DNA of 45,300 nt from Methyloprofundus sp. Lineage in GTDB: Bacteria; Pseudomonadota; Gammaproteobacteria; Methylococcales; Methylomonadaceae. Numbering within the stretch: position 1 is the stretch's first letter; each line of letters opens with the position of its first letter. The position numbers were made by a program, and so were the translations under genes. The stretch spans positions 1-45,300 of the forward strand of contig DUBW01000007.1 in assembly GCA_012960135.1 (NCBI GenBank), read 5' to 3'. The notes under the pieces are model-generated. The model ran no database searches. It worked only from the letters and a program-made list of their open reading frames with translations, and had not been told where the DNA came from. Positions 1 to 45,300 of this stretch are shown here, one piece after another.

Positions 1-7
1 CTGTACA

Positions 8-2149
8 GTGATTTCCAATTTTAAAGCCTTTCTAATGAGTCTCTGCTTTATTAGCTTAGTCGCTTGTAATGACGGGGTACTTAATAATCCCTATTCGGCA
101 GCAGCGGTAGAAAATCAGGCGGTTTTGTATTCCTCATTTTCAGAGCGTCCCAAGCATTTAGATCCTGCCAAATCCTATAGTTCCAATGAATATGTCTTTA
201 TCGGCCAGATTTATGAGCCACCTTTTCAATACCATTATCTCAAACGACCCTATGAGCTAGAGCCTTTAACCGCCGCTCAAATGCCTGAGGTGATTTATTT
301 AGATAGTGATGGAAATGTCTTAGCCAAGGATGCTCCGGCGGAGAATATCGCCTATTCGGATTATATTATTGATATTAAGCCGGGTATTAAATACCAGCCG
401 CATGCCGCCTTAGCTAAAGATGCGCAAGGCGAGTATTTGCACCATCAGTTGACGCAGGCGGAGTTGTCTGAGATTACTTTATTGAGTGATTTTACCCAGA
501 CTGGCACGCGTGAATTAGTCGCGGCTGATTATGTACATGAAATTAAGCGTCTGGTACATCCGCAAATTTCGTCACCGATCGGCGAGTTGATGAAGCAATA
601 TATTGCCGGTTTGGGTGATTACGCTTTAGTTATAAAAGATAAGCCTCGTACTGCGCTTAAAGATCATGAGATTAGTGGTGTGGAGGTCGTCGATAAGTAC
701 CGCTATAAAATTCGTATCAAAGGTAAATATCCGCAATTTATTTATTGGTTGGCAATGCCATTTTTTGCGCCGATGCCCTGGGAAGCGGATGCTTTTTATA
801 GTCAGCAAGGGCTGATTGATAAAAATATTACCCTAGACTGGCAGCCGCTCGGCACGGGGGCTTTCATGCTAGAGGAAAACAATCCAAACCTGCGCATGGT
901 GATGCTGAAAAATCCAAATTATCATGCTGCTTTTTATCCGCAAGAAGGTGAGTCGGGTGATCAAGAACAGGGTTTGCTGCACGATGCAGGTAAGCGTTTG
1001 CCGTTTATTGATAAAGCCGTTTATCGATTGGAAAAAGAAACTATTCCTTACTGGAATAAGTTTTTGCAAGGTTATTACGATGCGTCGGGTATCGCCTCAG
1101 ATAGTTTTGATCAGGCAGTACAATTTACCGGTGACGGTGAGCTGGGTCTAACAATCTCTATGCAGGAAAAAGGCATACAGTTACAAACAGCAGTCACTAG
1201 TTCTATTTTTTATATGGGCTTTAATATGTTGGATTCGATCGTTGGTGGCGACAGCGAGCGAGCACGAAAGTTACGGTTGGCCATTTCTATTGCTATCGAT
1301 TATGAAGAATATATTTCCATCTTTATGAATGGCCGGGGGGTGACGGCGCAAGATGTGATTCCACCGGCGATCTTTGGTTTTAATGCGGGTGAGCAGGGTA
1401 TTAACCCCTATGTCTATGATTGGGTTGGTGGACAGGCGCAGCGTAAACCTTTGCAGGCTGCTAAGCAGTTAATGGCGGCAGCAGGGTATGCAGAGGGTGT
1501 TGATAAAGAAACCGGGTCGGCGCTAATTTTATACCTGGATACTGCCGCGAGCGGTCCTGATGATCGGGCACGGTTAAACTGGTATCGCAAGCAGTTTGCC
1601 ACGCTGGGTATACAGTTAGTTATTCGGGCTACCGATTACAACCGTTTTCAACAGAAAATGCTCAATGGTAATGCGCAAATTTTTATGTGGGGTTGGAATG
1701 CAGACTACCCTGATCCGGAAAACTTTTTTTTCCTCTTATATGGTGCCAACAGTAAAGCCTTGCATGGGGGAGAAAATGCGGTAAATTATCAAAATAGTGA
1801 TTTTGATCGTTTATTTAAGCAAATGAGTAATATGGAAAATAGCCCGCAGCGTCTGGCTATAGTCAGAGAAATGCAGGAAATCATTCGTCATGATGCGCCG
1901 TGGGTGTATGGTTTTCATCCTAAAAGTTTTTCACTGTTTCATAATTGGTATCATAATTTAAAGCCTAATTTAATGGCGAATAATAAACTAAAATACCAGC
2001 GCATCGAGCCTCGGCTGCGGGAAGAGTCGCGTCAGCAATGGAATCAGCCAGTTTTATGGCCAGTGATAGGCATTATTGTTTTCCTGGTCTTGCTGATTTT
2101 ACCAGCGATTCGCAGTTTTCAACGGCGTGCCAGAGAGACCATTAAATAA
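8..2149 (+). CDS. ABC transporter substrate-binding lipoprotein, family 5 (oligopeptide/DppA-OppA type)
   Basis: Periplasmic solute-binding component of a peptide-type ABC importer. The N-terminus has a short hydrophobic segment ending in a lipobox (LVAC, Cys20), so the protein should be lipid-anchored. The 713-residue body has the long SBP_bac_5 layout, including the late W-x-ADYPDPENFF stretch typical of the family. Unusually, a second hydrophobic segment near residues 680-700, followed by basic residues, suggests an extra C-terminal membrane anchor. It starts with GTG only 8 bases from the window edge, so an earlier start or upstream genes cannot be judged. Its stop codon overlaps the permease start by one base (TAATG), indicating translational coupling. 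Family assignment is secure; substrate is unknown. Confidence 0.85.
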   Translation: MISNFKAFLMSLCFISLVACNDGVLNNPYSAAAVENQAVLYSSFSERPKHLDPAKSYSSNEYVFIGQIYEPPFQYHYLKRPYELEPLTAAQMPEVIYLDSDGNVLAKDAPAENIAYSDYIIDIKPGIKYQPHAALAKDAQGEYLHHQLTQAELSEITLLSDFTQTGTRELVAADYVHEIKRLVHPQISSPIGELMKQYIAGLGDYALVIKDKPRTALKDHEISGVEVVDKYRYKIRIKGKYPQFIYWLAMPFFAPMPWEADAFYSQQGLIDKNITLDWQPLGTGAFMLEENNPNLRMVMLKNPNYHAAFYPQEGESGDQEQGLLHDAGKRLPFIDKAVYRLEKETIPYWNKFLQGYYDASGIASDSFDQAVQFTGDGELGLTISMQEKGIQLQTAVTSSIFYMGFNMLDSIVGGDSERARKLRLAISIAIDYEEYISIFMNGRGVTAQDVIPPAIFGFNAGEQGINPYVYDWVGGQAQRKPLQAAKQLMAAAGYAEGVDKETGSALILYLDTAASGPDDRARLNWYRKQFATLGIQLVIRATDYNRFQQKMLNGNAQIFMWGWNADYPDPENFFFLLYGANSKALHGGENAVNYQNSDFDRLFKQMSNMENSPQRLAIVREMQEIIRHDAPWVYGFHPKSFSLFHNWYHNLKPNLMANNKLKYQRIEPRLREESRQQWNQPVLWPVIGIIVFLVLLILPAIRSFQRRARETIK

Positions 2150-3126
2150 TGTTGAACTATATTCTGCGCCGCTTTTTATACGCATTCCCTTTACTATTAG
2201 GGGTTAACATTCTCACCTTTGTGTTGTTTTTTATCGTCAATAGCCCAGATGATATGGCGCGTATGCAATTGGGGCAGAAGCATGTCACCGAGCAGGCGAT
2301 TGATAACTGGAAGCAGCAGCGGGGTTATCATTTGCCGCTACTGCTAAATCAGCGGGAAGCCGGGCTGGATAAAATTAAAGACACGATTTTTTATCAAAAA
2401 TCCTTACGCTTATTCGCCTTTGATTTTGGTATTTCAGATAGTGGCAGAAATATAGGCCAGGATATAAAGCAGCGCATGTGGCCCAGTCTGGCGGTAGCTC
2501 TGCCTTCATTGCTGGTTGGCTTGACGGTTAATATCTGTGTTGCCTTGATGATGGTTTTGTTTCGGCAAAGCTATCTGGAGTTTAGCATCATCGTGCTGTG
2601 CATCATTATTATGTCGGTTTCTTCTTTATTCTATATTATTGGGGGTCAGTTTATCATCGGCAAACTACTGCTGCTGGTGCCTATCTCGGGCTACGATACC
2701 GGAATTAACGCCTATAAATTTCTTATATTGCCCGTGCTCATTAGCGTTGTCTCTGGTATTGGTGCGGGAGCGCGCTGGTATCGAACCTTGTTTTTAGAAG
2801 AAATAGAACAGGATTATGTGCGTACCGCACGGGCAAAAGGACTGACTGAAACACAGGTATTATTTAAACATGTGTTAAAAAATGCCATGATTCCTATATT
2901 AACGGGGGTGGTGGTTATATTGCCGTTATTGTTTATGGGCAGCCTGATTACTGAGTCGTTCTTTAGCATTCCAGGTCTGGGTAGTTACACCATTGATGCC
3001 ATTAAAAGCCAGGATTTTGCCATTGTCAGAGCCATGGTTTTTTTGGGGTCTGTGCTTTATATTATTGGCTTATTATTAACCGATATTTCCTATACCTTGG
3101 TCGATCCTCGGGTGCGCTTGTTATAA
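2149..3126 (+). CDS. ABC transporter permease, OppB/DppB type
   Basis: Inner-membrane permease of the peptide/nickel ABC importer class, 325 residues. It begins with the characteristic N-terminal membrane helix (MLNYILRRFLYAFPLLLGV) and has several further hydrophobic segments. The cytoplasmic EAA loop that contacts the ATPase is clear (DYVRTARAKGLTETQVLFKH, about residues 223-242). It is coupled to the preceding binding protein through a one-base overlap. The usual partners, a second OppC-type permease and two ATPases, do not follow; the next DNA is a structured repeat and an unrelated cytochrome gene. They may lie upstream of the window or elsewhere. Confidence 0.88.
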   Translation: MLNYILRRFLYAFPLLLGVNILTFVLFFIVNSPDDMARMQLGQKHVTEQAIDNWKQQRGYHLPLLLNQREAGLDKIKDTIFYQKSLRLFAFDFGISDSGRNIGQDIKQRMWPSLAVALPSLLVGLTVNICVALMMVLFRQSYLEFSIIVLCIIIMSVSSLFYIIGGQFIIGKLLLLVPISGYDTGINAYKFLILPVLISVVSGIGAGARWYRTLFLEEIEQDYVRTARAKGLTETQVLFKHVLKNAMIPILTGVVVILPLLFMGSLITESFFSIPGLGSYTIDAIKSQDFAIVRAMVFLGSVLYIIGLLLTDISYTLVDPRVRLL

Positions 3127-3127
3127 A

Positions 3128-3243
3128 TTGGCAGTCAAGGGAACTGTGAATCATGGTGGCCAGCTATGCGCCTCCTGCTACAGCACTGCTGACCAATAAA
3201 AACCCTGCCCAAATATTGGATGGTTATTTTTTTGCAGGTGCCT
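3128..3243 (+). repeat. Structured intergenic repeat, copy A
   Basis: This stretch closely matches 4438-4525 (copy B): both share GCCAGCTATGC, then CTGCTACAGCACTG or its variant, then a CCTGCCCAAATA...CAGGTGCC 3' part that can form a second hairpin. The left part (TTGGCA..CAA..GAACTGTGAAT) also recurs at 8459-8482. The inner stem of this copy is poorly preserved compared with copies B and C. It lies in the gap between the permease and the cytochrome gene. Confidence 0.7.
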
Positions 3244-3287
3244 AACGATGAGTTTGTAAGGAAATAACTTCATCCTGTCGTTAGGCA
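3239..3287. repeat. 10-bp inverted repeat (possible terminator or element end)
   Basis: TGCCTAACGA at 3239-3248 is perfectly complementary to TCGTTAGGCA at 3278-3287. The 29-base spacer is long for an intrinsic terminator and no T-run follows directly, so this may be an extension of repeat copy A rather than a terminator. Confidence 0.5.
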
Positions 3288-3375
3288 TATTTCATTTAGA
3301 GTAGGCACTATTAATAAACTGTTGTTTTGCGTAAAATAGCATGAAATTGATTAACATCAGGAAAAACGTTTTATT

Positions 3376-3978
3376 ATGAATAACAAAGCAATGGTCATGG
3401 CGATAGGTCTCACCGCATTATCAAATATTCAGCTGACTGCGCAGGCCGCAGATGTTGATGCAGGAAGAGATGCTTTTGAAACCTGCAGAGGTTGTCATAG
3501 TTCCCCGGGATATAGCAATGTTTATCCTACGTACTATGTGCCAAAAATTGGCGGGCAAGTAGCTAGATATACTGTTGCCGCTTTGACTGCCTATAAAGAG
3601 TCTAATCGTCCACGCGGTACTATGATGGCCAATAGCTATGATTTATCTGAGAAGAAGATAGAGAATATTGCCGCTTATCTGGCAACTGTTACCGATGGTT
3701 CTACAAGAGCGAATGCTAATGGTGGCGATGCTGCCAATGGCGAGAAATTAGCCGCTACTTGTCTGGCTTGTCATAATGACGATACCAACGCAGGTGCAAC
3801 TAATCCACGTCTGGCGGGACAGCATGCAAATTACATGGAAAGAGCGATGCAGCAATACCAATCTGGCGCGCGTAACAATGCCTTAATGCAATCAACGCTA
3901 GAAGGATTATCCGCAGATGAGTTAAAAGATATTGCTGCTTATTTCACAAGCTTAAAAGGCTTAACTGCCACTAATTAA
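3376..3978 (+). CDS. Diheme cytochrome c4-like protein
   Basis: Periplasmic electron-transfer protein with two c-type haem domains. A signal peptide (about residues 1-24, ending AQA) precedes two CxxCH motifs: CRGCH at 37-41 and CLACH at 129-133. Each half ends in a region with candidate axial methionines (around residues 83-84 in domain 1; NALMQS in domain 2). The length of 200 residues and the repeated GD/G-x-x-LAATC pattern fit cytochrome c4, which usually passes electrons to terminal oxidases. It appears monocistronic, flanked on both sides by copies of the structured repeat. Whether it is the housekeeping c4 or a paralogue cannot be decided here. Confidence 0.9.
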   Translation: MNNKAMVMAIGLTALSNIQLTAQAADVDAGRDAFETCRGCHSSPGYSNVYPTYYVPKIGGQVARYTVAALTAYKESNRPRGTMMANSYDLSEKKIENIAAYLATVTDGSTRANANGGDAANGEKLAATCLACHNDDTNAGATNPRLAGQHANYMERAMQQYQSGARNNALMQSTLEGLSADELKDIAAYFTSLKGLTATN

Positions 3979-4079
3979 TCAGTCTAGCGCGAGTCTAAAT
4001 CAGGTAGATACTTTTTATCTGTCTGTTTTAGGCGATAGCAAAACAACCCCAATAGTTCGAAAAAACAAGAGAAAAAACA

Positions 4080-4370
4080 ATGGCAGAAACAGTAGAAGAG
4101 CTAACCGTCACCTATGAAGATGGTGGTATAGAAACCGTTAAAGAATTAGACAAAAAAGTACTCACAAAAGGTGCGTGGGCAACTGTTATCTATCGCTATA
4201 AAGATTGGAATAGAAGTAAAGAAGAGTACAGCCCTGACAAGTTTACGATACGCCGCTATCAAAAGCGCGATGGTGAGTATCAGCCAAAATCAAAATTCAA
4301 TATCTCCAGCGAAAAGCAGGCCAGAGAAATTATTGTTGCTCTGCAAGACTGGTTAGAAGAGAAAGCTTAG
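4080..4370 (+). CDS. Small conserved-looking hypothetical protein
   Basis: I do not recognise a family. It is a 96-residue, highly charged soluble protein without signal peptide or membrane segment. The pattern is a short acidic beta-rich N-terminus (MAETVEELTVTYEDGG), a central basic/aromatic stretch with YRYKDW and RRYQKRDG, and a C-terminal amphipathic helix with QAREIIVALQDWLEE. Composition and absence of internal stops support a real gene; an AG-rich tract precedes the ATG. It stands alone between the cytochrome gene and repeat copy B, so context gives no function. Confidence 0.65.
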   Translation: MAETVEELTVTYEDGGIETVKELDKKVLTKGAWATVIYRYKDWNRSKEEYSPDKFTIRRYQKRDGEYQPKSKFNISSEKQAREIIVALQDWLEEKA

Positions 4371-4415
4371 GCGGTTGGAAACACACATCATTCATCCTTG
4401 CTGGTCTTTTTGTCT

Positions 4416-4525
4416 GTCATCAGCAAGGTAGCAATCGTTACGTAGCCAGCTATGCATCTGTTGCTACAGCACTGATGACAAAAAATCCTGCCCAAATATG
4501 GGACGATTATTTATTTTCAGGTGCC
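4416..4525 (+). repeat. Structured intergenic repeat, copy B
   Basis: Two nested stems flank the shared loop: outer GTCATC (4416-4421) with GATGAC (4474-4479), and inner GTAGCAA (4428-4434) with TTGCTAC (4461-4467). The loop contains GTAGCCAGCTATGC. A 3' part, CCTGC...CAGGTGCC, can form a further hairpin. A separate 8-bp stem, CCTTGCTG/CAGCAAGG, overlaps its left edge at about 4396-4428. Confidence 0.75.
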
Positions 4526-4538
4526 TTAGTTACTGATA

Positions 4539-5177
4539 TCAAGCAAACAGCTTCCGGCGAATGCGTTCAAAAATACTCGGTTGTAGCAGGGCTTTTATCT
4601 GTAGCGTATCCGCCGCTTCGGGTGCCACTTCCTGTAATTTTTCGAATAAGGCTTCAGCCTGTTCGGTTTGCTTTTTCTGTATATGGTATTCGCACATAAC
4701 AGACGTTAAGCCAGTATATTCAGTGATATGGAATTGGTTTCTTTTTGGATAAAGCGGTTTTAGCTCGAACTGATTAGCAAATATGTTGGGGATTTCATCG
4801 GGATTATTTTCAGCTAAACATAAGCGTGCATAATTGCAGCGTGCAAACAGGTTTTTTGGATTCTTCTCATAATTTTCGGCAATAATTTGCTTTTGCTTCT
4901 TTGGATCGACACGTCCATAGGCAATGGCCAGGCAACTATAAATTAAGGGCAGAGGATACTGCTGTTTTAACTCCAGTAACCTGGGAATCGCTTCTGCGCT
5001 ATTTATCGGCGCTATTTCAGAAAGGCGATTAAATTCATCCTGTATCTCCTGTGGGAGATTGCGAAAGCGTTGGTCTAAAATAGGCGCATTCGTTAGTTCA
5101 TAGGACTCTTCGGCCGCTCTGTTGTAACTAGTGATGTTGGCTGTGGCTCTGCTAGAATTTCTGGTTTTTTGTGACAT
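4539..5177 (-). CDS. TPR-like repeat protein
   Basis: A predicted soluble 212-residue helical protein. From about residue 60 onward it shows degenerate tetratricopeptide-like helix pairs: AIPRLLELKQQYP, then a segment with NPKNLFARCNYARLCLAENN, then a third with QTEQAEALFEKLQEVAPEAA. Such repeats normally mediate protein-protein contacts. There is no signal peptide. It is the upstream-most member of no obvious operon: two small membrane-protein genes lie upstream on the same strand, with a 29-base gap. Repeat copy B sits directly beyond its stop codon. The partner is unknown. Confidence 0.7.
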   Translation of the reverse strand: MSQKTRNSSRATANITSYNRAAEESYELTNAPILDQRFRNLPQEIQDEFNRLSEIAPINSAEAIPRLLELKQQYPLPLIYSCLAIAYGRVDPKKQKQIIAENYEKNPKNLFARCNYARLCLAENNPDEIPNIFANQFELKPLYPKRNQFHITEYTGLTSVMCEYHIQKKQTEQAEALFEKLQEVAPEAADTLQIKALLQPSIFERIRRKLFA

Positions 5178-5206
5178 ACAGGATACTTGATTGTGGGCTA
5201 GAACGA

Positions 5207-5398
5207 TTACTTGAATACGTCGATATCAGGCTTTAAATTAGGCCATTTGCTAAAAGCAAAGAACCATATTATAACAATATTCAAGAAAGGGATTAAGAGG
5301 CATAGGATGAAAAGTTTAGGATAGCCTGCCTTTTCGACTATTCTGCCACCTAGCCATAGAGTAAACAGCATAAACAGCAAGATTAAAAAATATTCCAT
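5207..5398 (-). CDS. Small two-helix membrane protein, paralogue of its neighbour
   Basis: A 63-residue protein that is almost entirely hydrophobic, with two predicted membrane helices separated by a short basic loop (EKAGYPK) and a polar tail containing WPNLKPD. It resembles the product of 5398-5598: both share a KAG(Y/F) loop and the WPNLK tail at equivalent positions. Its start overlaps the stop of that gene by one base, so the pair should be co-translated. Proteins of this type are usually annotated only as hypothetical membrane proteins; I infer no function. Confidence 0.65.
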   Translation of the reverse strand: MEYFLILLFMLFTLWLGGRIVEKAGYPKLFILCLLIPFLNIVIIWFFAFSKWPNLKPDIDVFK

Positions 5399-5598
5399 TA
5401 TTCCTGCTCCTCAATTTTTAAGTTAGGCCAGGGAAGCAACGCTAGCTGTAAAAAAATCAGTAATAAACCCAGTCCCGGTAAAAATACTAATAGACCCCAG
5501 GCTAGATGAAATCCCGCTTTTTTATAAATCAGGCACACCGGGACAAGTATCATCAGGCCAACGATGATCATGCGTCCGAGTTCGGGAAAAATAAACAT
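5398..5598 (-). CDS. Small two-helix membrane protein, paralogue of its neighbour
   Basis: A 66-residue protein with two hydrophobic helices (about 9-26 and 32-54), a positively charged turn (YKKAGF) and a tail containing WPNLKIEE. The arrangement matches the downstream 63-residue protein, indicating tandem duplication. A CTCC-type complement upstream of the start (GGAG on the coding strand, near 5605) supplies a good ribosome binding site. No catalytic residues are visible; membrane integration is the only safe statement. Confidence 0.65.
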   Translation of the reverse strand: MFIFPELGRMIIVGLMILVPVCLIYKKAGFHLAWGLLVFLPGLGLLLIFLQLALLPWPNLKIEEQE

Positions 5599-5699
5599 AA
5601 CTTACTCCAGAAATAGTTTGCTATCAGGCATACAAGCCTGGCATGCAGTGTTAAGAACGTGCACAAAATAATTCAAGCAACTCACGGGGCTTTGTATCC

Positions 5700-5783
5700 G
5701 TCTTCTGTGTTGCAGAAACAGTGACCTAGCTATGCTCTTGTTTCTACGCCTTGAAGACGAATAAAAATCCTGCGCCAGGTGCC
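5700..5783 (+). repeat. Structured intergenic repeat, copy C
   Basis: Same architecture as copy B with different stem sequences: outer GTCTTC (5700-5705) with GAAGAC (5753-5758), inner AGAAACA (5714-5720) with TGTTTCT (5739-5745), and loop core TAGCTATGC. The 3' part is shortened to CCTGCGCCAGGTGCC (5769-5783). It lies between two minus-strand transcription units. Confidence 0.75.
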
Positions 5784-5818
5784 TTATTGCGTGTGCGATC
5801 CTGTGAGACTTTTGCCTG

Positions 5819-6826
5819 CTATAAGCGTATCCGTTCCATCAGGTAGCAGAGGCAGTCCTGACGGATAACACGCTCATCTAGGGTTAGCATGGAAGGCATG
5901 GTGTTGCGCTTTATTTGTAATTGTTGATTATCAATTTTGAAAAATTGCCTGGTGACTTCATGCCCTTGTTCATCGATAGCAGACAATGGCATAGCATCGT
6001 TGGATTGTACCGAGCCGAAGCAAGTTCCAGCTGAAATTTCAGTAAAATTCATGCGTTCTATTCCGCTATCAAAAAATAAATCAGCACTGCTATCACTAAA
6101 GCTAAAAGAGTGACCTTCCTGAATTTTTACCTGTGCAGTGGTATGGAATAAATCTATATCCTGAGTGAGGACAGGATGAGTCGCTAGTTCGCTTATGTGA
6201 ATACAGTCCTTTAGATAAGCATAAGCATGGTCAACGCCATATTGCTGTCCAGGACGACCACATTCCAGAGTCACTGCAGGACAGATTTCGGCAAAGGCAG
6301 CGGACTGTACGCCAAGCGGCCTTAAAAAATAAACCACCAGACGACCGAATAAGTTAGCCAGATGTAAATAGCGATTATCCAGTTTGTTAATACAGGCGTA
6401 ATGAGGGTTTAAACCGGTATTATTGTGTATATCAATACTGGCAAAGACCTCTTTTTCGCACATAATATCAACGATCTCTTTGGCAAACTGAGTTTCCGGG
6501 CAGTCTGCTATTTCTGTTCCAGGCCAGATCCGATTGTAATCAGGCTGCGAGTCTAGCCTACGTAGTCCTGATTCTGCGGCGCGTGTATTGCCAAAAAAAA
6601 TAGAGAGTGAGCGCGGTAGCTCTTGTGTGGCATATTGATTAAGTAGGCGCTGAAGGGCTAAAAACCCGGTAGTTTCATTGCCGTGCAATAACACCGAGAT
6701 AAATAACGGGTGCGTTCTTTTTCCCTGTAAATGTAATAACGTGGGTTGCGGGAAAAGAGCATGTAAATCTTTTGCTTCACAGCTCAGCAATGCCTCGGGG
6801 TAAGTGTCTATTTGATTGATTTTCAT
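5819..6826 (-). CDS. Succinylglutamate desuccinylase/aspartoacylase-family zinc hydrolase
   Basis: A metal-dependent amidohydrolase of the AstE/AspA branch of the M14 carboxypeptidase fold, which cleaves N-acyl amino acids or related amides. The zinc site is visible: HGNE gives His48 and Glu51, and IDIHNN gives His134. LECG gives the likely catalytic Glu188. The length of 335 residues fits the family. It starts only 4 bases after the stop of the GCS2-type ligase gene, so the two form an operon. Substrate is not determinable; the pairing suggests that it processes or recycles the amide made by the ligase, which is inference. Confidence 0.8.
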   Translation of the reverse strand: MKINQIDTYPEALLSCEAKDLHALFPQPTLLHLQGKRTHPLFISVLLHGNETTGFLALQRLLNQYATQELPRSLSIFFGNTRAAESGLRRLDSQPDYNRIWPGTEIADCPETQFAKEIVDIMCEKEVFASIDIHNNTGLNPHYACINKLDNRYLHLANLFGRLVVYFLRPLGVQSAAFAEICPAVTLECGRPGQQYGVDHAYAYLKDCIHISELATHPVLTQDIDLFHTTAQVKIQEGHSFSFSDSSADLFFDSGIERMNFTEISAGTCFGSVQSNDAMPLSAIDEQGHEVTRQFFKIDNQQLQIKRNTMPSMLTLDERVIRQDCLCYLMERIRL

Positions 6827-6830
6827 GGTG

Positions 6831-8264
6831 TTAAGATATTGCCCACTGACTAACAGGTAGTTCGGAATATTGATGCTCTAAATAGGCTAGAGTCATCGTT
6901 TGTAAAGTAGCATTAGGCTGTTGCATAAAGAGACGCTGCCATTGGCTCCCCGTTTGTTTGCTGGCGATACGCTGTTCAATAATAGTTAAATAGCTGTCAA
7001 TATCAGCGCTATCCAGGTCTAATGAATGCAAGCCTTTTCTGGCTCTGGGTAATAAATCTGCGAGTATTAATTTTTGTAAATTCTGCTTGTTGCCATCAAA
7101 CCAGACGATATTGCTATCCAGGCCAAAACGAGCCGCCTGATAAAAATTATCTTTTGCCTGGGCAAATGCTAACGGTAGTCGCTGGTCAGTAATTTCATCA
7201 CAGAGATTTTTAGTGAGGCCATAATAAAATGCGGCATTAGCTATGGAATCTATAATCGTAGGCCCTGCGGAAGGTGTGCGATGTTCAATTCTTATATGCG
7301 GGGTATTGTCGTCATCAAACCCAATTAAAGGCCTGTTCCAGCGCCAGATCGTGCCATTATGTAACCGTAAATGTTCAAATTGTTCAATCGGGTCATTAAA
7401 TAATTCAGGTAATAAAACCGGGAAATGATCCAGATTTTCCTGGAAGCACTCCATGATTGAATTACGGGCAAAATCTGACCCAAAGCTAACTCGTTTTAAT
7501 GGACCATGTACCGCACCGCCGTAGCCGCCAGTTTCTATTGCCTGCTCAAATAAGGGGATACGCGACTCATGCCACAGGTTTTTACCGAATAAATAAGGCG
7601 CATTGGCACAACTGGCAACAATGGCAGCGGAAGCGATAATGGACGCATTGTAAAAATGATGTGCAGTATCGAAGGGTACCTGAGTATGGAGCTGTAATGA
7701 GGTCGTTGCAGATTCGAGCATGACATCATCATGGTCAAATTTTAAATGCTCTATCCCGACTATATCCAGGTTAATGGGTTTGCCACGCGCTTTTAAAATT
7801 TGCTCATTTAATACGCGGTAGCGATTCATATCTGACATATTGACCAAAGTCATGTCCGAGGGCTTTAGCGTAGGCAGAGTACCTATAATGAGAATATGAT
7901 TATTTAGCTGCTGAGCATGCAGGCAGGATTTTTCCCAGGTCTGGGTAAGGTTTTGATGTAAGGTGCTGAGTACATTGCCGGTCAGTTTTTGGGGAGTGCC
8001 ATTGAGTTCTATATTAAATTTCGCAAGCTCAGGGAAGGCGAGGGGATCATTAAGGTTTTGCAGAAATGAAACATTATTAGCAGCGGCTTGCATCTGATCA
8101 TCGATCAGCCAGGCTTCAATTTCAAAACCCGCTGTTGGCGCCAACTCAGAGAATTGCCTGTTGGCTATTAATTTTTTTAATAGCTGGGTTTCCTCGGTGA
8201 GTTTTTGAAAAAAAGTCTTAAAGTGATCAGCATTGAAAAGCGTTAAATTTACTTCCTGTCCCAT
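6831..8264 (-). CDS. Glutamate-cysteine ligase family 2 (GCS2/carboxylate-amine ligase-like)
   Basis: ATP-dependent ligase that joins a carboxylate to an amine, related to gamma-glutamylcysteine synthetase. The conserved acidic metal/substrate motifs are present: GFEIEAWL (Glu48, Glu50) and FNIELN (Glu87). Later family-like features include HGTIWRWNRP-like (HNGTIWRWNRPLIGF) and HIRIEHRTPSAGPT. The 477-residue length is larger than YbdK-like ligases and matches a bacterial GCS-like group often annotated only as glutamate--cysteine ligase. It is the first gene of a two-gene unit with the AstE/AspA-like hydrolase. Glutathione synthesis is possible, but the context leaves room for a different gamma-glutamyl or amide product. 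Confidence 0.75.
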   Translation of the reverse strand: MGQEVNLTLFNADHFKTFFQKLTEETQLLKKLIANRQFSELAPTAGFEIEAWLIDDQMQAAANNVSFLQNLNDPLAFPELAKFNIELNGTPQKLTGNVLSTLHQNLTQTWEKSCLHAQQLNNHILIIGTLPTLKPSDMTLVNMSDMNRYRVLNEQILKARGKPINLDIVGIEHLKFDHDDVMLESATTSLQLHTQVPFDTAHHFYNASIIASAAIVASCANAPYLFGKNLWHESRIPLFEQAIETGGYGGAVHGPLKRVSFGSDFARNSIMECFQENLDHFPVLLPELFNDPIEQFEHLRLHNGTIWRWNRPLIGFDDDNTPHIRIEHRTPSAGPTIIDSIANAAFYYGLTKNLCDEITDQRLPLAFAQAKDNFYQAARFGLDSNIVWFDGNKQNLQKLILADLLPRARKGLHSLDLDSADIDSYLTIIEQRIASKQTGSQWQRLFMQQPNATLQTMTLAYLEHQYSELPVSQWAIS

Positions 8265-8366
8265 AAATTAACTACCTCTTGCTGTCAGAGTAATGTTGAT
8301 GATTATTTTTAAAAGCATTAACCGGGGTGGCTATTTGATGGTTAAGCATACTGCCTTTGGCTATGA

Positions 8367-8388
8367 GTTCAGGTGAAGAAACCTGAAC
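8367..8388. terminator. Hairpin, possible terminator or regulatory stem
   Basis: GTTCAGGT (8367-8374) pairs with ACCTGAAC (8381-8388) around a 6-base loop. No T-run follows directly on the plus strand (a TTTTT run occurs about 20 bases later), so termination activity is uncertain. It lies upstream of the GCS2-type gene, not behind it. Confidence 0.35.
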
Positions 8389-8516
8389 GAACCCCACTCA
8401 TTCTACTTTTTCCTAACGATACGCCAATACCTGTCAGACCGCAATAGACTTGAGTTAATTGGCAAGCAAATGAACTGTGAATAGTATGTTAGGAAATGAA
8501 TAAGAGAAAGAAATTT

Positions 8517-8871
8517 TGTAACGACTCAGTGAAGCTAAGTCGTGCAATGAAATTATAAAGCAAATCCAGCTAACTTCCGCTCAAAGACCCGCGTCATTGC
8601 CTGAGTTGTACTTAGACCTTGTTGACGGCCAATTGATAAATAAGCTCTGAGACGACAAAGTATCTAGGTGCCCTGGGTACTGAGAAAGCATCCCGTTCAC
8701 TGATTATTGGTCGTCCTATGCAGCCAATGCCGCTTAGCATTTATATTAATGCCTGTTTCATTGGCCAACCGTTGCGCTCGATACTCTGTCACTACCCTTG
8801 AAATATCCATATCAACAACGGGCTAAAACCCTATCAAGAACTATTTTATTTATTGACGCGGAGTCGTTACA
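8517..8871. mobile_element. Decayed element with 11-bp perfect terminal inverted repeats
   Basis: TGTAACGACTC at 8517-8527 is the exact reverse complement of GAGTCGTTACA at 8861-8871, bounding 355 bases. On the minus strand, about 8697-8805 reads VTEYRAQRLANETG-like before a stop, which recalls the region ahead of the zinc-finger part of IS66-type transposases. No intact ORF remains. This suggests a remnant of an insertion sequence or a derived miniature element; the IS66 link is tentative. Confidence 0.5.
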
Positions 8872-9079
8872 ATGTAATTTAAAAGAAGTACGTGCTTAGA
8901 CAACGCAAACCATGACTGATAGTATTGTGCTAATAATGACTAGCCTTGCTTCTATCGTGCGCCGTACTTTGATTGTTGAAGGTAATACTGGTTTTTCTTA
9001 TGTTGAGTTTGTCAGGATTTTTTTCAGTGAGATTGATAGCTTTTTGTAGCCTTGCCGTTTAAAAAGAGAGGGGTATATT

Positions 9080-10723
9080 ATGAATGAGAAAATTGCACAT
9101 AAAGCAGTTCTTATCTATCCGGAATTTGATACCCAGAATACTTTCTGGAGTTATGCGCAAAGCCTGAAAATGTATGCTCCCGCTAGCGAGTTCGGATTGC
9201 CCCAACGCTTATTGCCACCGCTGGGCTTAATGGGCCTGTTCAGCCATCTTAAGCCCTTTTATGACGAGCTATGCCTGATCGATAAAAATATCGACCCCAG
9301 GCCGATAAGTGAATTCATCGCTGATGCCGATCACGTTTATATAGGCGGGATGATGGCTCAGGAGCAAAGCCTGCTAAAGCTAGGGCTGGAAGTAAAAAAA
9401 GCCAGAAAAATTTTAATCGTTGGGGGTACGGCCATTAGCCAACAGTCACCCTTGATGCAGGTCGCTGATCACTTGCTGGAAAATGAGGCAGAGGGAGTTA
9501 TCGACGAATTATTAGCAGGGCTAAGCAAGGCTAACGCAAAAAAATATTACCAGGGTAGTTTTGTAGCAGCAGAGCATTTTTTCCAGCCAGACTATGCGGC
9601 AATTAATATGCAGAATTATGTGCATATGGCCGTACAAATTAGTCGTGGTTGTCCTGAACGCTGTGAGTTTTGTGATATTCCTTCCCGTTTCGGTAAAGCC
9701 TTCCGAGTAACGCCCTGGCAAAAAACCGAACAATCGTTTCAGCAGATGAAAGATTTAGGTTGGACGGGGCAGGTGTTTGTTGTTGATGATAATTTTATCG
9801 GTAACCCGCGAAAGGCGTTAGAAATGCTGAAAAATCTGTATCAAATCGGCGAGAAAATTGGCTATCATCATCCCAAATACACAGAACTGACCTTGCGCCT
9901 TGCCGATGAATCGCCAGTAATGGCAGAATTACGCCACTGGTTTCATAAGGCGAACTTTATCAATGGCTTTTATGGGGTAGAAACGCCAAACGAAGCGTCT
10001 TTGCTAGAAACAGACAAACGCCAGAATCTGCGTGGTGAGCGCAGCCTGGTCGAGAAATTAAGGTTTATATCCGAACAAACCGGTGCCGGGGTAATGATGG
10101 GTATGATCTATGGCTTTGATAATGATAGCGATGATTCGGTACAGGAATTTATTGACTTTGTGAATGCCAGTAATGCACCGATAGTAATGGCAGGGCTATT
10201 AAATGCCTTACCTTGCACTCCCTTAATCACCCGGATGCAGAAGCAAGGTCGTATGATTCAGACAAGCAGTGGCAACAACTCTGATGGCATTATTAATTTT
10301 ATTCCTTATAACTTCTCAGTGCAGCAGGCAGAGCAGAATTACTTGCTCATCCTTCAGGGTATTTATAATCCGCAAGTGTATTTTGCCCGGGTGATGAGAC
10401 ATCTGGAATTAATCGACCCTGAATTACAAAGTAATTACCGCGCGGGTAATAACTCCTTGGCTTATCTGATCAAGATTCTGACCAAAAAACATGCACTGAC
10501 GTATTGGCGGTATTTACCTGTAGCGCTGGCCTGTGCTAAAAGGCGTTGCGGTTTTAATACCCCTGGATATATGGCGATCGTGGCTGAGTTCTTTTCCCTT
10601 TGCGCACAATATACGCATTTTAGCAGTCAGGTAAGCGTACAACGAAAAAATATTGCAAGACGTGATTATACCGATACACAGATGGTTTCCTGGCGCGAGT
10701 TGCAAATGTCAGAAGTTGATTAA
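9080..10723 (+). CDS. B12-binding radical SAM protein (DUF4070-like)
   Basis: Predicted cobalamin- and 4Fe-4S/SAM-dependent enzyme. An N-terminal Rossmann-like B12-binding domain (about residues 8-150) lacks the classical DxHxxG histidine, as is common in this group. The radical SAM core follows, with a CxxxCxxC cluster motif in GCPERCEFCDIP (Cys191, Cys195, Cys198). The C-terminal third carries the DUF4070-like extension. The N-terminus (LIYPEFDTQNTFWSY) is typical of this uncharacterised subfamily and unlike the hopanoid C-3 methylase HpnR. A GAGAGGGG tract lies just before the ATG. It appears to be monocistronic. Reaction and substrate are unknown; related enzymes perform methylations or ring rearrangements. 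Confidence 0.85.
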   Translation: MNEKIAHKAVLIYPEFDTQNTFWSYAQSLKMYAPASEFGLPQRLLPPLGLMGLFSHLKPFYDELCLIDKNIDPRPISEFIADADHVYIGGMMAQEQSLLKLGLEVKKARKILIVGGTAISQQSPLMQVADHLLENEAEGVIDELLAGLSKANAKKYYQGSFVAAEHFFQPDYAAINMQNYVHMAVQISRGCPERCEFCDIPSRFGKAFRVTPWQKTEQSFQQMKDLGWTGQVFVVDDNFIGNPRKALEMLKNLYQIGEKIGYHHPKYTELTLRLADESPVMAELRHWFHKANFINGFYGVETPNEASLLETDKRQNLRGERSLVEKLRFISEQTGAGVMMGMIYGFDNDSDDSVQEFIDFVNASNAPIVMAGLLNALPCTPLITRMQKQGRMIQTSSGNNSDGIINFIPYNFSVQQAEQNYLLILQGIYNPQVYFARVMRHLELIDPELQSNYRAGNNSLAYLIKILTKKHALTYWRYLPVALACAKRRCGFNTPGYMAIVAEFFSLCAQYTHFSSQVSVQRKNIARRDYTDTQMVSWRELQMSEVD

Positions 10724-10794
10724 TACACAACAATAAATCACGAAAGAAACGAAGAACAGGAAAGGAACAAAAAACGATAAACTTGCCCCGAAAC

Positions 10795-10890
10795 GCTGCT
10801 TGGGAATACTTGGAGTAGCCGCTCTGCTGTGAGTGGTTCTGGTAAGCAGCGCTTACTTGTCATGCATTCCCAAACAGAGTTTGGGAATGC
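10795..10890. terminator. Composite hairpin region between convergent genes
   Basis: GCATTCCCAAAC (10864-10875) pairs perfectly with GTTTGGGAATGC (10879-10890) around a 3-base loop. An outer 7-bp repeat, GCTGCTT/AAGCAGC, spans about 10795-10849, and GGGAAT also recurs on its left. It separates the plus-strand radical SAM gene from the minus-strand kinase gene and may act as a bidirectional terminator, although no long T-run is present. Composite form suggests a repeat element. Confidence 0.5.
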
Positions 10891-10939
10891 GAAAACTTTC
10901 GTGACTTTTGTGGTTTAAATTACATTCAGAAAACTGTAC

Positions 10940-13900
10940 TCAAGATAATTTCTCCAGCATTGCTTGTGCAATATCAATCGCTTCATCATATTCGTATTGC
11001 TGTATCAGTTTTTCTAGTTTTTTAAGTTGCCCCGACTCTGCATTTAAACCGGTAAGCTCGGTAATTTCTTCCAGCATATCAACCGCATCGGCATCATCGT
11101 CGAGAAGCAATTCCAGCAATTTTTTATACAAAGGCAGTAGTGTTTCTGAACTCACTTTTTCAGTGCTTGCTGCGGTCGACTTTGGTGGTGCTTGTAGTGT
11201 TTTCAGACTTTCCAGTACCGGTGTTAAATTCGCTTCTACCCTGTTTAATAAATTCATTATCTGCTGGATATCCAGTTTGTCTAAACAAGCGAGTTCAAGG
11301 GCTGCTGCAGCTTTTTGTATTTCATGCGCGCCGATATTTCCGGCGACACCTTTCAAAGTATGGGCTACGCGGGTCGCTGCATTAGCATCATCGCTGGCCT
11401 GTGCCTGCTGAAATTTTTCACTAAAGTTTTGCTCGCTGTCCAGAAATTTAATGAGTAAGCGGCGGTATAGTTTTTTATTGCCCTGGGTGATAGCCAGACC
11501 CGCATCAGAATTTATACCGGTAAGTTGAGAGAGATCCAGTTCAGGCTGATTGCGTATTTGCAAAGTGCTGGCTTTAGTCTCTTCAGAATGACTTGCCGGA
11601 GATGCAGGTGTGATCCATTTAGCCATGGTGCAAAACATTTCTGCAACATTAATGGGCTTGCTGATATGATCATCCATGCCTGCTTGTTGCGCCTGTTCAA
11701 TATCTGTGGACATGGCATTGGCAGTCATGGCGATAATCGGTAGTTTTTTGCCTATTTCAAGCTTGCGGATAATTTCTGTTGCACTATAGCCATCCATAAT
11801 CGGCATCTGAATATCCATTAACACGCCATCAAAATCCTGTTGTTGTACTTTGTCGACGGCTTGCTGGCCGTTTTCAGCAAGTATCACATTAATGCCATTA
11901 TTTCCTAACAGCTCCAGTGCCAGTTCCTGATTAATGTCATTGTCTTCAACCAGTAACACTTTAGCGCCGCGCAAACGCTCGATCGACTCGCTAAAATCTT
12001 CCTGGCGTTCAACACGTCGTGAATTGGATGCTATCTCTCGGCCAAATGCACCCATGATGGTATCGAATAGATATGAAGCATTGGTTGGCTTGGTTAAGAA
12101 ACTCAGATGATCAATATCTTTGGCTCTTTCCGCTAATTCCTCCTTGCCATAAGCGGTTACCATGATAATGGTTGGAGCTTTGTCTAACTGGGGGCCTTCC
12201 TGAAGTTTGCGAATGGTCTCTACACCATCCATTTTTGGCATCTTCCAGTCCATGATAATCAGGTCATAAGGTTGTTGCTGCCTTTCTGCCTGCTCTACTT
12301 TCGCTATGGCTTCCAGACCAGAACTAACAGTTGTGGTGGTATAGCTTAATGAATCGAGCATACCAGACATGATTTCTCTGGAGCTTTTATTATCATCTAC
12401 AACCAATACATTCAGGTGTTCAAGCGTGTTTATCTGCAGGGGTTGTAGATGATCTTCTGCTTTGCCAAAGTTAGCCGTGAAGGAAAAGGTAGTCCCTTCG
12501 CCCGGAACGCTTTCTACCCAGATTTCGCCGTCCATCATTTTGGTTAGTTTTTTGCAGATTACGAGTCCTAGCCCGGTACCGCCAAATTTTCGGGTGGTGG
12601 AGCCATCTGCCTGGACAAAGGACTGGAATAATTTATTTTGTTGTTCCTCGGTCATACCTATACCGGTATCTCTGATCGAAAACTGGATTTTCGTGTGCTG
12701 TGCATCCGATTCCAGTACCTGGGTGGATAACACCACTTCACCTTGTTCGGTAAATTTAATGGCATTATTGCCCAGGTTAACCAGTATCTGTCCCAGGCGC
12801 AAAGGGTCGCCTTGTAATGCCATCGGCATATTGGGGGCTATATCAAATAACAGTTCCAGTCCACTTTCTTCGGCTTTTAAGCCTAGTAAATTGGCGAGGT
12901 TTTCCAGCACATCTTCAAAGCGGAAGTCGATGCTTTCCATATCCAGTTTGCCGGCTTCGATCTTGGAAAAATCGAGAATATCATTGATAATGCCCAGCAA
13001 TGCTTCCGCAGAGCGGTGAACTTTTTCGATATAGTTGCGCTGCTTGCGGTCTAAGTCGGTTTGTAATGCCAGATAGGACATGCCGATAACAGCATTCATC
13101 GGAGTGCGAATTTCGTGGCTCATATTAGCCAGAAAGTCCGATTTACTTTTATTGGCTTCTTCGGCAATATGTTGGGCAATTTCGGCTACTTGTTGCGCCT
13201 GCTTAAGCGCTGTAATATCGGTCAGTGAACCTGCGGTACGATAGGAATGTCCGGTTTTATTGCGCAGTGACATACCCCGGGCATGAAACCAGTGATACTC
13301 GCCACTTTTGGTTTGCAATCGATATTCGATATCATAGGGTACATCTTGCTCAAGATGCGAGGTAAAAGCGGTAAGGGTTGCTCCTCGGTCGTCAGCATGC
13401 AGAGCATCGCTCCAGGATTCTACAACACAGGGGAAGTCCTCTTCATTGTTATAGCCAAGCATGCCTCTAAAGCGCTCAGAATACCAGAATTCTCCGCTGC
13501 CAACATCAAAGTCCCATAAACCAACGCCACTCCCGGCAACAGTCAGGTCGAAGCGCTGCTCACTTTGTTGTAGTGCTAGTTCTGCCTGCTTACGTTCGGT
13601 GATGTCGATTAGAATACCAATCATTCCCGCAGGCTTGTCATCACCTAAAGTGAACGCTGTACGCCAGTAGATAATATCAAATGATTGTCCGCTATGATGG
13701 GTGATTGATATTTCTTTATGAGCGGAACCGCTTTCACTTTCCATGTCAGCATCCGCGAGCAAAAAAGCCTGTTTAGTCGCTTGCGTATAATAATCCAGGT
13801 TTGCGATGGGTCTGCTTAGATAGTCTTCCCTGCGTATATTAAAGAACTGCTCATAAGCTTTATTGCAGCTGCTAAACTCGAGCTGTTCATCAAATACGAA

Positions 13901-15901
13901 AATAGGGTTAGGAATAGCATCCAGTAGTGCTGTTTGGTAGGCCAGCATTTCGTTGCGCTCGATTTCCCTTAATCCTGCACGGCGTAAATAAAATGCTAGG
14001 ATGGTCGAAAGAATGAAGATCGCAACCGGTAATTGTAGATTATTTGAGCTCCACTCAGGATACAATTCAGAATTTGCAGATTTAGCAATAATTTCCCATT
14101 GCCTGTCAGCAAACTGCATGGTTTGTTTAGCCTGGTAAGTGCTCTGGCTTTTATCCAGCTGATTGGCTGTTTCTACTCTCGATTTACGGGGGTTATGCGA
14201 ATATAAAAATTGCTCGCCTGGTAAGGAGTCTATATCCAGAAATTCGATATCCAGGCCTGCAATCGATGTGTGCTGCGAAAGAATGGCTTCAATCATGGGC
14301 CCAATACCGATTATAGCTACTGCAAAACCCTTGAGTGATTGTTTGCGGTGTTCAATAGTCTCGGTAAGTGAGCCTTGTTTAAAAACAGGTAAGGAGACGA
14401 TAAAGTCATAGCTGTTCTTATCTTCCTGTAACCATTTAATTCGATGCGATGCTATTGGCGTATTGCTATCAATGGATTTCATCAGACCACTGAATTCTTG
14501 GTTATTACTACCCAGGTCAAAGCCAAGCGCTTTTATATTTGCTTGTAGGGGCTCTATATAATAAATGGGGTAATACCATTCTCTCTCTGCGGCGGAAATG
14601 ATTTTTCCCTGTTTATTAAGCTCAGCAAAAGCATAAGGTTTATTCAAGGTTTTAGAGGCTTGTTGCTCAAACTGATTACGCTGCTTTTCAGAGACCTTGG
14701 GTACCCACTCTAGTGCTTTGATACCTGGATATTGATGTGTTAGACGGTTGACTAATCGATAGAACTCCTTTCTATCTATATGTTCGGATGAATCAAAGCC
14801 AGCGCGTATGCTATACAAGGATTCCAGGTACGGCGTAATACCGTATTCAAATGATTTTACATGTGATTGTACGGCTGACTTGAACTTGTTATAAACAGTG
14901 AGTTGAAATTGATGATGCAACAGGCTGTATAATGAAAGCCCTAAAAAAAGTCCGGTTGCTAGTACCATCAGTGGTACATAAGTGGTTCTAACCGCGGTGC
15001 TTTTCTGCACATCCTGTAACAGCACAGAGCGGCTAATATAAACCAGAATTAGAGAAAGAACGGTGCCTAGGAAAAGCAGGCTATTACTGACTAATTCGGC
15101 AAAACTGCCATATTCAAACTCTTCCGGCGATTGGGCGATTAGTGCCTGCCAGAAAGCAAGTGTGATCGTTAACGAAGCGATTCCTATCGGAAGATACAGC
15201 CACTTTGGAAAGCCTTGGTAAAGCAATCTTTCCCGGTGCCAGGCGAGAGCAAAAAAGCCCAGGCCAAGAATAAAAAACCCCAGCGCAGTATGAATAGCCA
15301 TCTTGGTTAAACTGCCCCAGCCATAAGCTGTTTCCATGCCTGCGAGGTAGCCCGTAAAAGCAACGAAACCCAGTCCCAATATAATGATGCCTAGTGTTCC
15401 TAAGGTGCTGTTATTGTTGTCTTTATGTTTGAACAGAGTCGCCAGTACCAAGGCTAGGCCAGATAAAGCAAAACATAATGCTGTATTAGGCGCCATACGC
15501 CCAGGGGTTGAGGTCTCGACATCGACATAATGCTGCATAAACAACTGGTCTATGGATAAATCAATGCCTGCGATGTGTTCAATCAGGGTTGCACTGCCGA
15601 GTAAAACAGTTAAGCTTCCAAAAAACAGGGCAATCGGTAAACGACTGAAAGCCAGGGCAAGTAATCCCAGGCCTGCCATCACAAAGCCTAGCGCTGTGTT
15701 GTATTGCATCGGGACAAACGCCGGGTTCACCTGAATCAAATCCAGGGTGTGGGTGTACCAGCCGGTGAGCACCACTAGGCCGAGCACTAGGGATAGCGTG
15801 CTGGCTAATAGCGTGCCGGAAAATGACCAAGATTGCCTGGCGAGATCAGGTTCATTTTTTGCTTGTTGGATAGGCGTGTTTTTAGTTTGTTGCTTGAACA
15901 T
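10940..15901 (-). CDS. Giant hybrid histidine kinase (CHASE-PAS-PAS-HK-REC-REC-HPT)
   Basis: A membrane phosphorelay kinase of 1653 residues. An N-terminal block of about 8-10 membrane helices (to about residue 330) is followed by a CHASE-type extracytoplasmic sensor (about 350-600), a further helix (about 618-640), and two PAS domains (about 660-905). The HisKA domain has SHEIRTP with His929, then a HATPase domain with GTGLGL near 1106. Two receiver domains follow, with phospho-acceptors Asp1218 (MDWKMPKMDG) and Asp1363 (MDIQMPIMDG). An HPT domain has His1514 (AHTLKG). All phosphorelay residues are intact. The gene is divergent from a response regulator 301 bases away, its likely but unproven partner. 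Ligand unknown. Confidence 0.93.
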   Translation of the reverse strand: MFKQQTKNTPIQQAKNEPDLARQSWSFSGTLLASTLSLVLGLVVLTGWYTHTLDLIQVNPAFVPMQYNTALGFVMAGLGLLALAFSRLPIALFFGSLTVLLGSATLIEHIAGIDLSIDQLFMQHYVDVETSTPGRMAPNTALCFALSGLALVLATLFKHKDNNNSTLGTLGIIILGLGFVAFTGYLAGMETAYGWGSLTKMAIHTALGFFILGLGFFALAWHRERLLYQGFPKWLYLPIGIASLTITLAFWQALIAQSPEEFEYGSFAELVSNSLLFLGTVLSLILVYISRSVLLQDVQKSTAVRTTYVPLMVLATGLFLGLSLYSLLHHQFQLTVYNKFKSAVQSHVKSFEYGITPYLESLYSIRAGFDSSEHIDRKEFYRLVNRLTHQYPGIKALEWVPKVSEKQRNQFEQQASKTLNKPYAFAELNKQGKIISAAEREWYYPIYYIEPLQANIKALGFDLGSNNQEFSGLMKSIDSNTPIASHRIKWLQEDKNSYDFIVSLPVFKQGSLTETIEHRKQSLKGFAVAIIGIGPMIEAILSQHTSIAGLDIEFLDIDSLPGEQFLYSHNPRKSRVETANQLDKSQSTYQAKQTMQFADRQWEIIAKSANSELYPEWSSNNLQLPVAIFILSTILAFYLRRAGLREIERNEMLAYQTALLDAIPNPIFVFDEQLEFSSCNKAYEQFFNIRREDYLSRPIANLDYYTQATKQAFLLADADMESESGSAHKEISITHHSGQSFDIIYWRTAFTLGDDKPAGMIGILIDITERKQAELALQQSEQRFDLTVAGSGVGLWDFDVGSGEFWYSERFRGMLGYNNEEDFPCVVESWSDALHADDRGATLTAFTSHLEQDVPYDIEYRLQTKSGEYHWFHARGMSLRNKTGHSYRTAGSLTDITALKQAQQVAEIAQHIAEEANKSKSDFLANMSHEIRTPMNAVIGMSYLALQTDLDRKQRNYIEKVHRSAEALLGIINDILDFSKIEAGKLDMESIDFRFEDVLENLANLLGLKAEESGLELLFDIAPNMPMALQGDPLRLGQILVNLGNNAIKFTEQGEVVLSTQVLESDAQHTKIQFSIRDTGIGMTEEQQNKLFQSFVQADGSTTRKFGGTGLGLVICKKLTKMMDGEIWVESVPGEGTTFSFTANFGKAEDHLQPLQINTLEHLNVLVVDDNKSSREIMSGMLDSLSYTTTTVSSGLEAIAKVEQAERQQQPYDLIIMDWKMPKMDGVETIRKLQEGPQLDKAPTIIMVTAYGKEELAERAKDIDHLSFLTKPTNASYLFDTIMGAFGREIASNSRRVERQEDFSESIERLRGAKVLLVEDNDINQELALELLGNNGINVILAENGQQAVDKVQQQDFDGVLMDIQMPIMDGYSATEIIRKLEIGKKLPIIAMTANAMSTDIEQAQQAGMDDHISKPINVAEMFCTMAKWITPASPASHSEETKASTLQIRNQPELDLSQLTGINSDAGLAITQGNKKLYRRLLIKFLDSEQNFSEKFQQAQASDDANAATRVAHTLKGVAGNIGAHEIQKAAAALELACLDKLDIQQIMNLLNRVEANLTPVLESLKTLQAPPKSTAASTEKVSSETLLPLYKKLLELLLDDDADAVDMLEEITELTGLNAESGQLKKLEKLIQQYEYDEAIDIAQAMLEKLS

Positions 15902-16202
15902 TAATATTTCATCCTTTTTTGTTTATCCAAAACGCTGATGCATTACTCTAGCGATGTTCAAATGTTTTACTGGAGTGCAATAGCTAACACTATGGCACTC
16001 CAGTCTTTATGTCCATTCCCAGGTTGGTAGCCAAAATCCTCACAGTGACTGTTTAGAAAGTTTTTATCGCAACAGCCATCAGGTTATAATGAGACTAACG
16101 AGAAAAGCCTAATATTGAAATCTAAACCTATTCTAATATGACTGTCTTAAATATTAAAGATTCTGCACTTGGCAATGATATTTACTCAGGGCGGAACCAG
16201 TC
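15902..16202. promoter_or_regulatory. Divergent control region between kinase and response regulator
   Basis: This 301-base gap separates two divergent signalling genes and must hold both promoters. The only clear structure is the perfect 10-bp hairpin at 15969-16004. I see no confident -35/-10 pair. A GGGCGG tract about 12 bases before the regulator ATG is its probable ribosome binding site. Confidence 0.5.
15969..16004. repeat. Perfect 10-bp stem hairpin with TAGCT...CTATG loop (copy E of hairpin family)
   Basis: ACTGGAGTGC (15969-15978) pairs with GCACTCCAGT (15995-16004). The loop, AATAGCTAACACTATG, resembles the loop of the hairpin at 17684-17722 and more loosely the loops of copies A-D. 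It sits between divergent genes, so it is not a simple terminator; it may be a repeat or an operator. Confidence 0.6.
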
Positions 16203-17132
16203 ATGAGTGAAGCACAAAATATCATCCTAATCGTGGATGACACGCCAACTAATATTCAATTGCTCAATAGTATGTTGCGCGAGCAATATAAAGTGAAAGC
16301 TGCAACTAGTGGTGAAAAGGCGCTAAAAATTGCCCGTACAGAACCACAGCCAGATATTATTCTGCTGGATATTATGATGCCTGAAATGGACGGCTATGAA
16401 GTCTGCAGGCAATTAAAGTCATCGCCTCTCACGGCGGATATACCGGTTATTTTTATTACCGCTAAAACGGCAGTGGAGGATGAGCAGCTAGGATTTTCTC
16501 TTGGCTCTGTTGATTATATTACCAAACCGTTTAACCCTGATATAGTCAAAACCAGAGTTAAAACACAACTGGAAATTTATAATCAGCAACGAAAGCTGCA
16601 TGAAGAAAATAAACACTTGAAGCGGCGGGTGTCTAATGAATTCAGTGATTATATAGAACCTGAAATAGTCAGTATTTTAGAAATGGGTGAAGGTGATGGC
16701 ACTGAATTTAAATCGACCCTGCGCTGGAATTTGCATACCGATAAGGCTGATAAAAAAATCGAAAATGCTTGTCTGAAGACGGTGGCTGCTTTTCTTAATA
16801 GTGATAGTGGTGTGTTACTTGTCGGCGTTGATGATAGTGGGCATGTGCTGGGTCTGGAGCAAGATGGTTTTGCCAACGAAGACAAATTGTTATTGCATTG
16901 GAATAGCCTGTTAAAAGCACATGTAGGCATAGAGTTTATGCAGCTTATTCGCTCCCAGGTGAATGGCCTCGGTGGGAAACGCGTGTTGTTGGTACAGTGT
17001 CTGCGCTCGTCCAAGCCGGTATTTTTTCGCCGTGATAATGACGAGATATTTTATGTGCGCACCGGTAATGGAAGCAATCAGCTTAAACCCAGCGAAGTGA
17101 TTGCCTATCTTGACCAGCGCGAGAGCGAATAG
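16203..17132 (+). CDS. Response regulator with AlbA_2 (Schlafen-like) output domain
   Basis: A 309-residue two-domain protein. The receiver domain (about residues 6-125) has the acidic pair Asp12/Asp13, phospho-acceptor Asp56 in LLDIMMPEMDG, and Lys108 in YITKPF. A short helical linker (about 125-155) leads to an AlbA_2/divergent AAA-4-like domain (about 160-305) with GTEFKS, NSDSGVLLVGVDDSG and a late YVRTGNGS motif. AlbA_2 domains are associated with nucleic-acid binding in Schlafen-type proteins, so phosphorylation may control DNA or RNA interaction; this is inference. The same output domain recurs at 32986-33822 behind membrane helices. Divergent from the hybrid kinase; probably its partner. 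Confidence 0.85.
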   Translation: MSEAQNIILIVDDTPTNIQLLNSMLREQYKVKAATSGEKALKIARTEPQPDIILLDIMMPEMDGYEVCRQLKSSPLTADIPVIFITAKTAVEDEQLGFSLGSVDYITKPFNPDIVKTRVKTQLEIYNQQRKLHEENKHLKRRVSNEFSDYIEPEIVSILEMGEGDGTEFKSTLRWNLHTDKADKKIENACLKTVAAFLNSDSGVLLVGVDDSGHVLGLEQDGFANEDKLLLHWNSLLKAHVGIEFMQLIRSQVNGLGGKRVLLVQCLRSSKPVFFRRDNDEIFYVRTGNGSNQLKPSEVIAYLDQRESE

Positions 17133-17155
17133 CACTGCTTGCTAAAGGGAGTTGT

Positions 17156-17587
17156 GTGAAACAACAGCAAATGAGACTCTCCTATATTACCTTAGCGGTG
17201 ACTGATTTCCCTAGTATGTTCGTTTTCTACCAGGCACTAGGCCTTCCCGTGCATAAGCTGGGCAAGGATCCTGAGCAGCCTTTTGCAATGTTTGCCATGG
17301 GTAGCCTGATACTGGCTTTATATCCTAAAGCCTTATTGGCTAAACAGGCGGGTTGCGCCATCGAGGGAGATAATAGCGCATTGTCTTTGTCACTCAATGT
17401 GGCTGATAAAAACCAGGTGAATATTACGCTGGAACTTGCCTTAGCGCATGGCGCCCGTATTACTCGAACTCCCTTTCAACCCGAATGGGGGGGCTATTGT
17501 GGATATTTTAAAGACCCGGAAGCTAATTTATGGGAGGTCGTCTGGCATGAAAAATACCACCACCAGCCGGAGTTTGCTAATCTTTGA
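17156..17587 (+). CDS. VOC-superfamily (glyoxalase/bleomycin-resistance-like) protein
   Basis: A single 143-residue vicinal-oxygen-chelate module: the N-terminal half has RLSYITLAVTDFPSMFVFYQ and the C-terminal half ends in GYCGYFKDPEANLWEVVWH, the usual metal-site region with a terminal Glu. VOC proteins include glyoxalases, dioxygenases and antibiotic-binding proteins, so substrate is open. The start is GTG at 17156 with GGGAG close upstream; an in-frame ATG at 17171 is an alternative and begins at the conserved domain. It follows the response regulator by 23 bases, likely cotranscribed. Confidence 0.8.
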   Translation: MKQQQMRLSYITLAVTDFPSMFVFYQALGLPVHKLGKDPEQPFAMFAMGSLILALYPKALLAKQAGCAIEGDNSALSLSLNVADKNQVNITLELALAHGARITRTPFQPEWGGYCGYFKDPEANLWEVVWHEKYHHQPEFANL

Positions 17588-17683
17588 GAGCAGTTTTTTA
17601 GCATGACGAACATAAAGAGCTTGAAGAGAACAGGGCCTTAATAAGCTCAACTGTACAGTCGAAAAGCCGTTATTTCTACAATA

Positions 17684-17722
17684 AAAAAGGAGTGTAATAG
17701 CTTTAGCTATGGCTGCCTTTTT
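17684..17722. terminator. Bidirectional terminator-like hairpin (copy F of hairpin family)
   Basis: AAAAAGG (17684-17690) pairs with CCTTTTT (17716-17722), giving A- and T-tracts suited to termination on both strands. It lies between the convergent VOC and ABC ATPase genes. The loop, AATAGCTTTAGCTATGG, contains TAGCTATG, like the intergenic hairpins elsewhere in the window. Confidence 0.6.
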
Positions 17723-17781
17723 CCTTCATTGCCTTCATGCTTCAGGGTAAAAATAGCAGTCATTTCCTGGAGCGCTTTCAT

Positions 17782-18702
17782 TTACTTTCCGTCAAAAAAC
17801 AGCTTTTCTTCCAGAGTTTTACCCTGACTAAGCTGGCGGTATTGCCAGTTATTGTCGTTAATACACGTAATGATATTTAGGTCCATACTGGGTTGTATTT
17901 CAGGGTTATATTCGATGATAAACTCATTTTTTTGTGGGTTAGACACTCGAGAAATACCCGCTATGCTATTAAATTTAGCCTGCACATCGGGGGCCGAGCA
18001 AGGTTCCATTTGCAAGGTAAGAAAGCGGGTAGGCTTATTATTTTCCGAGGCATTTAATTGCATAGTACTCATAATACCTTTGTCCAAAAGTAATATCTGC
18101 TGGCATAGGCGGCCTAGTTCAGCTAGGTCGTGAGAACTGATAATAAAGGTTGTTACGAGTGAAAGCTCGGTAATAATGGTGCGAATTTTACGCATATTTA
18201 CAGGATCTAAACCAGCAGTAGGTTCATCCAGAAGTATTAGTTTCGGCTTGCCGATTAAAGCTTGAGCAATCGCGGCCCTTTTTGCCATGCCGTGGCTAAG
18301 TGCACTTGGCTTTTCCTTTAAAACATCTTTCAGTGCAACTGCTTCGAGCACTCTGCTAGTTTCATGCTTAGCTTGTTGTGTGCTTAGGCCTTGTAAACGC
18401 GCATAGAAATACAGCTGTTCACCTATAGAAAAGGCTGGGTCTAGTTGTGCATCCTGTGGCAAAGCTGAGACTCTACCGCTGAGTGCAGATGCGCCAGGCT
18501 TATGTCCGAATAGGGTTACATCGCCTGAAGCACTTCGCATAAAACCACATAGAATATTGAGTAAAGTGCTTTTACCCGCCCCATTTGGGCCGACTAAGCC
18601 AATAGGTTCACCTGATTCACAAGTAAAGCTGATATTACTCAGTGCTGTTTTGCCAGAATAGCTATGGCTAAGGTTATGGCATTTTATAATCGGAGCATTC
18701 AT
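17782..18702 (-). CDS. ABC transporter ATP-binding protein (ABC-2/exporter type)
   Basis: The ATPase subunit of an ABC-2-type transporter, 306 residues. Walker A is GPNGAGKST (38-46), the signature region is LSHGMAKRAAIAQ (a variant of LSGGQ in which the second glycine is Met), and Walker B is LILLDEPTAGLD, followed by an H-loop in IISSHDL. The C-terminal ~85 residues form a small accessory region. Its start overlaps the stop of the permease gene by 4 bases. Such pairs normally export lipids, peptides or drugs. It is divergent from the carbamoyltransferase/diiron gene set, which makes export of their product a natural hypothesis, though untested. Confidence 0.9.
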   Translation of the reverse strand: MNAPIIKCHNLSHSYSGKTALSNISFTCESGEPIGLVGPNGAGKSTLLNILCGFMRSASGDVTLFGHKPGASALSGRVSALPQDAQLDPAFSIGEQLYFYARLQGLSTQQAKHETSRVLEAVALKDVLKEKPSALSHGMAKRAAIAQALIGKPKLILLDEPTAGLDPVNMRKIRTIITELSLVTTFIISSHDLAELGRLCQQILLLDKGIMSTMQLNASENNKPTRFLTLQMEPCSAPDVQAKFNSIAGISRVSNPQKNEFIIEYNPEIQPSMDLNIITCINDNNWQYRQLSQGKTLEEKLFFDGK

Positions 18703-19520
18703 AAGCTTTGTCTATGTATAATCCAGCGACCTATGGATAGTAGTATTATGGTCTGGAGTAAGGGAATATATGCTAGTTGCAGCGTTTGCCATTCTGCTAA
18801 TTGAGACAGGTTTGATATTTGATAACCAGGAATCAGGAGCTTCAAACTATTCAATGCAGGCAGGTAAGCGGAGAAGATACTTATAATCCAGGCCAAAAAA
18901 GTCCAGATTAAGATGGCCCAGCTTGTCGCTTGCCGGGCAGACTGAACAGTTGCGGACAGTGCCGCCATCATCGCTGTAAAAGGCAACAAGGCAATGACTA
19001 AACTAAGAAATATTGCCGAAGCACTGTTGAATGCGACCGGCAGCAGTGTTGTATCACGAAAAGCGATCAACGCTACGGTACTTAATAAGCTTGCGAGAAT
19101 TAATATAGCCTGGGTCAGCATAATTCCGGAAAATCGACCAAAGAATAGACTGCCTCTACTGACTCGTAAGCATACAAAGCGTAAAGTGCCTCTGTTTCTA
19201 TCTGAACAAGTTTGATCTGCAGAAGTTACCACGGTTAGTAAAGGAAATATAACCAGAGAGAAATGCCAGTACACGCCAAGTTCAGGTATTCTCCAGTTTA
19301 GTAATGAACCAAAGCCAATAAATTGAAAGAAACTGTTACCTTCAGGTGTGTTCTGTTGCTGGCCTAGAAAATCTGAAGAAAAACGAATCGGGTAAAACAA
19401 TATTAAATACCAGATGAAGGCAAAAGTGATCATATATAGAAGGCCTTTTCGGGTAGCAAAAAACCTTTTTAGTTCAAATTGGCAGATCAATGAGGTGTGC
19501 TTAAGAAAGCTAGGGATCAT
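18699..19520 (-). CDS. ABC-2-type permease subunit
   Basis: Membrane partner of the adjacent ATPase. The first helix follows a cytoplasmic amphipathic stretch (FELKRFFATRKGLLYMI), typical of ABC-2 permeases, and about six hydrophobic segments can be seen. I choose the ATG at 19520 because AGGAAA lies 4 bases upstream of it and the protein then begins at the conserved amphipathic region; an upstream in-frame ATG at 19589 would add 23 polar residues with a poorer ribosome site. The 4-base overlap with the ATPase gene indicates coupling. The substrate is unknown. Confidence 0.82.
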   Translation of the reverse strand: MIPSFLKHTSLICQFELKRFFATRKGLLYMITFAFIWYLILFYPIRFSSDFLGQQQNTPEGNSFFQFIGFGSLLNWRIPELGVYWHFSLVIFPLLTVVTSADQTCSDRNRGTLRFVCLRVSRGSLFFGRFSGIMLTQAILILASLLSTVALIAFRDTTLLPVAFNSASAIFLSLVIALLPFTAMMAALSATVQSARQATSWAILIWTFLAWIISIFSAYLPALNSLKLLIPGYQISNLSQLAEWQTLQLAYIPLLQTIILLSIGRWIIHRQSL

Positions 19521-19864
19521 CGTCTTTCCTGTCAATAGATATGATGAAGTAAGGGTCGAGGGTTTAACAATTTCCGGATCTTGAATCATAACGTGTTGTT
19601 TATCCTTTTTCAGCGTTGTGCAATAGTTGCGTAGCTAGCTATGCAGCTATTGCTTCTTTCCAGTATCAAGCGGGGGCTAGGCTTTGAATACCAACATACC
19701 CCCTGTTCTTGTTGCCAAACTTATTTTGTTTGCGTTCCTCAGTAATGTGGTTTATTAAAGCTTTGTAAAAATGAGCCGGATGGATTGTTTTCAATGATGA
19801 ACTCAGAAACCTGAATATGATATTATGCGAGCTAGCAGTATATTCTACACTTCCAGGTTATGCA
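19521..19864. promoter_or_regulatory. Divergent intergenic region of the carbamoyltransferase/ABC cluster
   Basis: Both halves of the cluster are transcribed outward from this 344-base region, so a shared control point is likely. It contains the 7-bp hairpin at 19620-19653 (copy D). I cannot place a confident sigma70 promoter or a named operator. Confidence 0.45.
19620..19653. repeat. Intergenic hairpin, copy D of the TAGCTATGC family
   Basis: GCAATAG (19620-19626) pairs with CTATTGC (19647-19653). The loop contains GTAGCTAGCTATGC, nearly identical to the loop of copy B, yet the stem sequence is different. The 3' module of copies A-C is not obvious here. Confidence 0.7.
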
Positions 19865-21613
19865 GTGAAAAAATATTATATCGGCCTCTCAATTACCTAC
19901 CATGATCCGGCATTGGCAATTATTAATGATCAAGGCGAAGTGCTATTTGCCGAAGCGACGGAGCGCTACTTACAGAATAAGCGTGCGCTAAATTGCCCTG
20001 CCGATCCTTTGCTACGCGTTGAGGAATTGCTACAACAATATTGCCCGGACCCGGGTGAGTTTGTGATTGTCAGCAACTGGCGCAAAAAACGGCCTTTATA
20101 TGAAAATATTATTGCCAGGCTTGGTTGTTTAACGGCATCTGGCTTAAACAAAACAGGCATAAAAAAACTACGCTCGCCGCTGAATAATTACCAGTTGCAT
20201 CATATGATTGCTAGTCAGCGTAATAATATCGACAGTGCGGGTATAAATCTGGCGCGTATTATTGCTGAGTATTATCCCGACTGTACACTTTCCTTTGTGG
20301 ATTACCACCACCATTTAACTCATGCTGCGACCGCTTGTTACAGTAGTCCGTTTGCTGAATCGGCTTGTGCAGTGATTGACTCTTTTGGTGAGAATGGCTC
20401 GATGGGCTTTTATCATTTCAAGGATCAGCGCCTAGACTGCTTATATGAGACCCGGGGCACCGGGAGTATTGGCTTTTATTATATGAAAGTCACCGAGCTA
20501 TGCGGCTTTGATTGGCTTAAAGGTGAAGAATGGAAGGTGATGGGGTTGGCGTCTTATGGTCAGCTTAACGATGAACTTTATGAGTTATTAAAAACCACGA
20601 TTACAGTTGAGGGGTTTGACTGCCTACATCAATCGAGCAAGCTATTTTCTAGTATTTCCGCCCTGGATAAATTCAAGCGCCGCGATCAGGATCCTATTAT
20701 TCAGGCTGCTGATTTAGCTTTTACGGGGCAATATTTTTTTGCTGAATTGATGACCAGTTTACTGCAGCATTTACAGCAAAAAACCGGCAGTAGGAATCTG
20801 GCATTAGGAGGAGGTTGCGCCTTAAATTCCGTTTTTAATGGACAGATAAAAGAGCGCACAGATTTTACCCAAGTGTTTATTCCTTCCGCGCCTGCCGATG
20901 ACGGCACTGCGCTGGGGGCGGCCTGGCTTGCCTTGCATCATGATCAGCCTGGTTTAGAGATTGCTAATTCGACAATTAAATCTGCTTATTTAGGTTCAAC
21001 TATTAGCGATAACGCGGTTAAGAACTTAATACACTACAATCGCGCACTGGATATCCAGCATTTACCTGACAGCATTTGTGCAGCTACCGCTGAATTACTG
21101 GCACAGGGTAAGCTCATCGGCTGGATACAGGGTAGGGCAGAGTTTGGTCCGCGCGCATTGGGTAATCGCTCTATTCTGGCAGATCCCCGGTTTGCTACGA
21201 CCAAAGACAAGATTAACCAACAAGTGAAATTCCGAGAGAGCTTTCGTCCGTTTGCTCCTTCAGTATTACACGAATGTGCGGATGAATTTTTTGTAGATTA
21301 TCATGAGTCGCCCTATATGGATAAGACTCTACGTATTCGAAAGTCAATGCAGGAGAGTGTAGCGGGAGTCTGTCATGTTGATGGTACCGGAAGGTTGCAG
21401 ACGGTTAAAGAGCAATGGAATCCGCGCTATTATCAATTGATTAAGGCTTTTTATCAGCAGACTCAGATTCCGATGCTTTTGAACACCAGCTTTAATGTGA
21501 TGGGTAAGCCCCTGGTTCATTCTCTGGATGATGCGCTCGCGGTATTTTTATCTACCGGCCTGGATGCGCTGGTGGTCAATGATTACCTAATTTGCAAGCC
21601 GCGCAATGACTAA
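19865..21613 (+). CDS. O-carbamoyltransferase, NodU/CmcH family
   Basis: Transfers a carbamoyl group from carbamoyl phosphate, through an ATP-dependent carbamoyl-adenylate, to a substrate hydroxyl. The Kae1-like N-terminal domain opens with YYIGLSITYHDPALAI and carries the metal-binding HHLTHA (about 149-154) and a later VIDSFGENGS segment. The C-terminal domain shows GRAEFGPRALGNRSI (about 423-437) and NTSFNVMGKPLV (from about 540). All hallmark motifs are intact. I choose GTG at 19865, where homologues would begin, with CAGG just upstream; an in-frame ATG at 19817 adds 16 residues. The stop overlaps the next start by 8 bases. The acceptor is unknown. Confidence 0.88.
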   Translation: MKKYYIGLSITYHDPALAIINDQGEVLFAEATERYLQNKRALNCPADPLLRVEELLQQYCPDPGEFVIVSNWRKKRPLYENIIARLGCLTASGLNKTGIKKLRSPLNNYQLHHMIASQRNNIDSAGINLARIIAEYYPDCTLSFVDYHHHLTHAATACYSSPFAESACAVIDSFGENGSMGFYHFKDQRLDCLYETRGTGSIGFYYMKVTELCGFDWLKGEEWKVMGLASYGQLNDELYELLKTTITVEGFDCLHQSSKLFSSISALDKFKRRDQDPIIQAADLAFTGQYFFAELMTSLLQHLQQKTGSRNLALGGGCALNSVFNGQIKERTDFTQVFIPSAPADDGTALGAAWLALHHDQPGLEIANSTIKSAYLGSTISDNAVKNLIHYNRALDIQHLPDSICAATAELLAQGKLIGWIQGRAEFGPRALGNRSILADPRFATTKDKINQQVKFRESFRPFAPSVLHECADEFFVDYHESPYMDKTLRIRKSMQESVAGVCHVDGTGRLQTVKEQWNPRYYQLIKAFYQQTQIPMLLNTSFNVMGKPLVHSLDDALAVFLSTGLDALVVNDYLICKPRND

Positions 21614-23780
21614 GCCTGAACATGCTTTTGACCCCGCATTGGGCTTGCAATTTGCTCGGCAATTAGAGGCTAGTCAAAGTCTGGGCAACAGTTCTGCTAT
21701 TGATATTGACGCTCGGCAGTTGTTTTATCAATTAAATCAGTCAGGGAATAATCAGGATGTCATGCCGGCTGCGCATCATTTTGTTAGCCAGCAATTAAAT
21801 AAGGCTAGTCAGGCCTATATGTCTTTGCAAGCGACTAACTATAGTCAAGAATCGCTTGCTAGTCTGCAAGCGCCTGCAATCCCACCTTTAACCGAAGGTT
21901 TACAGGGTGAGAGTGATTTTTATCAGGGTTTAAATCAATTGGCAGCGGTTCATTTAACACAGCCCTGCTGGTTAGAAAATATCTCGCAGATTGGCAGTAG
22001 CCAGGCAGATACTACGGTAACTGTAATGGCAGTTTACTTACAGCTAACCGGGGCAGAGCAGCAAGGGGCTAATGCTCAACAGTTGTACCGTGCGTTGTTG
22101 CTGAGTAGCGGGCGTAACACGCCGATGCTACATAGCTTTGAATATAGCCAGCAAACAGGGGTGCTAGCGGAGGTCTTTAATTTTGCCAGTATTCAGCTTG
22201 CTTTAGCGCGATTTCCCCGAGTGTTATTTGCTGAAATTCTTGGTTTTACCCTGGCTTATTGTCAAGCGCCAGTTCTACTTGAGATTTGTTTTCCAGATCA
22301 TCTCCTGGCGCGCTCCTTATTTAACCTGCATAAGCAGCAAGCGCAACAATGTGCGCCAGTGTTACACACTTGTATAGCGAACTACCTGGGTTTATTTTCT
22401 CAGCAAAGCGAGCAATTATGGCAGCGGATATGCGATGGTTTCTGGCTTTATCATACCCAGATGCAGAGTTGCAGGGATCGTCTGCAACATGTTTTACAAG
22501 CGCCGGTATCTGCGCACCAGGGCTTTGCAGATTTACTGCAACAAAAAGCAGCGGCGGCTATGGGCCATCATCAGAAGGTTGCTATCCAGGGTAAGACGCT
22601 GGATGATTGGTTTGCCGGGTTGCCAGAAAATAGCGGTCAGTTTCTGCAAGCATTAATACAATCAGGCTATGTAAATCAGAAAAACCCAGCAGACAGTCCG
22701 TTACTGAAGCTATTTGATTTTAAAGGACCTATGTTTGGTGTGCTGGATCAGGCTGAATTGGACATTGTTAAAAACTGGTTAGGTAGCGAACTTAATGAGC
22801 ATACAACGGAGGTTGTCAAAGAACCGGAAAAATCATTTGCAAATGCACCGGTACAAATACCAGTCATCAATAAGGCGCAAAAAAAATATGCGAAATTATG
22901 TAATAGGGAACTGTACTATTATCTGGTAAATGCGGATTTATTTCCTGATGTGTTGCCCACTGCACGAGCAAAAGTGCAGTATAGTTTGCAAGCATGTCGC
23001 TGGTTGAATCCATTGCCTTTTAAGCATTATAGTCATCAGCGCTTTGATCATTATATTGATACCATTTATCAACAGGAAGTGGATGCTTATCAGCCATTGC
23101 AGGGTAAGCCTAAGATTTCCAGAGAAGCTTATGTCTGGGGGCTGGAGCAGATAGCACCAATGATCCTGATTGACGGTTGCTGGCTACAAAATAGCCTGGC
23201 TTTGAAAAACCTTAACCCTGAAATTTGTGAAATCTTATTTAATATTTACTGTGATGAAATCGGTAATGGCCGATTGGCGCAAAACCATCCGCATATCTTT
23301 CAGCAATTACTAGAAAGTATTTCTATACAGGTGCCGCCCGTTTATAGTGAGGCATTTGTTAAGTCCCCGGGTTTTATCAATAGCGCGTTTGATCTGCCGG
23401 TTTATATGCTGTCCCTGTCCAGTTTTAGCGTAGAGTTTTTACCTGAATTACTGGGTTTGAATATGGCTATCGAATTAAGCGGCCTGGGTAAGAGTTATAT
23501 GAGTCTGGTCGATGACTGGAATTACTGGGGGATCGATCCGAGTATTGCTAATATTCATATCTCCATTGATAATGCAGCATCGGGGCATACCTTTCTGGCA
23601 AAAAAAGCGATTAAGATTTATATGGATGAGGTTTTAAATAATTCAGCTGACCGGGTAGTAGACCAACACTGGCGGCGAATTTATAGTGGTTATACTTCAT
23701 TGCGATTTGTCGGTAGGCGTTTTAAATTGGCCTTGCCGATTGGGTATTTATGGAATAAATTCAGCGTAAAAAATAGGTAA
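21606..23780 (+). CDS. Two-domain haem-oxygenase-like diiron (HDO) protein
   Basis: An iron-containing redox enzyme of the haem-oxygenase-like fold, 724 residues, made of two related halves. The C-terminal half (about 500-680) keeps a full set of candidate metal ligands: YCDEIGNG (Glu551), His561/His563, LPELLG (Glu614), AIELSGLG (Glu623), and HISIDNAASGH (His651, Asp655, His661). The N-terminal half (about 95-245) has matching landmarks (PCWLEN, FAEILGF) but lacks the second Glu and the HxxxDxxxxxH segment. A GPMFGVLDQAELDIVKNW stretch (374-391) closes the first half. HDO enzymes perform N-oxygenation, desaturation or C-C cleavage. Coupled to the carbamoyltransferase by overlap. Confidence 0.78.
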   Translation: MTKPEHAFDPALGLQFARQLEASQSLGNSSAIDIDARQLFYQLNQSGNNQDVMPAAHHFVSQQLNKASQAYMSLQATNYSQESLASLQAPAIPPLTEGLQGESDFYQGLNQLAAVHLTQPCWLENISQIGSSQADTTVTVMAVYLQLTGAEQQGANAQQLYRALLLSSGRNTPMLHSFEYSQQTGVLAEVFNFASIQLALARFPRVLFAEILGFTLAYCQAPVLLEICFPDHLLARSLFNLHKQQAQQCAPVLHTCIANYLGLFSQQSEQLWQRICDGFWLYHTQMQSCRDRLQHVLQAPVSAHQGFADLLQQKAAAAMGHHQKVAIQGKTLDDWFAGLPENSGQFLQALIQSGYVNQKNPADSPLLKLFDFKGPMFGVLDQAELDIVKNWLGSELNEHTTEVVKEPEKSFANAPVQIPVINKAQKKYAKLCNRELYYYLVNADLFPDVLPTARAKVQYSLQACRWLNPLPFKHYSHQRFDHYIDTIYQQEVDAYQPLQGKPKISREAYVWGLEQIAPMILIDGCWLQNSLALKNLNPEICEILFNIYCDEIGNGRLAQNHPHIFQQLLESISIQVPPVYSEAFVKSPGFINSAFDLPVYMLSLSSFSVEFLPELLGLNMAIELSGLGKSYMSLVDDWNYWGIDPSIANIHISIDNAASGHTFLAKKAIKIYMDEVLNNSADRVVDQHWRRIYSGYTSLRFVGRRFKLALPIGYLWNKFSVKNR

Positions 23781-23845
23781 TAAAAAATACCCTGATAAAA
23801 TAAATAACAGTAATTCATAATAATAAAAATAATCTGAGGTCGGCA

Positions 23846-24904
23846 ATGTTTGACCATTTAAAATATTTAAGCAGCTTCTTTTTACCCGGCTGTGTACTCT
23901 GGTTTTTATATACAGGCCCTCATAGTGCTATTTCGGCGCTGGTCTGGACTATCCCTCTGTGGGCCCTGATTGTGCTCGACTGGTTCAGTCCTAAAGTTAA
24001 TATCAATAAGAAAAAGCAGCCCGTTTCTGCAGGGTTTTATGATGCTATTTTATATGCTCTGGCTATCCTGCAATTTTTGATTATCGGTTTACTACTTCAT
24101 TATGCCAGCCAGTTGCAATGGAGTTCTGTGACAGAAATTAGCCGCTCTATTGTCAATCTAGCCGTTTTAAGAATTCTGATCGGTACCACGTCAGGTAGTT
24201 CTGCGCTTATCGTCGCGCATGAATTAATCCATCGTAGTCAGCGGCACAAACAGATATTAGGAAAAATGCTGTTGTATACCGTCTGTTATGAACATTTTGT
24301 TATCGCCCATTTACAGGGACATCATTTAAGTGTGGCAACGCCGGAAGATATTGCGACCGCGAAGCTAGACGAAAATTTTTCCAGCTATTGGCAAAGAGTG
24401 ATTGTAGAACACTTTAAGTATGCCTGGGACTTTGAGCTTAAGCGTCTATGTCTAGAGCATACACCTGTATATCATTATCAGATGTTAGCCAATTCGGTAT
24501 TCAGAGGAGTGATTATTGAAGTGACTCTAGTAGTGTTGATACTTATTGTTTTTGGCTGGGCTGCGGCATTTATTTTTCTTTATCAGGCGCTCGCAGGTGT
24601 GCGCTTACTAGAGAGCATTAATTATTATCAGCATTGGGGGTTGGAGGAGGGTAGAGCAGATCAAATGCTGGCCTGGGTCAACCAATCCAGTTTGTCTGAG
24701 TATGCTTTAGTAGGTCTGACGAACCATGTCGGTCATCACCAGCAAGCGCATTGTTCATTTTATGAAATTCCTTATTCTGACCAGGGTCCTATAATGCCGT
24801 ATGGGTATTTTGTGACTAATCTCTGGGTCAAATTGAATAACGCATCCTATCGTCGTGTCTCTGCAGGCATATTGAAAAATTATCTACATCAGGCAAGAAT
24901 ATGA
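23846..24904 (+). CDS. AlkB-like membrane diiron oxygenase (fatty acid desaturase superfamily)
   Basis: An integral-membrane non-haem diiron hydroxylase or desaturase of 352 residues. The histidine boxes resemble alkane 1-monooxygenase: HELIHR (125-130), EHFVIAHLQGHH (149-160), NYYQHWG (259-265) and NHVGHH (293-298). The fourth box departs from the AlkB LxRHSDHH consensus, so alkane hydroxylation should not be assumed. Hydrophobic segments occur before box 1 and between boxes 2 and 3. GAGG lies about 10 bases upstream of the ATG. It is third in the plus-strand half of the cluster, and its stop overlaps an ATG by 4 bases (ATGA). A plausible role is oxidation of a lipid-like substrate for carbamoylation. 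Confidence 0.85.
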   Translation: MFDHLKYLSSFFLPGCVLWFLYTGPHSAISALVWTIPLWALIVLDWFSPKVNINKKKQPVSAGFYDAILYALAILQFLIIGLLLHYASQLQWSSVTEISRSIVNLAVLRILIGTTSGSSALIVAHELIHRSQRHKQILGKMLLYTVCYEHFVIAHLQGHHLSVATPEDIATAKLDENFSSYWQRVIVEHFKYAWDFELKRLCLEHTPVYHYQMLANSVFRGVIIEVTLVVLILIVFGWAAAFIFLYQALAGVRLLESINYYQHWGLEEGRADQMLAWVNQSSLSEYALVGLTNHVGHHQQAHCSFYEIPYSDQGPIMPYGYFVTNLWVKLNNASYRRVSAGILKNYLHQARI

Positions 24905-25032
24905 AGCTCACGTATATTCCCCCCGCTTTGACGCGGCCTGATTTACTTTCCGGACAGGTTAGCCAGTTTGGCACTAAGCTGGGTATCTGGGCTGATCTGG
25001 CCGCTTGTGTAACCATTGGCTATAGTGTCTGA
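24901..25032 (+). pseudogene. 43-codon ORF coupled to the AlkB-like gene, possibly a truncated cluster gene
   Basis: An ATG at 24901 overlaps the AlkB-like stop in an ATGA arrangement typical of coupled operon genes. The ORF encodes 43 residues (starting MKLTYIPPALTRPDLLSG) and ends in TGA at 25030-25032. Open stretches resume after the stop, but no long frame follows. I do not recognise the sequence. It may be the 5' remnant of a lost fourth cluster gene, a real small protein, or chance. Confidence 0.35.
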
Positions 25033-25229
25033 TGGCTATGGCGAGGCACTGTTCACCGTGAAGATCTTTCTCTGTATTTATTTATGCGCTAGCAGCGATA
25101 GAAGAAGTGGCTATCGCCTTATGTCTGGATAGACCGCAATCGAATGCTGGAACACTCTGGCACGTGCTAAAAAACTTTTATGAAGCACATAAGCACGAAA
25201 TGTAATATCAGTTGCTTGATTTTCTTCAA

Positions 25230-25805
25230 TTATTTCTGATTGACCCCTGCCCGCAATTGCTTAAACAATACAAAAGCTATTACCAGCAAAAAACCAAACC
25301 CGACAAGTACCAGTATTTTAATAATAGGAAAGCCAACTATAAACAGAAAGCGCTGGCTGTTATTGATGCTCGGTTCTAATTCATCAGATTGTAAAGAAAT
25401 TTGCATGGCATAAAGTCCCGGAGTAGGGAAGGTATGGCTAATCGTAAAAGCATTATCTGCCTGGCTGATAGTTTGCTTAAAGGCATTATCGAAATCAAAT
25501 AAGACATCCCAGTATGACTCGGCCGATAATAGCTTTAAGTTTAATTTTTTATTATTGAGTAGCATGTCGGAGTGCGGATCAAAAGTAAAAATGACATCGC
25601 CGGTTGCAGGGAATAAATGGCAGAAATGCTTACCGCTGCCTATTTTTGATTCCGCCTGAAAACCACCCAGACGCAATTCCAGTCCGGCTAGATGTACAAA
25701 GCAATTATCGCCATGATCGACACCGGCATGTGCCATTAGCTTCGGAGTATAAGTAAATGTCAGGCTAAAAATGCTGATAACTAAGAGAGTAATGCGGCTA
25801 TTCAT
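25230..25805 (-). CDS. Secreted, C-terminally anchored protein with predicted N-terminal histidine
   Basis: A 191-residue exported protein of unknown function. Residues 1-25 form a signal peptide whose most natural cleavage (KLMA|HAG) would leave His26 as the mature N-terminus, followed by HAGVDHGDNC. N-terminal histidines form copper-binding histidine braces in CopC-like proteins, LPMOs and PmoB, so metal binding is worth testing. The middle is beta-rich (about 40-155), with further Cys and His in KHFCHLFPATGD, and a single C-terminal membrane helix (about 158-182) precedes a basic tail. I know no named family. It is convergent with the diiron cluster and apparently monocistronic. Confidence 0.7.
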   Translation of the reverse strand: MNSRITLLVISIFSLTFTYTPKLMAHAGVDHGDNCFVHLAGLELRLGGFQAESKIGSGKHFCHLFPATGDVIFTFDPHSDMLLNNKKLNLKLLSAESYWDVLFDFDNAFKQTISQADNAFTISHTFPTPGLYAMQISLQSDELEPSINNSQRFLFIVGFPIIKILVLVGFGFLLVIAFVLFKQLRAGVNQK

Positions 25806-26103
25806 GAGCTGTTCACAGGGTTTAAAAAGGGCATATTTTGGGGTTGATACGGATAACAGAGTACGGGGGAACTCTGCTTAACAATATAACTACACGCTAT
25901 TTTACTGATTTTTGAGCCGCGTATCGGGTATTTTTTATAAAGGGGTTCAGCCATGATAGAATACTTGGCTACTAAATACTTACACTTACGCATCTTTAAC
26001 CTAGAAACCGCAGTTGACGACTGTAACACACTATCAGTGACTGAATATTACACTAATGATTGCAAAGACTAGTCACCTGTTGGGTGAAAATAGCTCATTT
26101 TAG
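25806..26103. other. Gene-free region upstream of the dapC relic
   Basis: About 300 bases with stops in all useful frames. The last bases (about 26080-26103) may preserve the eroded start of the dapC relic. The left part must hold the promoter of the minus-strand secreted protein; I see no confident promoter or hairpin. Confidence 0.5.
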
Positions 26104-26368
26104 GGTATTATTCCGCCTGCCGATAAATCACATATTGCCTTGTCTATCGGGGAGTCAAAGCATGCTACGTCCGATGTGATCAGCGCTGCGTTATTAGCAA
26201 TTATTTGCCCAGCAAAATATTACCGTATTACCTGGTAGTTTTTTATCCCGCGAAATCGATGGAATAAATCCGGGGGAAAATCATGTGCGCATGGCATTAG
26301 TGGCACCGGTAGCAGAATGCATAGAAGCGGCACAGCGAATTAAAAATTTTATTAACTCTTTAACATAG
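26104..26368 (+). pseudogene. dapC: dapC relic: succinyldiaminopimelate transaminase with large internal deletion
   Basis: Two fragments of the PLP-dependent aminotransferase DapC are fused. From 26104, one frame reads GIIPPADKSHIALSIGESKH, the N-terminal region of DapC. From about 26201, another frame reads an intact C-terminus: ITVLPGSFLSREIDGINPGE, then HVRMALVAPVAECIEAA, ending with TAG at 26366-26368. Roughly 300 central codons, including the PLP lysine, are missing, and the two parts are out of frame. The relic stops 5 bases before dapD, its usual operon partner. The transamination step must now be done by another enzyme, such as ArgD-type aminotransferase, or by a dapC copy elsewhere. 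Confidence 0.85.
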
Positions 26369-26373
26369 AAAAA

Positions 26374-27195
26374 ATGATGAACCAATTAGAAAAAATTATT
26401 AACCAGGCTTTTGATAATCGTGCTGACATTTCTCCGACGAGTGTCTCCGATGAAGTTCGTAATGCAGTTAGTGAATCGATTAATCTACTAGACTCAGGTC
26501 AGGCACGTGTCGCTGATAAAAGCAGTGGCGAATGGGTGGTTAATCAGTGGTTAAAGAAAGCGGTATTACTGTCTTTCAGAATTAATGAAAACCGGGTCAT
26601 GGATGGAGGTGCCGCGCGGTACTACGATAAAGTAGAAACTAAATTCGCTTCTTATACACCAGAAGATTTTGCGGAAGCAGGTGTGCGCGTGGTTCCTAAT
26701 GCCGTGGCACGGCATGGTTCGTATATTGCTCCGGGTGCGATATTAATGCCTTCATACGTTAATATTGGTGCTTATGTTGGTAGTGGCACCATGGTCGATA
26801 CCTGGGTGACTGTTGGCTCATGTGCACAAATTGGTAAAAACGTACATTTGTCTGGTGGTGTGGGTATCGGTGGTGTGTTAGAGCCACTGCAAGCGGGTCC
26901 TACGATTATCGAAGACAATTGCTTTATCGGCGCACGTTCTGAGGTTGTTGAAGGTGTTGTGGTCGAAGAAGGCTCGGTTATTTCCATGGGTGTTTATATT
27001 GGCCAGAGTACAAAAATCTTCAACCGCATGACAGGTGAAATTACGTATGGCCGTATTCCGGCAGGTTCGGTTGTTGTTTCGGGAAATTTACCATCAAAAG
27101 ATGGTAGCCATAGTTTGTACTGTGCGGTGATTATTAAGCATGCAGATGAAAAAACGCGCAGTAAAACAGGTATTAATGAATTATTACGCGATTAA
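26374..27195 (+). CDS. dapD: 2,3,4,5-tetrahydropyridine-2,6-dicarboxylate N-succinyltransferase
   Basis: Lysine/diaminopimelate biosynthesis: succinylates tetrahydrodipicolinate using succinyl-CoA. The 273-residue length matches DapD. The left-handed beta-helix is visible as hexapeptide-type repeats from about residue 105 ([20 protein letters not shown], then [20 protein letters not shown] and [20 protein letters not shown]). The N-terminal helical domain contains [16 protein letters not shown]. The ATG at 26374 is followed by a second ATG; either could be the start. It lies directly behind the dapC relic, so it probably kept the old operon promoter or gained a new one in the relic. Confidence 0.96.
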
Positions 27196-27204
27196 ATAAA
27201 TAAA

Positions 27205-27281
27205 GTGTGGATTAGCCAAGGTTTTTTTAATCAGGTAATGAATATCATTATTCTTAACCTGATTAAACCCACTAACCACAC
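27205..27281. terminator. Nested long hairpin after dapD
   Basis: An inner stem, TTTAATCAGGT (27226-27236) with ACCTGATTAAA (27257-27267), is enclosed by an outer near-perfect stem, GTGTGGATTAG (27205-27215) with CTAACCACAC (27272-27281). The T7 run at 27222-27228 lies inside the structure rather than behind it. It could terminate dapD transcription or form a processed leader for the next gene. Confidence 0.6.
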
Positions 27282-27298
27282 ATACAGAGGATACTCTT

Positions 27299-27541
27299 AT
27301 GTCTGATACACTTTCAAGCAATGCCATTATTTATGCGATTCTGTCAATAAATAGTGAAGTTACTTTACAAAAAGAATACCTGGATTCTCCCGAGGTGCTA
27401 CCTGATGAGAGAGAAAACGAAGAAGGAATTCTGGATGATTTAGAACAGGCCTTTATGGAATTCGTCGATTTCTATAAGTCTTGTCGTAAACAGGATGATT
27501 CATTACCAGAACTAGATGAGTTATTGAATAATCCGCTGTAG
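27299..27541 (+). CDS. Small acidic hypothetical protein
   Basis: An 80-residue, strongly acidic, helix-rich cytoplasmic protein with a long conserved-looking pattern of Glu and Asp (LPDERENEEGILDDLEQAF) and the tail LPELDELLNN. No signal peptide, membrane segment or catalytic motif is present. A good Shine-Dalgarno (AGAGGA) lies 8 bases before the ATG, which supports a real gene. It sits between dapD and a diguanylate cyclase gene that starts 17 bases after its stop. I do not recognise the family. Confidence 0.7.
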   Translation: MSDTLSSNAIIYAILSINSEVTLQKEYLDSPEVLPDERENEEGILDDLEQAFMEFVDFYKSCRKQDDSLPELDELLNNPL

Positions 27542-27558
27542 CTGCTTTAGCTAATGCT

Positions 27559-28998
27559 ATGCGCTATTTGACCCAATCCATGCCTATTATTGCGGTAATA
27601 CTGGTAGGGTTTTTACCTCTACCGGGGTTTGCTGAGCAAGAGCTGGTGCGGAAAAATAGCGCAGAAGGGTTAGTGCTAACAGCAGAAGAACAGCGGTATC
27701 TACAGCAAAAGCAGCAGCTTAGCATGTGTGTTAACCCGGACGCGATGCCTATAGGGAAAATCGAAGCAGGGAAAAATATTGGGTTGAGTGCTGATTTTAT
27801 ACATTTACTCGCTGAAAAAATAAATATCCCTGTACTGTTAATACCTAGCCAGTCGTGGCTGGAATCTCTGCAGTTAGCTGAACAACGGCAATGCGATATT
27901 CTGGTGTTGGCGATGGCAACACCTGAGCGTAAGAAATTCCTGGATTTTACTGATGATTATCTTAGTTTCCCGTTGGCCATAGCTGTCTCCAATAAGCAAA
28001 AATTTATCAGTCGCATAGAAGAGGTTCTGGATAAACAGCTAGGTATAGAAAAGGGAGATGCTTATGCTGAGCTACTACACCTACTCTACCCTGCGATTGA
28101 TCTGGTAGAAGTAGAAAGTTTACATGCAGGTCTGGACAAGGTTAGCCGCAATCAACTCTATGGTATGATTCGCACTTTGCCGGATATAAGTTATGCATTG
28201 CAGAACCAATATATCGGTGAACTGAAAATCGCCGGGAAATTGCAACAACAGTCAAATCTGGGAATTGCTACCCGTAATGACGAGCCTTTATTAGTCGGAA
28301 TTTTTAATAAAGCGATTGCTCAGGTAAGTGAACAAGAGCGGCGTGAAATTATTAATGACTGGGTTGTGATTAAATACGAATCGGCGACCGATTATAGTAT
28401 TGGGAGAGTCGCGGTTGGCGTGTTTGGCTTGATCTTTATCTTTTTACTCTACCACTATTGGCAGCTGAGAAAATATAATGACTGTTTAAGATGCTTGTCA
28501 ATTACCGATAAATTAACCAATATTAATAATCGTTTGAAGCTGGATCAACAGCTTGACGATGCTCTGCACTTGGCGCAACGATATCAGTTTGATTTTAGTA
28601 TTATTTTAATAGACATTGATCATTTCAAAAATATCAATGATAAATATGGGCACCTTATTGGGGACTATGCCATAAAAACACTGGCGCAATTACTCAGCCA
28701 CAACATACGTCAGATTGATACCCTAGGACGATGGGGTGGAGAAGAGTTTTTGATTATTTGTCCGGGACAAACGGCTGATGGTGGACTCTTATTAGCAGAG
28801 AAATTACGCTCAATTATTGATAAACACTCGTTTGAACATTTTGCTCACTTAAGTTGTAGCTTTGGCGTTGCTGCTTATGTAGAAGGCAACAATGCAGATA
28901 TTTTGCTAAAAAGAGCAGATAAGGCTTTATATAAAGCCAAAAATCAGGGGCGCAATCAGGTTTTTACTAGTGCAGAACCCGCTTATCCTGACGATTAA
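27559..28998 (+). CDS. Diguanylate cyclase with periplasmic SBP_bac_3 sensor domain
   Basis: Makes cyclic di-GMP from two GTP. A signal peptide or first helix (residues 1-25) is followed by a periplasmic bacterial type-3 solute-binding domain (about 45-270, opening QLSMCVNPDAMPIG), one membrane helix (about 282-303) and a GGDEF domain (about 315-470). The active site is GGEEF (393-397), and an intact inhibitory site RQID lies five residues before it, so product feedback should operate. The architecture implies that a small ligand, perhaps an amino acid, directly controls c-di-GMP synthesis. Start may be ATG at 27559; the upstream gene's end is only 17 bases away. Confidence 0.9.
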   Translation: MRYLTQSMPIIAVILVGFLPLPGFAEQELVRKNSAEGLVLTAEEQRYLQQKQQLSMCVNPDAMPIGKIEAGKNIGLSADFIHLLAEKINIPVLLIPSQSWLESLQLAEQRQCDILVLAMATPERKKFLDFTDDYLSFPLAIAVSNKQKFISRIEEVLDKQLGIEKGDAYAELLHLLYPAIDLVEVESLHAGLDKVSRNQLYGMIRTLPDISYALQNQYIGELKIAGKLQQQSNLGIATRNDEPLLVGIFNKAIAQVSEQERREIINDWVVIKYESATDYSIGRVAVGVFGLIFIFLLYHYWQLRKYNDCLRCLSITDKLTNINNRLKLDQQLDDALHLAQRYQFDFSIILIDIDHFKNINDKYGHLIGDYAIKTLAQLLSHNIRQIDTLGRWGGEEFLIICPGQTADGGLLLAEKLRSIIDKHSFEHFAHLSCSFGVAAYVEGNNADILLKRADKALYKAKNQGRNQVFTSAEPAYPDD

Positions 28999-29089
28999 GT
29001 TGATAATAAATTATCTACAGGCGAACATTTGTAAACAGCATAATCCAGTAATGTAAAGTCGATGTTGTACTAGCTAACAATTAATAATA

Positions 29090-29446
29090 ATGAAGATTTT
29101 GTACGGAATAAAAAACTGCGATAGCGTAAAAAAAGCGTGCGTATGGTTAGATAATCACCAGGTAGCTTATCAATTTCATGATTTTAGAGTAGAGGGATTA
29201 AACCCGGAGCAGCTAGGTGTTTTTATTGACAAAGTAGGCTGGGAACAACTCTTAAATAAACGCAGTAGTAGTTGGCGAACACTCACAGATCAGCAAAAAA
29301 CTGATTTAAATGCAGGCAAGGCCGCTAGCTTGATGCTAGATAATCTCACCCTGATCAAACGCCCCGTGCTAGATACTGGGGAGCAATTATTGGTTGGTTT
29401 TAATAGCGAAAATTACCAGAACTTTATGAGTGATGCGCATGAGTGA
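29090..29446 (+). CDS. ArsC/Spx-family protein, YffB-like
   Basis: A 118-residue thioredoxin-fold protein of the ArsC family. The N-terminus shows the single redox cysteine in GIKNCDSVKKA, as in YffB/Spx-like proteins. A later NKRSSSWRTL region replaces the classical arsenate reductase site, and the C-terminus has LIKRPVLDTG, with the conserved Arg-Pro. YffB sits beside dapE in Escherichia coli, and the same order occurs here with an 8-base overlap, so this is probably the orthologue. Function in the cell is uncertain; an arsenate reductase role is not supported by context. Confidence 0.88.
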   Translation: MKILYGIKNCDSVKKACVWLDNHQVAYQFHDFRVEGLNPEQLGVFIDKVGWEQLLNKRSSSWRTLTDQQKTDLNAGKAASLMLDNLTLIKRPVLDTGEQLLVGFNSENYQNFMSDAHE

Positions 29447-30572
29447 TACATTAAGCTTACTTAAAGAGTTAATTAGCCGTGAGTCGATAACACCTGAAGA
29501 TGCAGGCTGTCAGGCGCTACTAACAAAGCGCCTGGAAAAAAGTGGTTTCGTAGCAGAGCAACTAGACTTTGATGATACTAAAAATCTATGGCTAAAGCGG
29601 GGCAATAGCAAGCCTCTTTTTGTGTTTCTGGGACATACCGATGTCGTACCCACTGGCCCATTAACGCAATGGGATTCTCCGCCTTTTGAACCAACTATTC
29701 GAGACGGTCGCTTATACGGTCGCGGCGCTGCAGATATGAAAGGAGGGATTGCCTGCTTTGTGACTGCTGTCGAGCGCTTTATCGCAAAATATCCAGAACA
29801 TCAGGGTGCGATTGCGCTGATGATTACCAGCGACGAAGAAGGGCCAGCTACCAATGGCGTTGTCAAAGTAGTAGAAGTGTTAGAACAGCGCAATGAAAGA
29901 ATTGACTGGTGCCTGGTTGGAGAACCTTCAAGTGATCGGCAAATAGGGGATGTGATTCGTGTTGGCAGACGCGGCTCCTTATGTGCCAAATTGGTAGTTA
30001 AAGGCATACAGGGACATGTTGCCTACCCGGATATTGCCAATAACCCTATTCATAGTTTTGCCCTTGCTTTGCAGGCATTAACTGAAGAAGTCTGGGATAC
30101 AGGGAATGAATTTTTCCCCCCGACCAGTTTGCAGGTATCCAATATCAATGCCGGCACCGGTGCAGAAAACATTATTCCCGGTGAGCTGGAACTATTGTTT
30201 AATTTACGTTTTTGTACTGAATTAGACGAAACTACTATCAAACAACGAGTGTTGGAGATATTTGACCGCTTTGATTTTGATTATGAAATTAGCTGGCGTT
30301 TGTCAGGTAATCCATTTTTAACTACGGGCGGGGCGTTAATTGAAGCGGCTCATACAGCGATTAAAAAAGTAACTGGACTCGACACGCTGGATGATACCGG
30401 TGGCGGAACATCTGATGGACGTTTTATTGCTCCAACAGGCGCGGAAGTCATCGAGCTTGGGCACTTGAATGAAAGCATTCATAAGATTAATGAAAATATT
30501 CCTGTCGCTGATATACAGCCCTTATCAGAGATTTATGAACAGTTATTAATAGAAATATTAATCAACAATTAA
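29439..30572 (+). CDS. dapE: Succinyl-diaminopimelate desuccinylase
   Basis: Zinc-dependent M20 peptidase-family enzyme that hydrolyses N-succinyl-LL-diaminopimelate, the step following DapC. Conserved metal-site motifs are FLGHTDVVPTG, GRGAADMKGG, TSDEEGPATNG and, near the end, ELGHLNESIHKINE. Length fits DapE. I choose ATG at 29439 because the protein then begins MSDTLSLLKELISRESITPE, like other DapE; an upstream GTG at 29430 and ATG at 29433 are in frame. It overlaps the YffB-like gene by 8 bases. With dapD nearby and dapC deleted, this organism still carries the succinylase route flanking steps. Confidence 0.95.
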   Translation: MSDTLSLLKELISRESITPEDAGCQALLTKRLEKSGFVAEQLDFDDTKNLWLKRGNSKPLFVFLGHTDVVPTGPLTQWDSPPFEPTIRDGRLYGRGAADMKGGIACFVTAVERFIAKYPEHQGAIALMITSDEEGPATNGVVKVVEVLEQRNERIDWCLVGEPSSDRQIGDVIRVGRRGSLCAKLVVKGIQGHVAYPDIANNPIHSFALALQALTEEVWDTGNEFFPPTSLQVSNINAGTGAENIIPGELELLFNLRFCTELDETTIKQRVLEIFDRFDFDYEISWRLSGNPFLTTGGALIEAAHTAIKKVTGLDTLDDTGGGTSDGRFIAPTGAEVIELGHLNESIHKINENIPVADIQPLSEIYEQLLIEILINN

Positions 30573-30699
30573 ACCATAGCCATAGCATAATAATTTGTTG
30601 ATGATCTAGTGTATAGTGACGCGGATTCAGCATGAAACAACTATAGTTAGTGCCCTGACACACGAAGCGAACCCGGGGCTATCGAACTTTTATTTTTTT

Positions 30700-32220
30700 A
30701 TGAATAAGAAACTACTTGCACTCTATCTTGGTGCGTTTTTAAGTTGCTCACTAGCTTATGCTCAGCCGCTACAACTTAGTAATGGAGATACTTTAGGTGT
30801 TGAAATTACTTACTATACAGATAGTACGATTACTTTTGTTCACCCGATACTAGGCCAGCAAACAGTTGCTAAAACCGGGGTTAGCAACATCGCAGAACTC
30901 AATCTGGATAAGGTTACTAAGCTACCGGAAGGCGAAGCAGGAAAAGCAATTATCGCAGCTAATGTCGCCAAAAAAGCGCTGGTGCCTGCCAAACAAGAAG
31001 TGGATCAGGCTAATAAGGAGCTGATTGTGGCGCAAAATAACCTTAAGCTTGCTGACGAATCTCAGCTTGATGCGGCTGAGCAGCAAGTGAAAGATGCAGC
31101 AACTAAGGTCGAGAAAGCAGAGAAAAAACTTATTGCTGCCGCTGATGCTGTTGAAGTCGCTGATAACTATATAGTCGTTGCCAGTGAAGTCAGTCACGCT
31201 GAAGCACAAGTCACAGCAGCTAAAAATGATGTTAAAGCGGCTAATAATCAGGTCGTGGTTGCAAAAGCTGAAGCGAAAGCCACGCAGAAAAAGTTTGAAG
31301 TTGCTGAGCAAGCTATGTCTACAACTAAAGCAGCCGGCGTTATGCAAGCTGAAGAAAAAGTTGCAACGGCTAAAACTCGGGCTGAAATTGCAAGTGAGCA
31401 TTTTGAATTAGCAGAAGTACAAGTGCAAGAAGCCGAAGAGAACGTGGTGGTTGCAGAAAATAATGTCAAGCGGGCGAAAGGTAAAAAGGTCAATGTTGGT
31501 TTTATGGGTACGGGCTGGTTCAAGGGCTGGGATAGTAGTCTTGCTATTGGACTGAGCGGTGCTTCAGGATCATCGGTTAATAATACTTTCCGCACAGCAT
31601 TTAACACCCGTTATGAAGATAAAAAAGGTCGCTGGGTTTATAGGTCTTTTTATTATCGTGATTCTGAAGATAATGTCACCGGTGAAAATCAAATCAATGC
31701 TACGCTGGTCAAAGACTGGTTTTTTAATGAGACTAAGTGGTTTGCATTTGTTACAGGTGTCTATGACTGGAATCAATTTAAAGATTGGCATCATCGACTC
31801 CAGTTTGGTGGAGGACCGGGGTATCAGTTTATCAAAACGGATCAGTGGGAATTCTCAGGGAGAACAGGTCTTACGCTTATTACCGAGTTTGGTAAAACTC
31901 AATATAATGCAAATGGTGGCGTTATCTTTAATCCTGATGGCAGTGTGCTAGAAGATACTGTTGTAGGTTTGGAGGGTTTGATCGGCGCTGATGTGACATG
32001 GCATATCACTGCTCAGCAGCATTTTAGTATTTCTAACTACTTTTATCCTAGTCTGACGCATAGCGGCGAATTCAGGAATCTGACAAATATCTCCTGGATA
32101 CATTCCTTAGACTGGTTTGAAAGCCTGGCGTTGAAATTTGGAATACGTAATGAATACGACACCTCTGATTCGATTCCTAATGAATTCAACTATAACTTCT
32201 CCGTACTATGGGGATTTTAA
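30700..32220 (+). CDS. DUF481-type outer membrane protein with alanine-rich coiled-coil insert
   Basis: A predicted envelope protein of 506 residues. A signal peptide ends LAYA|QP; the next ~65 residues form a small beta domain (LSNGDTLGVEITYYTDSTIT). About residues 95-265 are an uninterrupted Ala/Val/Lys/Glu-rich coiled coil built from 7-residue units that mostly start with Ala (for example AATKVEK AEKKLIA). The C-terminal ~230 residues form a DUF481/YdiY-like beta-barrel ending in an aromatic residue (FSVLWGF). I choose the ATG at 30700, which starts the signal peptide, although no strong ribosome site precedes it. The coil may span periplasm or peptidoglycan; that is inference. Confidence 0.8.
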   Translation: MNKKLLALYLGAFLSCSLAYAQPLQLSNGDTLGVEITYYTDSTITFVHPILGQQTVAKTGVSNIAELNLDKVTKLPEGEAGKAIIAANVAKKALVPAKQEVDQANKELIVAQNNLKLADESQLDAAEQQVKDAATKVEKAEKKLIAAADAVEVADNYIVVASEVSHAEAQVTAAKNDVKAANNQVVVAKAEAKATQKKFEVAEQAMSTTKAAGVMQAEEKVATAKTRAEIASEHFELAEVQVQEAEENVVVAENNVKRAKGKKVNVGFMGTGWFKGWDSSLAIGLSGASGSSVNNTFRTAFNTRYEDKKGRWVYRSFYYRDSEDNVTGENQINATLVKDWFFNETKWFAFVTGVYDWNQFKDWHHRLQFGGGPGYQFIKTDQWEFSGRTGLTLITEFGKTQYNANGGVIFNPDGSVLEDTVVGLEGLIGADVTWHITAQQHFSISNYFYPSLTHSGEFRNLTNISWIHSLDWFESLALKFGIRNEYDTSDSIPNEFNYNFSVLWGF

Positions 32221-32374
32221 TAGCATGCGCAATAAAGAAGCTTTGATTGCATTTGCTAATAAATTACACTACAGACATAGCTATAGTTTATTAGTGAAAG
32301 TAAAAAAGCTTGAGTTTTTTATAGCAGCAAAGTTAGTAGGATAATTATAAATAAGTATTTACAAGGTAATGTCA

Positions 32375-32932
32375 ATGACACATAACAGAAAAAGTACAGC
32401 ACAAAAGATTCTTATCATCGGGTTACTGGCTTTGGGTGTCAGTGCCTGCTCTCTCTTTTCACCCGAACCCGAAATGAGCGATGCCCAAGCCTGTCTACAG
32501 TTACATCAACTGATTGAGGATCATTCTGCTGAGTTTAAGCAATTTAAAGGGAGCCTAAAAAGCACGGCTCCGCTTAGAAGTATGCAAATCTGGACTGCAA
32601 AGCGGGTATTTCCAATGGCAAAAAACTGCCAGGTCTGGCAATGGAGTTCCGGTTTAACAAATTACTTTTGCTCATGGGATGAGTCTGATGAGGAAGATGC
32701 GAAAGCCAGTTTCGATAAAGGGACTGAATTAGTCAATCAGTGTCTAGGTAAACAATGGCATAGTAAATTTACCCGCACTAAAAGTGGTGGCAATAGCGCA
32801 TTGTTCTATAAAAAAGGTGGAAAGACTGTCATTTCTATACGTTCCTTTAAGGAAGCACTGACTATTTTTGATAGCTGGATAACCACTCTATATGTCGGTG
32901 ATGAAAGCAATTTAAAAGCAGAGATACAGTAA
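32375..32932 (+). CDS. Hypothetical lipoprotein
   Basis: An exported lipoprotein of unknown family. The signal segment KILIIGLLALGVSAC ends in a lipobox-like site with Cys25. The mature part (about 160 residues) contains four further cysteines that might form disulphides, and is rich in Trp and Lys, with segments such as MQIWTAKRVFPMAKNCQVWQ. No known domain is recognised. The second ATG (32375) has AAGG at a good 8-base distance, whereas the ATG at 32369 would be only 2 bases from it, so I prefer the second. It follows the DUF481 gene on the same strand after 154 bases. Confidence 0.7.
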   Translation: MTHNRKSTAQKILIIGLLALGVSACSLFSPEPEMSDAQACLQLHQLIEDHSAEFKQFKGSLKSTAPLRSMQIWTAKRVFPMAKNCQVWQWSSGLTNYFCSWDESDEEDAKASFDKGTELVNQCLGKQWHSKFTRTKSGGNSALFYKKGGKTVISIRSFKEALTIFDSWITTLYVGDESNLKAEIQ

Positions 32933-32942
32933 TAGGTTTGTA

Positions 32943-32962
32943 GGGCGGACTAAAGTCCGCTC
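32943..32962. terminator. GC-rich hairpin between convergent genes
   Basis: GCGGACT (32945-32951) pairs with AGTCCGC (32954-32960) around a 2-base loop. It separates the convergent lipoprotein and AlbA_2 genes. The sequence GGGCGGACTAAAGTCCGC is typical of dispersed palindromic repeats in many proteobacteria, so it may be a repeat unit rather than a dedicated terminator. Confidence 0.5.
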
Positions 32963-32985
32963 TGCGTCGCACACAGAGTTTTTGT

Positions 32986-33822
32986 TTAACGTTTCCAGCG
33001 ATGCGCAATAAACTCGACGGCTTCCTGTATATTCAAGTCACGCGTGCCGCCGCCGGTGCGTAAATAAAATTTAGGGGTTTTGCCCTGATTTAAAAATACC
33101 GGGCGTGGTGACGCTAAGATAATCAAACGACAGACATGTTTGCCATCAATAACATGAAACAGAACTTTAACAAACTGGCATAAATCTGCGCCTAACTGGG
33201 TCGAAATGGCGGTAATAATCGCTTGTTCGTATCCGTCCTGATCCTGGCGCTTTAAGGATTTATAATCTTTTTCCAAGCCAATAATTTCACCACTATCAGT
33301 CACGCCGATTAATAAAGTTCCGCCCAGTGAATTATTTAAATAACCGGCTAGTGTTTTTAATACGACGGTTTCCAGGGTACGGTTGACTCTATCTTGTTCT
33401 AAATCCCAGCGAAAAGAAGATTTGAATTCTAATAAAGGCCCTTCGCCTTGACGAATCAGGGTGTGTAAGTTGACTGAAATTTCGCTACTGAGACGGTTAA
33501 TTCTTTGTAAACGCCAATGTAGCATTTCATAAATGGCGGCCATGATCAGGCCAAATACAGACCCTAGTTGTCCGAGAAATAGCGTTTTTCCTGGTGTTCC
33601 GCCCATTAATGAGGTTTTAAGCTGGCTATAAACATAAGTCAGCGCAGTATTGATTTGTACCTGTATATCATCACTGGTGCCTTCGCTTTCATAAAAGAAA
33701 ATAAAATCATAGATAGGATAAAAGATTAAAACCCCAGTTAATGCGCCAATTAAAGCAGCAAAGAAATATAGCTTAAAGCGCTGTTGCCAGAGTGAAATAA
33801 TTAATAATAAAAAGCGTTTCAT
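32986..33822 (-). CDS. Membrane protein with AlbA_2 (Schlafen-like) domain
   Basis: A 278-residue protein. Two membrane helices (about residues 15-40 and 75-95) bracket a short external loop, and are followed by a cytoplasmic AlbA_2 domain (about 125-275). Motifs match the response-regulator paralogue at 16203-17132: LLEFKSSFRW, NNSLGGTLLIGVTDSG and YLRTGGGTRDL. AlbA_2 domains are linked to nucleic-acid binding or AAA-type regulators, so this may tether RNA/DNA interaction to the membrane, which is inference. The gene start overlaps the ancestral stop of the frameshifted rhodanese gene (ATGA), and moaA lies upstream on the same strand. Confidence 0.8.
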   Translation of the reverse strand: MKRFLLLIISLWQQRFKLYFFAALIGALTGVLIFYPIYDFIFFYESEGTSDDIQVQINTALTYVYSQLKTSLMGGTPGKTLFLGQLGSVFGLIMAAIYEMLHWRLQRINRLSSEISVNLHTLIRQGEGPLLEFKSSFRWDLEQDRVNRTLETVVLKTLAGYLNNSLGGTLLIGVTDSGEIIGLEKDYKSLKRQDQDGYEQAIITAISTQLGADLCQFVKVLFHVIDGKHVCRLIILASPRPVFLNQGKTPKFYLRTGGGTRDLNIQEAVEFIAHRWKR

Positions 33823-34201
33823 TGTTTTTTTATCGGTAAGCCGGCACTACGCCAGGCTGTCATATGGCCTTGTACATAACGGATGTTTTGAACCCAGCCA
33901 TAGAGTAAGCGAGCTTCGCTATTCCTGCGCGCGGTCCGTGCTCACAATATAGAATGACTTGTTCCTGTTTGTCTCTATTATTCAGAGCATCTGTGGAGAA
34001 TGATTTCCAGAAAGAAATATGTTGCGCCTGGGGTATGTGGCCGGCGTTATATTCTGCACTGGAACGTACGTCAATAATAATGGGGGAAGGCTGCGCTGAG
34101 TTCAAGAGTGAGAGTAGTTCGGTTTGTTTGATATGGGTTTCGCTAGAGGTACTACAGGCCGGTAATAAACAGGCGGTCAGGCCTAAAAAAAAGAATTTCA
34201 T
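33819..34201 (-). pseudogene. Rhodanese-like lipoprotein gene with a single-base frameshift
   Basis: A sulphurtransferase-fold lipoprotein. The lipobox LLPAC (Cys16) is followed by a rhodanese domain with IIIDVRSSAEYNAGHIP and the active-site loop YCEHGPRA (Cys86). The uninterrupted frame then ends early at 33860. In the neighbouring frame the expected C-terminus continues: ARLLYGWVQNIRYVQGHMTA, then WRSAGLPIKKQ and a stop at 33819-33821. The shift falls at the CGCGCGC tract near 33930, consistent with one lost base. The restored frame ends in an ATGA overlap with the next gene, arguing that it was the ancestral frame. Mutation, sequencing error or frameshifting are all possible. It starts right after moaA. 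Confidence 0.82.
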
Positions 34202-35209
34202 TTATCCGCCAGTGCTATTCATATGACGCATAATAATGGGTTGTTCGGTTAAATCAAACTCATGTTGTTCGGGTTTGATTTGCATGGCATCAATGATGAC
34301 TTGTTTAATGGCATCGGTATCACTGTTTTTATCGCGCATGATAGATTTTAAATCAACTGAATGTTCATTACCCAGACACAGCAATAAACGTCCTTCGGCA
34401 GTGAGCCGCACGCGATTACAGGTGCTGCAGAAATTATGGCTATGTGGAGATATAAAACCTACTTTGGTTTTTGAGCCCTGAATCCGGTAATAATCAGAGG
34501 GACCGGCAGTCTTGTCAGTAATCTTTTGTAGATTAAAGTGTGCATCCAGGTCTGCTTTAATCTGGTCGCTGGAATAATAGGTTTCAGCACGATCATGAGA
34601 GTTAATCAGGCCTAGTGGCATTTCTTCAATAAAACTAATATCGATACCTAGATCCTGGGCAAACAAAACCAGGTCAACGACTTCATCGTCATTGCGATTT
34701 TTTAAAATGACAGCGTTAATTTTTATCGCCTGAAAGCCTGTATTAACAGCGGTGTGTATGCCTTTTAGCACGGTTTCCAGATCACCTGTACGAGTGAGTT
34801 CGGTGAATTTTTGGGCATTCAGCGTATCTAGGCTAATATTTAAGCGCGCAACATGAGCCTGTTTTAACCGCTGGGCAGTCGTGGCGAGTTGGGAGCCATT
34901 AGTGGTCATTACCAGTTCTTCAAGCAACGGCAGGTCGCCAATTTTTTGGAGTAGCTCCAGCGCATTACGCCGTACCAAAGGTTCGCCGCCGGTAATTCTG
35001 ATTTTTGTCACGCCCAGTTCGGTAAAACATTTTGCCAGTAAGTAAATCTCTTCTAGACTAAGAATTTGCTCGCGCGGCAAAAACGTCATGTCCTCAGACA
35101 TGCAGTACTGACAGCGAAAATCGCAGCGATCGGTAATGGAAATACGGACATAGTCAACGGTTCTACCGAAACGATCCACTAATTGTTTTGCTTGTTTGGG
35201 GTGGCGCAT
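34202..35209 (-). CDS. moaA: GTP 3',8-cyclase (molybdenum cofactor biosynthesis)
   Basis: Radical SAM enzyme that converts GTP to 3',8-cyclo-GTP, the first step of molybdopterin synthesis. The N-terminal cluster motif is CDFRCQYC (Cys29, Cys33, Cys36), preceded by DRFGRTVDYVRISITDRC. The second, C-terminal cluster is in FCSTCNRVRL plus LLLCLGN. The last residues are STGG, matching the essential C-terminal Gly-Gly of MoaA. The 335-residue length fits. It opens a minus-strand unit with a rhodanese-like lipoprotein and an AlbA_2 membrane protein, and is divergent from the binding-protein gene at 35296. The partner moaC is not in the window. Confidence 0.96.
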   Translation of the reverse strand: MRHPKQAKQLVDRFGRTVDYVRISITDRCDFRCQYCMSEDMTFLPREQILSLEEIYLLAKCFTELGVTKIRITGGEPLVRRNALELLQKIGDLPLLEELVMTTNGSQLATTAQRLKQAHVARLNISLDTLNAQKFTELTRTGDLETVLKGIHTAVNTGFQAIKINAVILKNRNDDEVVDLVLFAQDLGIDISFIEEMPLGLINSHDRAETYYSSDQIKADLDAHFNLQKITDKTAGPSDYYRIQGSKTKVGFISPHSHNFCSTCNRVRLTAEGRLLLCLGNEHSVDLKSIMRDKNSDTDAIKQVIIDAMQIKPEQHEFDLTEQPIIMRHMNSTGG

Positions 35210-35295
35210 TGCTTGATTATCAATAGATAAGTCTATAATAGGCAGCCAATTTTATCAGTTTTTGAACTTGCTGTTTTAAACAATCGTTTTTAATT

Positions 35296-36258
35296 ATGAT
35301 CACCACTAAAAAAATAATTCTTATCACTGCATTGCTTGCCTGCCAATTTGCCTATGCAGGCGAGAAAACCTTGATTCGTTTCGGTGCATTGGCATTTGGT
35401 ACGGTTAACTGGGAATTAACGGCCATGCAGCAAACCGGAATGATGGAAACCGAGCACTACCGAGTGCAAGTGATAAAAATGGCCAATCCGCAAGCGGGGA
35501 AAATAGCCCTGCAATCAGGTGCTGTGGATATGATCGTTGCAGACTGGATCTGGGTTTCACGCATGCGCTCTCTGGGTAGGGATTATACTTTCTACCCTTA
35601 TTCCAATACGACAGGTTCATTAGTGGTGGCTGCAGACAGCCCCATTAAACAGTTACAGGATTTACAAGGCAGGAAGCTGGCAATCGCAGGAGGAGAGCTG
35701 GATAAAAATAGCTTATTGCTACAGGCTTTAATGCAAAAGCAGGGGCAGGCAGAAGTCTTTGCCAGCATAGAAAAAGTCTATGGTGCGCCGCCTTTACTTA
35801 GCCAACAAATACAGCGTCAGCGGGTTGATGCTTTATTGACCTATTGGCATTATGCAGCGCGTATGCAGGCCGAAGGCTATAGCGTCTTGATGAATGGTAC
35901 AGATATTTTGCGGGGTTTGGGTATACAAGTGAGTGTGCCCAATATCGGTTATGTTTTTGATCGGTCCTGGGCAAACAATAATAAAGCCGCAATACAGGAT
36001 TTTCTGGCAAGTACCCGAAGTATTAAAAATACCTTATGCGTGGATGACTCGGCATGGCAAAGGATCAAGCCTTTAATACGTGCAAAAACAGTGCAGGTAA
36101 GTCAGTTATTACGCCTGAAATACTGTGCAGGGCGCGTGCGAGAGTGGGGAGAGAAGGAGCAGCAGGCTGCTGCTGAGATCTATCGGTATTTGAAAAAGCT
36201 AAGTGCTAAACGCTTAACGGGCGATGCAGAAACAATTCAACCAGGCACTTTTTGGTGA
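35296..36258 (+). CDS. NitT/TauT-like ABC substrate-binding protein
   Basis: A periplasmic type-2 binding protein of 320 residues resembling the NMT1/SsuA group. A signal peptide (residues 1-21, ending FAYA) precedes LIRFGALAFGTVNWEL. The family's middle region is visible in SGAVDMIVADWIWVSRM and LQDLQGRKLAIAGGELDKNS. Three cysteines in the C-terminal half could form one disulphide. No permease or ATPase is adjacent, so this may serve a transporter encoded elsewhere, or act in sensing. It is divergent from moaA, and the Pho-box promoter of the porin gene lies just after it. Substrate unknown. Confidence 0.8.
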   Translation: MITTKKIILITALLACQFAYAGEKTLIRFGALAFGTVNWELTAMQQTGMMETEHYRVQVIKMANPQAGKIALQSGAVDMIVADWIWVSRMRSLGRDYTFYPYSNTTGSLVVAADSPIKQLQDLQGRKLAIAGGELDKNSLLLQALMQKQGQAEVFASIEKVYGAPPLLSQQIQRQRVDALLTYWHYAARMQAEGYSVLMNGTDILRGLGIQVSVPNIGYVFDRSWANNNKAAIQDFLASTRSIKNTLCVDDSAWQRIKPLIRAKTVQVSQLLRLKYCAGRVREWGEKEQQAAAEIYRYLKKLSAKRLTGDAETIQPGTFW

Positions 36259-36312
36259 GTTGTTTATCGCGCAGCCAGGAGTAAAAAAGCGACAGATTTT
36301 TTTATTATTTCG

Positions 36313-36346
36313 TTGTCATATTGCTGTCATAAATATTCTCTACTAT
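36313..36346 (+). promoter_or_regulatory. Pho box with appropriately spaced -10 element
   Basis: TTGTCAT (36313-36319) and CTGTCAT (36324-36330) are 7-base direct repeats separated by exactly 4 bases, as in the PhoB consensus. A -10-like TACTAT (36341-36346) follows 10 bases after the second repeat, the spacing expected when PhoB replaces the -35 element. It lies 45-78 bases upstream of a phosphate-type porin gene, which strongly supports phosphate-starvation control. Confidence 0.82.
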
Positions 36347-36390
36347 ATGATGAAATTTTTTCTATTTCATTTTGGGGAGATGCAAAACCA

Positions 36391-37866
36391 ATGCGGATTA
36401 ACAAAACAGCCAAAGCCTTAGCTTTGAGCTCTATATTGATGCTGGGTAATCCAGTCGCTCATGCTGAAGAGCAGGGGCTATTCGAAATACTGCTACAAAA
36501 CGGTAAAATTACACAATCTCAGTACGATGTTCTGACGAAGCAAAAAAAGGATGAGGTCAGTGATACTGAAGACCCCGAATTACTAGGAATAATGTTACAA
36601 AATGGCCTTATTGATCAGGCTCAGTACGATCAGTTACTTAAGCAAGACGTGACTGAGACTAAAGTGGCAGAAGTTAAAAGCGAGACGGCTACCAAGGAAG
36701 TGGTTATGAAAAGCGGTGATGATGTTATCGTTAAGCTGGATTCCAAAGGATTTCGCGTAGAAACTGCAGATAAAGCGTTTAAGTTTAAAGTCGGTGGACG
36801 TATTCAGGCTGATGTGAATTTCAGTGCCAATGGCCAGGAATTTGATCCTGATCCTATTGAAGGTTTCGAGCTGAGACGTGCTCGTTTATATGCTGCAGGA
36901 ACTTTATGGACGGATTATAATTTCAAGGCGCAATTTGATTTTGCAGGTAATAACGTCAGTATCAAAGATTTATTTGTAAAATACACAGGGCTAGACTGGT
37001 TTGACCTGACTGTCGGTAACCAAAAACAAACCATTAGTTTAGAATTGCAGGAAAGTTCTAACGATATTATGTTTACTGAGCGTTCGTTGGTTTCTTCATT
37101 GACAGCGCCATTATTTGATCGAGCACTTGGGGTCAGAGCAAGTTCTTCAGGTAAAAACTGGTCAGCACAATTCGGTGGCTATGGTTCGTCAATTAATAGA
37201 GCCAGTACGGGCGCCTGGGCAATTACATCCAGGGCAACTATTGCACCAATTCTGTCTAAGACGCATTTATTGCACTTAGGGGGGTCTGTGGGTTATCGTA
37301 ACCTGAATGATGGAAATGTACGCTTTAAGTACGAAACAACCAACCAGTCGAATGTGTATTTTACTGATACTAACGCGATAACGAATGTTGACGGTGCAAC
37401 CTTAGTAGACTTTGATGCAGCGTATATGATTGGCCCCTTCTCTGTGCAGGGAGAGTACGCTCACACTTGGCTATCACGTGATAATGACTTGAGTGGTCTG
37501 GATTTTAATGCTTATTATGTGCAAGCAGCGTGGACTCTAACGGGCGAATCTCGTTCTTATAGCGCATCGCAAGGAAAGTTCAAACGCTTGCAACCCAATA
37601 ATCCGTTTAGCTGGAAGAAAGGTACCTGGGGTGCTTGGGAACTGGCGACCCGGATTTCTGGTAACGATCTGAATTCAGGCGATATAGTTGGCGGAAAAGA
37701 AACCGCTCTTACCCTTGCAACGAACTGGTATCTAAACCGTAATATTCGGCTGATGGCTGATTATCGTTATGCATTTGATGTTCAGGATTCATCCGTTTTA
37801 CGTGATGGTGTTAATGCTGAGACGGGTATTCATCAATTCACGCTGCGTACTCAGTTGACGTTCTAA
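36391..37866 (+). CDS. OprP/OprO-like phosphate-selective porin
   Basis: Outer-membrane porin of the polyphosphate/phosphate-selective family. A signal peptide ends PVAHA (residues 1-25). Two copies of a ~20-residue helical motif follow: LFEILLQNGKITQSQYDVLT (30-49) and LLGIMLQNGLIDQAQYDQLL (64-83), a periplasmic element seen in some porins. The barrel covers the rest, with FKVGGRIQADVNF, EGFELRRARLYAAGTL and a final aromatic residue (LRTQLTF). The ATG at 36391 starts the signal peptide, with GGGGAGA 10 bases upstream; a longer upstream in-frame extension is not credible. It has its own Pho box and a strong terminator, so it is probably monocistronic and phosphate-regulated. Confidence 0.88.
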   Translation: MRINKTAKALALSSILMLGNPVAHAEEQGLFEILLQNGKITQSQYDVLTKQKKDEVSDTEDPELLGIMLQNGLIDQAQYDQLLKQDVTETKVAEVKSETATKEVVMKSGDDVIVKLDSKGFRVETADKAFKFKVGGRIQADVNFSANGQEFDPDPIEGFELRRARLYAAGTLWTDYNFKAQFDFAGNNVSIKDLFVKYTGLDWFDLTVGNQKQTISLELQESSNDIMFTERSLVSSLTAPLFDRALGVRASSSGKNWSAQFGGYGSSINRASTGAWAITSRATIAPILSKTHLLHLGGSVGYRNLNDGNVRFKYETTNQSNVYFTDTNAITNVDGATLVDFDAAYMIGPFSVQGEYAHTWLSRDNDLSGLDFNAYYVQAAWTLTGESRSYSASQGKFKRLQPNNPFSWKKGTWGAWELATRISGNDLNSGDIVGGKETALTLATNWYLNRNIRLMADYRYAFDVQDSSVLRDGVNAETGIHQFTLRTQLTF

Positions 37867-37895
37867 CGTGCACTAATATTTTTAGCTTCAAACCC

Positions 37896-37924
37896 AAAAA
37901 AGCCAGCTTTATGCTGGCTTTTTT
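37896..37924 (+). terminator. Strong intrinsic terminator of the porin gene
   Basis: A-rich AAAAAAGCCAGC (37896-37907) pairs with GCTGGCTTTTTT (37913-37924) around a 5-base loop, giving a 12-bp stem ended by a T-run. It lies 30 bases after the porin stop and 187 bases before recA. Confidence 0.9.
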
Positions 37925-37983
37925 GTTGCTTATTGAGATCAATGCCTGCGGTCCATGATCAGCTTAGGATCGCTAGTGTTTTC

Positions 37984-38014
37984 TTGATTTAAGAGGGCGG
38001 TTACTTCTTATAAT
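37984..38014 (+). promoter_or_regulatory. Candidate recA promoter without E. coli-type SOS box
   Basis: TATAAT (38009-38014) is preceded by TTGATT (37984-37989), but the 19-base spacer is longer than ideal. No CTGT-N8-ACAG LexA operator can be seen between the porin terminator and recA. Confidence 0.4.
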
Positions 38015-38110
38015 CAGGCAAATAAAGAGAAGTTTTTAATTTTGTTATGCGCTTTAATAAGCCTATGTGATAATGACGGGTTTTAATGCGTATTTAAGGG
38101 CTTGAAAATA

Positions 38111-39157
38111 ATGGATGAGAATAAGACGAAAGCATTAAGCGCTGCCTTAATGCAAATTGAAAAACAATTTGGTAAGGGAGCAGTCATGCGTATGGGCGAT
38201 GATACCGCATCGCGTGATATACAAACGGTTTCTACGGGTTCTTTAACATTAGATATTGCCTTGGGCGTCGGTGGTTTGCCGCGTGGTCGGGTTATTGAAA
38301 TCTATGGTCCTGAATCCTCTGGTAAAACCACGATGACTTTGTCTACCATTGCACAAATGCAAAAAGTAGGCGGTACCGCTGCATTTATTGATGCAGAACA
38401 TGCACTGGACCCTAGTTACGCTGAAAAAATCGGTGTTAATGTTGATGATTTATTAGTCTCTCAGCCGGATACCGGAGAGCAGGCTCTGGAAATTTGCGAC
38501 ATGCTAGTGCGCTCCAATGCCGTTGATATTGTTGTGATTGACTCGGTAGCAGCGTTAACTCCCAAGGCTGAAATTGAAGGCGATATGGGGGACTCCCATA
38601 TGGGCTTGCAAGCTCGATTAATGTCCCAGGCTCTAAGGAAATTAACCGCAAATATCAAGCGTTCTAATACCATGGTTATTTTTATTAACCAGATTCGTAT
38701 GAAAATCGGCGTCATGTTTGGTAGTCCTGAAACCACAACCGGTGGTAATGCTTTAAAATTCTATGCTTCTGTACGCCTGGATATACGTCGTATCGGCGCG
38801 ATTAAAAAAGGCGATGAGATCATCGGTAATGAAACGCGGGTTAAAGTCGTTAAAAATAAAGTGGCTCCGCCATTTAAACAAGCTGAATTTGAAATTATCT
38901 ATGGTGAGGGTATTTCCTTCCTGGGTGAGTTGATAGATCTGGGTGTGAAATACGGCTTTATTAATAAAGCAGGTTCATGGTATAGCTATGGCAAAAATAA
39001 GATTGGCCAGGGTAAAGACAATGTGCGTGCCTTTTTAAAAGACAACCCACAGCTTGTAGAAGAGTTAGAAGCAAATATTCGAGCGGAAGTGTTTAATACA
39101 AAAGTCGACCCAGATGTTAAGGCAGTAGAGTCTGATGATACTGATGGACTTGTTTAG
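38111..39157 (+). CDS. recA: Recombinase A
   Basis: DNA strand-exchange protein and SOS co-protease. It begins [20 protein letters not shown], the usual RecA N-terminus, so the ATG at 38111 is preferred to an in-frame TTG at 38102. Walker A is GPESSGKTT, and the family signature [16 protein letters not shown] is present. The acidic C-terminus (VESDDTDG) is typical. Intact length of 348 residues. recX follows after 17 bases, as in many gammaproteobacteria, and then alaS. No clear LexA box was found upstream. Confidence 0.98.
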
Positions 39158-39174
39158 TTCTTAGTGATGTCTGT

Positions 39175-39633
39175 GTGCTTGCAATGCACGATGATAAGGA
39201 AAACTATAAAGCAATACACGAAGCTTGTTTACGCTATTTGGTGCGGCGCGAACACAGCCGGCATGAGTTATTGCAAAAAGTATCAGCTAAAGGCTTTGTT
39301 AAACAGGAGATAGCTCAGGTTATAGATGAGCTAATGGAACAAGGTCTACAGAGTGATGCGAGATTTGCAGAAAGCTATGCAAGAAGCCGGGTACACAAAG
39401 GATTTGGCCCCTTGCACATTCAGGCAGAACTACAGCAACGCGGGGTAAGTAACTGTCCATTTGATATGGCGGTAGAAGATATCACGGGTAGTTGGGAAGA
39501 GCTACTAGAGCAAGTGTATAGCAAGAAATACGGTAATAAGCCGATAGTGGATAGGCGAGAAAAACTCAAGCGTAGCCGCTTTTTACAGCAGCGCGGTTTT
39601 CCAACGGAGTTGGTTCGTCGTTTATTTAAGTAG
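39175..39633 (+). CDS. recX: Regulatory protein RecX
   Basis: Modulator that binds the RecA filament and inhibits its activities. The 152-residue length, all-helical character and three-repeat layout fit: LRYLVRREHSRHELLQKVSA, then a segment with ELMEQGLQSDARFAESYARS, and a third with LKRSRFLQQRGFPTELVRR. It starts with GTG at 39175, with an ATG three codons later as an alternative. Directly downstream of recA and probably cotranscribed. Confidence 0.93.
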   Translation: MLAMHDDKENYKAIHEACLRYLVRREHSRHELLQKVSAKGFVKQEIAQVIDELMEQGLQSDARFAESYARSRVHKGFGPLHIQAELQQRGVSNCPFDMAVEDITGSWEELLEQVYSKKYGNKPIVDRREKLKRSRFLQQRGFPTELVRRLFK

Positions 39634-39642
39634 CTAAAAATT

Positions 39643-39762
39643 ATGTAGGCTGGATGAGTTTTTATTGCGTAGCAATAAAAACATTATCCGGCAATGCAGA
39701 GCTTTTCTGAAATGCTGGGTTACGTTATCGCGCTTCGCTTAATAAGCTAACCTAGCCTACAT
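39643..39762. repeat. MITE-like palindromic element between recX and alaS
   Basis: ATGTAGGCTGG at the left end is matched by CTAGCCTACAT at the right, giving imperfect terminal inverted repeats about 120 bases apart. Internally TTTTTATTGC (39659-39668) pairs with GCAATAAAAA (39672-39681). The right part, with GGGTTACG...GCTTCGCTTAATAAGC...AACCTAGCCTAC, is typical of small dispersed palindromic elements in proteobacteria. No ORF. Confidence 0.65.
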
Positions 39763-39890
39763 GTAACTTATTTTAAAAATGAATAACAGCTTAGGTTGAG
39801 AATATTAGACTTTAGCCAAAAGCCTACAAAATAGATGCTCTTATAGTTTACGAGCCAATAATTAGAAAAACGTTTATATAGTAATAAATT

Positions 39891-42506
39891 ATGAAAAATC
39901 TGACCGGTGCCGAGCTACGTACTGCCTTTTTACAATTCTTTGTAGATCAAGAGCACTCCATCCAGCCTTCCAGTTCTCTAGTGCCAGGTAATGACCCTAC
40001 CTTATTATTTACCAATGCGGGTATGGTGCAATTTAAAGATGTATTTTTAGGCAGGGAAAAACGTAACTATGTGCGGGCAACGACCAGTCAGCGCTGTGTA
40101 CGCGCAGGTGGTAAACATAATGACCTGGAAAATGTAGGTTATACCGCAAGACACCACACCTTTTTTGAAATGCTGGGTAATTTTAGCTTTGGTGATTATT
40201 TCAAACAGGACGCTATACATTTTGCCTGGGATTTTCTAACCAAAGAACTGGGGATTCCGGCTGAAAAGCTCTGGGTCACCGTTTTTGATGAAGATTCAGA
40301 AGCTGAAAAAATCTGGCTGGAAGATATCAAAGTGGACCCGAATCGCCTTTCCCGGATAGGTGCAAAAGATAATTTCTGGTCTATGGGCGATATAGGGCCA
40401 TGCGGTCCTTGTACCGAAATTTTTTACGACCACGGTGAAGATATTGCTGGTGGCCCACCTGGAACTCCTGAAGAAGATGGCGATCGCTATATCGAGATCT
40501 GGAACCTGGTGTTTATGCAATACGACCGTGATGCGGATGGTCACTTAACTTCGTTACCCAAACCATCGGTAGATACGGGTATGGGACTAGAACGTCTTGC
40601 TGCGGTGTTACAGGGAGTACACAATAATTATGAAATTGATTTATTCCAGAAATTACTGACCACAGCTGCGAAGCTTGCAGGCATGCAAGATTTAAGCAAT
40701 AGCTCATTAAGAGTCATCGCCGATCATATTCGTTCCTGCGCTTTTTTGGTGGTGGACGATGTACTGCCATCAAATGAAGGGCGTGGCTATGTGCTAAGGC
40801 GTATTATTCGCCGGGCCATTCGCCATGGTTATCGTCTGGGAATTCGTGAGGTCTTCTTTTATCAGTTAGTTGCCCCTTTAGTCGCTGAAATGGGTGAAGC
40901 TTATCCAGAGCTTGCGGCTGCTCAAGGGCTGGTTGAGCGAGTACTCAAAGTTGAAGAAGAGCGCTTTGCTGAAACTCTGGAACAAGGTATGAAAATCCTG
41001 GAAGCTTGTGTAGAGAAAATGACTGGGAAAGTCATTCCAGGCGATGTGGTTTTTCAGCTTTATGACACTTATGGCTTTCCAGCCGATTTAACGGCTGACT
41101 ATGCGCGAGAAAATGATCTGACAGTCGATCATGCAGGTTTTGACATTGCTATGGGCGCACAGCGAGAGCGCGCGCGGGCAGCAAAGAATTTTGGTGCTGA
41201 CTACAATCAGACCATAAAGTTGGACGCTGAAACCGAGTTTACCGGCTATCAGCAGCTTAATGATCAGGTGCAAATTATCGGCCTGTTTCAGCAAAGTGAA
41301 GCCGTTGAGGTTTTAGCTGAAGGCGCTGAAGGTGTGGTTGTTTTAGACAGTACTCCTTTTTATGCAGAGTCGGGTGGGCAGGCTGGTGACCTGGGGCGTA
41401 TCGAAGTTGATGGCGCGATTTTTGAAGTCACCAATACACAGAAGCAGGGGGGTAGTTTATTTTTACATTATGGTAAAGTGCTGTCGGGTGAATTAAAAAA
41501 CAACGCGACCTGTAGTGCGATGGTCGAGCCGCAAACTAGGCAGGCGAGCGCATTAAATCATTCCGCTACCCATTTGCTACATGCTGCATTACGTCAGATA
41601 TTGGGCGAGCACGTCACGCAAAAAGGTTCATTAGTCAATGCTGAGCGTCTGCGTTTTGATTTCTCGCATTTTGAGCCGCTGAGCACAGAGGAAATAAAAA
41701 TCATCGAGCGCATGGTTAATCAGCAAATTCGCCATAATGCACAAGTCACCGCAGATACAATGTCTAAAGATGATGCGATAAACGCAGGTGCGATGGCACT
41801 GTTTGGTGAAAAATACGGAGATGAAGTCAGGGTTTTAAAAATAGGCGAGTTTTCTACTGAATTATGTGGGGGTATTCATGCGCAGCGTGCAGGTGATATC
41901 GGCTTATTTAAAATTATTAGTGAAACAGGTGTGGCATCGGGAGTACGCCGGCTAGAAGCGATTACCGGCGAAGCATCGATGCAATGGCTGGAAGGCAGGG
42001 AAAAGACCATTGCCGAAATTGCCAGTGTCGTCAAAGCAGTGCCAGAAACAGCTGCCGAAAAAGTGCAGCAATTAATGGCTAAAAGTAAGCAGCTAGAAAA
42101 AGAACTGCAGCGCATTCAAGCTAAGTTAGCCAGCTCAGCCGGTGGTGAATTGGCTAACCAGGCAATCGACATTGATGGCATTAAGGTGCTGGCTGTTAAA
42201 TTAGACGGAGTTGAACCTAAAGCGATGGTTGAATTACTGGATCAATTGAAGAATAAGCTAGGCAGTGCGGCCATCGTTCTGGCAGCGGTAAGTAATGGTA
42301 AAGTCAATTTGATTGCCGGTGTGTCAAAAGATCAGATAGCGCGGCTAAAAGCAGGCGACTTGGTAAACTCGGTAGCTACTCAGGTGGGTGGCAAAGGCGG
42401 AGGTCGACCTGATATGGCTAGGGCAGGGGGTACCGACCCGAAAAATCTGGATGCCGCACTAAAGCAAGTGCCTGATTGGGTGCGTGAACAAATAGGTGCT
42501 AAATAA
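39891..42506 (+). CDS. alaS: Alanyl-tRNA synthetase
   Basis: Class II aminoacyl-tRNA synthetase that charges tRNA-Ala, 871 residues. The catalytic domain opens with [20 protein letters not shown] and contains [20 protein letters not shown]. The editing domain keeps its zinc residues in [12 protein letters not shown] and [13 protein letters not shown]. The C-terminal C-Ala domain ends [17 protein letters not shown], as expected. It is intact. lysC begins directly after its stop codon, and csrA and tRNAs follow, a conserved gammaproteobacterial order. Confidence 0.98.
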
Positions 42507-43742
42507 ATGGCAGTTTATGTATATAAATTCGGCGGCACATCCGTCGGATCGGTAGAGCGAATTCAAGCAGTCGCAGAAAAAGTAAAACTAACTCACGATA
42601 AAGGCGATCAGGTGGTTGTTGTGGTTTCTGCCATGAGTGGAGAAACCAATCGCTTAACCGATTTAGCCACACAAATACAAAATAAACCTGTTTCCAGAGA
42701 AATGGATGTTTTATTATCCACTGGCGAGCAAGTGACCGTGGCTTTATTGAGTATGGCATTAAATGAGCTGGGTTGCCCTGCGTGTTCATACACCGGTAGC
42801 CAGGTGCGTATTGAAACAGATAGCACGCATACCAAAGCGCGCATTAAACGCATTGATGATGCAAAGATTCATGCTGATCTAAATGCCGGGAAGGTGGTCG
42901 TGGTCGCTGGCTTTCAGGGAGTAGATGAGCATGGCAATATCACCACTCTGGGGCGAGGCGGATCGGATACCACAGCGGTAGCGCTAGCAGCCGTATTAAA
43001 AGCAGATGAATGCCATATCTATACTGATGTTGATGGTGTTTACACCACTGATCCACGGATCGAACCTAAAGCGCGGCGCTTAGACAAAATTACCTTCGAG
43101 GAAATGCTGGAAATGTCCAGCTTAGGCTCGAAGATACTGCAAATCAGATCGGTAGAATTTGCCGGTAAATATAATGTCGCATTACGCGTATTATCATCAT
43201 TTTCAGAAGGGCGTGGCACGCTCATTACTTACGAGGAACCAGCTGTGGAGCAAGCGTTAATTTCAGGTATCGCATTTAATAAAGATGAAGCAAAACTAAC
43301 GATTACCGGCGTGCCGGATATTCCGGGGGCGGCGTCAAAAATACTTGGGCCAGTTGCCGATGCTAATATCGAAGTTGATATGATTATCCAGAATATAGCC
43401 GATGATGCGACAACAGATTTTACCTTTACTGTGCACAGAAATGACTTTGAAACGGCCAAGAACATTCTTACAGATACCTGTAAAGAACTTGGGGCAAGGG
43501 CGGTTACCACAGATAACAGCATCGTAAAAATTTCTATCGTAGGTGTTGGAATGCGCTCGCATGCAGGCATCGCGAGTAAGATGTTTAAAGCGCTAGCAGA
43601 CGAAATGATCAATATTAAAATGATTTCCACTTCAGAAATAAAAATCTCGGTGGTCGTCGAAGAAAAGTACCTGGAACTAGCAGTAAGAACCCTGCACGCG
43701 GCTTTTGAGCTAGATCAGGAGCTGCCGGAAGTGGCCGGTTAG
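42507..43742 (+). CDS. lysC: Aspartate kinase (monofunctional, feedback-regulated)
   Basis: Phosphorylates aspartate, the entry step to lysine, threonine, methionine and diaminopimelate. The N-terminal kinase domain starts YVYKFGGTSVGSVERI and contains TLGRGGSDTTAVALA; the aspartate-binding segment YTDVDGVYTTDPR follows. Two ACT domains occupy about 265-405 (ITGVPDIPGAASKI; KISIVGVGMRSHAG), which usually bind lysine and/or threonine. The 411-residue single-function form fits, with an internal beta-subunit start possible. There is no gap after alaS, so no riboswitch precedes it. Confidence 0.96.
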   Translation: MAVYVYKFGGTSVGSVERIQAVAEKVKLTHDKGDQVVVVVSAMSGETNRLTDLATQIQNKPVSREMDVLLSTGEQVTVALLSMALNELGCPACSYTGSQVRIETDSTHTKARIKRIDDAKIHADLNAGKVVVVAGFQGVDEHGNITTLGRGGSDTTAVALAAVLKADECHIYTDVDGVYTTDPRIEPKARRLDKITFEEMLEMSSLGSKILQIRSVEFAGKYNVALRVLSSFSEGRGTLITYEEPAVEQALISGIAFNKDEAKLTITGVPDIPGAASKILGPVADANIEVDMIIQNIADDATTDFTFTVHRNDFETAKNILTDTCKELGARAVTTDNSIVKISIVGVGMRSHAGIASKMFKALADEMINIKMISTSEIKISVVVEEKYLELAVRTLHAAFELDQELPEVAG

Positions 43743-44053
43743 TACAGCATTCATTTTCGTTTTGCAGGTCGATGAATTTATAACAATACGATTATAAATA
43801 ATATTTTATTGCCTCTATCCGCCAATAGAGAAAGACTGCTGTACTAGTGATTCGTTAAAATATTCAATGAGTTAGCTATTGCCCTAATATGACTGGTGAT
43901 ATTATTAGTAATATTGATTGGGTACTTTACTCGTTTTCCTATTAATTTAAAGTGAATAAGTTTTTTGTTTTTTTAAATCACTGCTATAATAATCCGCTAA
44001 GTCCAGTTCTGTGTATAGCAGGGCTTTTAATTATGAACAGGGAGATGAGATAG
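43743..44053. promoter_or_regulatory. lysC-csrA intergenic region with csrA promoter
   Basis: A near-consensus -10 TATAAT at 43985-43990 is preceded at 17 bases by TTTTTG (43962-43967), a weak -35. A small stem CTCTAT/ATAGAG at about 43813-43830 may end lysC transcription. The AT-rich stretch upstream of the promoter could act as an UP element. Confidence 0.6.
44037..44043 (+). promoter_or_regulatory. Probable CsrA-binding site overlapping the csrA Shine-Dalgarno
   Basis: ACAGGGA (44037-44043), followed by GATG, matches the A(C/A)GGA-type core bound by CsrA and overlaps the csrA ribosome binding site (GGAG). A second AGGG occurs at about 44020. This arrangement fits translational autorepression. 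Confidence 0.55.
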
Positions 44054-44296
44054 ATGCTTATATTAACGCGTCGCGTAGGAGAGACCTTAATGATCGGGGA
44101 CGAAGTTACTGTCACAGTCCTGGGAGTTAAAGGTAATCAGGTACGTATTGGTATTAATGCTCCTAAAGATGTATCTGTGCACAGGGAAGAAATCTACGAA
44201 AGAATTAAGAACGAACAATCAGGTGATACATCAGCTGAAAGTTCAAGTCCTGCTGTCGAGCCTGGAAGCGGTGGTCTAATGGGTTCAGACGACTAA
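44054..44296 (+). CDS. csrA: Carbon storage regulator CsrA
   Basis: RNA-binding global post-transcriptional regulator. The first 60 residues match CsrA closely: [20 protein letters not shown], then [20 protein letters not shown] and [10 protein letters not shown], including the Arg44-equivalent needed for RNA binding (VHREE). The protein has an unusually long, Ser/Gly-rich acidic tail (to 80 residues versus about 61 in E. coli). Location between lysC and tRNA-Ser is the standard gammaproteobacterial context. A candidate autoregulatory site overlaps its ribosome site. Confidence 0.97.
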
Positions 44297-44308
44297 AAGT
44301 TTAAAACT

Positions 44309-44400
44309 GGAGAGGTGGCCGAGTGGCCGAAGGCGCTCCCCTGCTAAGGGAGTATGGGCTTTATATCCCATCGAGGGTTCGAATCCCTCCCTCTTCGCCA
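44309..44400 (+). tRNA. tRNA-Ser (GCT)
   Basis: A 92-base class II tRNA with acceptor GGAGAGG pairing CCTCTTC, a GCT anticodon in the CCTGCTAAG loop, a long variable arm (about 13 bases, TATGGGCT...ATATCCCATC) and the T-arm GGGTTCGAATCCC. CCA is encoded. It follows csrA by 12 bases. Confidence 0.97.
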
Positions 44401-44476
44401 TTTTAAGTAGTTAGCGGTAAACAATTAACCGTTGACAGGGAATAAAATAACAAGGATAATTAAAAAGCTAAATAAG

Positions 44477-44553
44477 GCGCCCGTAGCTCAGCTGGATAGA
44501 GTACTCGGCTACGAACCGAGCGGTCGGGAGTTCGAATCTCTCCGGGCGCGCCA
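44477..44553 (+). tRNA. tRNA-Arg (ACG)
   Basis: A 77-base tRNA: acceptor GCGCCCG pairs with CGGGCGC, the anticodon is ACG in CTACGAA (A34 to be modified to inosine), the T-arm is GGAGTTCGAATCTC, and CCA is encoded. Confidence 0.97.
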
Positions 44554-44571
44554 TTATTTATAAAAGTTTAA

Positions 44572-44647
44572 TCCCCTGTAGCTCAGCTGGTAGAGCGGGT
44601 GACTGTTAATCACTAGGTCGGCGGTTCGAGCCCGTCCGGGGGAGCCA
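44572..44647 (+). tRNA. tRNA-Asn (GTT)
   Basis: A 76-base tRNA: acceptor TCCCCTG pairs with CGGGGGA (one wobble), anticodon GTT in ACTGTTAAT, T-arm with GGTTCGAGCCC, CCA encoded. Last of the three-tRNA run. Confidence 0.96.
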
Positions 44648-44655
44648 AATATAAG

Positions 44656-44688
44656 AAAGCCTTACATGTAAATGTAGGGCTTTTTTTT
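44656..44688 (+). terminator. Intrinsic terminator of the tRNA operon
   Basis: AAAGCCTTACAT (44656-44667) pairs, with one mismatch/wobble, with ATGTAGGGCTTT (44672-44683), followed by an 8-T run. It lies 9 bases after tRNA-Asn. Confidence 0.9.
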
Positions 44689-44730
44689 GCCTTGAAGAAA
44701 GTCAGGTCACTATACAAACAAACTGGATCA

Positions 44731-45114
44731 ATGACAAAATTTAATGACAGCTTTGGGCGCTGTATAAATGATCCTCTTTTTTTAGATCAGTTTTACGCTA
44801 TTTTCCTTGCTAGTTCCGATGAAATCAGTGCCCTGTTTACAGAGGCGGATATAGACACTCAAAAAGCCATGCTGATGACCTCACTGGTCTATATGAGCGA
44901 TCCAGATCTACTTGCTTCGATAGCGGGGAAGCATAATCATATAAAGCCATATTTCTATACGCTGTGGTTAGATAGTTTGATGACTACTGCAAAGACCATT
45001 GATCCACTTTTTGACGTTGAAACTGAGCTGTTATGGAGAGAAACGTTGCAGCAGGGGATTGATTTTATGATTAGTTCAACCCGTTGCTTTACCCAAACTG
45101 CGGTGGCAAAATGA
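44731..45114 (+). CDS. Globin-like protein
   Basis: A 127-residue all-helical protein with a globin-like pattern: FNDSFGRCINDPLFLDQFYA (helix A/B region), LASSDEISALFTEADIDTQK, then AGKHNHIKPYFYTLWLDSLM, where His68 or His70 could be the proximal haem ligand, and a final long helix with ELLWRETLQQGIDFMIS. Such short single-domain globins occur in gammaproteobacteria, but I cannot prove haem binding. A TTG-start extension at 44692 overlaps the tRNA terminator, so I prefer ATG at 44731. It stands alone; context gives no partner. Confidence 0.6.
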   Translation: MTKFNDSFGRCINDPLFLDQFYAIFLASSDEISALFTEADIDTQKAMLMTSLVYMSDPDLLASIAGKHNHIKPYFYTLWLDSLMTTAKTIDPLFDVETELLWRETLQQGIDFMISSTRCFTQTAVAK

Positions 45115-45300
45115 TCTCGCAGAAAATAACTGTAATATATCGTGATCAGGTGTTCTGATACCGAACTCGACCTTAAATTACAAAATTCCCATAAGTTTCG
45201 CCTAAGTCAAACCCTGTAAAGACATCTTAGCGAAAGTAGCCTCGGCTCAAACCAGCTATTTTGGATCTCAATGCCTCAATGAATATACTTTAGGTTCAGG
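45115..45300. other. Right-end gene-free DNA
   Basis: The last 186 bases hold no ORF or hairpin that I can support. A gene may begin beyond the edge. Confidence 0.4.

Follow-up and report, generated by a model that had tools for sequence, protein, structure and literature searches.

What do a carbamoyltransferase and two predicted diiron oxygenases make together when they are encoded in one tight row in a methane-oxidizing bacterium? The question is raised by the window analysed here, the whole 45,300-nucleotide stretch of contig DUBW01000007.1 from Methyloprofundus sp., a Methylococcales methanotroph. It codes for a NodU/CmcH-type carbamoyltransferase (CTase), a haem-oxygenase-like diiron protein (HDO) and an AlkB-like oxygenase (AlkB), together the trio, which face away from an ABC transporter pair:

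9080 to 10723, plus strand: radical SAM protein of the B12-binding type (DUF4070), 547 aa, with Radical_SAM and DUF4070 domains
17782 to 18702, minus strand: ABC ATPase (ABC_tran in Pfam), a neighbour judged to lie outside the pathway
18699 to 19520, minus strand: ABC-2 permease (ABC2_membrane_2 in Pfam), also a neighbour judged to lie outside the pathway
19521 to 19864, no strand: stretch of 344 bases that separates the divergently oriented permease and CTase genes, a putative control region
19865 to 21613, plus strand: CTase of the NodU/CmcH type, 582 aa when started at GTG, in a clade on a long branch, with Carbam_trans_N and Carbam_trans_C domains
21606 to 23780, plus strand: HDO, in two halves, 724 aa, with a Haem_oxygenas_2 domain
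23846 to 24904, plus strand: predicted AlkB-like membrane non-haem diiron oxygenase, 352 aa, FA_desaturase in Pfam, AlkB-like in sequence and fold
24946 to 25175, plus strand: remnant of a CDP-alcohol phosphatidyltransferase gene, in two tblastn pieces

For the five genes from the ABC ATPase to AlkB, an earlier sequence-only reading gave the same positions, and its family assignments are backed by Pfam domains in every case; its 8-base overlap between CTase and HDO and 65-base gap between HDO and AlkB are reproduced on recomputation. Its 344-base control region is exact given the CTase start at GTG 19865 and the permease start at ATG 19520. The GTG is favoured by homologues, the alternative ATG at 19817 yields 598 aa, and with the longest open reading frames the divergent intergenic region is 227 bases.

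Co-occurrence of the trio and its neighbours

The supposition that the three enzymes are co-conserved across genomes is borne out. HDO occurs in 33 of 61 related genomes, and CTase adjoins it in all 33 (the window and 32 of 32 relatives). A full-length AlkB of at least 34% identity is present in 31 of the 33 HDO-positive genomes versus none of the 28 HDO-negative ones (p = 2e-15), and within the genus it accompanies HDO in 6 of 7 genomes versus 0 of 11 that lack HDO (p = 4e-4), by Fisher tests that ignore kinship; AlkB of this type is defined by identity (34–100% versus 24–30%) and, mostly, by position. Since the trio is patchy (33/61), it is not essential to methanotrophy. It is also found in the Texas strain of Methylococcus capsulatus.

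A genome scan confirmed 131 relatives, and its best 80 comprise 66 loci taken as Methylococcales and 14 others, a split that rests partly on synteny. CTase lies directly before HDO in 58 of these 66, and AlkB comes in two arrangements, downstream on the same strand in 39 and divergent in 20. In six genomes the partner absent beside HDO sits elsewhere in the genome: CTase in G061, G062, G063 and G066, and AlkB in G065, G066 and G052. The draft genomes G064 and G067 yielded no CTase, and G067 no AlkB either. The protein distances of the trio correlate at r = 0.93–0.95 (48 trios, with 0 of 999 permutations as high), a correlation that can also stem from shared species history. Candidate catalytic residues are invariant in CTase, HDO and AlkB alike, their presumed roles being those of the corresponding residues in relatives. 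A clustering of 120 loci, in which some genomes entered twice, accompanied the scan. Relatives on plasmids came to 30 records, every one below 60% identity (seven regions examined), and a query of viral contigs with a single protein gave no match.

Across the class, strong matches to CTase were found in 4 of 274 sampled gammaproteobacteria, all of them pmoA-bearing; the pmoA test among these genomes covered the four and one without such a match (G027), which has pmoA too. Two pmoA-bearing gammaproteobacteria outside Methylococcales (L115 and L122, among the 14 other loci) combine a strong CTase match with HDO, and their draft genomes gave no match to AlkB. G070 and G073 have CTase and HDO with AlkB not detected, and CTase–HDO pairs lacking AlkB also exist beside LysE and SGNH genes. 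One planctomycete genome has an AlkB-like match of 32% and an HDO locus with neither CTase nor AlkB. The computation shows that CTase, HDO and AlkB occur, rearrange and go missing jointly far beyond chance, and they are a real unit. A literature search, mostly of papers open without subscription, found no description of the set among the matches listed, and the accessible portion of an account of methanotroph secondary metabolites (PMC11964084) contains none of the words carbamoyl, desaturase and heme oxygenase.

The ABC pair, taken for a dedicated exporter in the sequence-only reading, behaves otherwise. Its permease occurs in 17 of the 61 genomes, 10 of the 33 that have HDO and 7 of the 28 that lack it (Fisher p = 0.78). 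In three of the 17 it lies next to the trio, namely in the window, G010 and G006, and the divergent permease–CTase pairing was seen in these alone. At 13 other permease places no neighbour recurs in more than three, the 17th permease (G014, a contig-edge fragment) being left out of this comparison. Distribution independent of HDO and scarce adjacency tell against the exporter role, which is rejected here, and the two neighbouring transporter genes look like bystanders.

Two genes overlooked by the sequence-only reading, the radical-SAM gene and the decayed CDP-alcohol phosphatidyltransferase, neighbour the trio in relatives. The former lies directly upstream of CTase in several, and its product shares 75% identity with the protein encoded next to CTase, on its upstream side, in L039; nine of the 61 genomes, each with HDO, carry near-full-length matches of at least 65% identity, and the HDO-negative G001 holds short decayed pieces. 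The two pieces of the latter match residues 59–102 and 155–190 of 190 at 59% and 78% identity; its frame is open at the same place in G010 and G006 (open frames at loci L036 and L047). Both enzymes share the gene row of the trio in one branch.

Predicted activities of the three enzymes

Both CTase domains score above the Pfam cut-off, and the protein shares them with the TobZ, GdmN and NovN-type O-carbamoyltransferases together with the HxxxH-x18-D motif (H165, H169, D188), which we take to be the metal site in TobZ; further invariant residues are present. It departs from these enzymes in that the Carbam_trans_N model aligns only from position 128. In a quick-method tree of 44 chosen rows that includes no TobZ, GdmN or NovN row, its clade is split from all other CTases by a branch of 3.91 changes per site (SH-aLRT 100), a length which suggests that the trio CTase may have altered its reaction.

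HDO was described in the sequence-only reading as two-domain, which fits its two helical halves but not its ligands: in alignments judged by eye the N-terminal half is degenerate, and only the C-terminal half keeps all candidate metal ligands. The Pfam Haem_oxygenas_2 domain covers only residues 513–694 of the 724, and this match, a predicted model with a pLDDT of 90 and marginal Foldseek E-values indicate a haem-oxygenase-like helical fold. HrmI, SznF and RohS, all three N-oxygenases, are among the best 18 Foldseek rows and are the nearest solved folds to the model, at marginal values (best E 1.7e-3, TM normalized by query length no higher than 0.30, probability 1.00); HDO differs from them by its extra degenerate half, and phmmer gave no solved relatives up to E 0.1. 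Seven residues are invariant across 40 sequences (E551, H561, E614, E623, H651, D655 and H661), and as candidate ligands they are numerous enough for either a 3H/3C or a 3H/4C site and could supply a set like the 3H/4C set ascribed to SznF in the accessible part of a review. The ligand positions E143 and H153 of the HDO DtpC, as given in an excerpt of PMC13232832, have the same spacing of 10 as E551 and H561. AzsE of azaserine biosynthesis likewise carries a haem-oxygenase-like domain near its C-terminus (residues 528–706), but belongs to an NRPS pathway, with no CTase in the available part of the gene table and a putative activity (PMC10445470). The predicted fold of HDO does not fix which reaction is catalysed. 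Further excerpts bear on the family at large, that on mangotoxin (PMC13185094) giving general HDO chemistry only and that on diazo compounds (PMC13061610) dealing chiefly with a ferritin-like enzyme; a haem oxygenase named in an excerpt of a methanotroph transcriptome paper (PMC11072679) could not be tied to the HDO gene.

The third protein matches the alkane 1-monooxygenase AlkB both in sequence (8f6t at 7.3e-27, 24% identity), which favours AlkB over a generic desaturase, and in fold (8f6t at 7.8e-14, TM 0.78). With that enzyme (8f6t, 8sbb) it shares invariant histidine motifs, some members of which would bind iron; it differs in its low identity and in accompanying CTase and HDO. Hydrophobic chains are the usual substrates of enzymes with the AlkB fold.

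A tentative pathway and its rivals

We tentatively propose, at somewhat less than even confidence, that gammaproteobacterial methanotrophs have a three- to five-enzyme pathway in which carbamoylation is followed by carbamate N-oxygenation and accompanied by membrane tailoring, and for which the ABC pair is not the dedicated exporter. CTase would carbamoylate an alcohol function of some widely available metabolite, and the C-terminal diiron domain of HDO would then oxygenate the carbamate at its nitrogen; the N-hydroxycarbamate so formed might rearrange to an aminooxy group. AlkB could then, or in parallel, hydroxylate or desaturate a hydrophobic part in the membrane, and in some lineages the radical-SAM enzyme and the CDP-alcohol phosphatidyltransferase would modify the product further and may link it to a phospholipid. 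The CTase–HDO pairs that lack AlkB beside LysE and SGNH genes argue that CTase and HDO probably act one after the other. A lipid substrate, one possibility, is favoured by the membrane AlkB fold and the CDP-alcohol phosphatidyltransferase neighbour, but not by the amino-acid-making gvg-like relatives.

Those relatives offer a fairly unlikely alternative, in which the product is a small soluble oxyvinylglycine amino acid of the 4-formylaminooxyvinylglycine (FVG) type, CTase and HDO correspond to GvgF and GvgC, and AlkB introduces a double bond or a hydroxyl into the side chain. In the gvg cluster of Pseudomonas fluorescens WH6, a NodU-type CTase (GvgF) and a haem-oxygenase-2 protein (GvgC, 27% identical to AzsE according to a portion of PMC10445470) are both required for FVG, as reported in the accessible text of PMC8067088, and an excerpt of PMC8064604 places gvg-like clusters in many bacteria, Acinetobacter included. 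The same pairing recurs in the trio, and Acinetobacter and Agrobacterium records show the order HDO–LysE–CTase–SGNH. However, the 12 genes in the gvg table of PMC8067088 include no AlkB, radical-SAM or CDP-alcohol gene and instead specify LysE exporters, an SGNH-type esterase, an aminotransferase and a formyltransferase. By tblastn, those LysE and SGNH proteins (the latter standing for the GvgA-type esterase) matched only L113 and L134 among 80 loci, and nothing in L001–L022, which include the window's own locus (L003). The trio CTase forms a separate clade very far from the gvg-like CTases in the tree, which represent Acinetobacter, Agrobacterium and further bacteria (the GvgF and GvgC sequences themselves lay outside the comparison), and the usual preference of AlkB-fold enzymes for hydrophobic chains also tells against an amino acid.

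Less likely still is a bacteriohopanepolyol (BHP) substrate, with AlkB or another enzyme hydroxylating the side chain and CTase and HDO giving carbamate-type end groups, such as those of the methylcarbamate-BHPs tentatively reported from type I methanotrophs in the available part of PMC5100885. Squalene-hopene-cyclase-family matches occur in 33 of 33 HDO-positive genomes but also in 21 of 28 HDO-negative ones, so that cyclase presence (54/61) is uninformative as a discriminator; moreover, the source genome and G006 (90% and 66% complete) show only a weaker match (E ~1e-39, ~750-aa frames), whereas most relatives also carry one near 1e-110. The full model of the sequence-only reading, that AlkB makes a hydroxyl, CTase carbamoylates it and the ABC pair exports the product, is highly improbable: it suits the divergent layout of the window, G010 and G006, but the permease is distributed independently of HDO, and G070 and G073 do without a detectable AlkB. 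The co-conservation of AlkB stands, while its part as a necessary hydroxyl source is weakened by L115 and L122, which bear pmoA but do not belong to Methylococcales. That the trio are chance neighbours with no joint function is scarcely credible given the two gene orders, the split rows whose parts stay in the genome and the joint absences.

Meaning for methanotrophs

The pathway could be carried further, to a conjecture to which we give little credence: that many gammaproteobacterial methanotrophs and the two CTase-sharing pmoA genomes outside the order make a new N-oxygenated carbamate, either an N-hydroxycarbamate or an aminooxy compound, which in Methylococcales is anchored in the membrane and which binds metal or captures formaldehyde or hydroxylamine. 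If so, the metal could be, for instance, copper for pMMO, the compounds captured would be those released by methane and ammonia oxidation, and carbamate N-oxygenation would have been put to a methanotroph-specific use.

The trio, found here in gammaproteobacteria with pMMO, is a compact enzyme set to which the literature found assigns no product, and with so few genes it can be tested by single deletions. FVG-type clusters already show the CTase–HDO pairing but leave it unexplained; a culturable methanotroph could provide the solution. Travelling together in many methane-eating bacteria, the three enzymes probably carbamoylate an alcohol and then oxidize the product, and they suggest that a metabolite or membrane lipid of the bacteria that control methane release has been overlooked.

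The trio in the window and among relatives

The sequence-only reading had recognized five genes here, and both their positions and their family assignments are right:

17782..18702 (-), ABC ATPase
18699..19520 (-), ABC permease
19865..21613 (+), NodU/CmcH-type carbamoyltransferase (CTase)
21606..23780 (+), two-half haem-oxygenase-like protein (HDO)
23846..24904 (+), AlkB-like membrane oxygenase (AlkB)

Its spacing also holds: the CTase and HDO genes overlap by 8 bases, 65 bases separate HDO from AlkB, and the divergent region measures 344 bases, given a CTase start at GTG 19865 and a permease start at ATG 19520. Both CTase Pfam domains score above the cut-off, in the HDO (724 residues) Haem_oxygenas_2 extends over residues 513-694, and the AlkB-like protein matches the alkane monooxygenase 8f6t across 313 residues. 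The closest HDO homologues come from Methyloprofundus, Methylomonas, Methylobacter, Crenothrix and other Methylococcales, i.e., type I methanotrophs, and the host genome (2.50 Mb in 92 contigs, the window being contig C7) possesses pmoA.

The three enzymes, proposed earlier as a pathway, form a real set that is widely conserved among methanotrophs and for which we found no description in the literature searched. Among 61 genomes (this one and 60 relatives), HDO occurs in 33, and the CTase adjoins it in every one (the window and 32/32 relatives). Full-length AlkB (34-100% identity) is present in 31 genomes, all HDO-positive, versus none of the 28 HDO-negative ones (Fisher p = 2e-15, kinship ignored); in G007 and G036, the remaining HDO-positive genomes, it is fragmentary. 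The HDO-negative genomes include one with an AlkB fragment (G005) and three with AlkB-like matches of just 24-30% identity (G042, G053 and G056). Inside the genus, AlkB is seen in 6 of 7 HDO-positive versus 0 of 11 HDO-negative genomes (Fisher p = 4e-4, kinship ignored). Pairwise distances of the trio proteins correlate at r = 0.93-0.95 across 48 complete trios, a value that shared species history can also give. A second HDO copy in G026 (locus L055) has neither CTase nor AlkB in its stretch.

A scan of genome contigs kept the best 80 of 131 confirmed relatives, of which we take 66 loci as Methylococcales and 14 as others. The CTase directly precedes HDO in 58 of the 66, with AlkB lying 3' of HDO on the same strand in 39 and divergently before the CTase in 20. 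Seven are without AlkB—L071, L093, L095 and L119 because of a contig end or decay, and L120, L123 and L140 despite full flanks. None of the 14 other loci has it (0/14); a planctomycete among them has an AlkB-like match (32%) elsewhere in its genome.

Neighbors and breaks in linkage

The divergent ABC pair, read from the sequence as a dedicated exporter, does not share this conservation. The permease occurs in 17/61 genomes, 10/33 with HDO versus 7/28 without (p = 0.78, kinship ignored), and is a direct neighbor of the trio in just three genomes (that of the window, G010 and G006). At 13 other fetched places (G014 left out), no permease neighbor recurs in more than three. It is a neighbor and no conserved exporter of this pathway; the trio of the earlier proposal stands and its exporter is not supported. 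The genes of the left block of the window (4539-17587) are found together on contig C1 of G010, with the right-block genes on its contig C2. Thus, the window joins at ~17600 blocks that are apart in a near relative, and this junction may be a rearrangement or an assembly join.

Two partners missed by the first reading recur in several relatives: a DUF4070 radical-SAM protein directly upstream of the CTase (12/80 scanned loci) and, immediately after AlkB, a CDP-alcohol phosphatidyltransferase (7/80). Their counterparts in the window are:

9080-10723, DUF4070 radical-SAM gene, ~9 kb from the trio
24946-25175, decayed remnant of the CDP-alcohol phosphatidyltransferase

Near-full-length radical-SAM matches (at least 65% identity) occur in 9/61 genomes, each HDO-positive; the gene is absent from 24 HDO-positive genomes, and decayed pieces remain in the HDO-negative G001. 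Beyond these five families, no gene cluster recurs in more than 8 of 120 compared loci, some genomes being represented twice.

The linkage of the trio genes can break with the set still retained. At L069, L070 and L073, no CTase lies by HDO; it is found elsewhere in the same genomes (74-75% identity), joined to the radical-SAM gene. G066 has CTase and AlkB together and HDO on a different contig, G052 has AlkB on a separate contig, and in G065 AlkB is unlinked (40% identity). As counter-evidence, searches for the CTase in G064 and G067, and for AlkB in G067, found neither.

Several further observations concern these loci. The lineage with the relocated CTase encodes an SGVxKYL-like repeat protein before HDO (L069:3717-5294, L070:481-2022, L073:241-1701), the L069 copy of which has no Pfam match. 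In G065 (region L163:3652-10110), pmoA is 2.9 kb away from the unlinked AlkB, which is immediately followed by another radical-SAM gene, DUF4070-like by eye. In L120 and L123, from two genomes, HDO has neither the CTase nor AlkB within 10 kb; elsewhere, one genome has these two together and in the other neither was found. In G007, the methanotrophic gill symbiont of the mussel Bathymodiolus platifrons, the trio is decaying (L048, on a contig shared with L095), with HDO pieces containing stops, an AlkB stub and a shortened phosphatidyltransferase.

A distinct carbamoyltransferase clade

The CTase shows an HxxxH-x18-D motif and many further invariant residues across 48 sequences. In a quick-method tree of 44 chosen rows, including gvg-like CTases and the second CTase of the host genome, a branch of 3.9 changes per site joins its clade to every other CTase tested. 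That second, more conventional enzyme is encoded on contig C44 of the host genome (G000:C44, L001). In a class-wide sample of 274 gammaproteobacterial genomes (E up to 1e-150), the CTase has matches in four—the host, one further member of its order and two genomes that share another family, the latter three at 48-52% identity—and all four possess pmoA. Identical coordinates and scores show that L122 and L115 derive from the two genomes of this second family, titled a Chromatiales USCg isolate and a gammaproteobacterium; USCg is an atmospheric-methane-oxidising group. The L122 CTase falls inside the clade, L115 is not among the tree rows, and no AlkB match was found in either genome. In an AMO-bearing Nitrosomonas marina genome, just a distant HDO was found, with matches to neither CTase nor AlkB.

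Predicted chemistry and comparison with gvg

Across 40 aligned HDO sequences, E551, H561, E614, E623, H651, D655 and H661 are invariant. Inspected visually, E210 and G213 of the N-terminal half probably correspond to E614 and G617, and the other invariant residues have no counterpart there. The HDO AlphaFold model (pLDDT 90.1) matches the N-oxygenases HrmI, SznF and RohS ahead of CADD and PqqC, all marginally (best E 1.7e-3). SznF has a 3H/4C ligand set including an extra glutamate, per a 2026 review (PMC13108848), and judging from the alignment the invariant HDO residues could be a candidate set of this type. For the AlkB model (pLDDT 94.1), 8f6t and 8sbb are the sole matches at E <0.001, and an alignment of 30 sequences shows ten invariant histidines.

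The repeated pairing of CTase with HDO suggests that the latter would act on the CTase product, and the nearest folds of HDO suggest that the reaction would be N-oxygenation. AlkB would be a Methylococcales addition that acts within the membrane or at its surface; the genes for the radical-SAM protein and the phosphatidyltransferase would extend the set in particular lineages.

A comparable pairing is seen in the FVG cluster, where the NodU-type CTase GvgF and the haem-oxygenase-2 protein GvgC are both listed as required, their chemistry being left unassigned there (PMC8067088). Gvg-like clusters are described as widespread and mostly uncharacterised in another source (PMC8064604), and Acinetobacter and Agrobacterium records show gene rows of the form HDO-LysE-CTase-SGNH. 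In contrast, the set described here has a CTase of a different clade and no SGNH or LysE match at its locus in the window, which places it outside the gvg-like clusters. It may still work in the same way, and its product may be of a hopanoid, amino-acid or metal-related kind.
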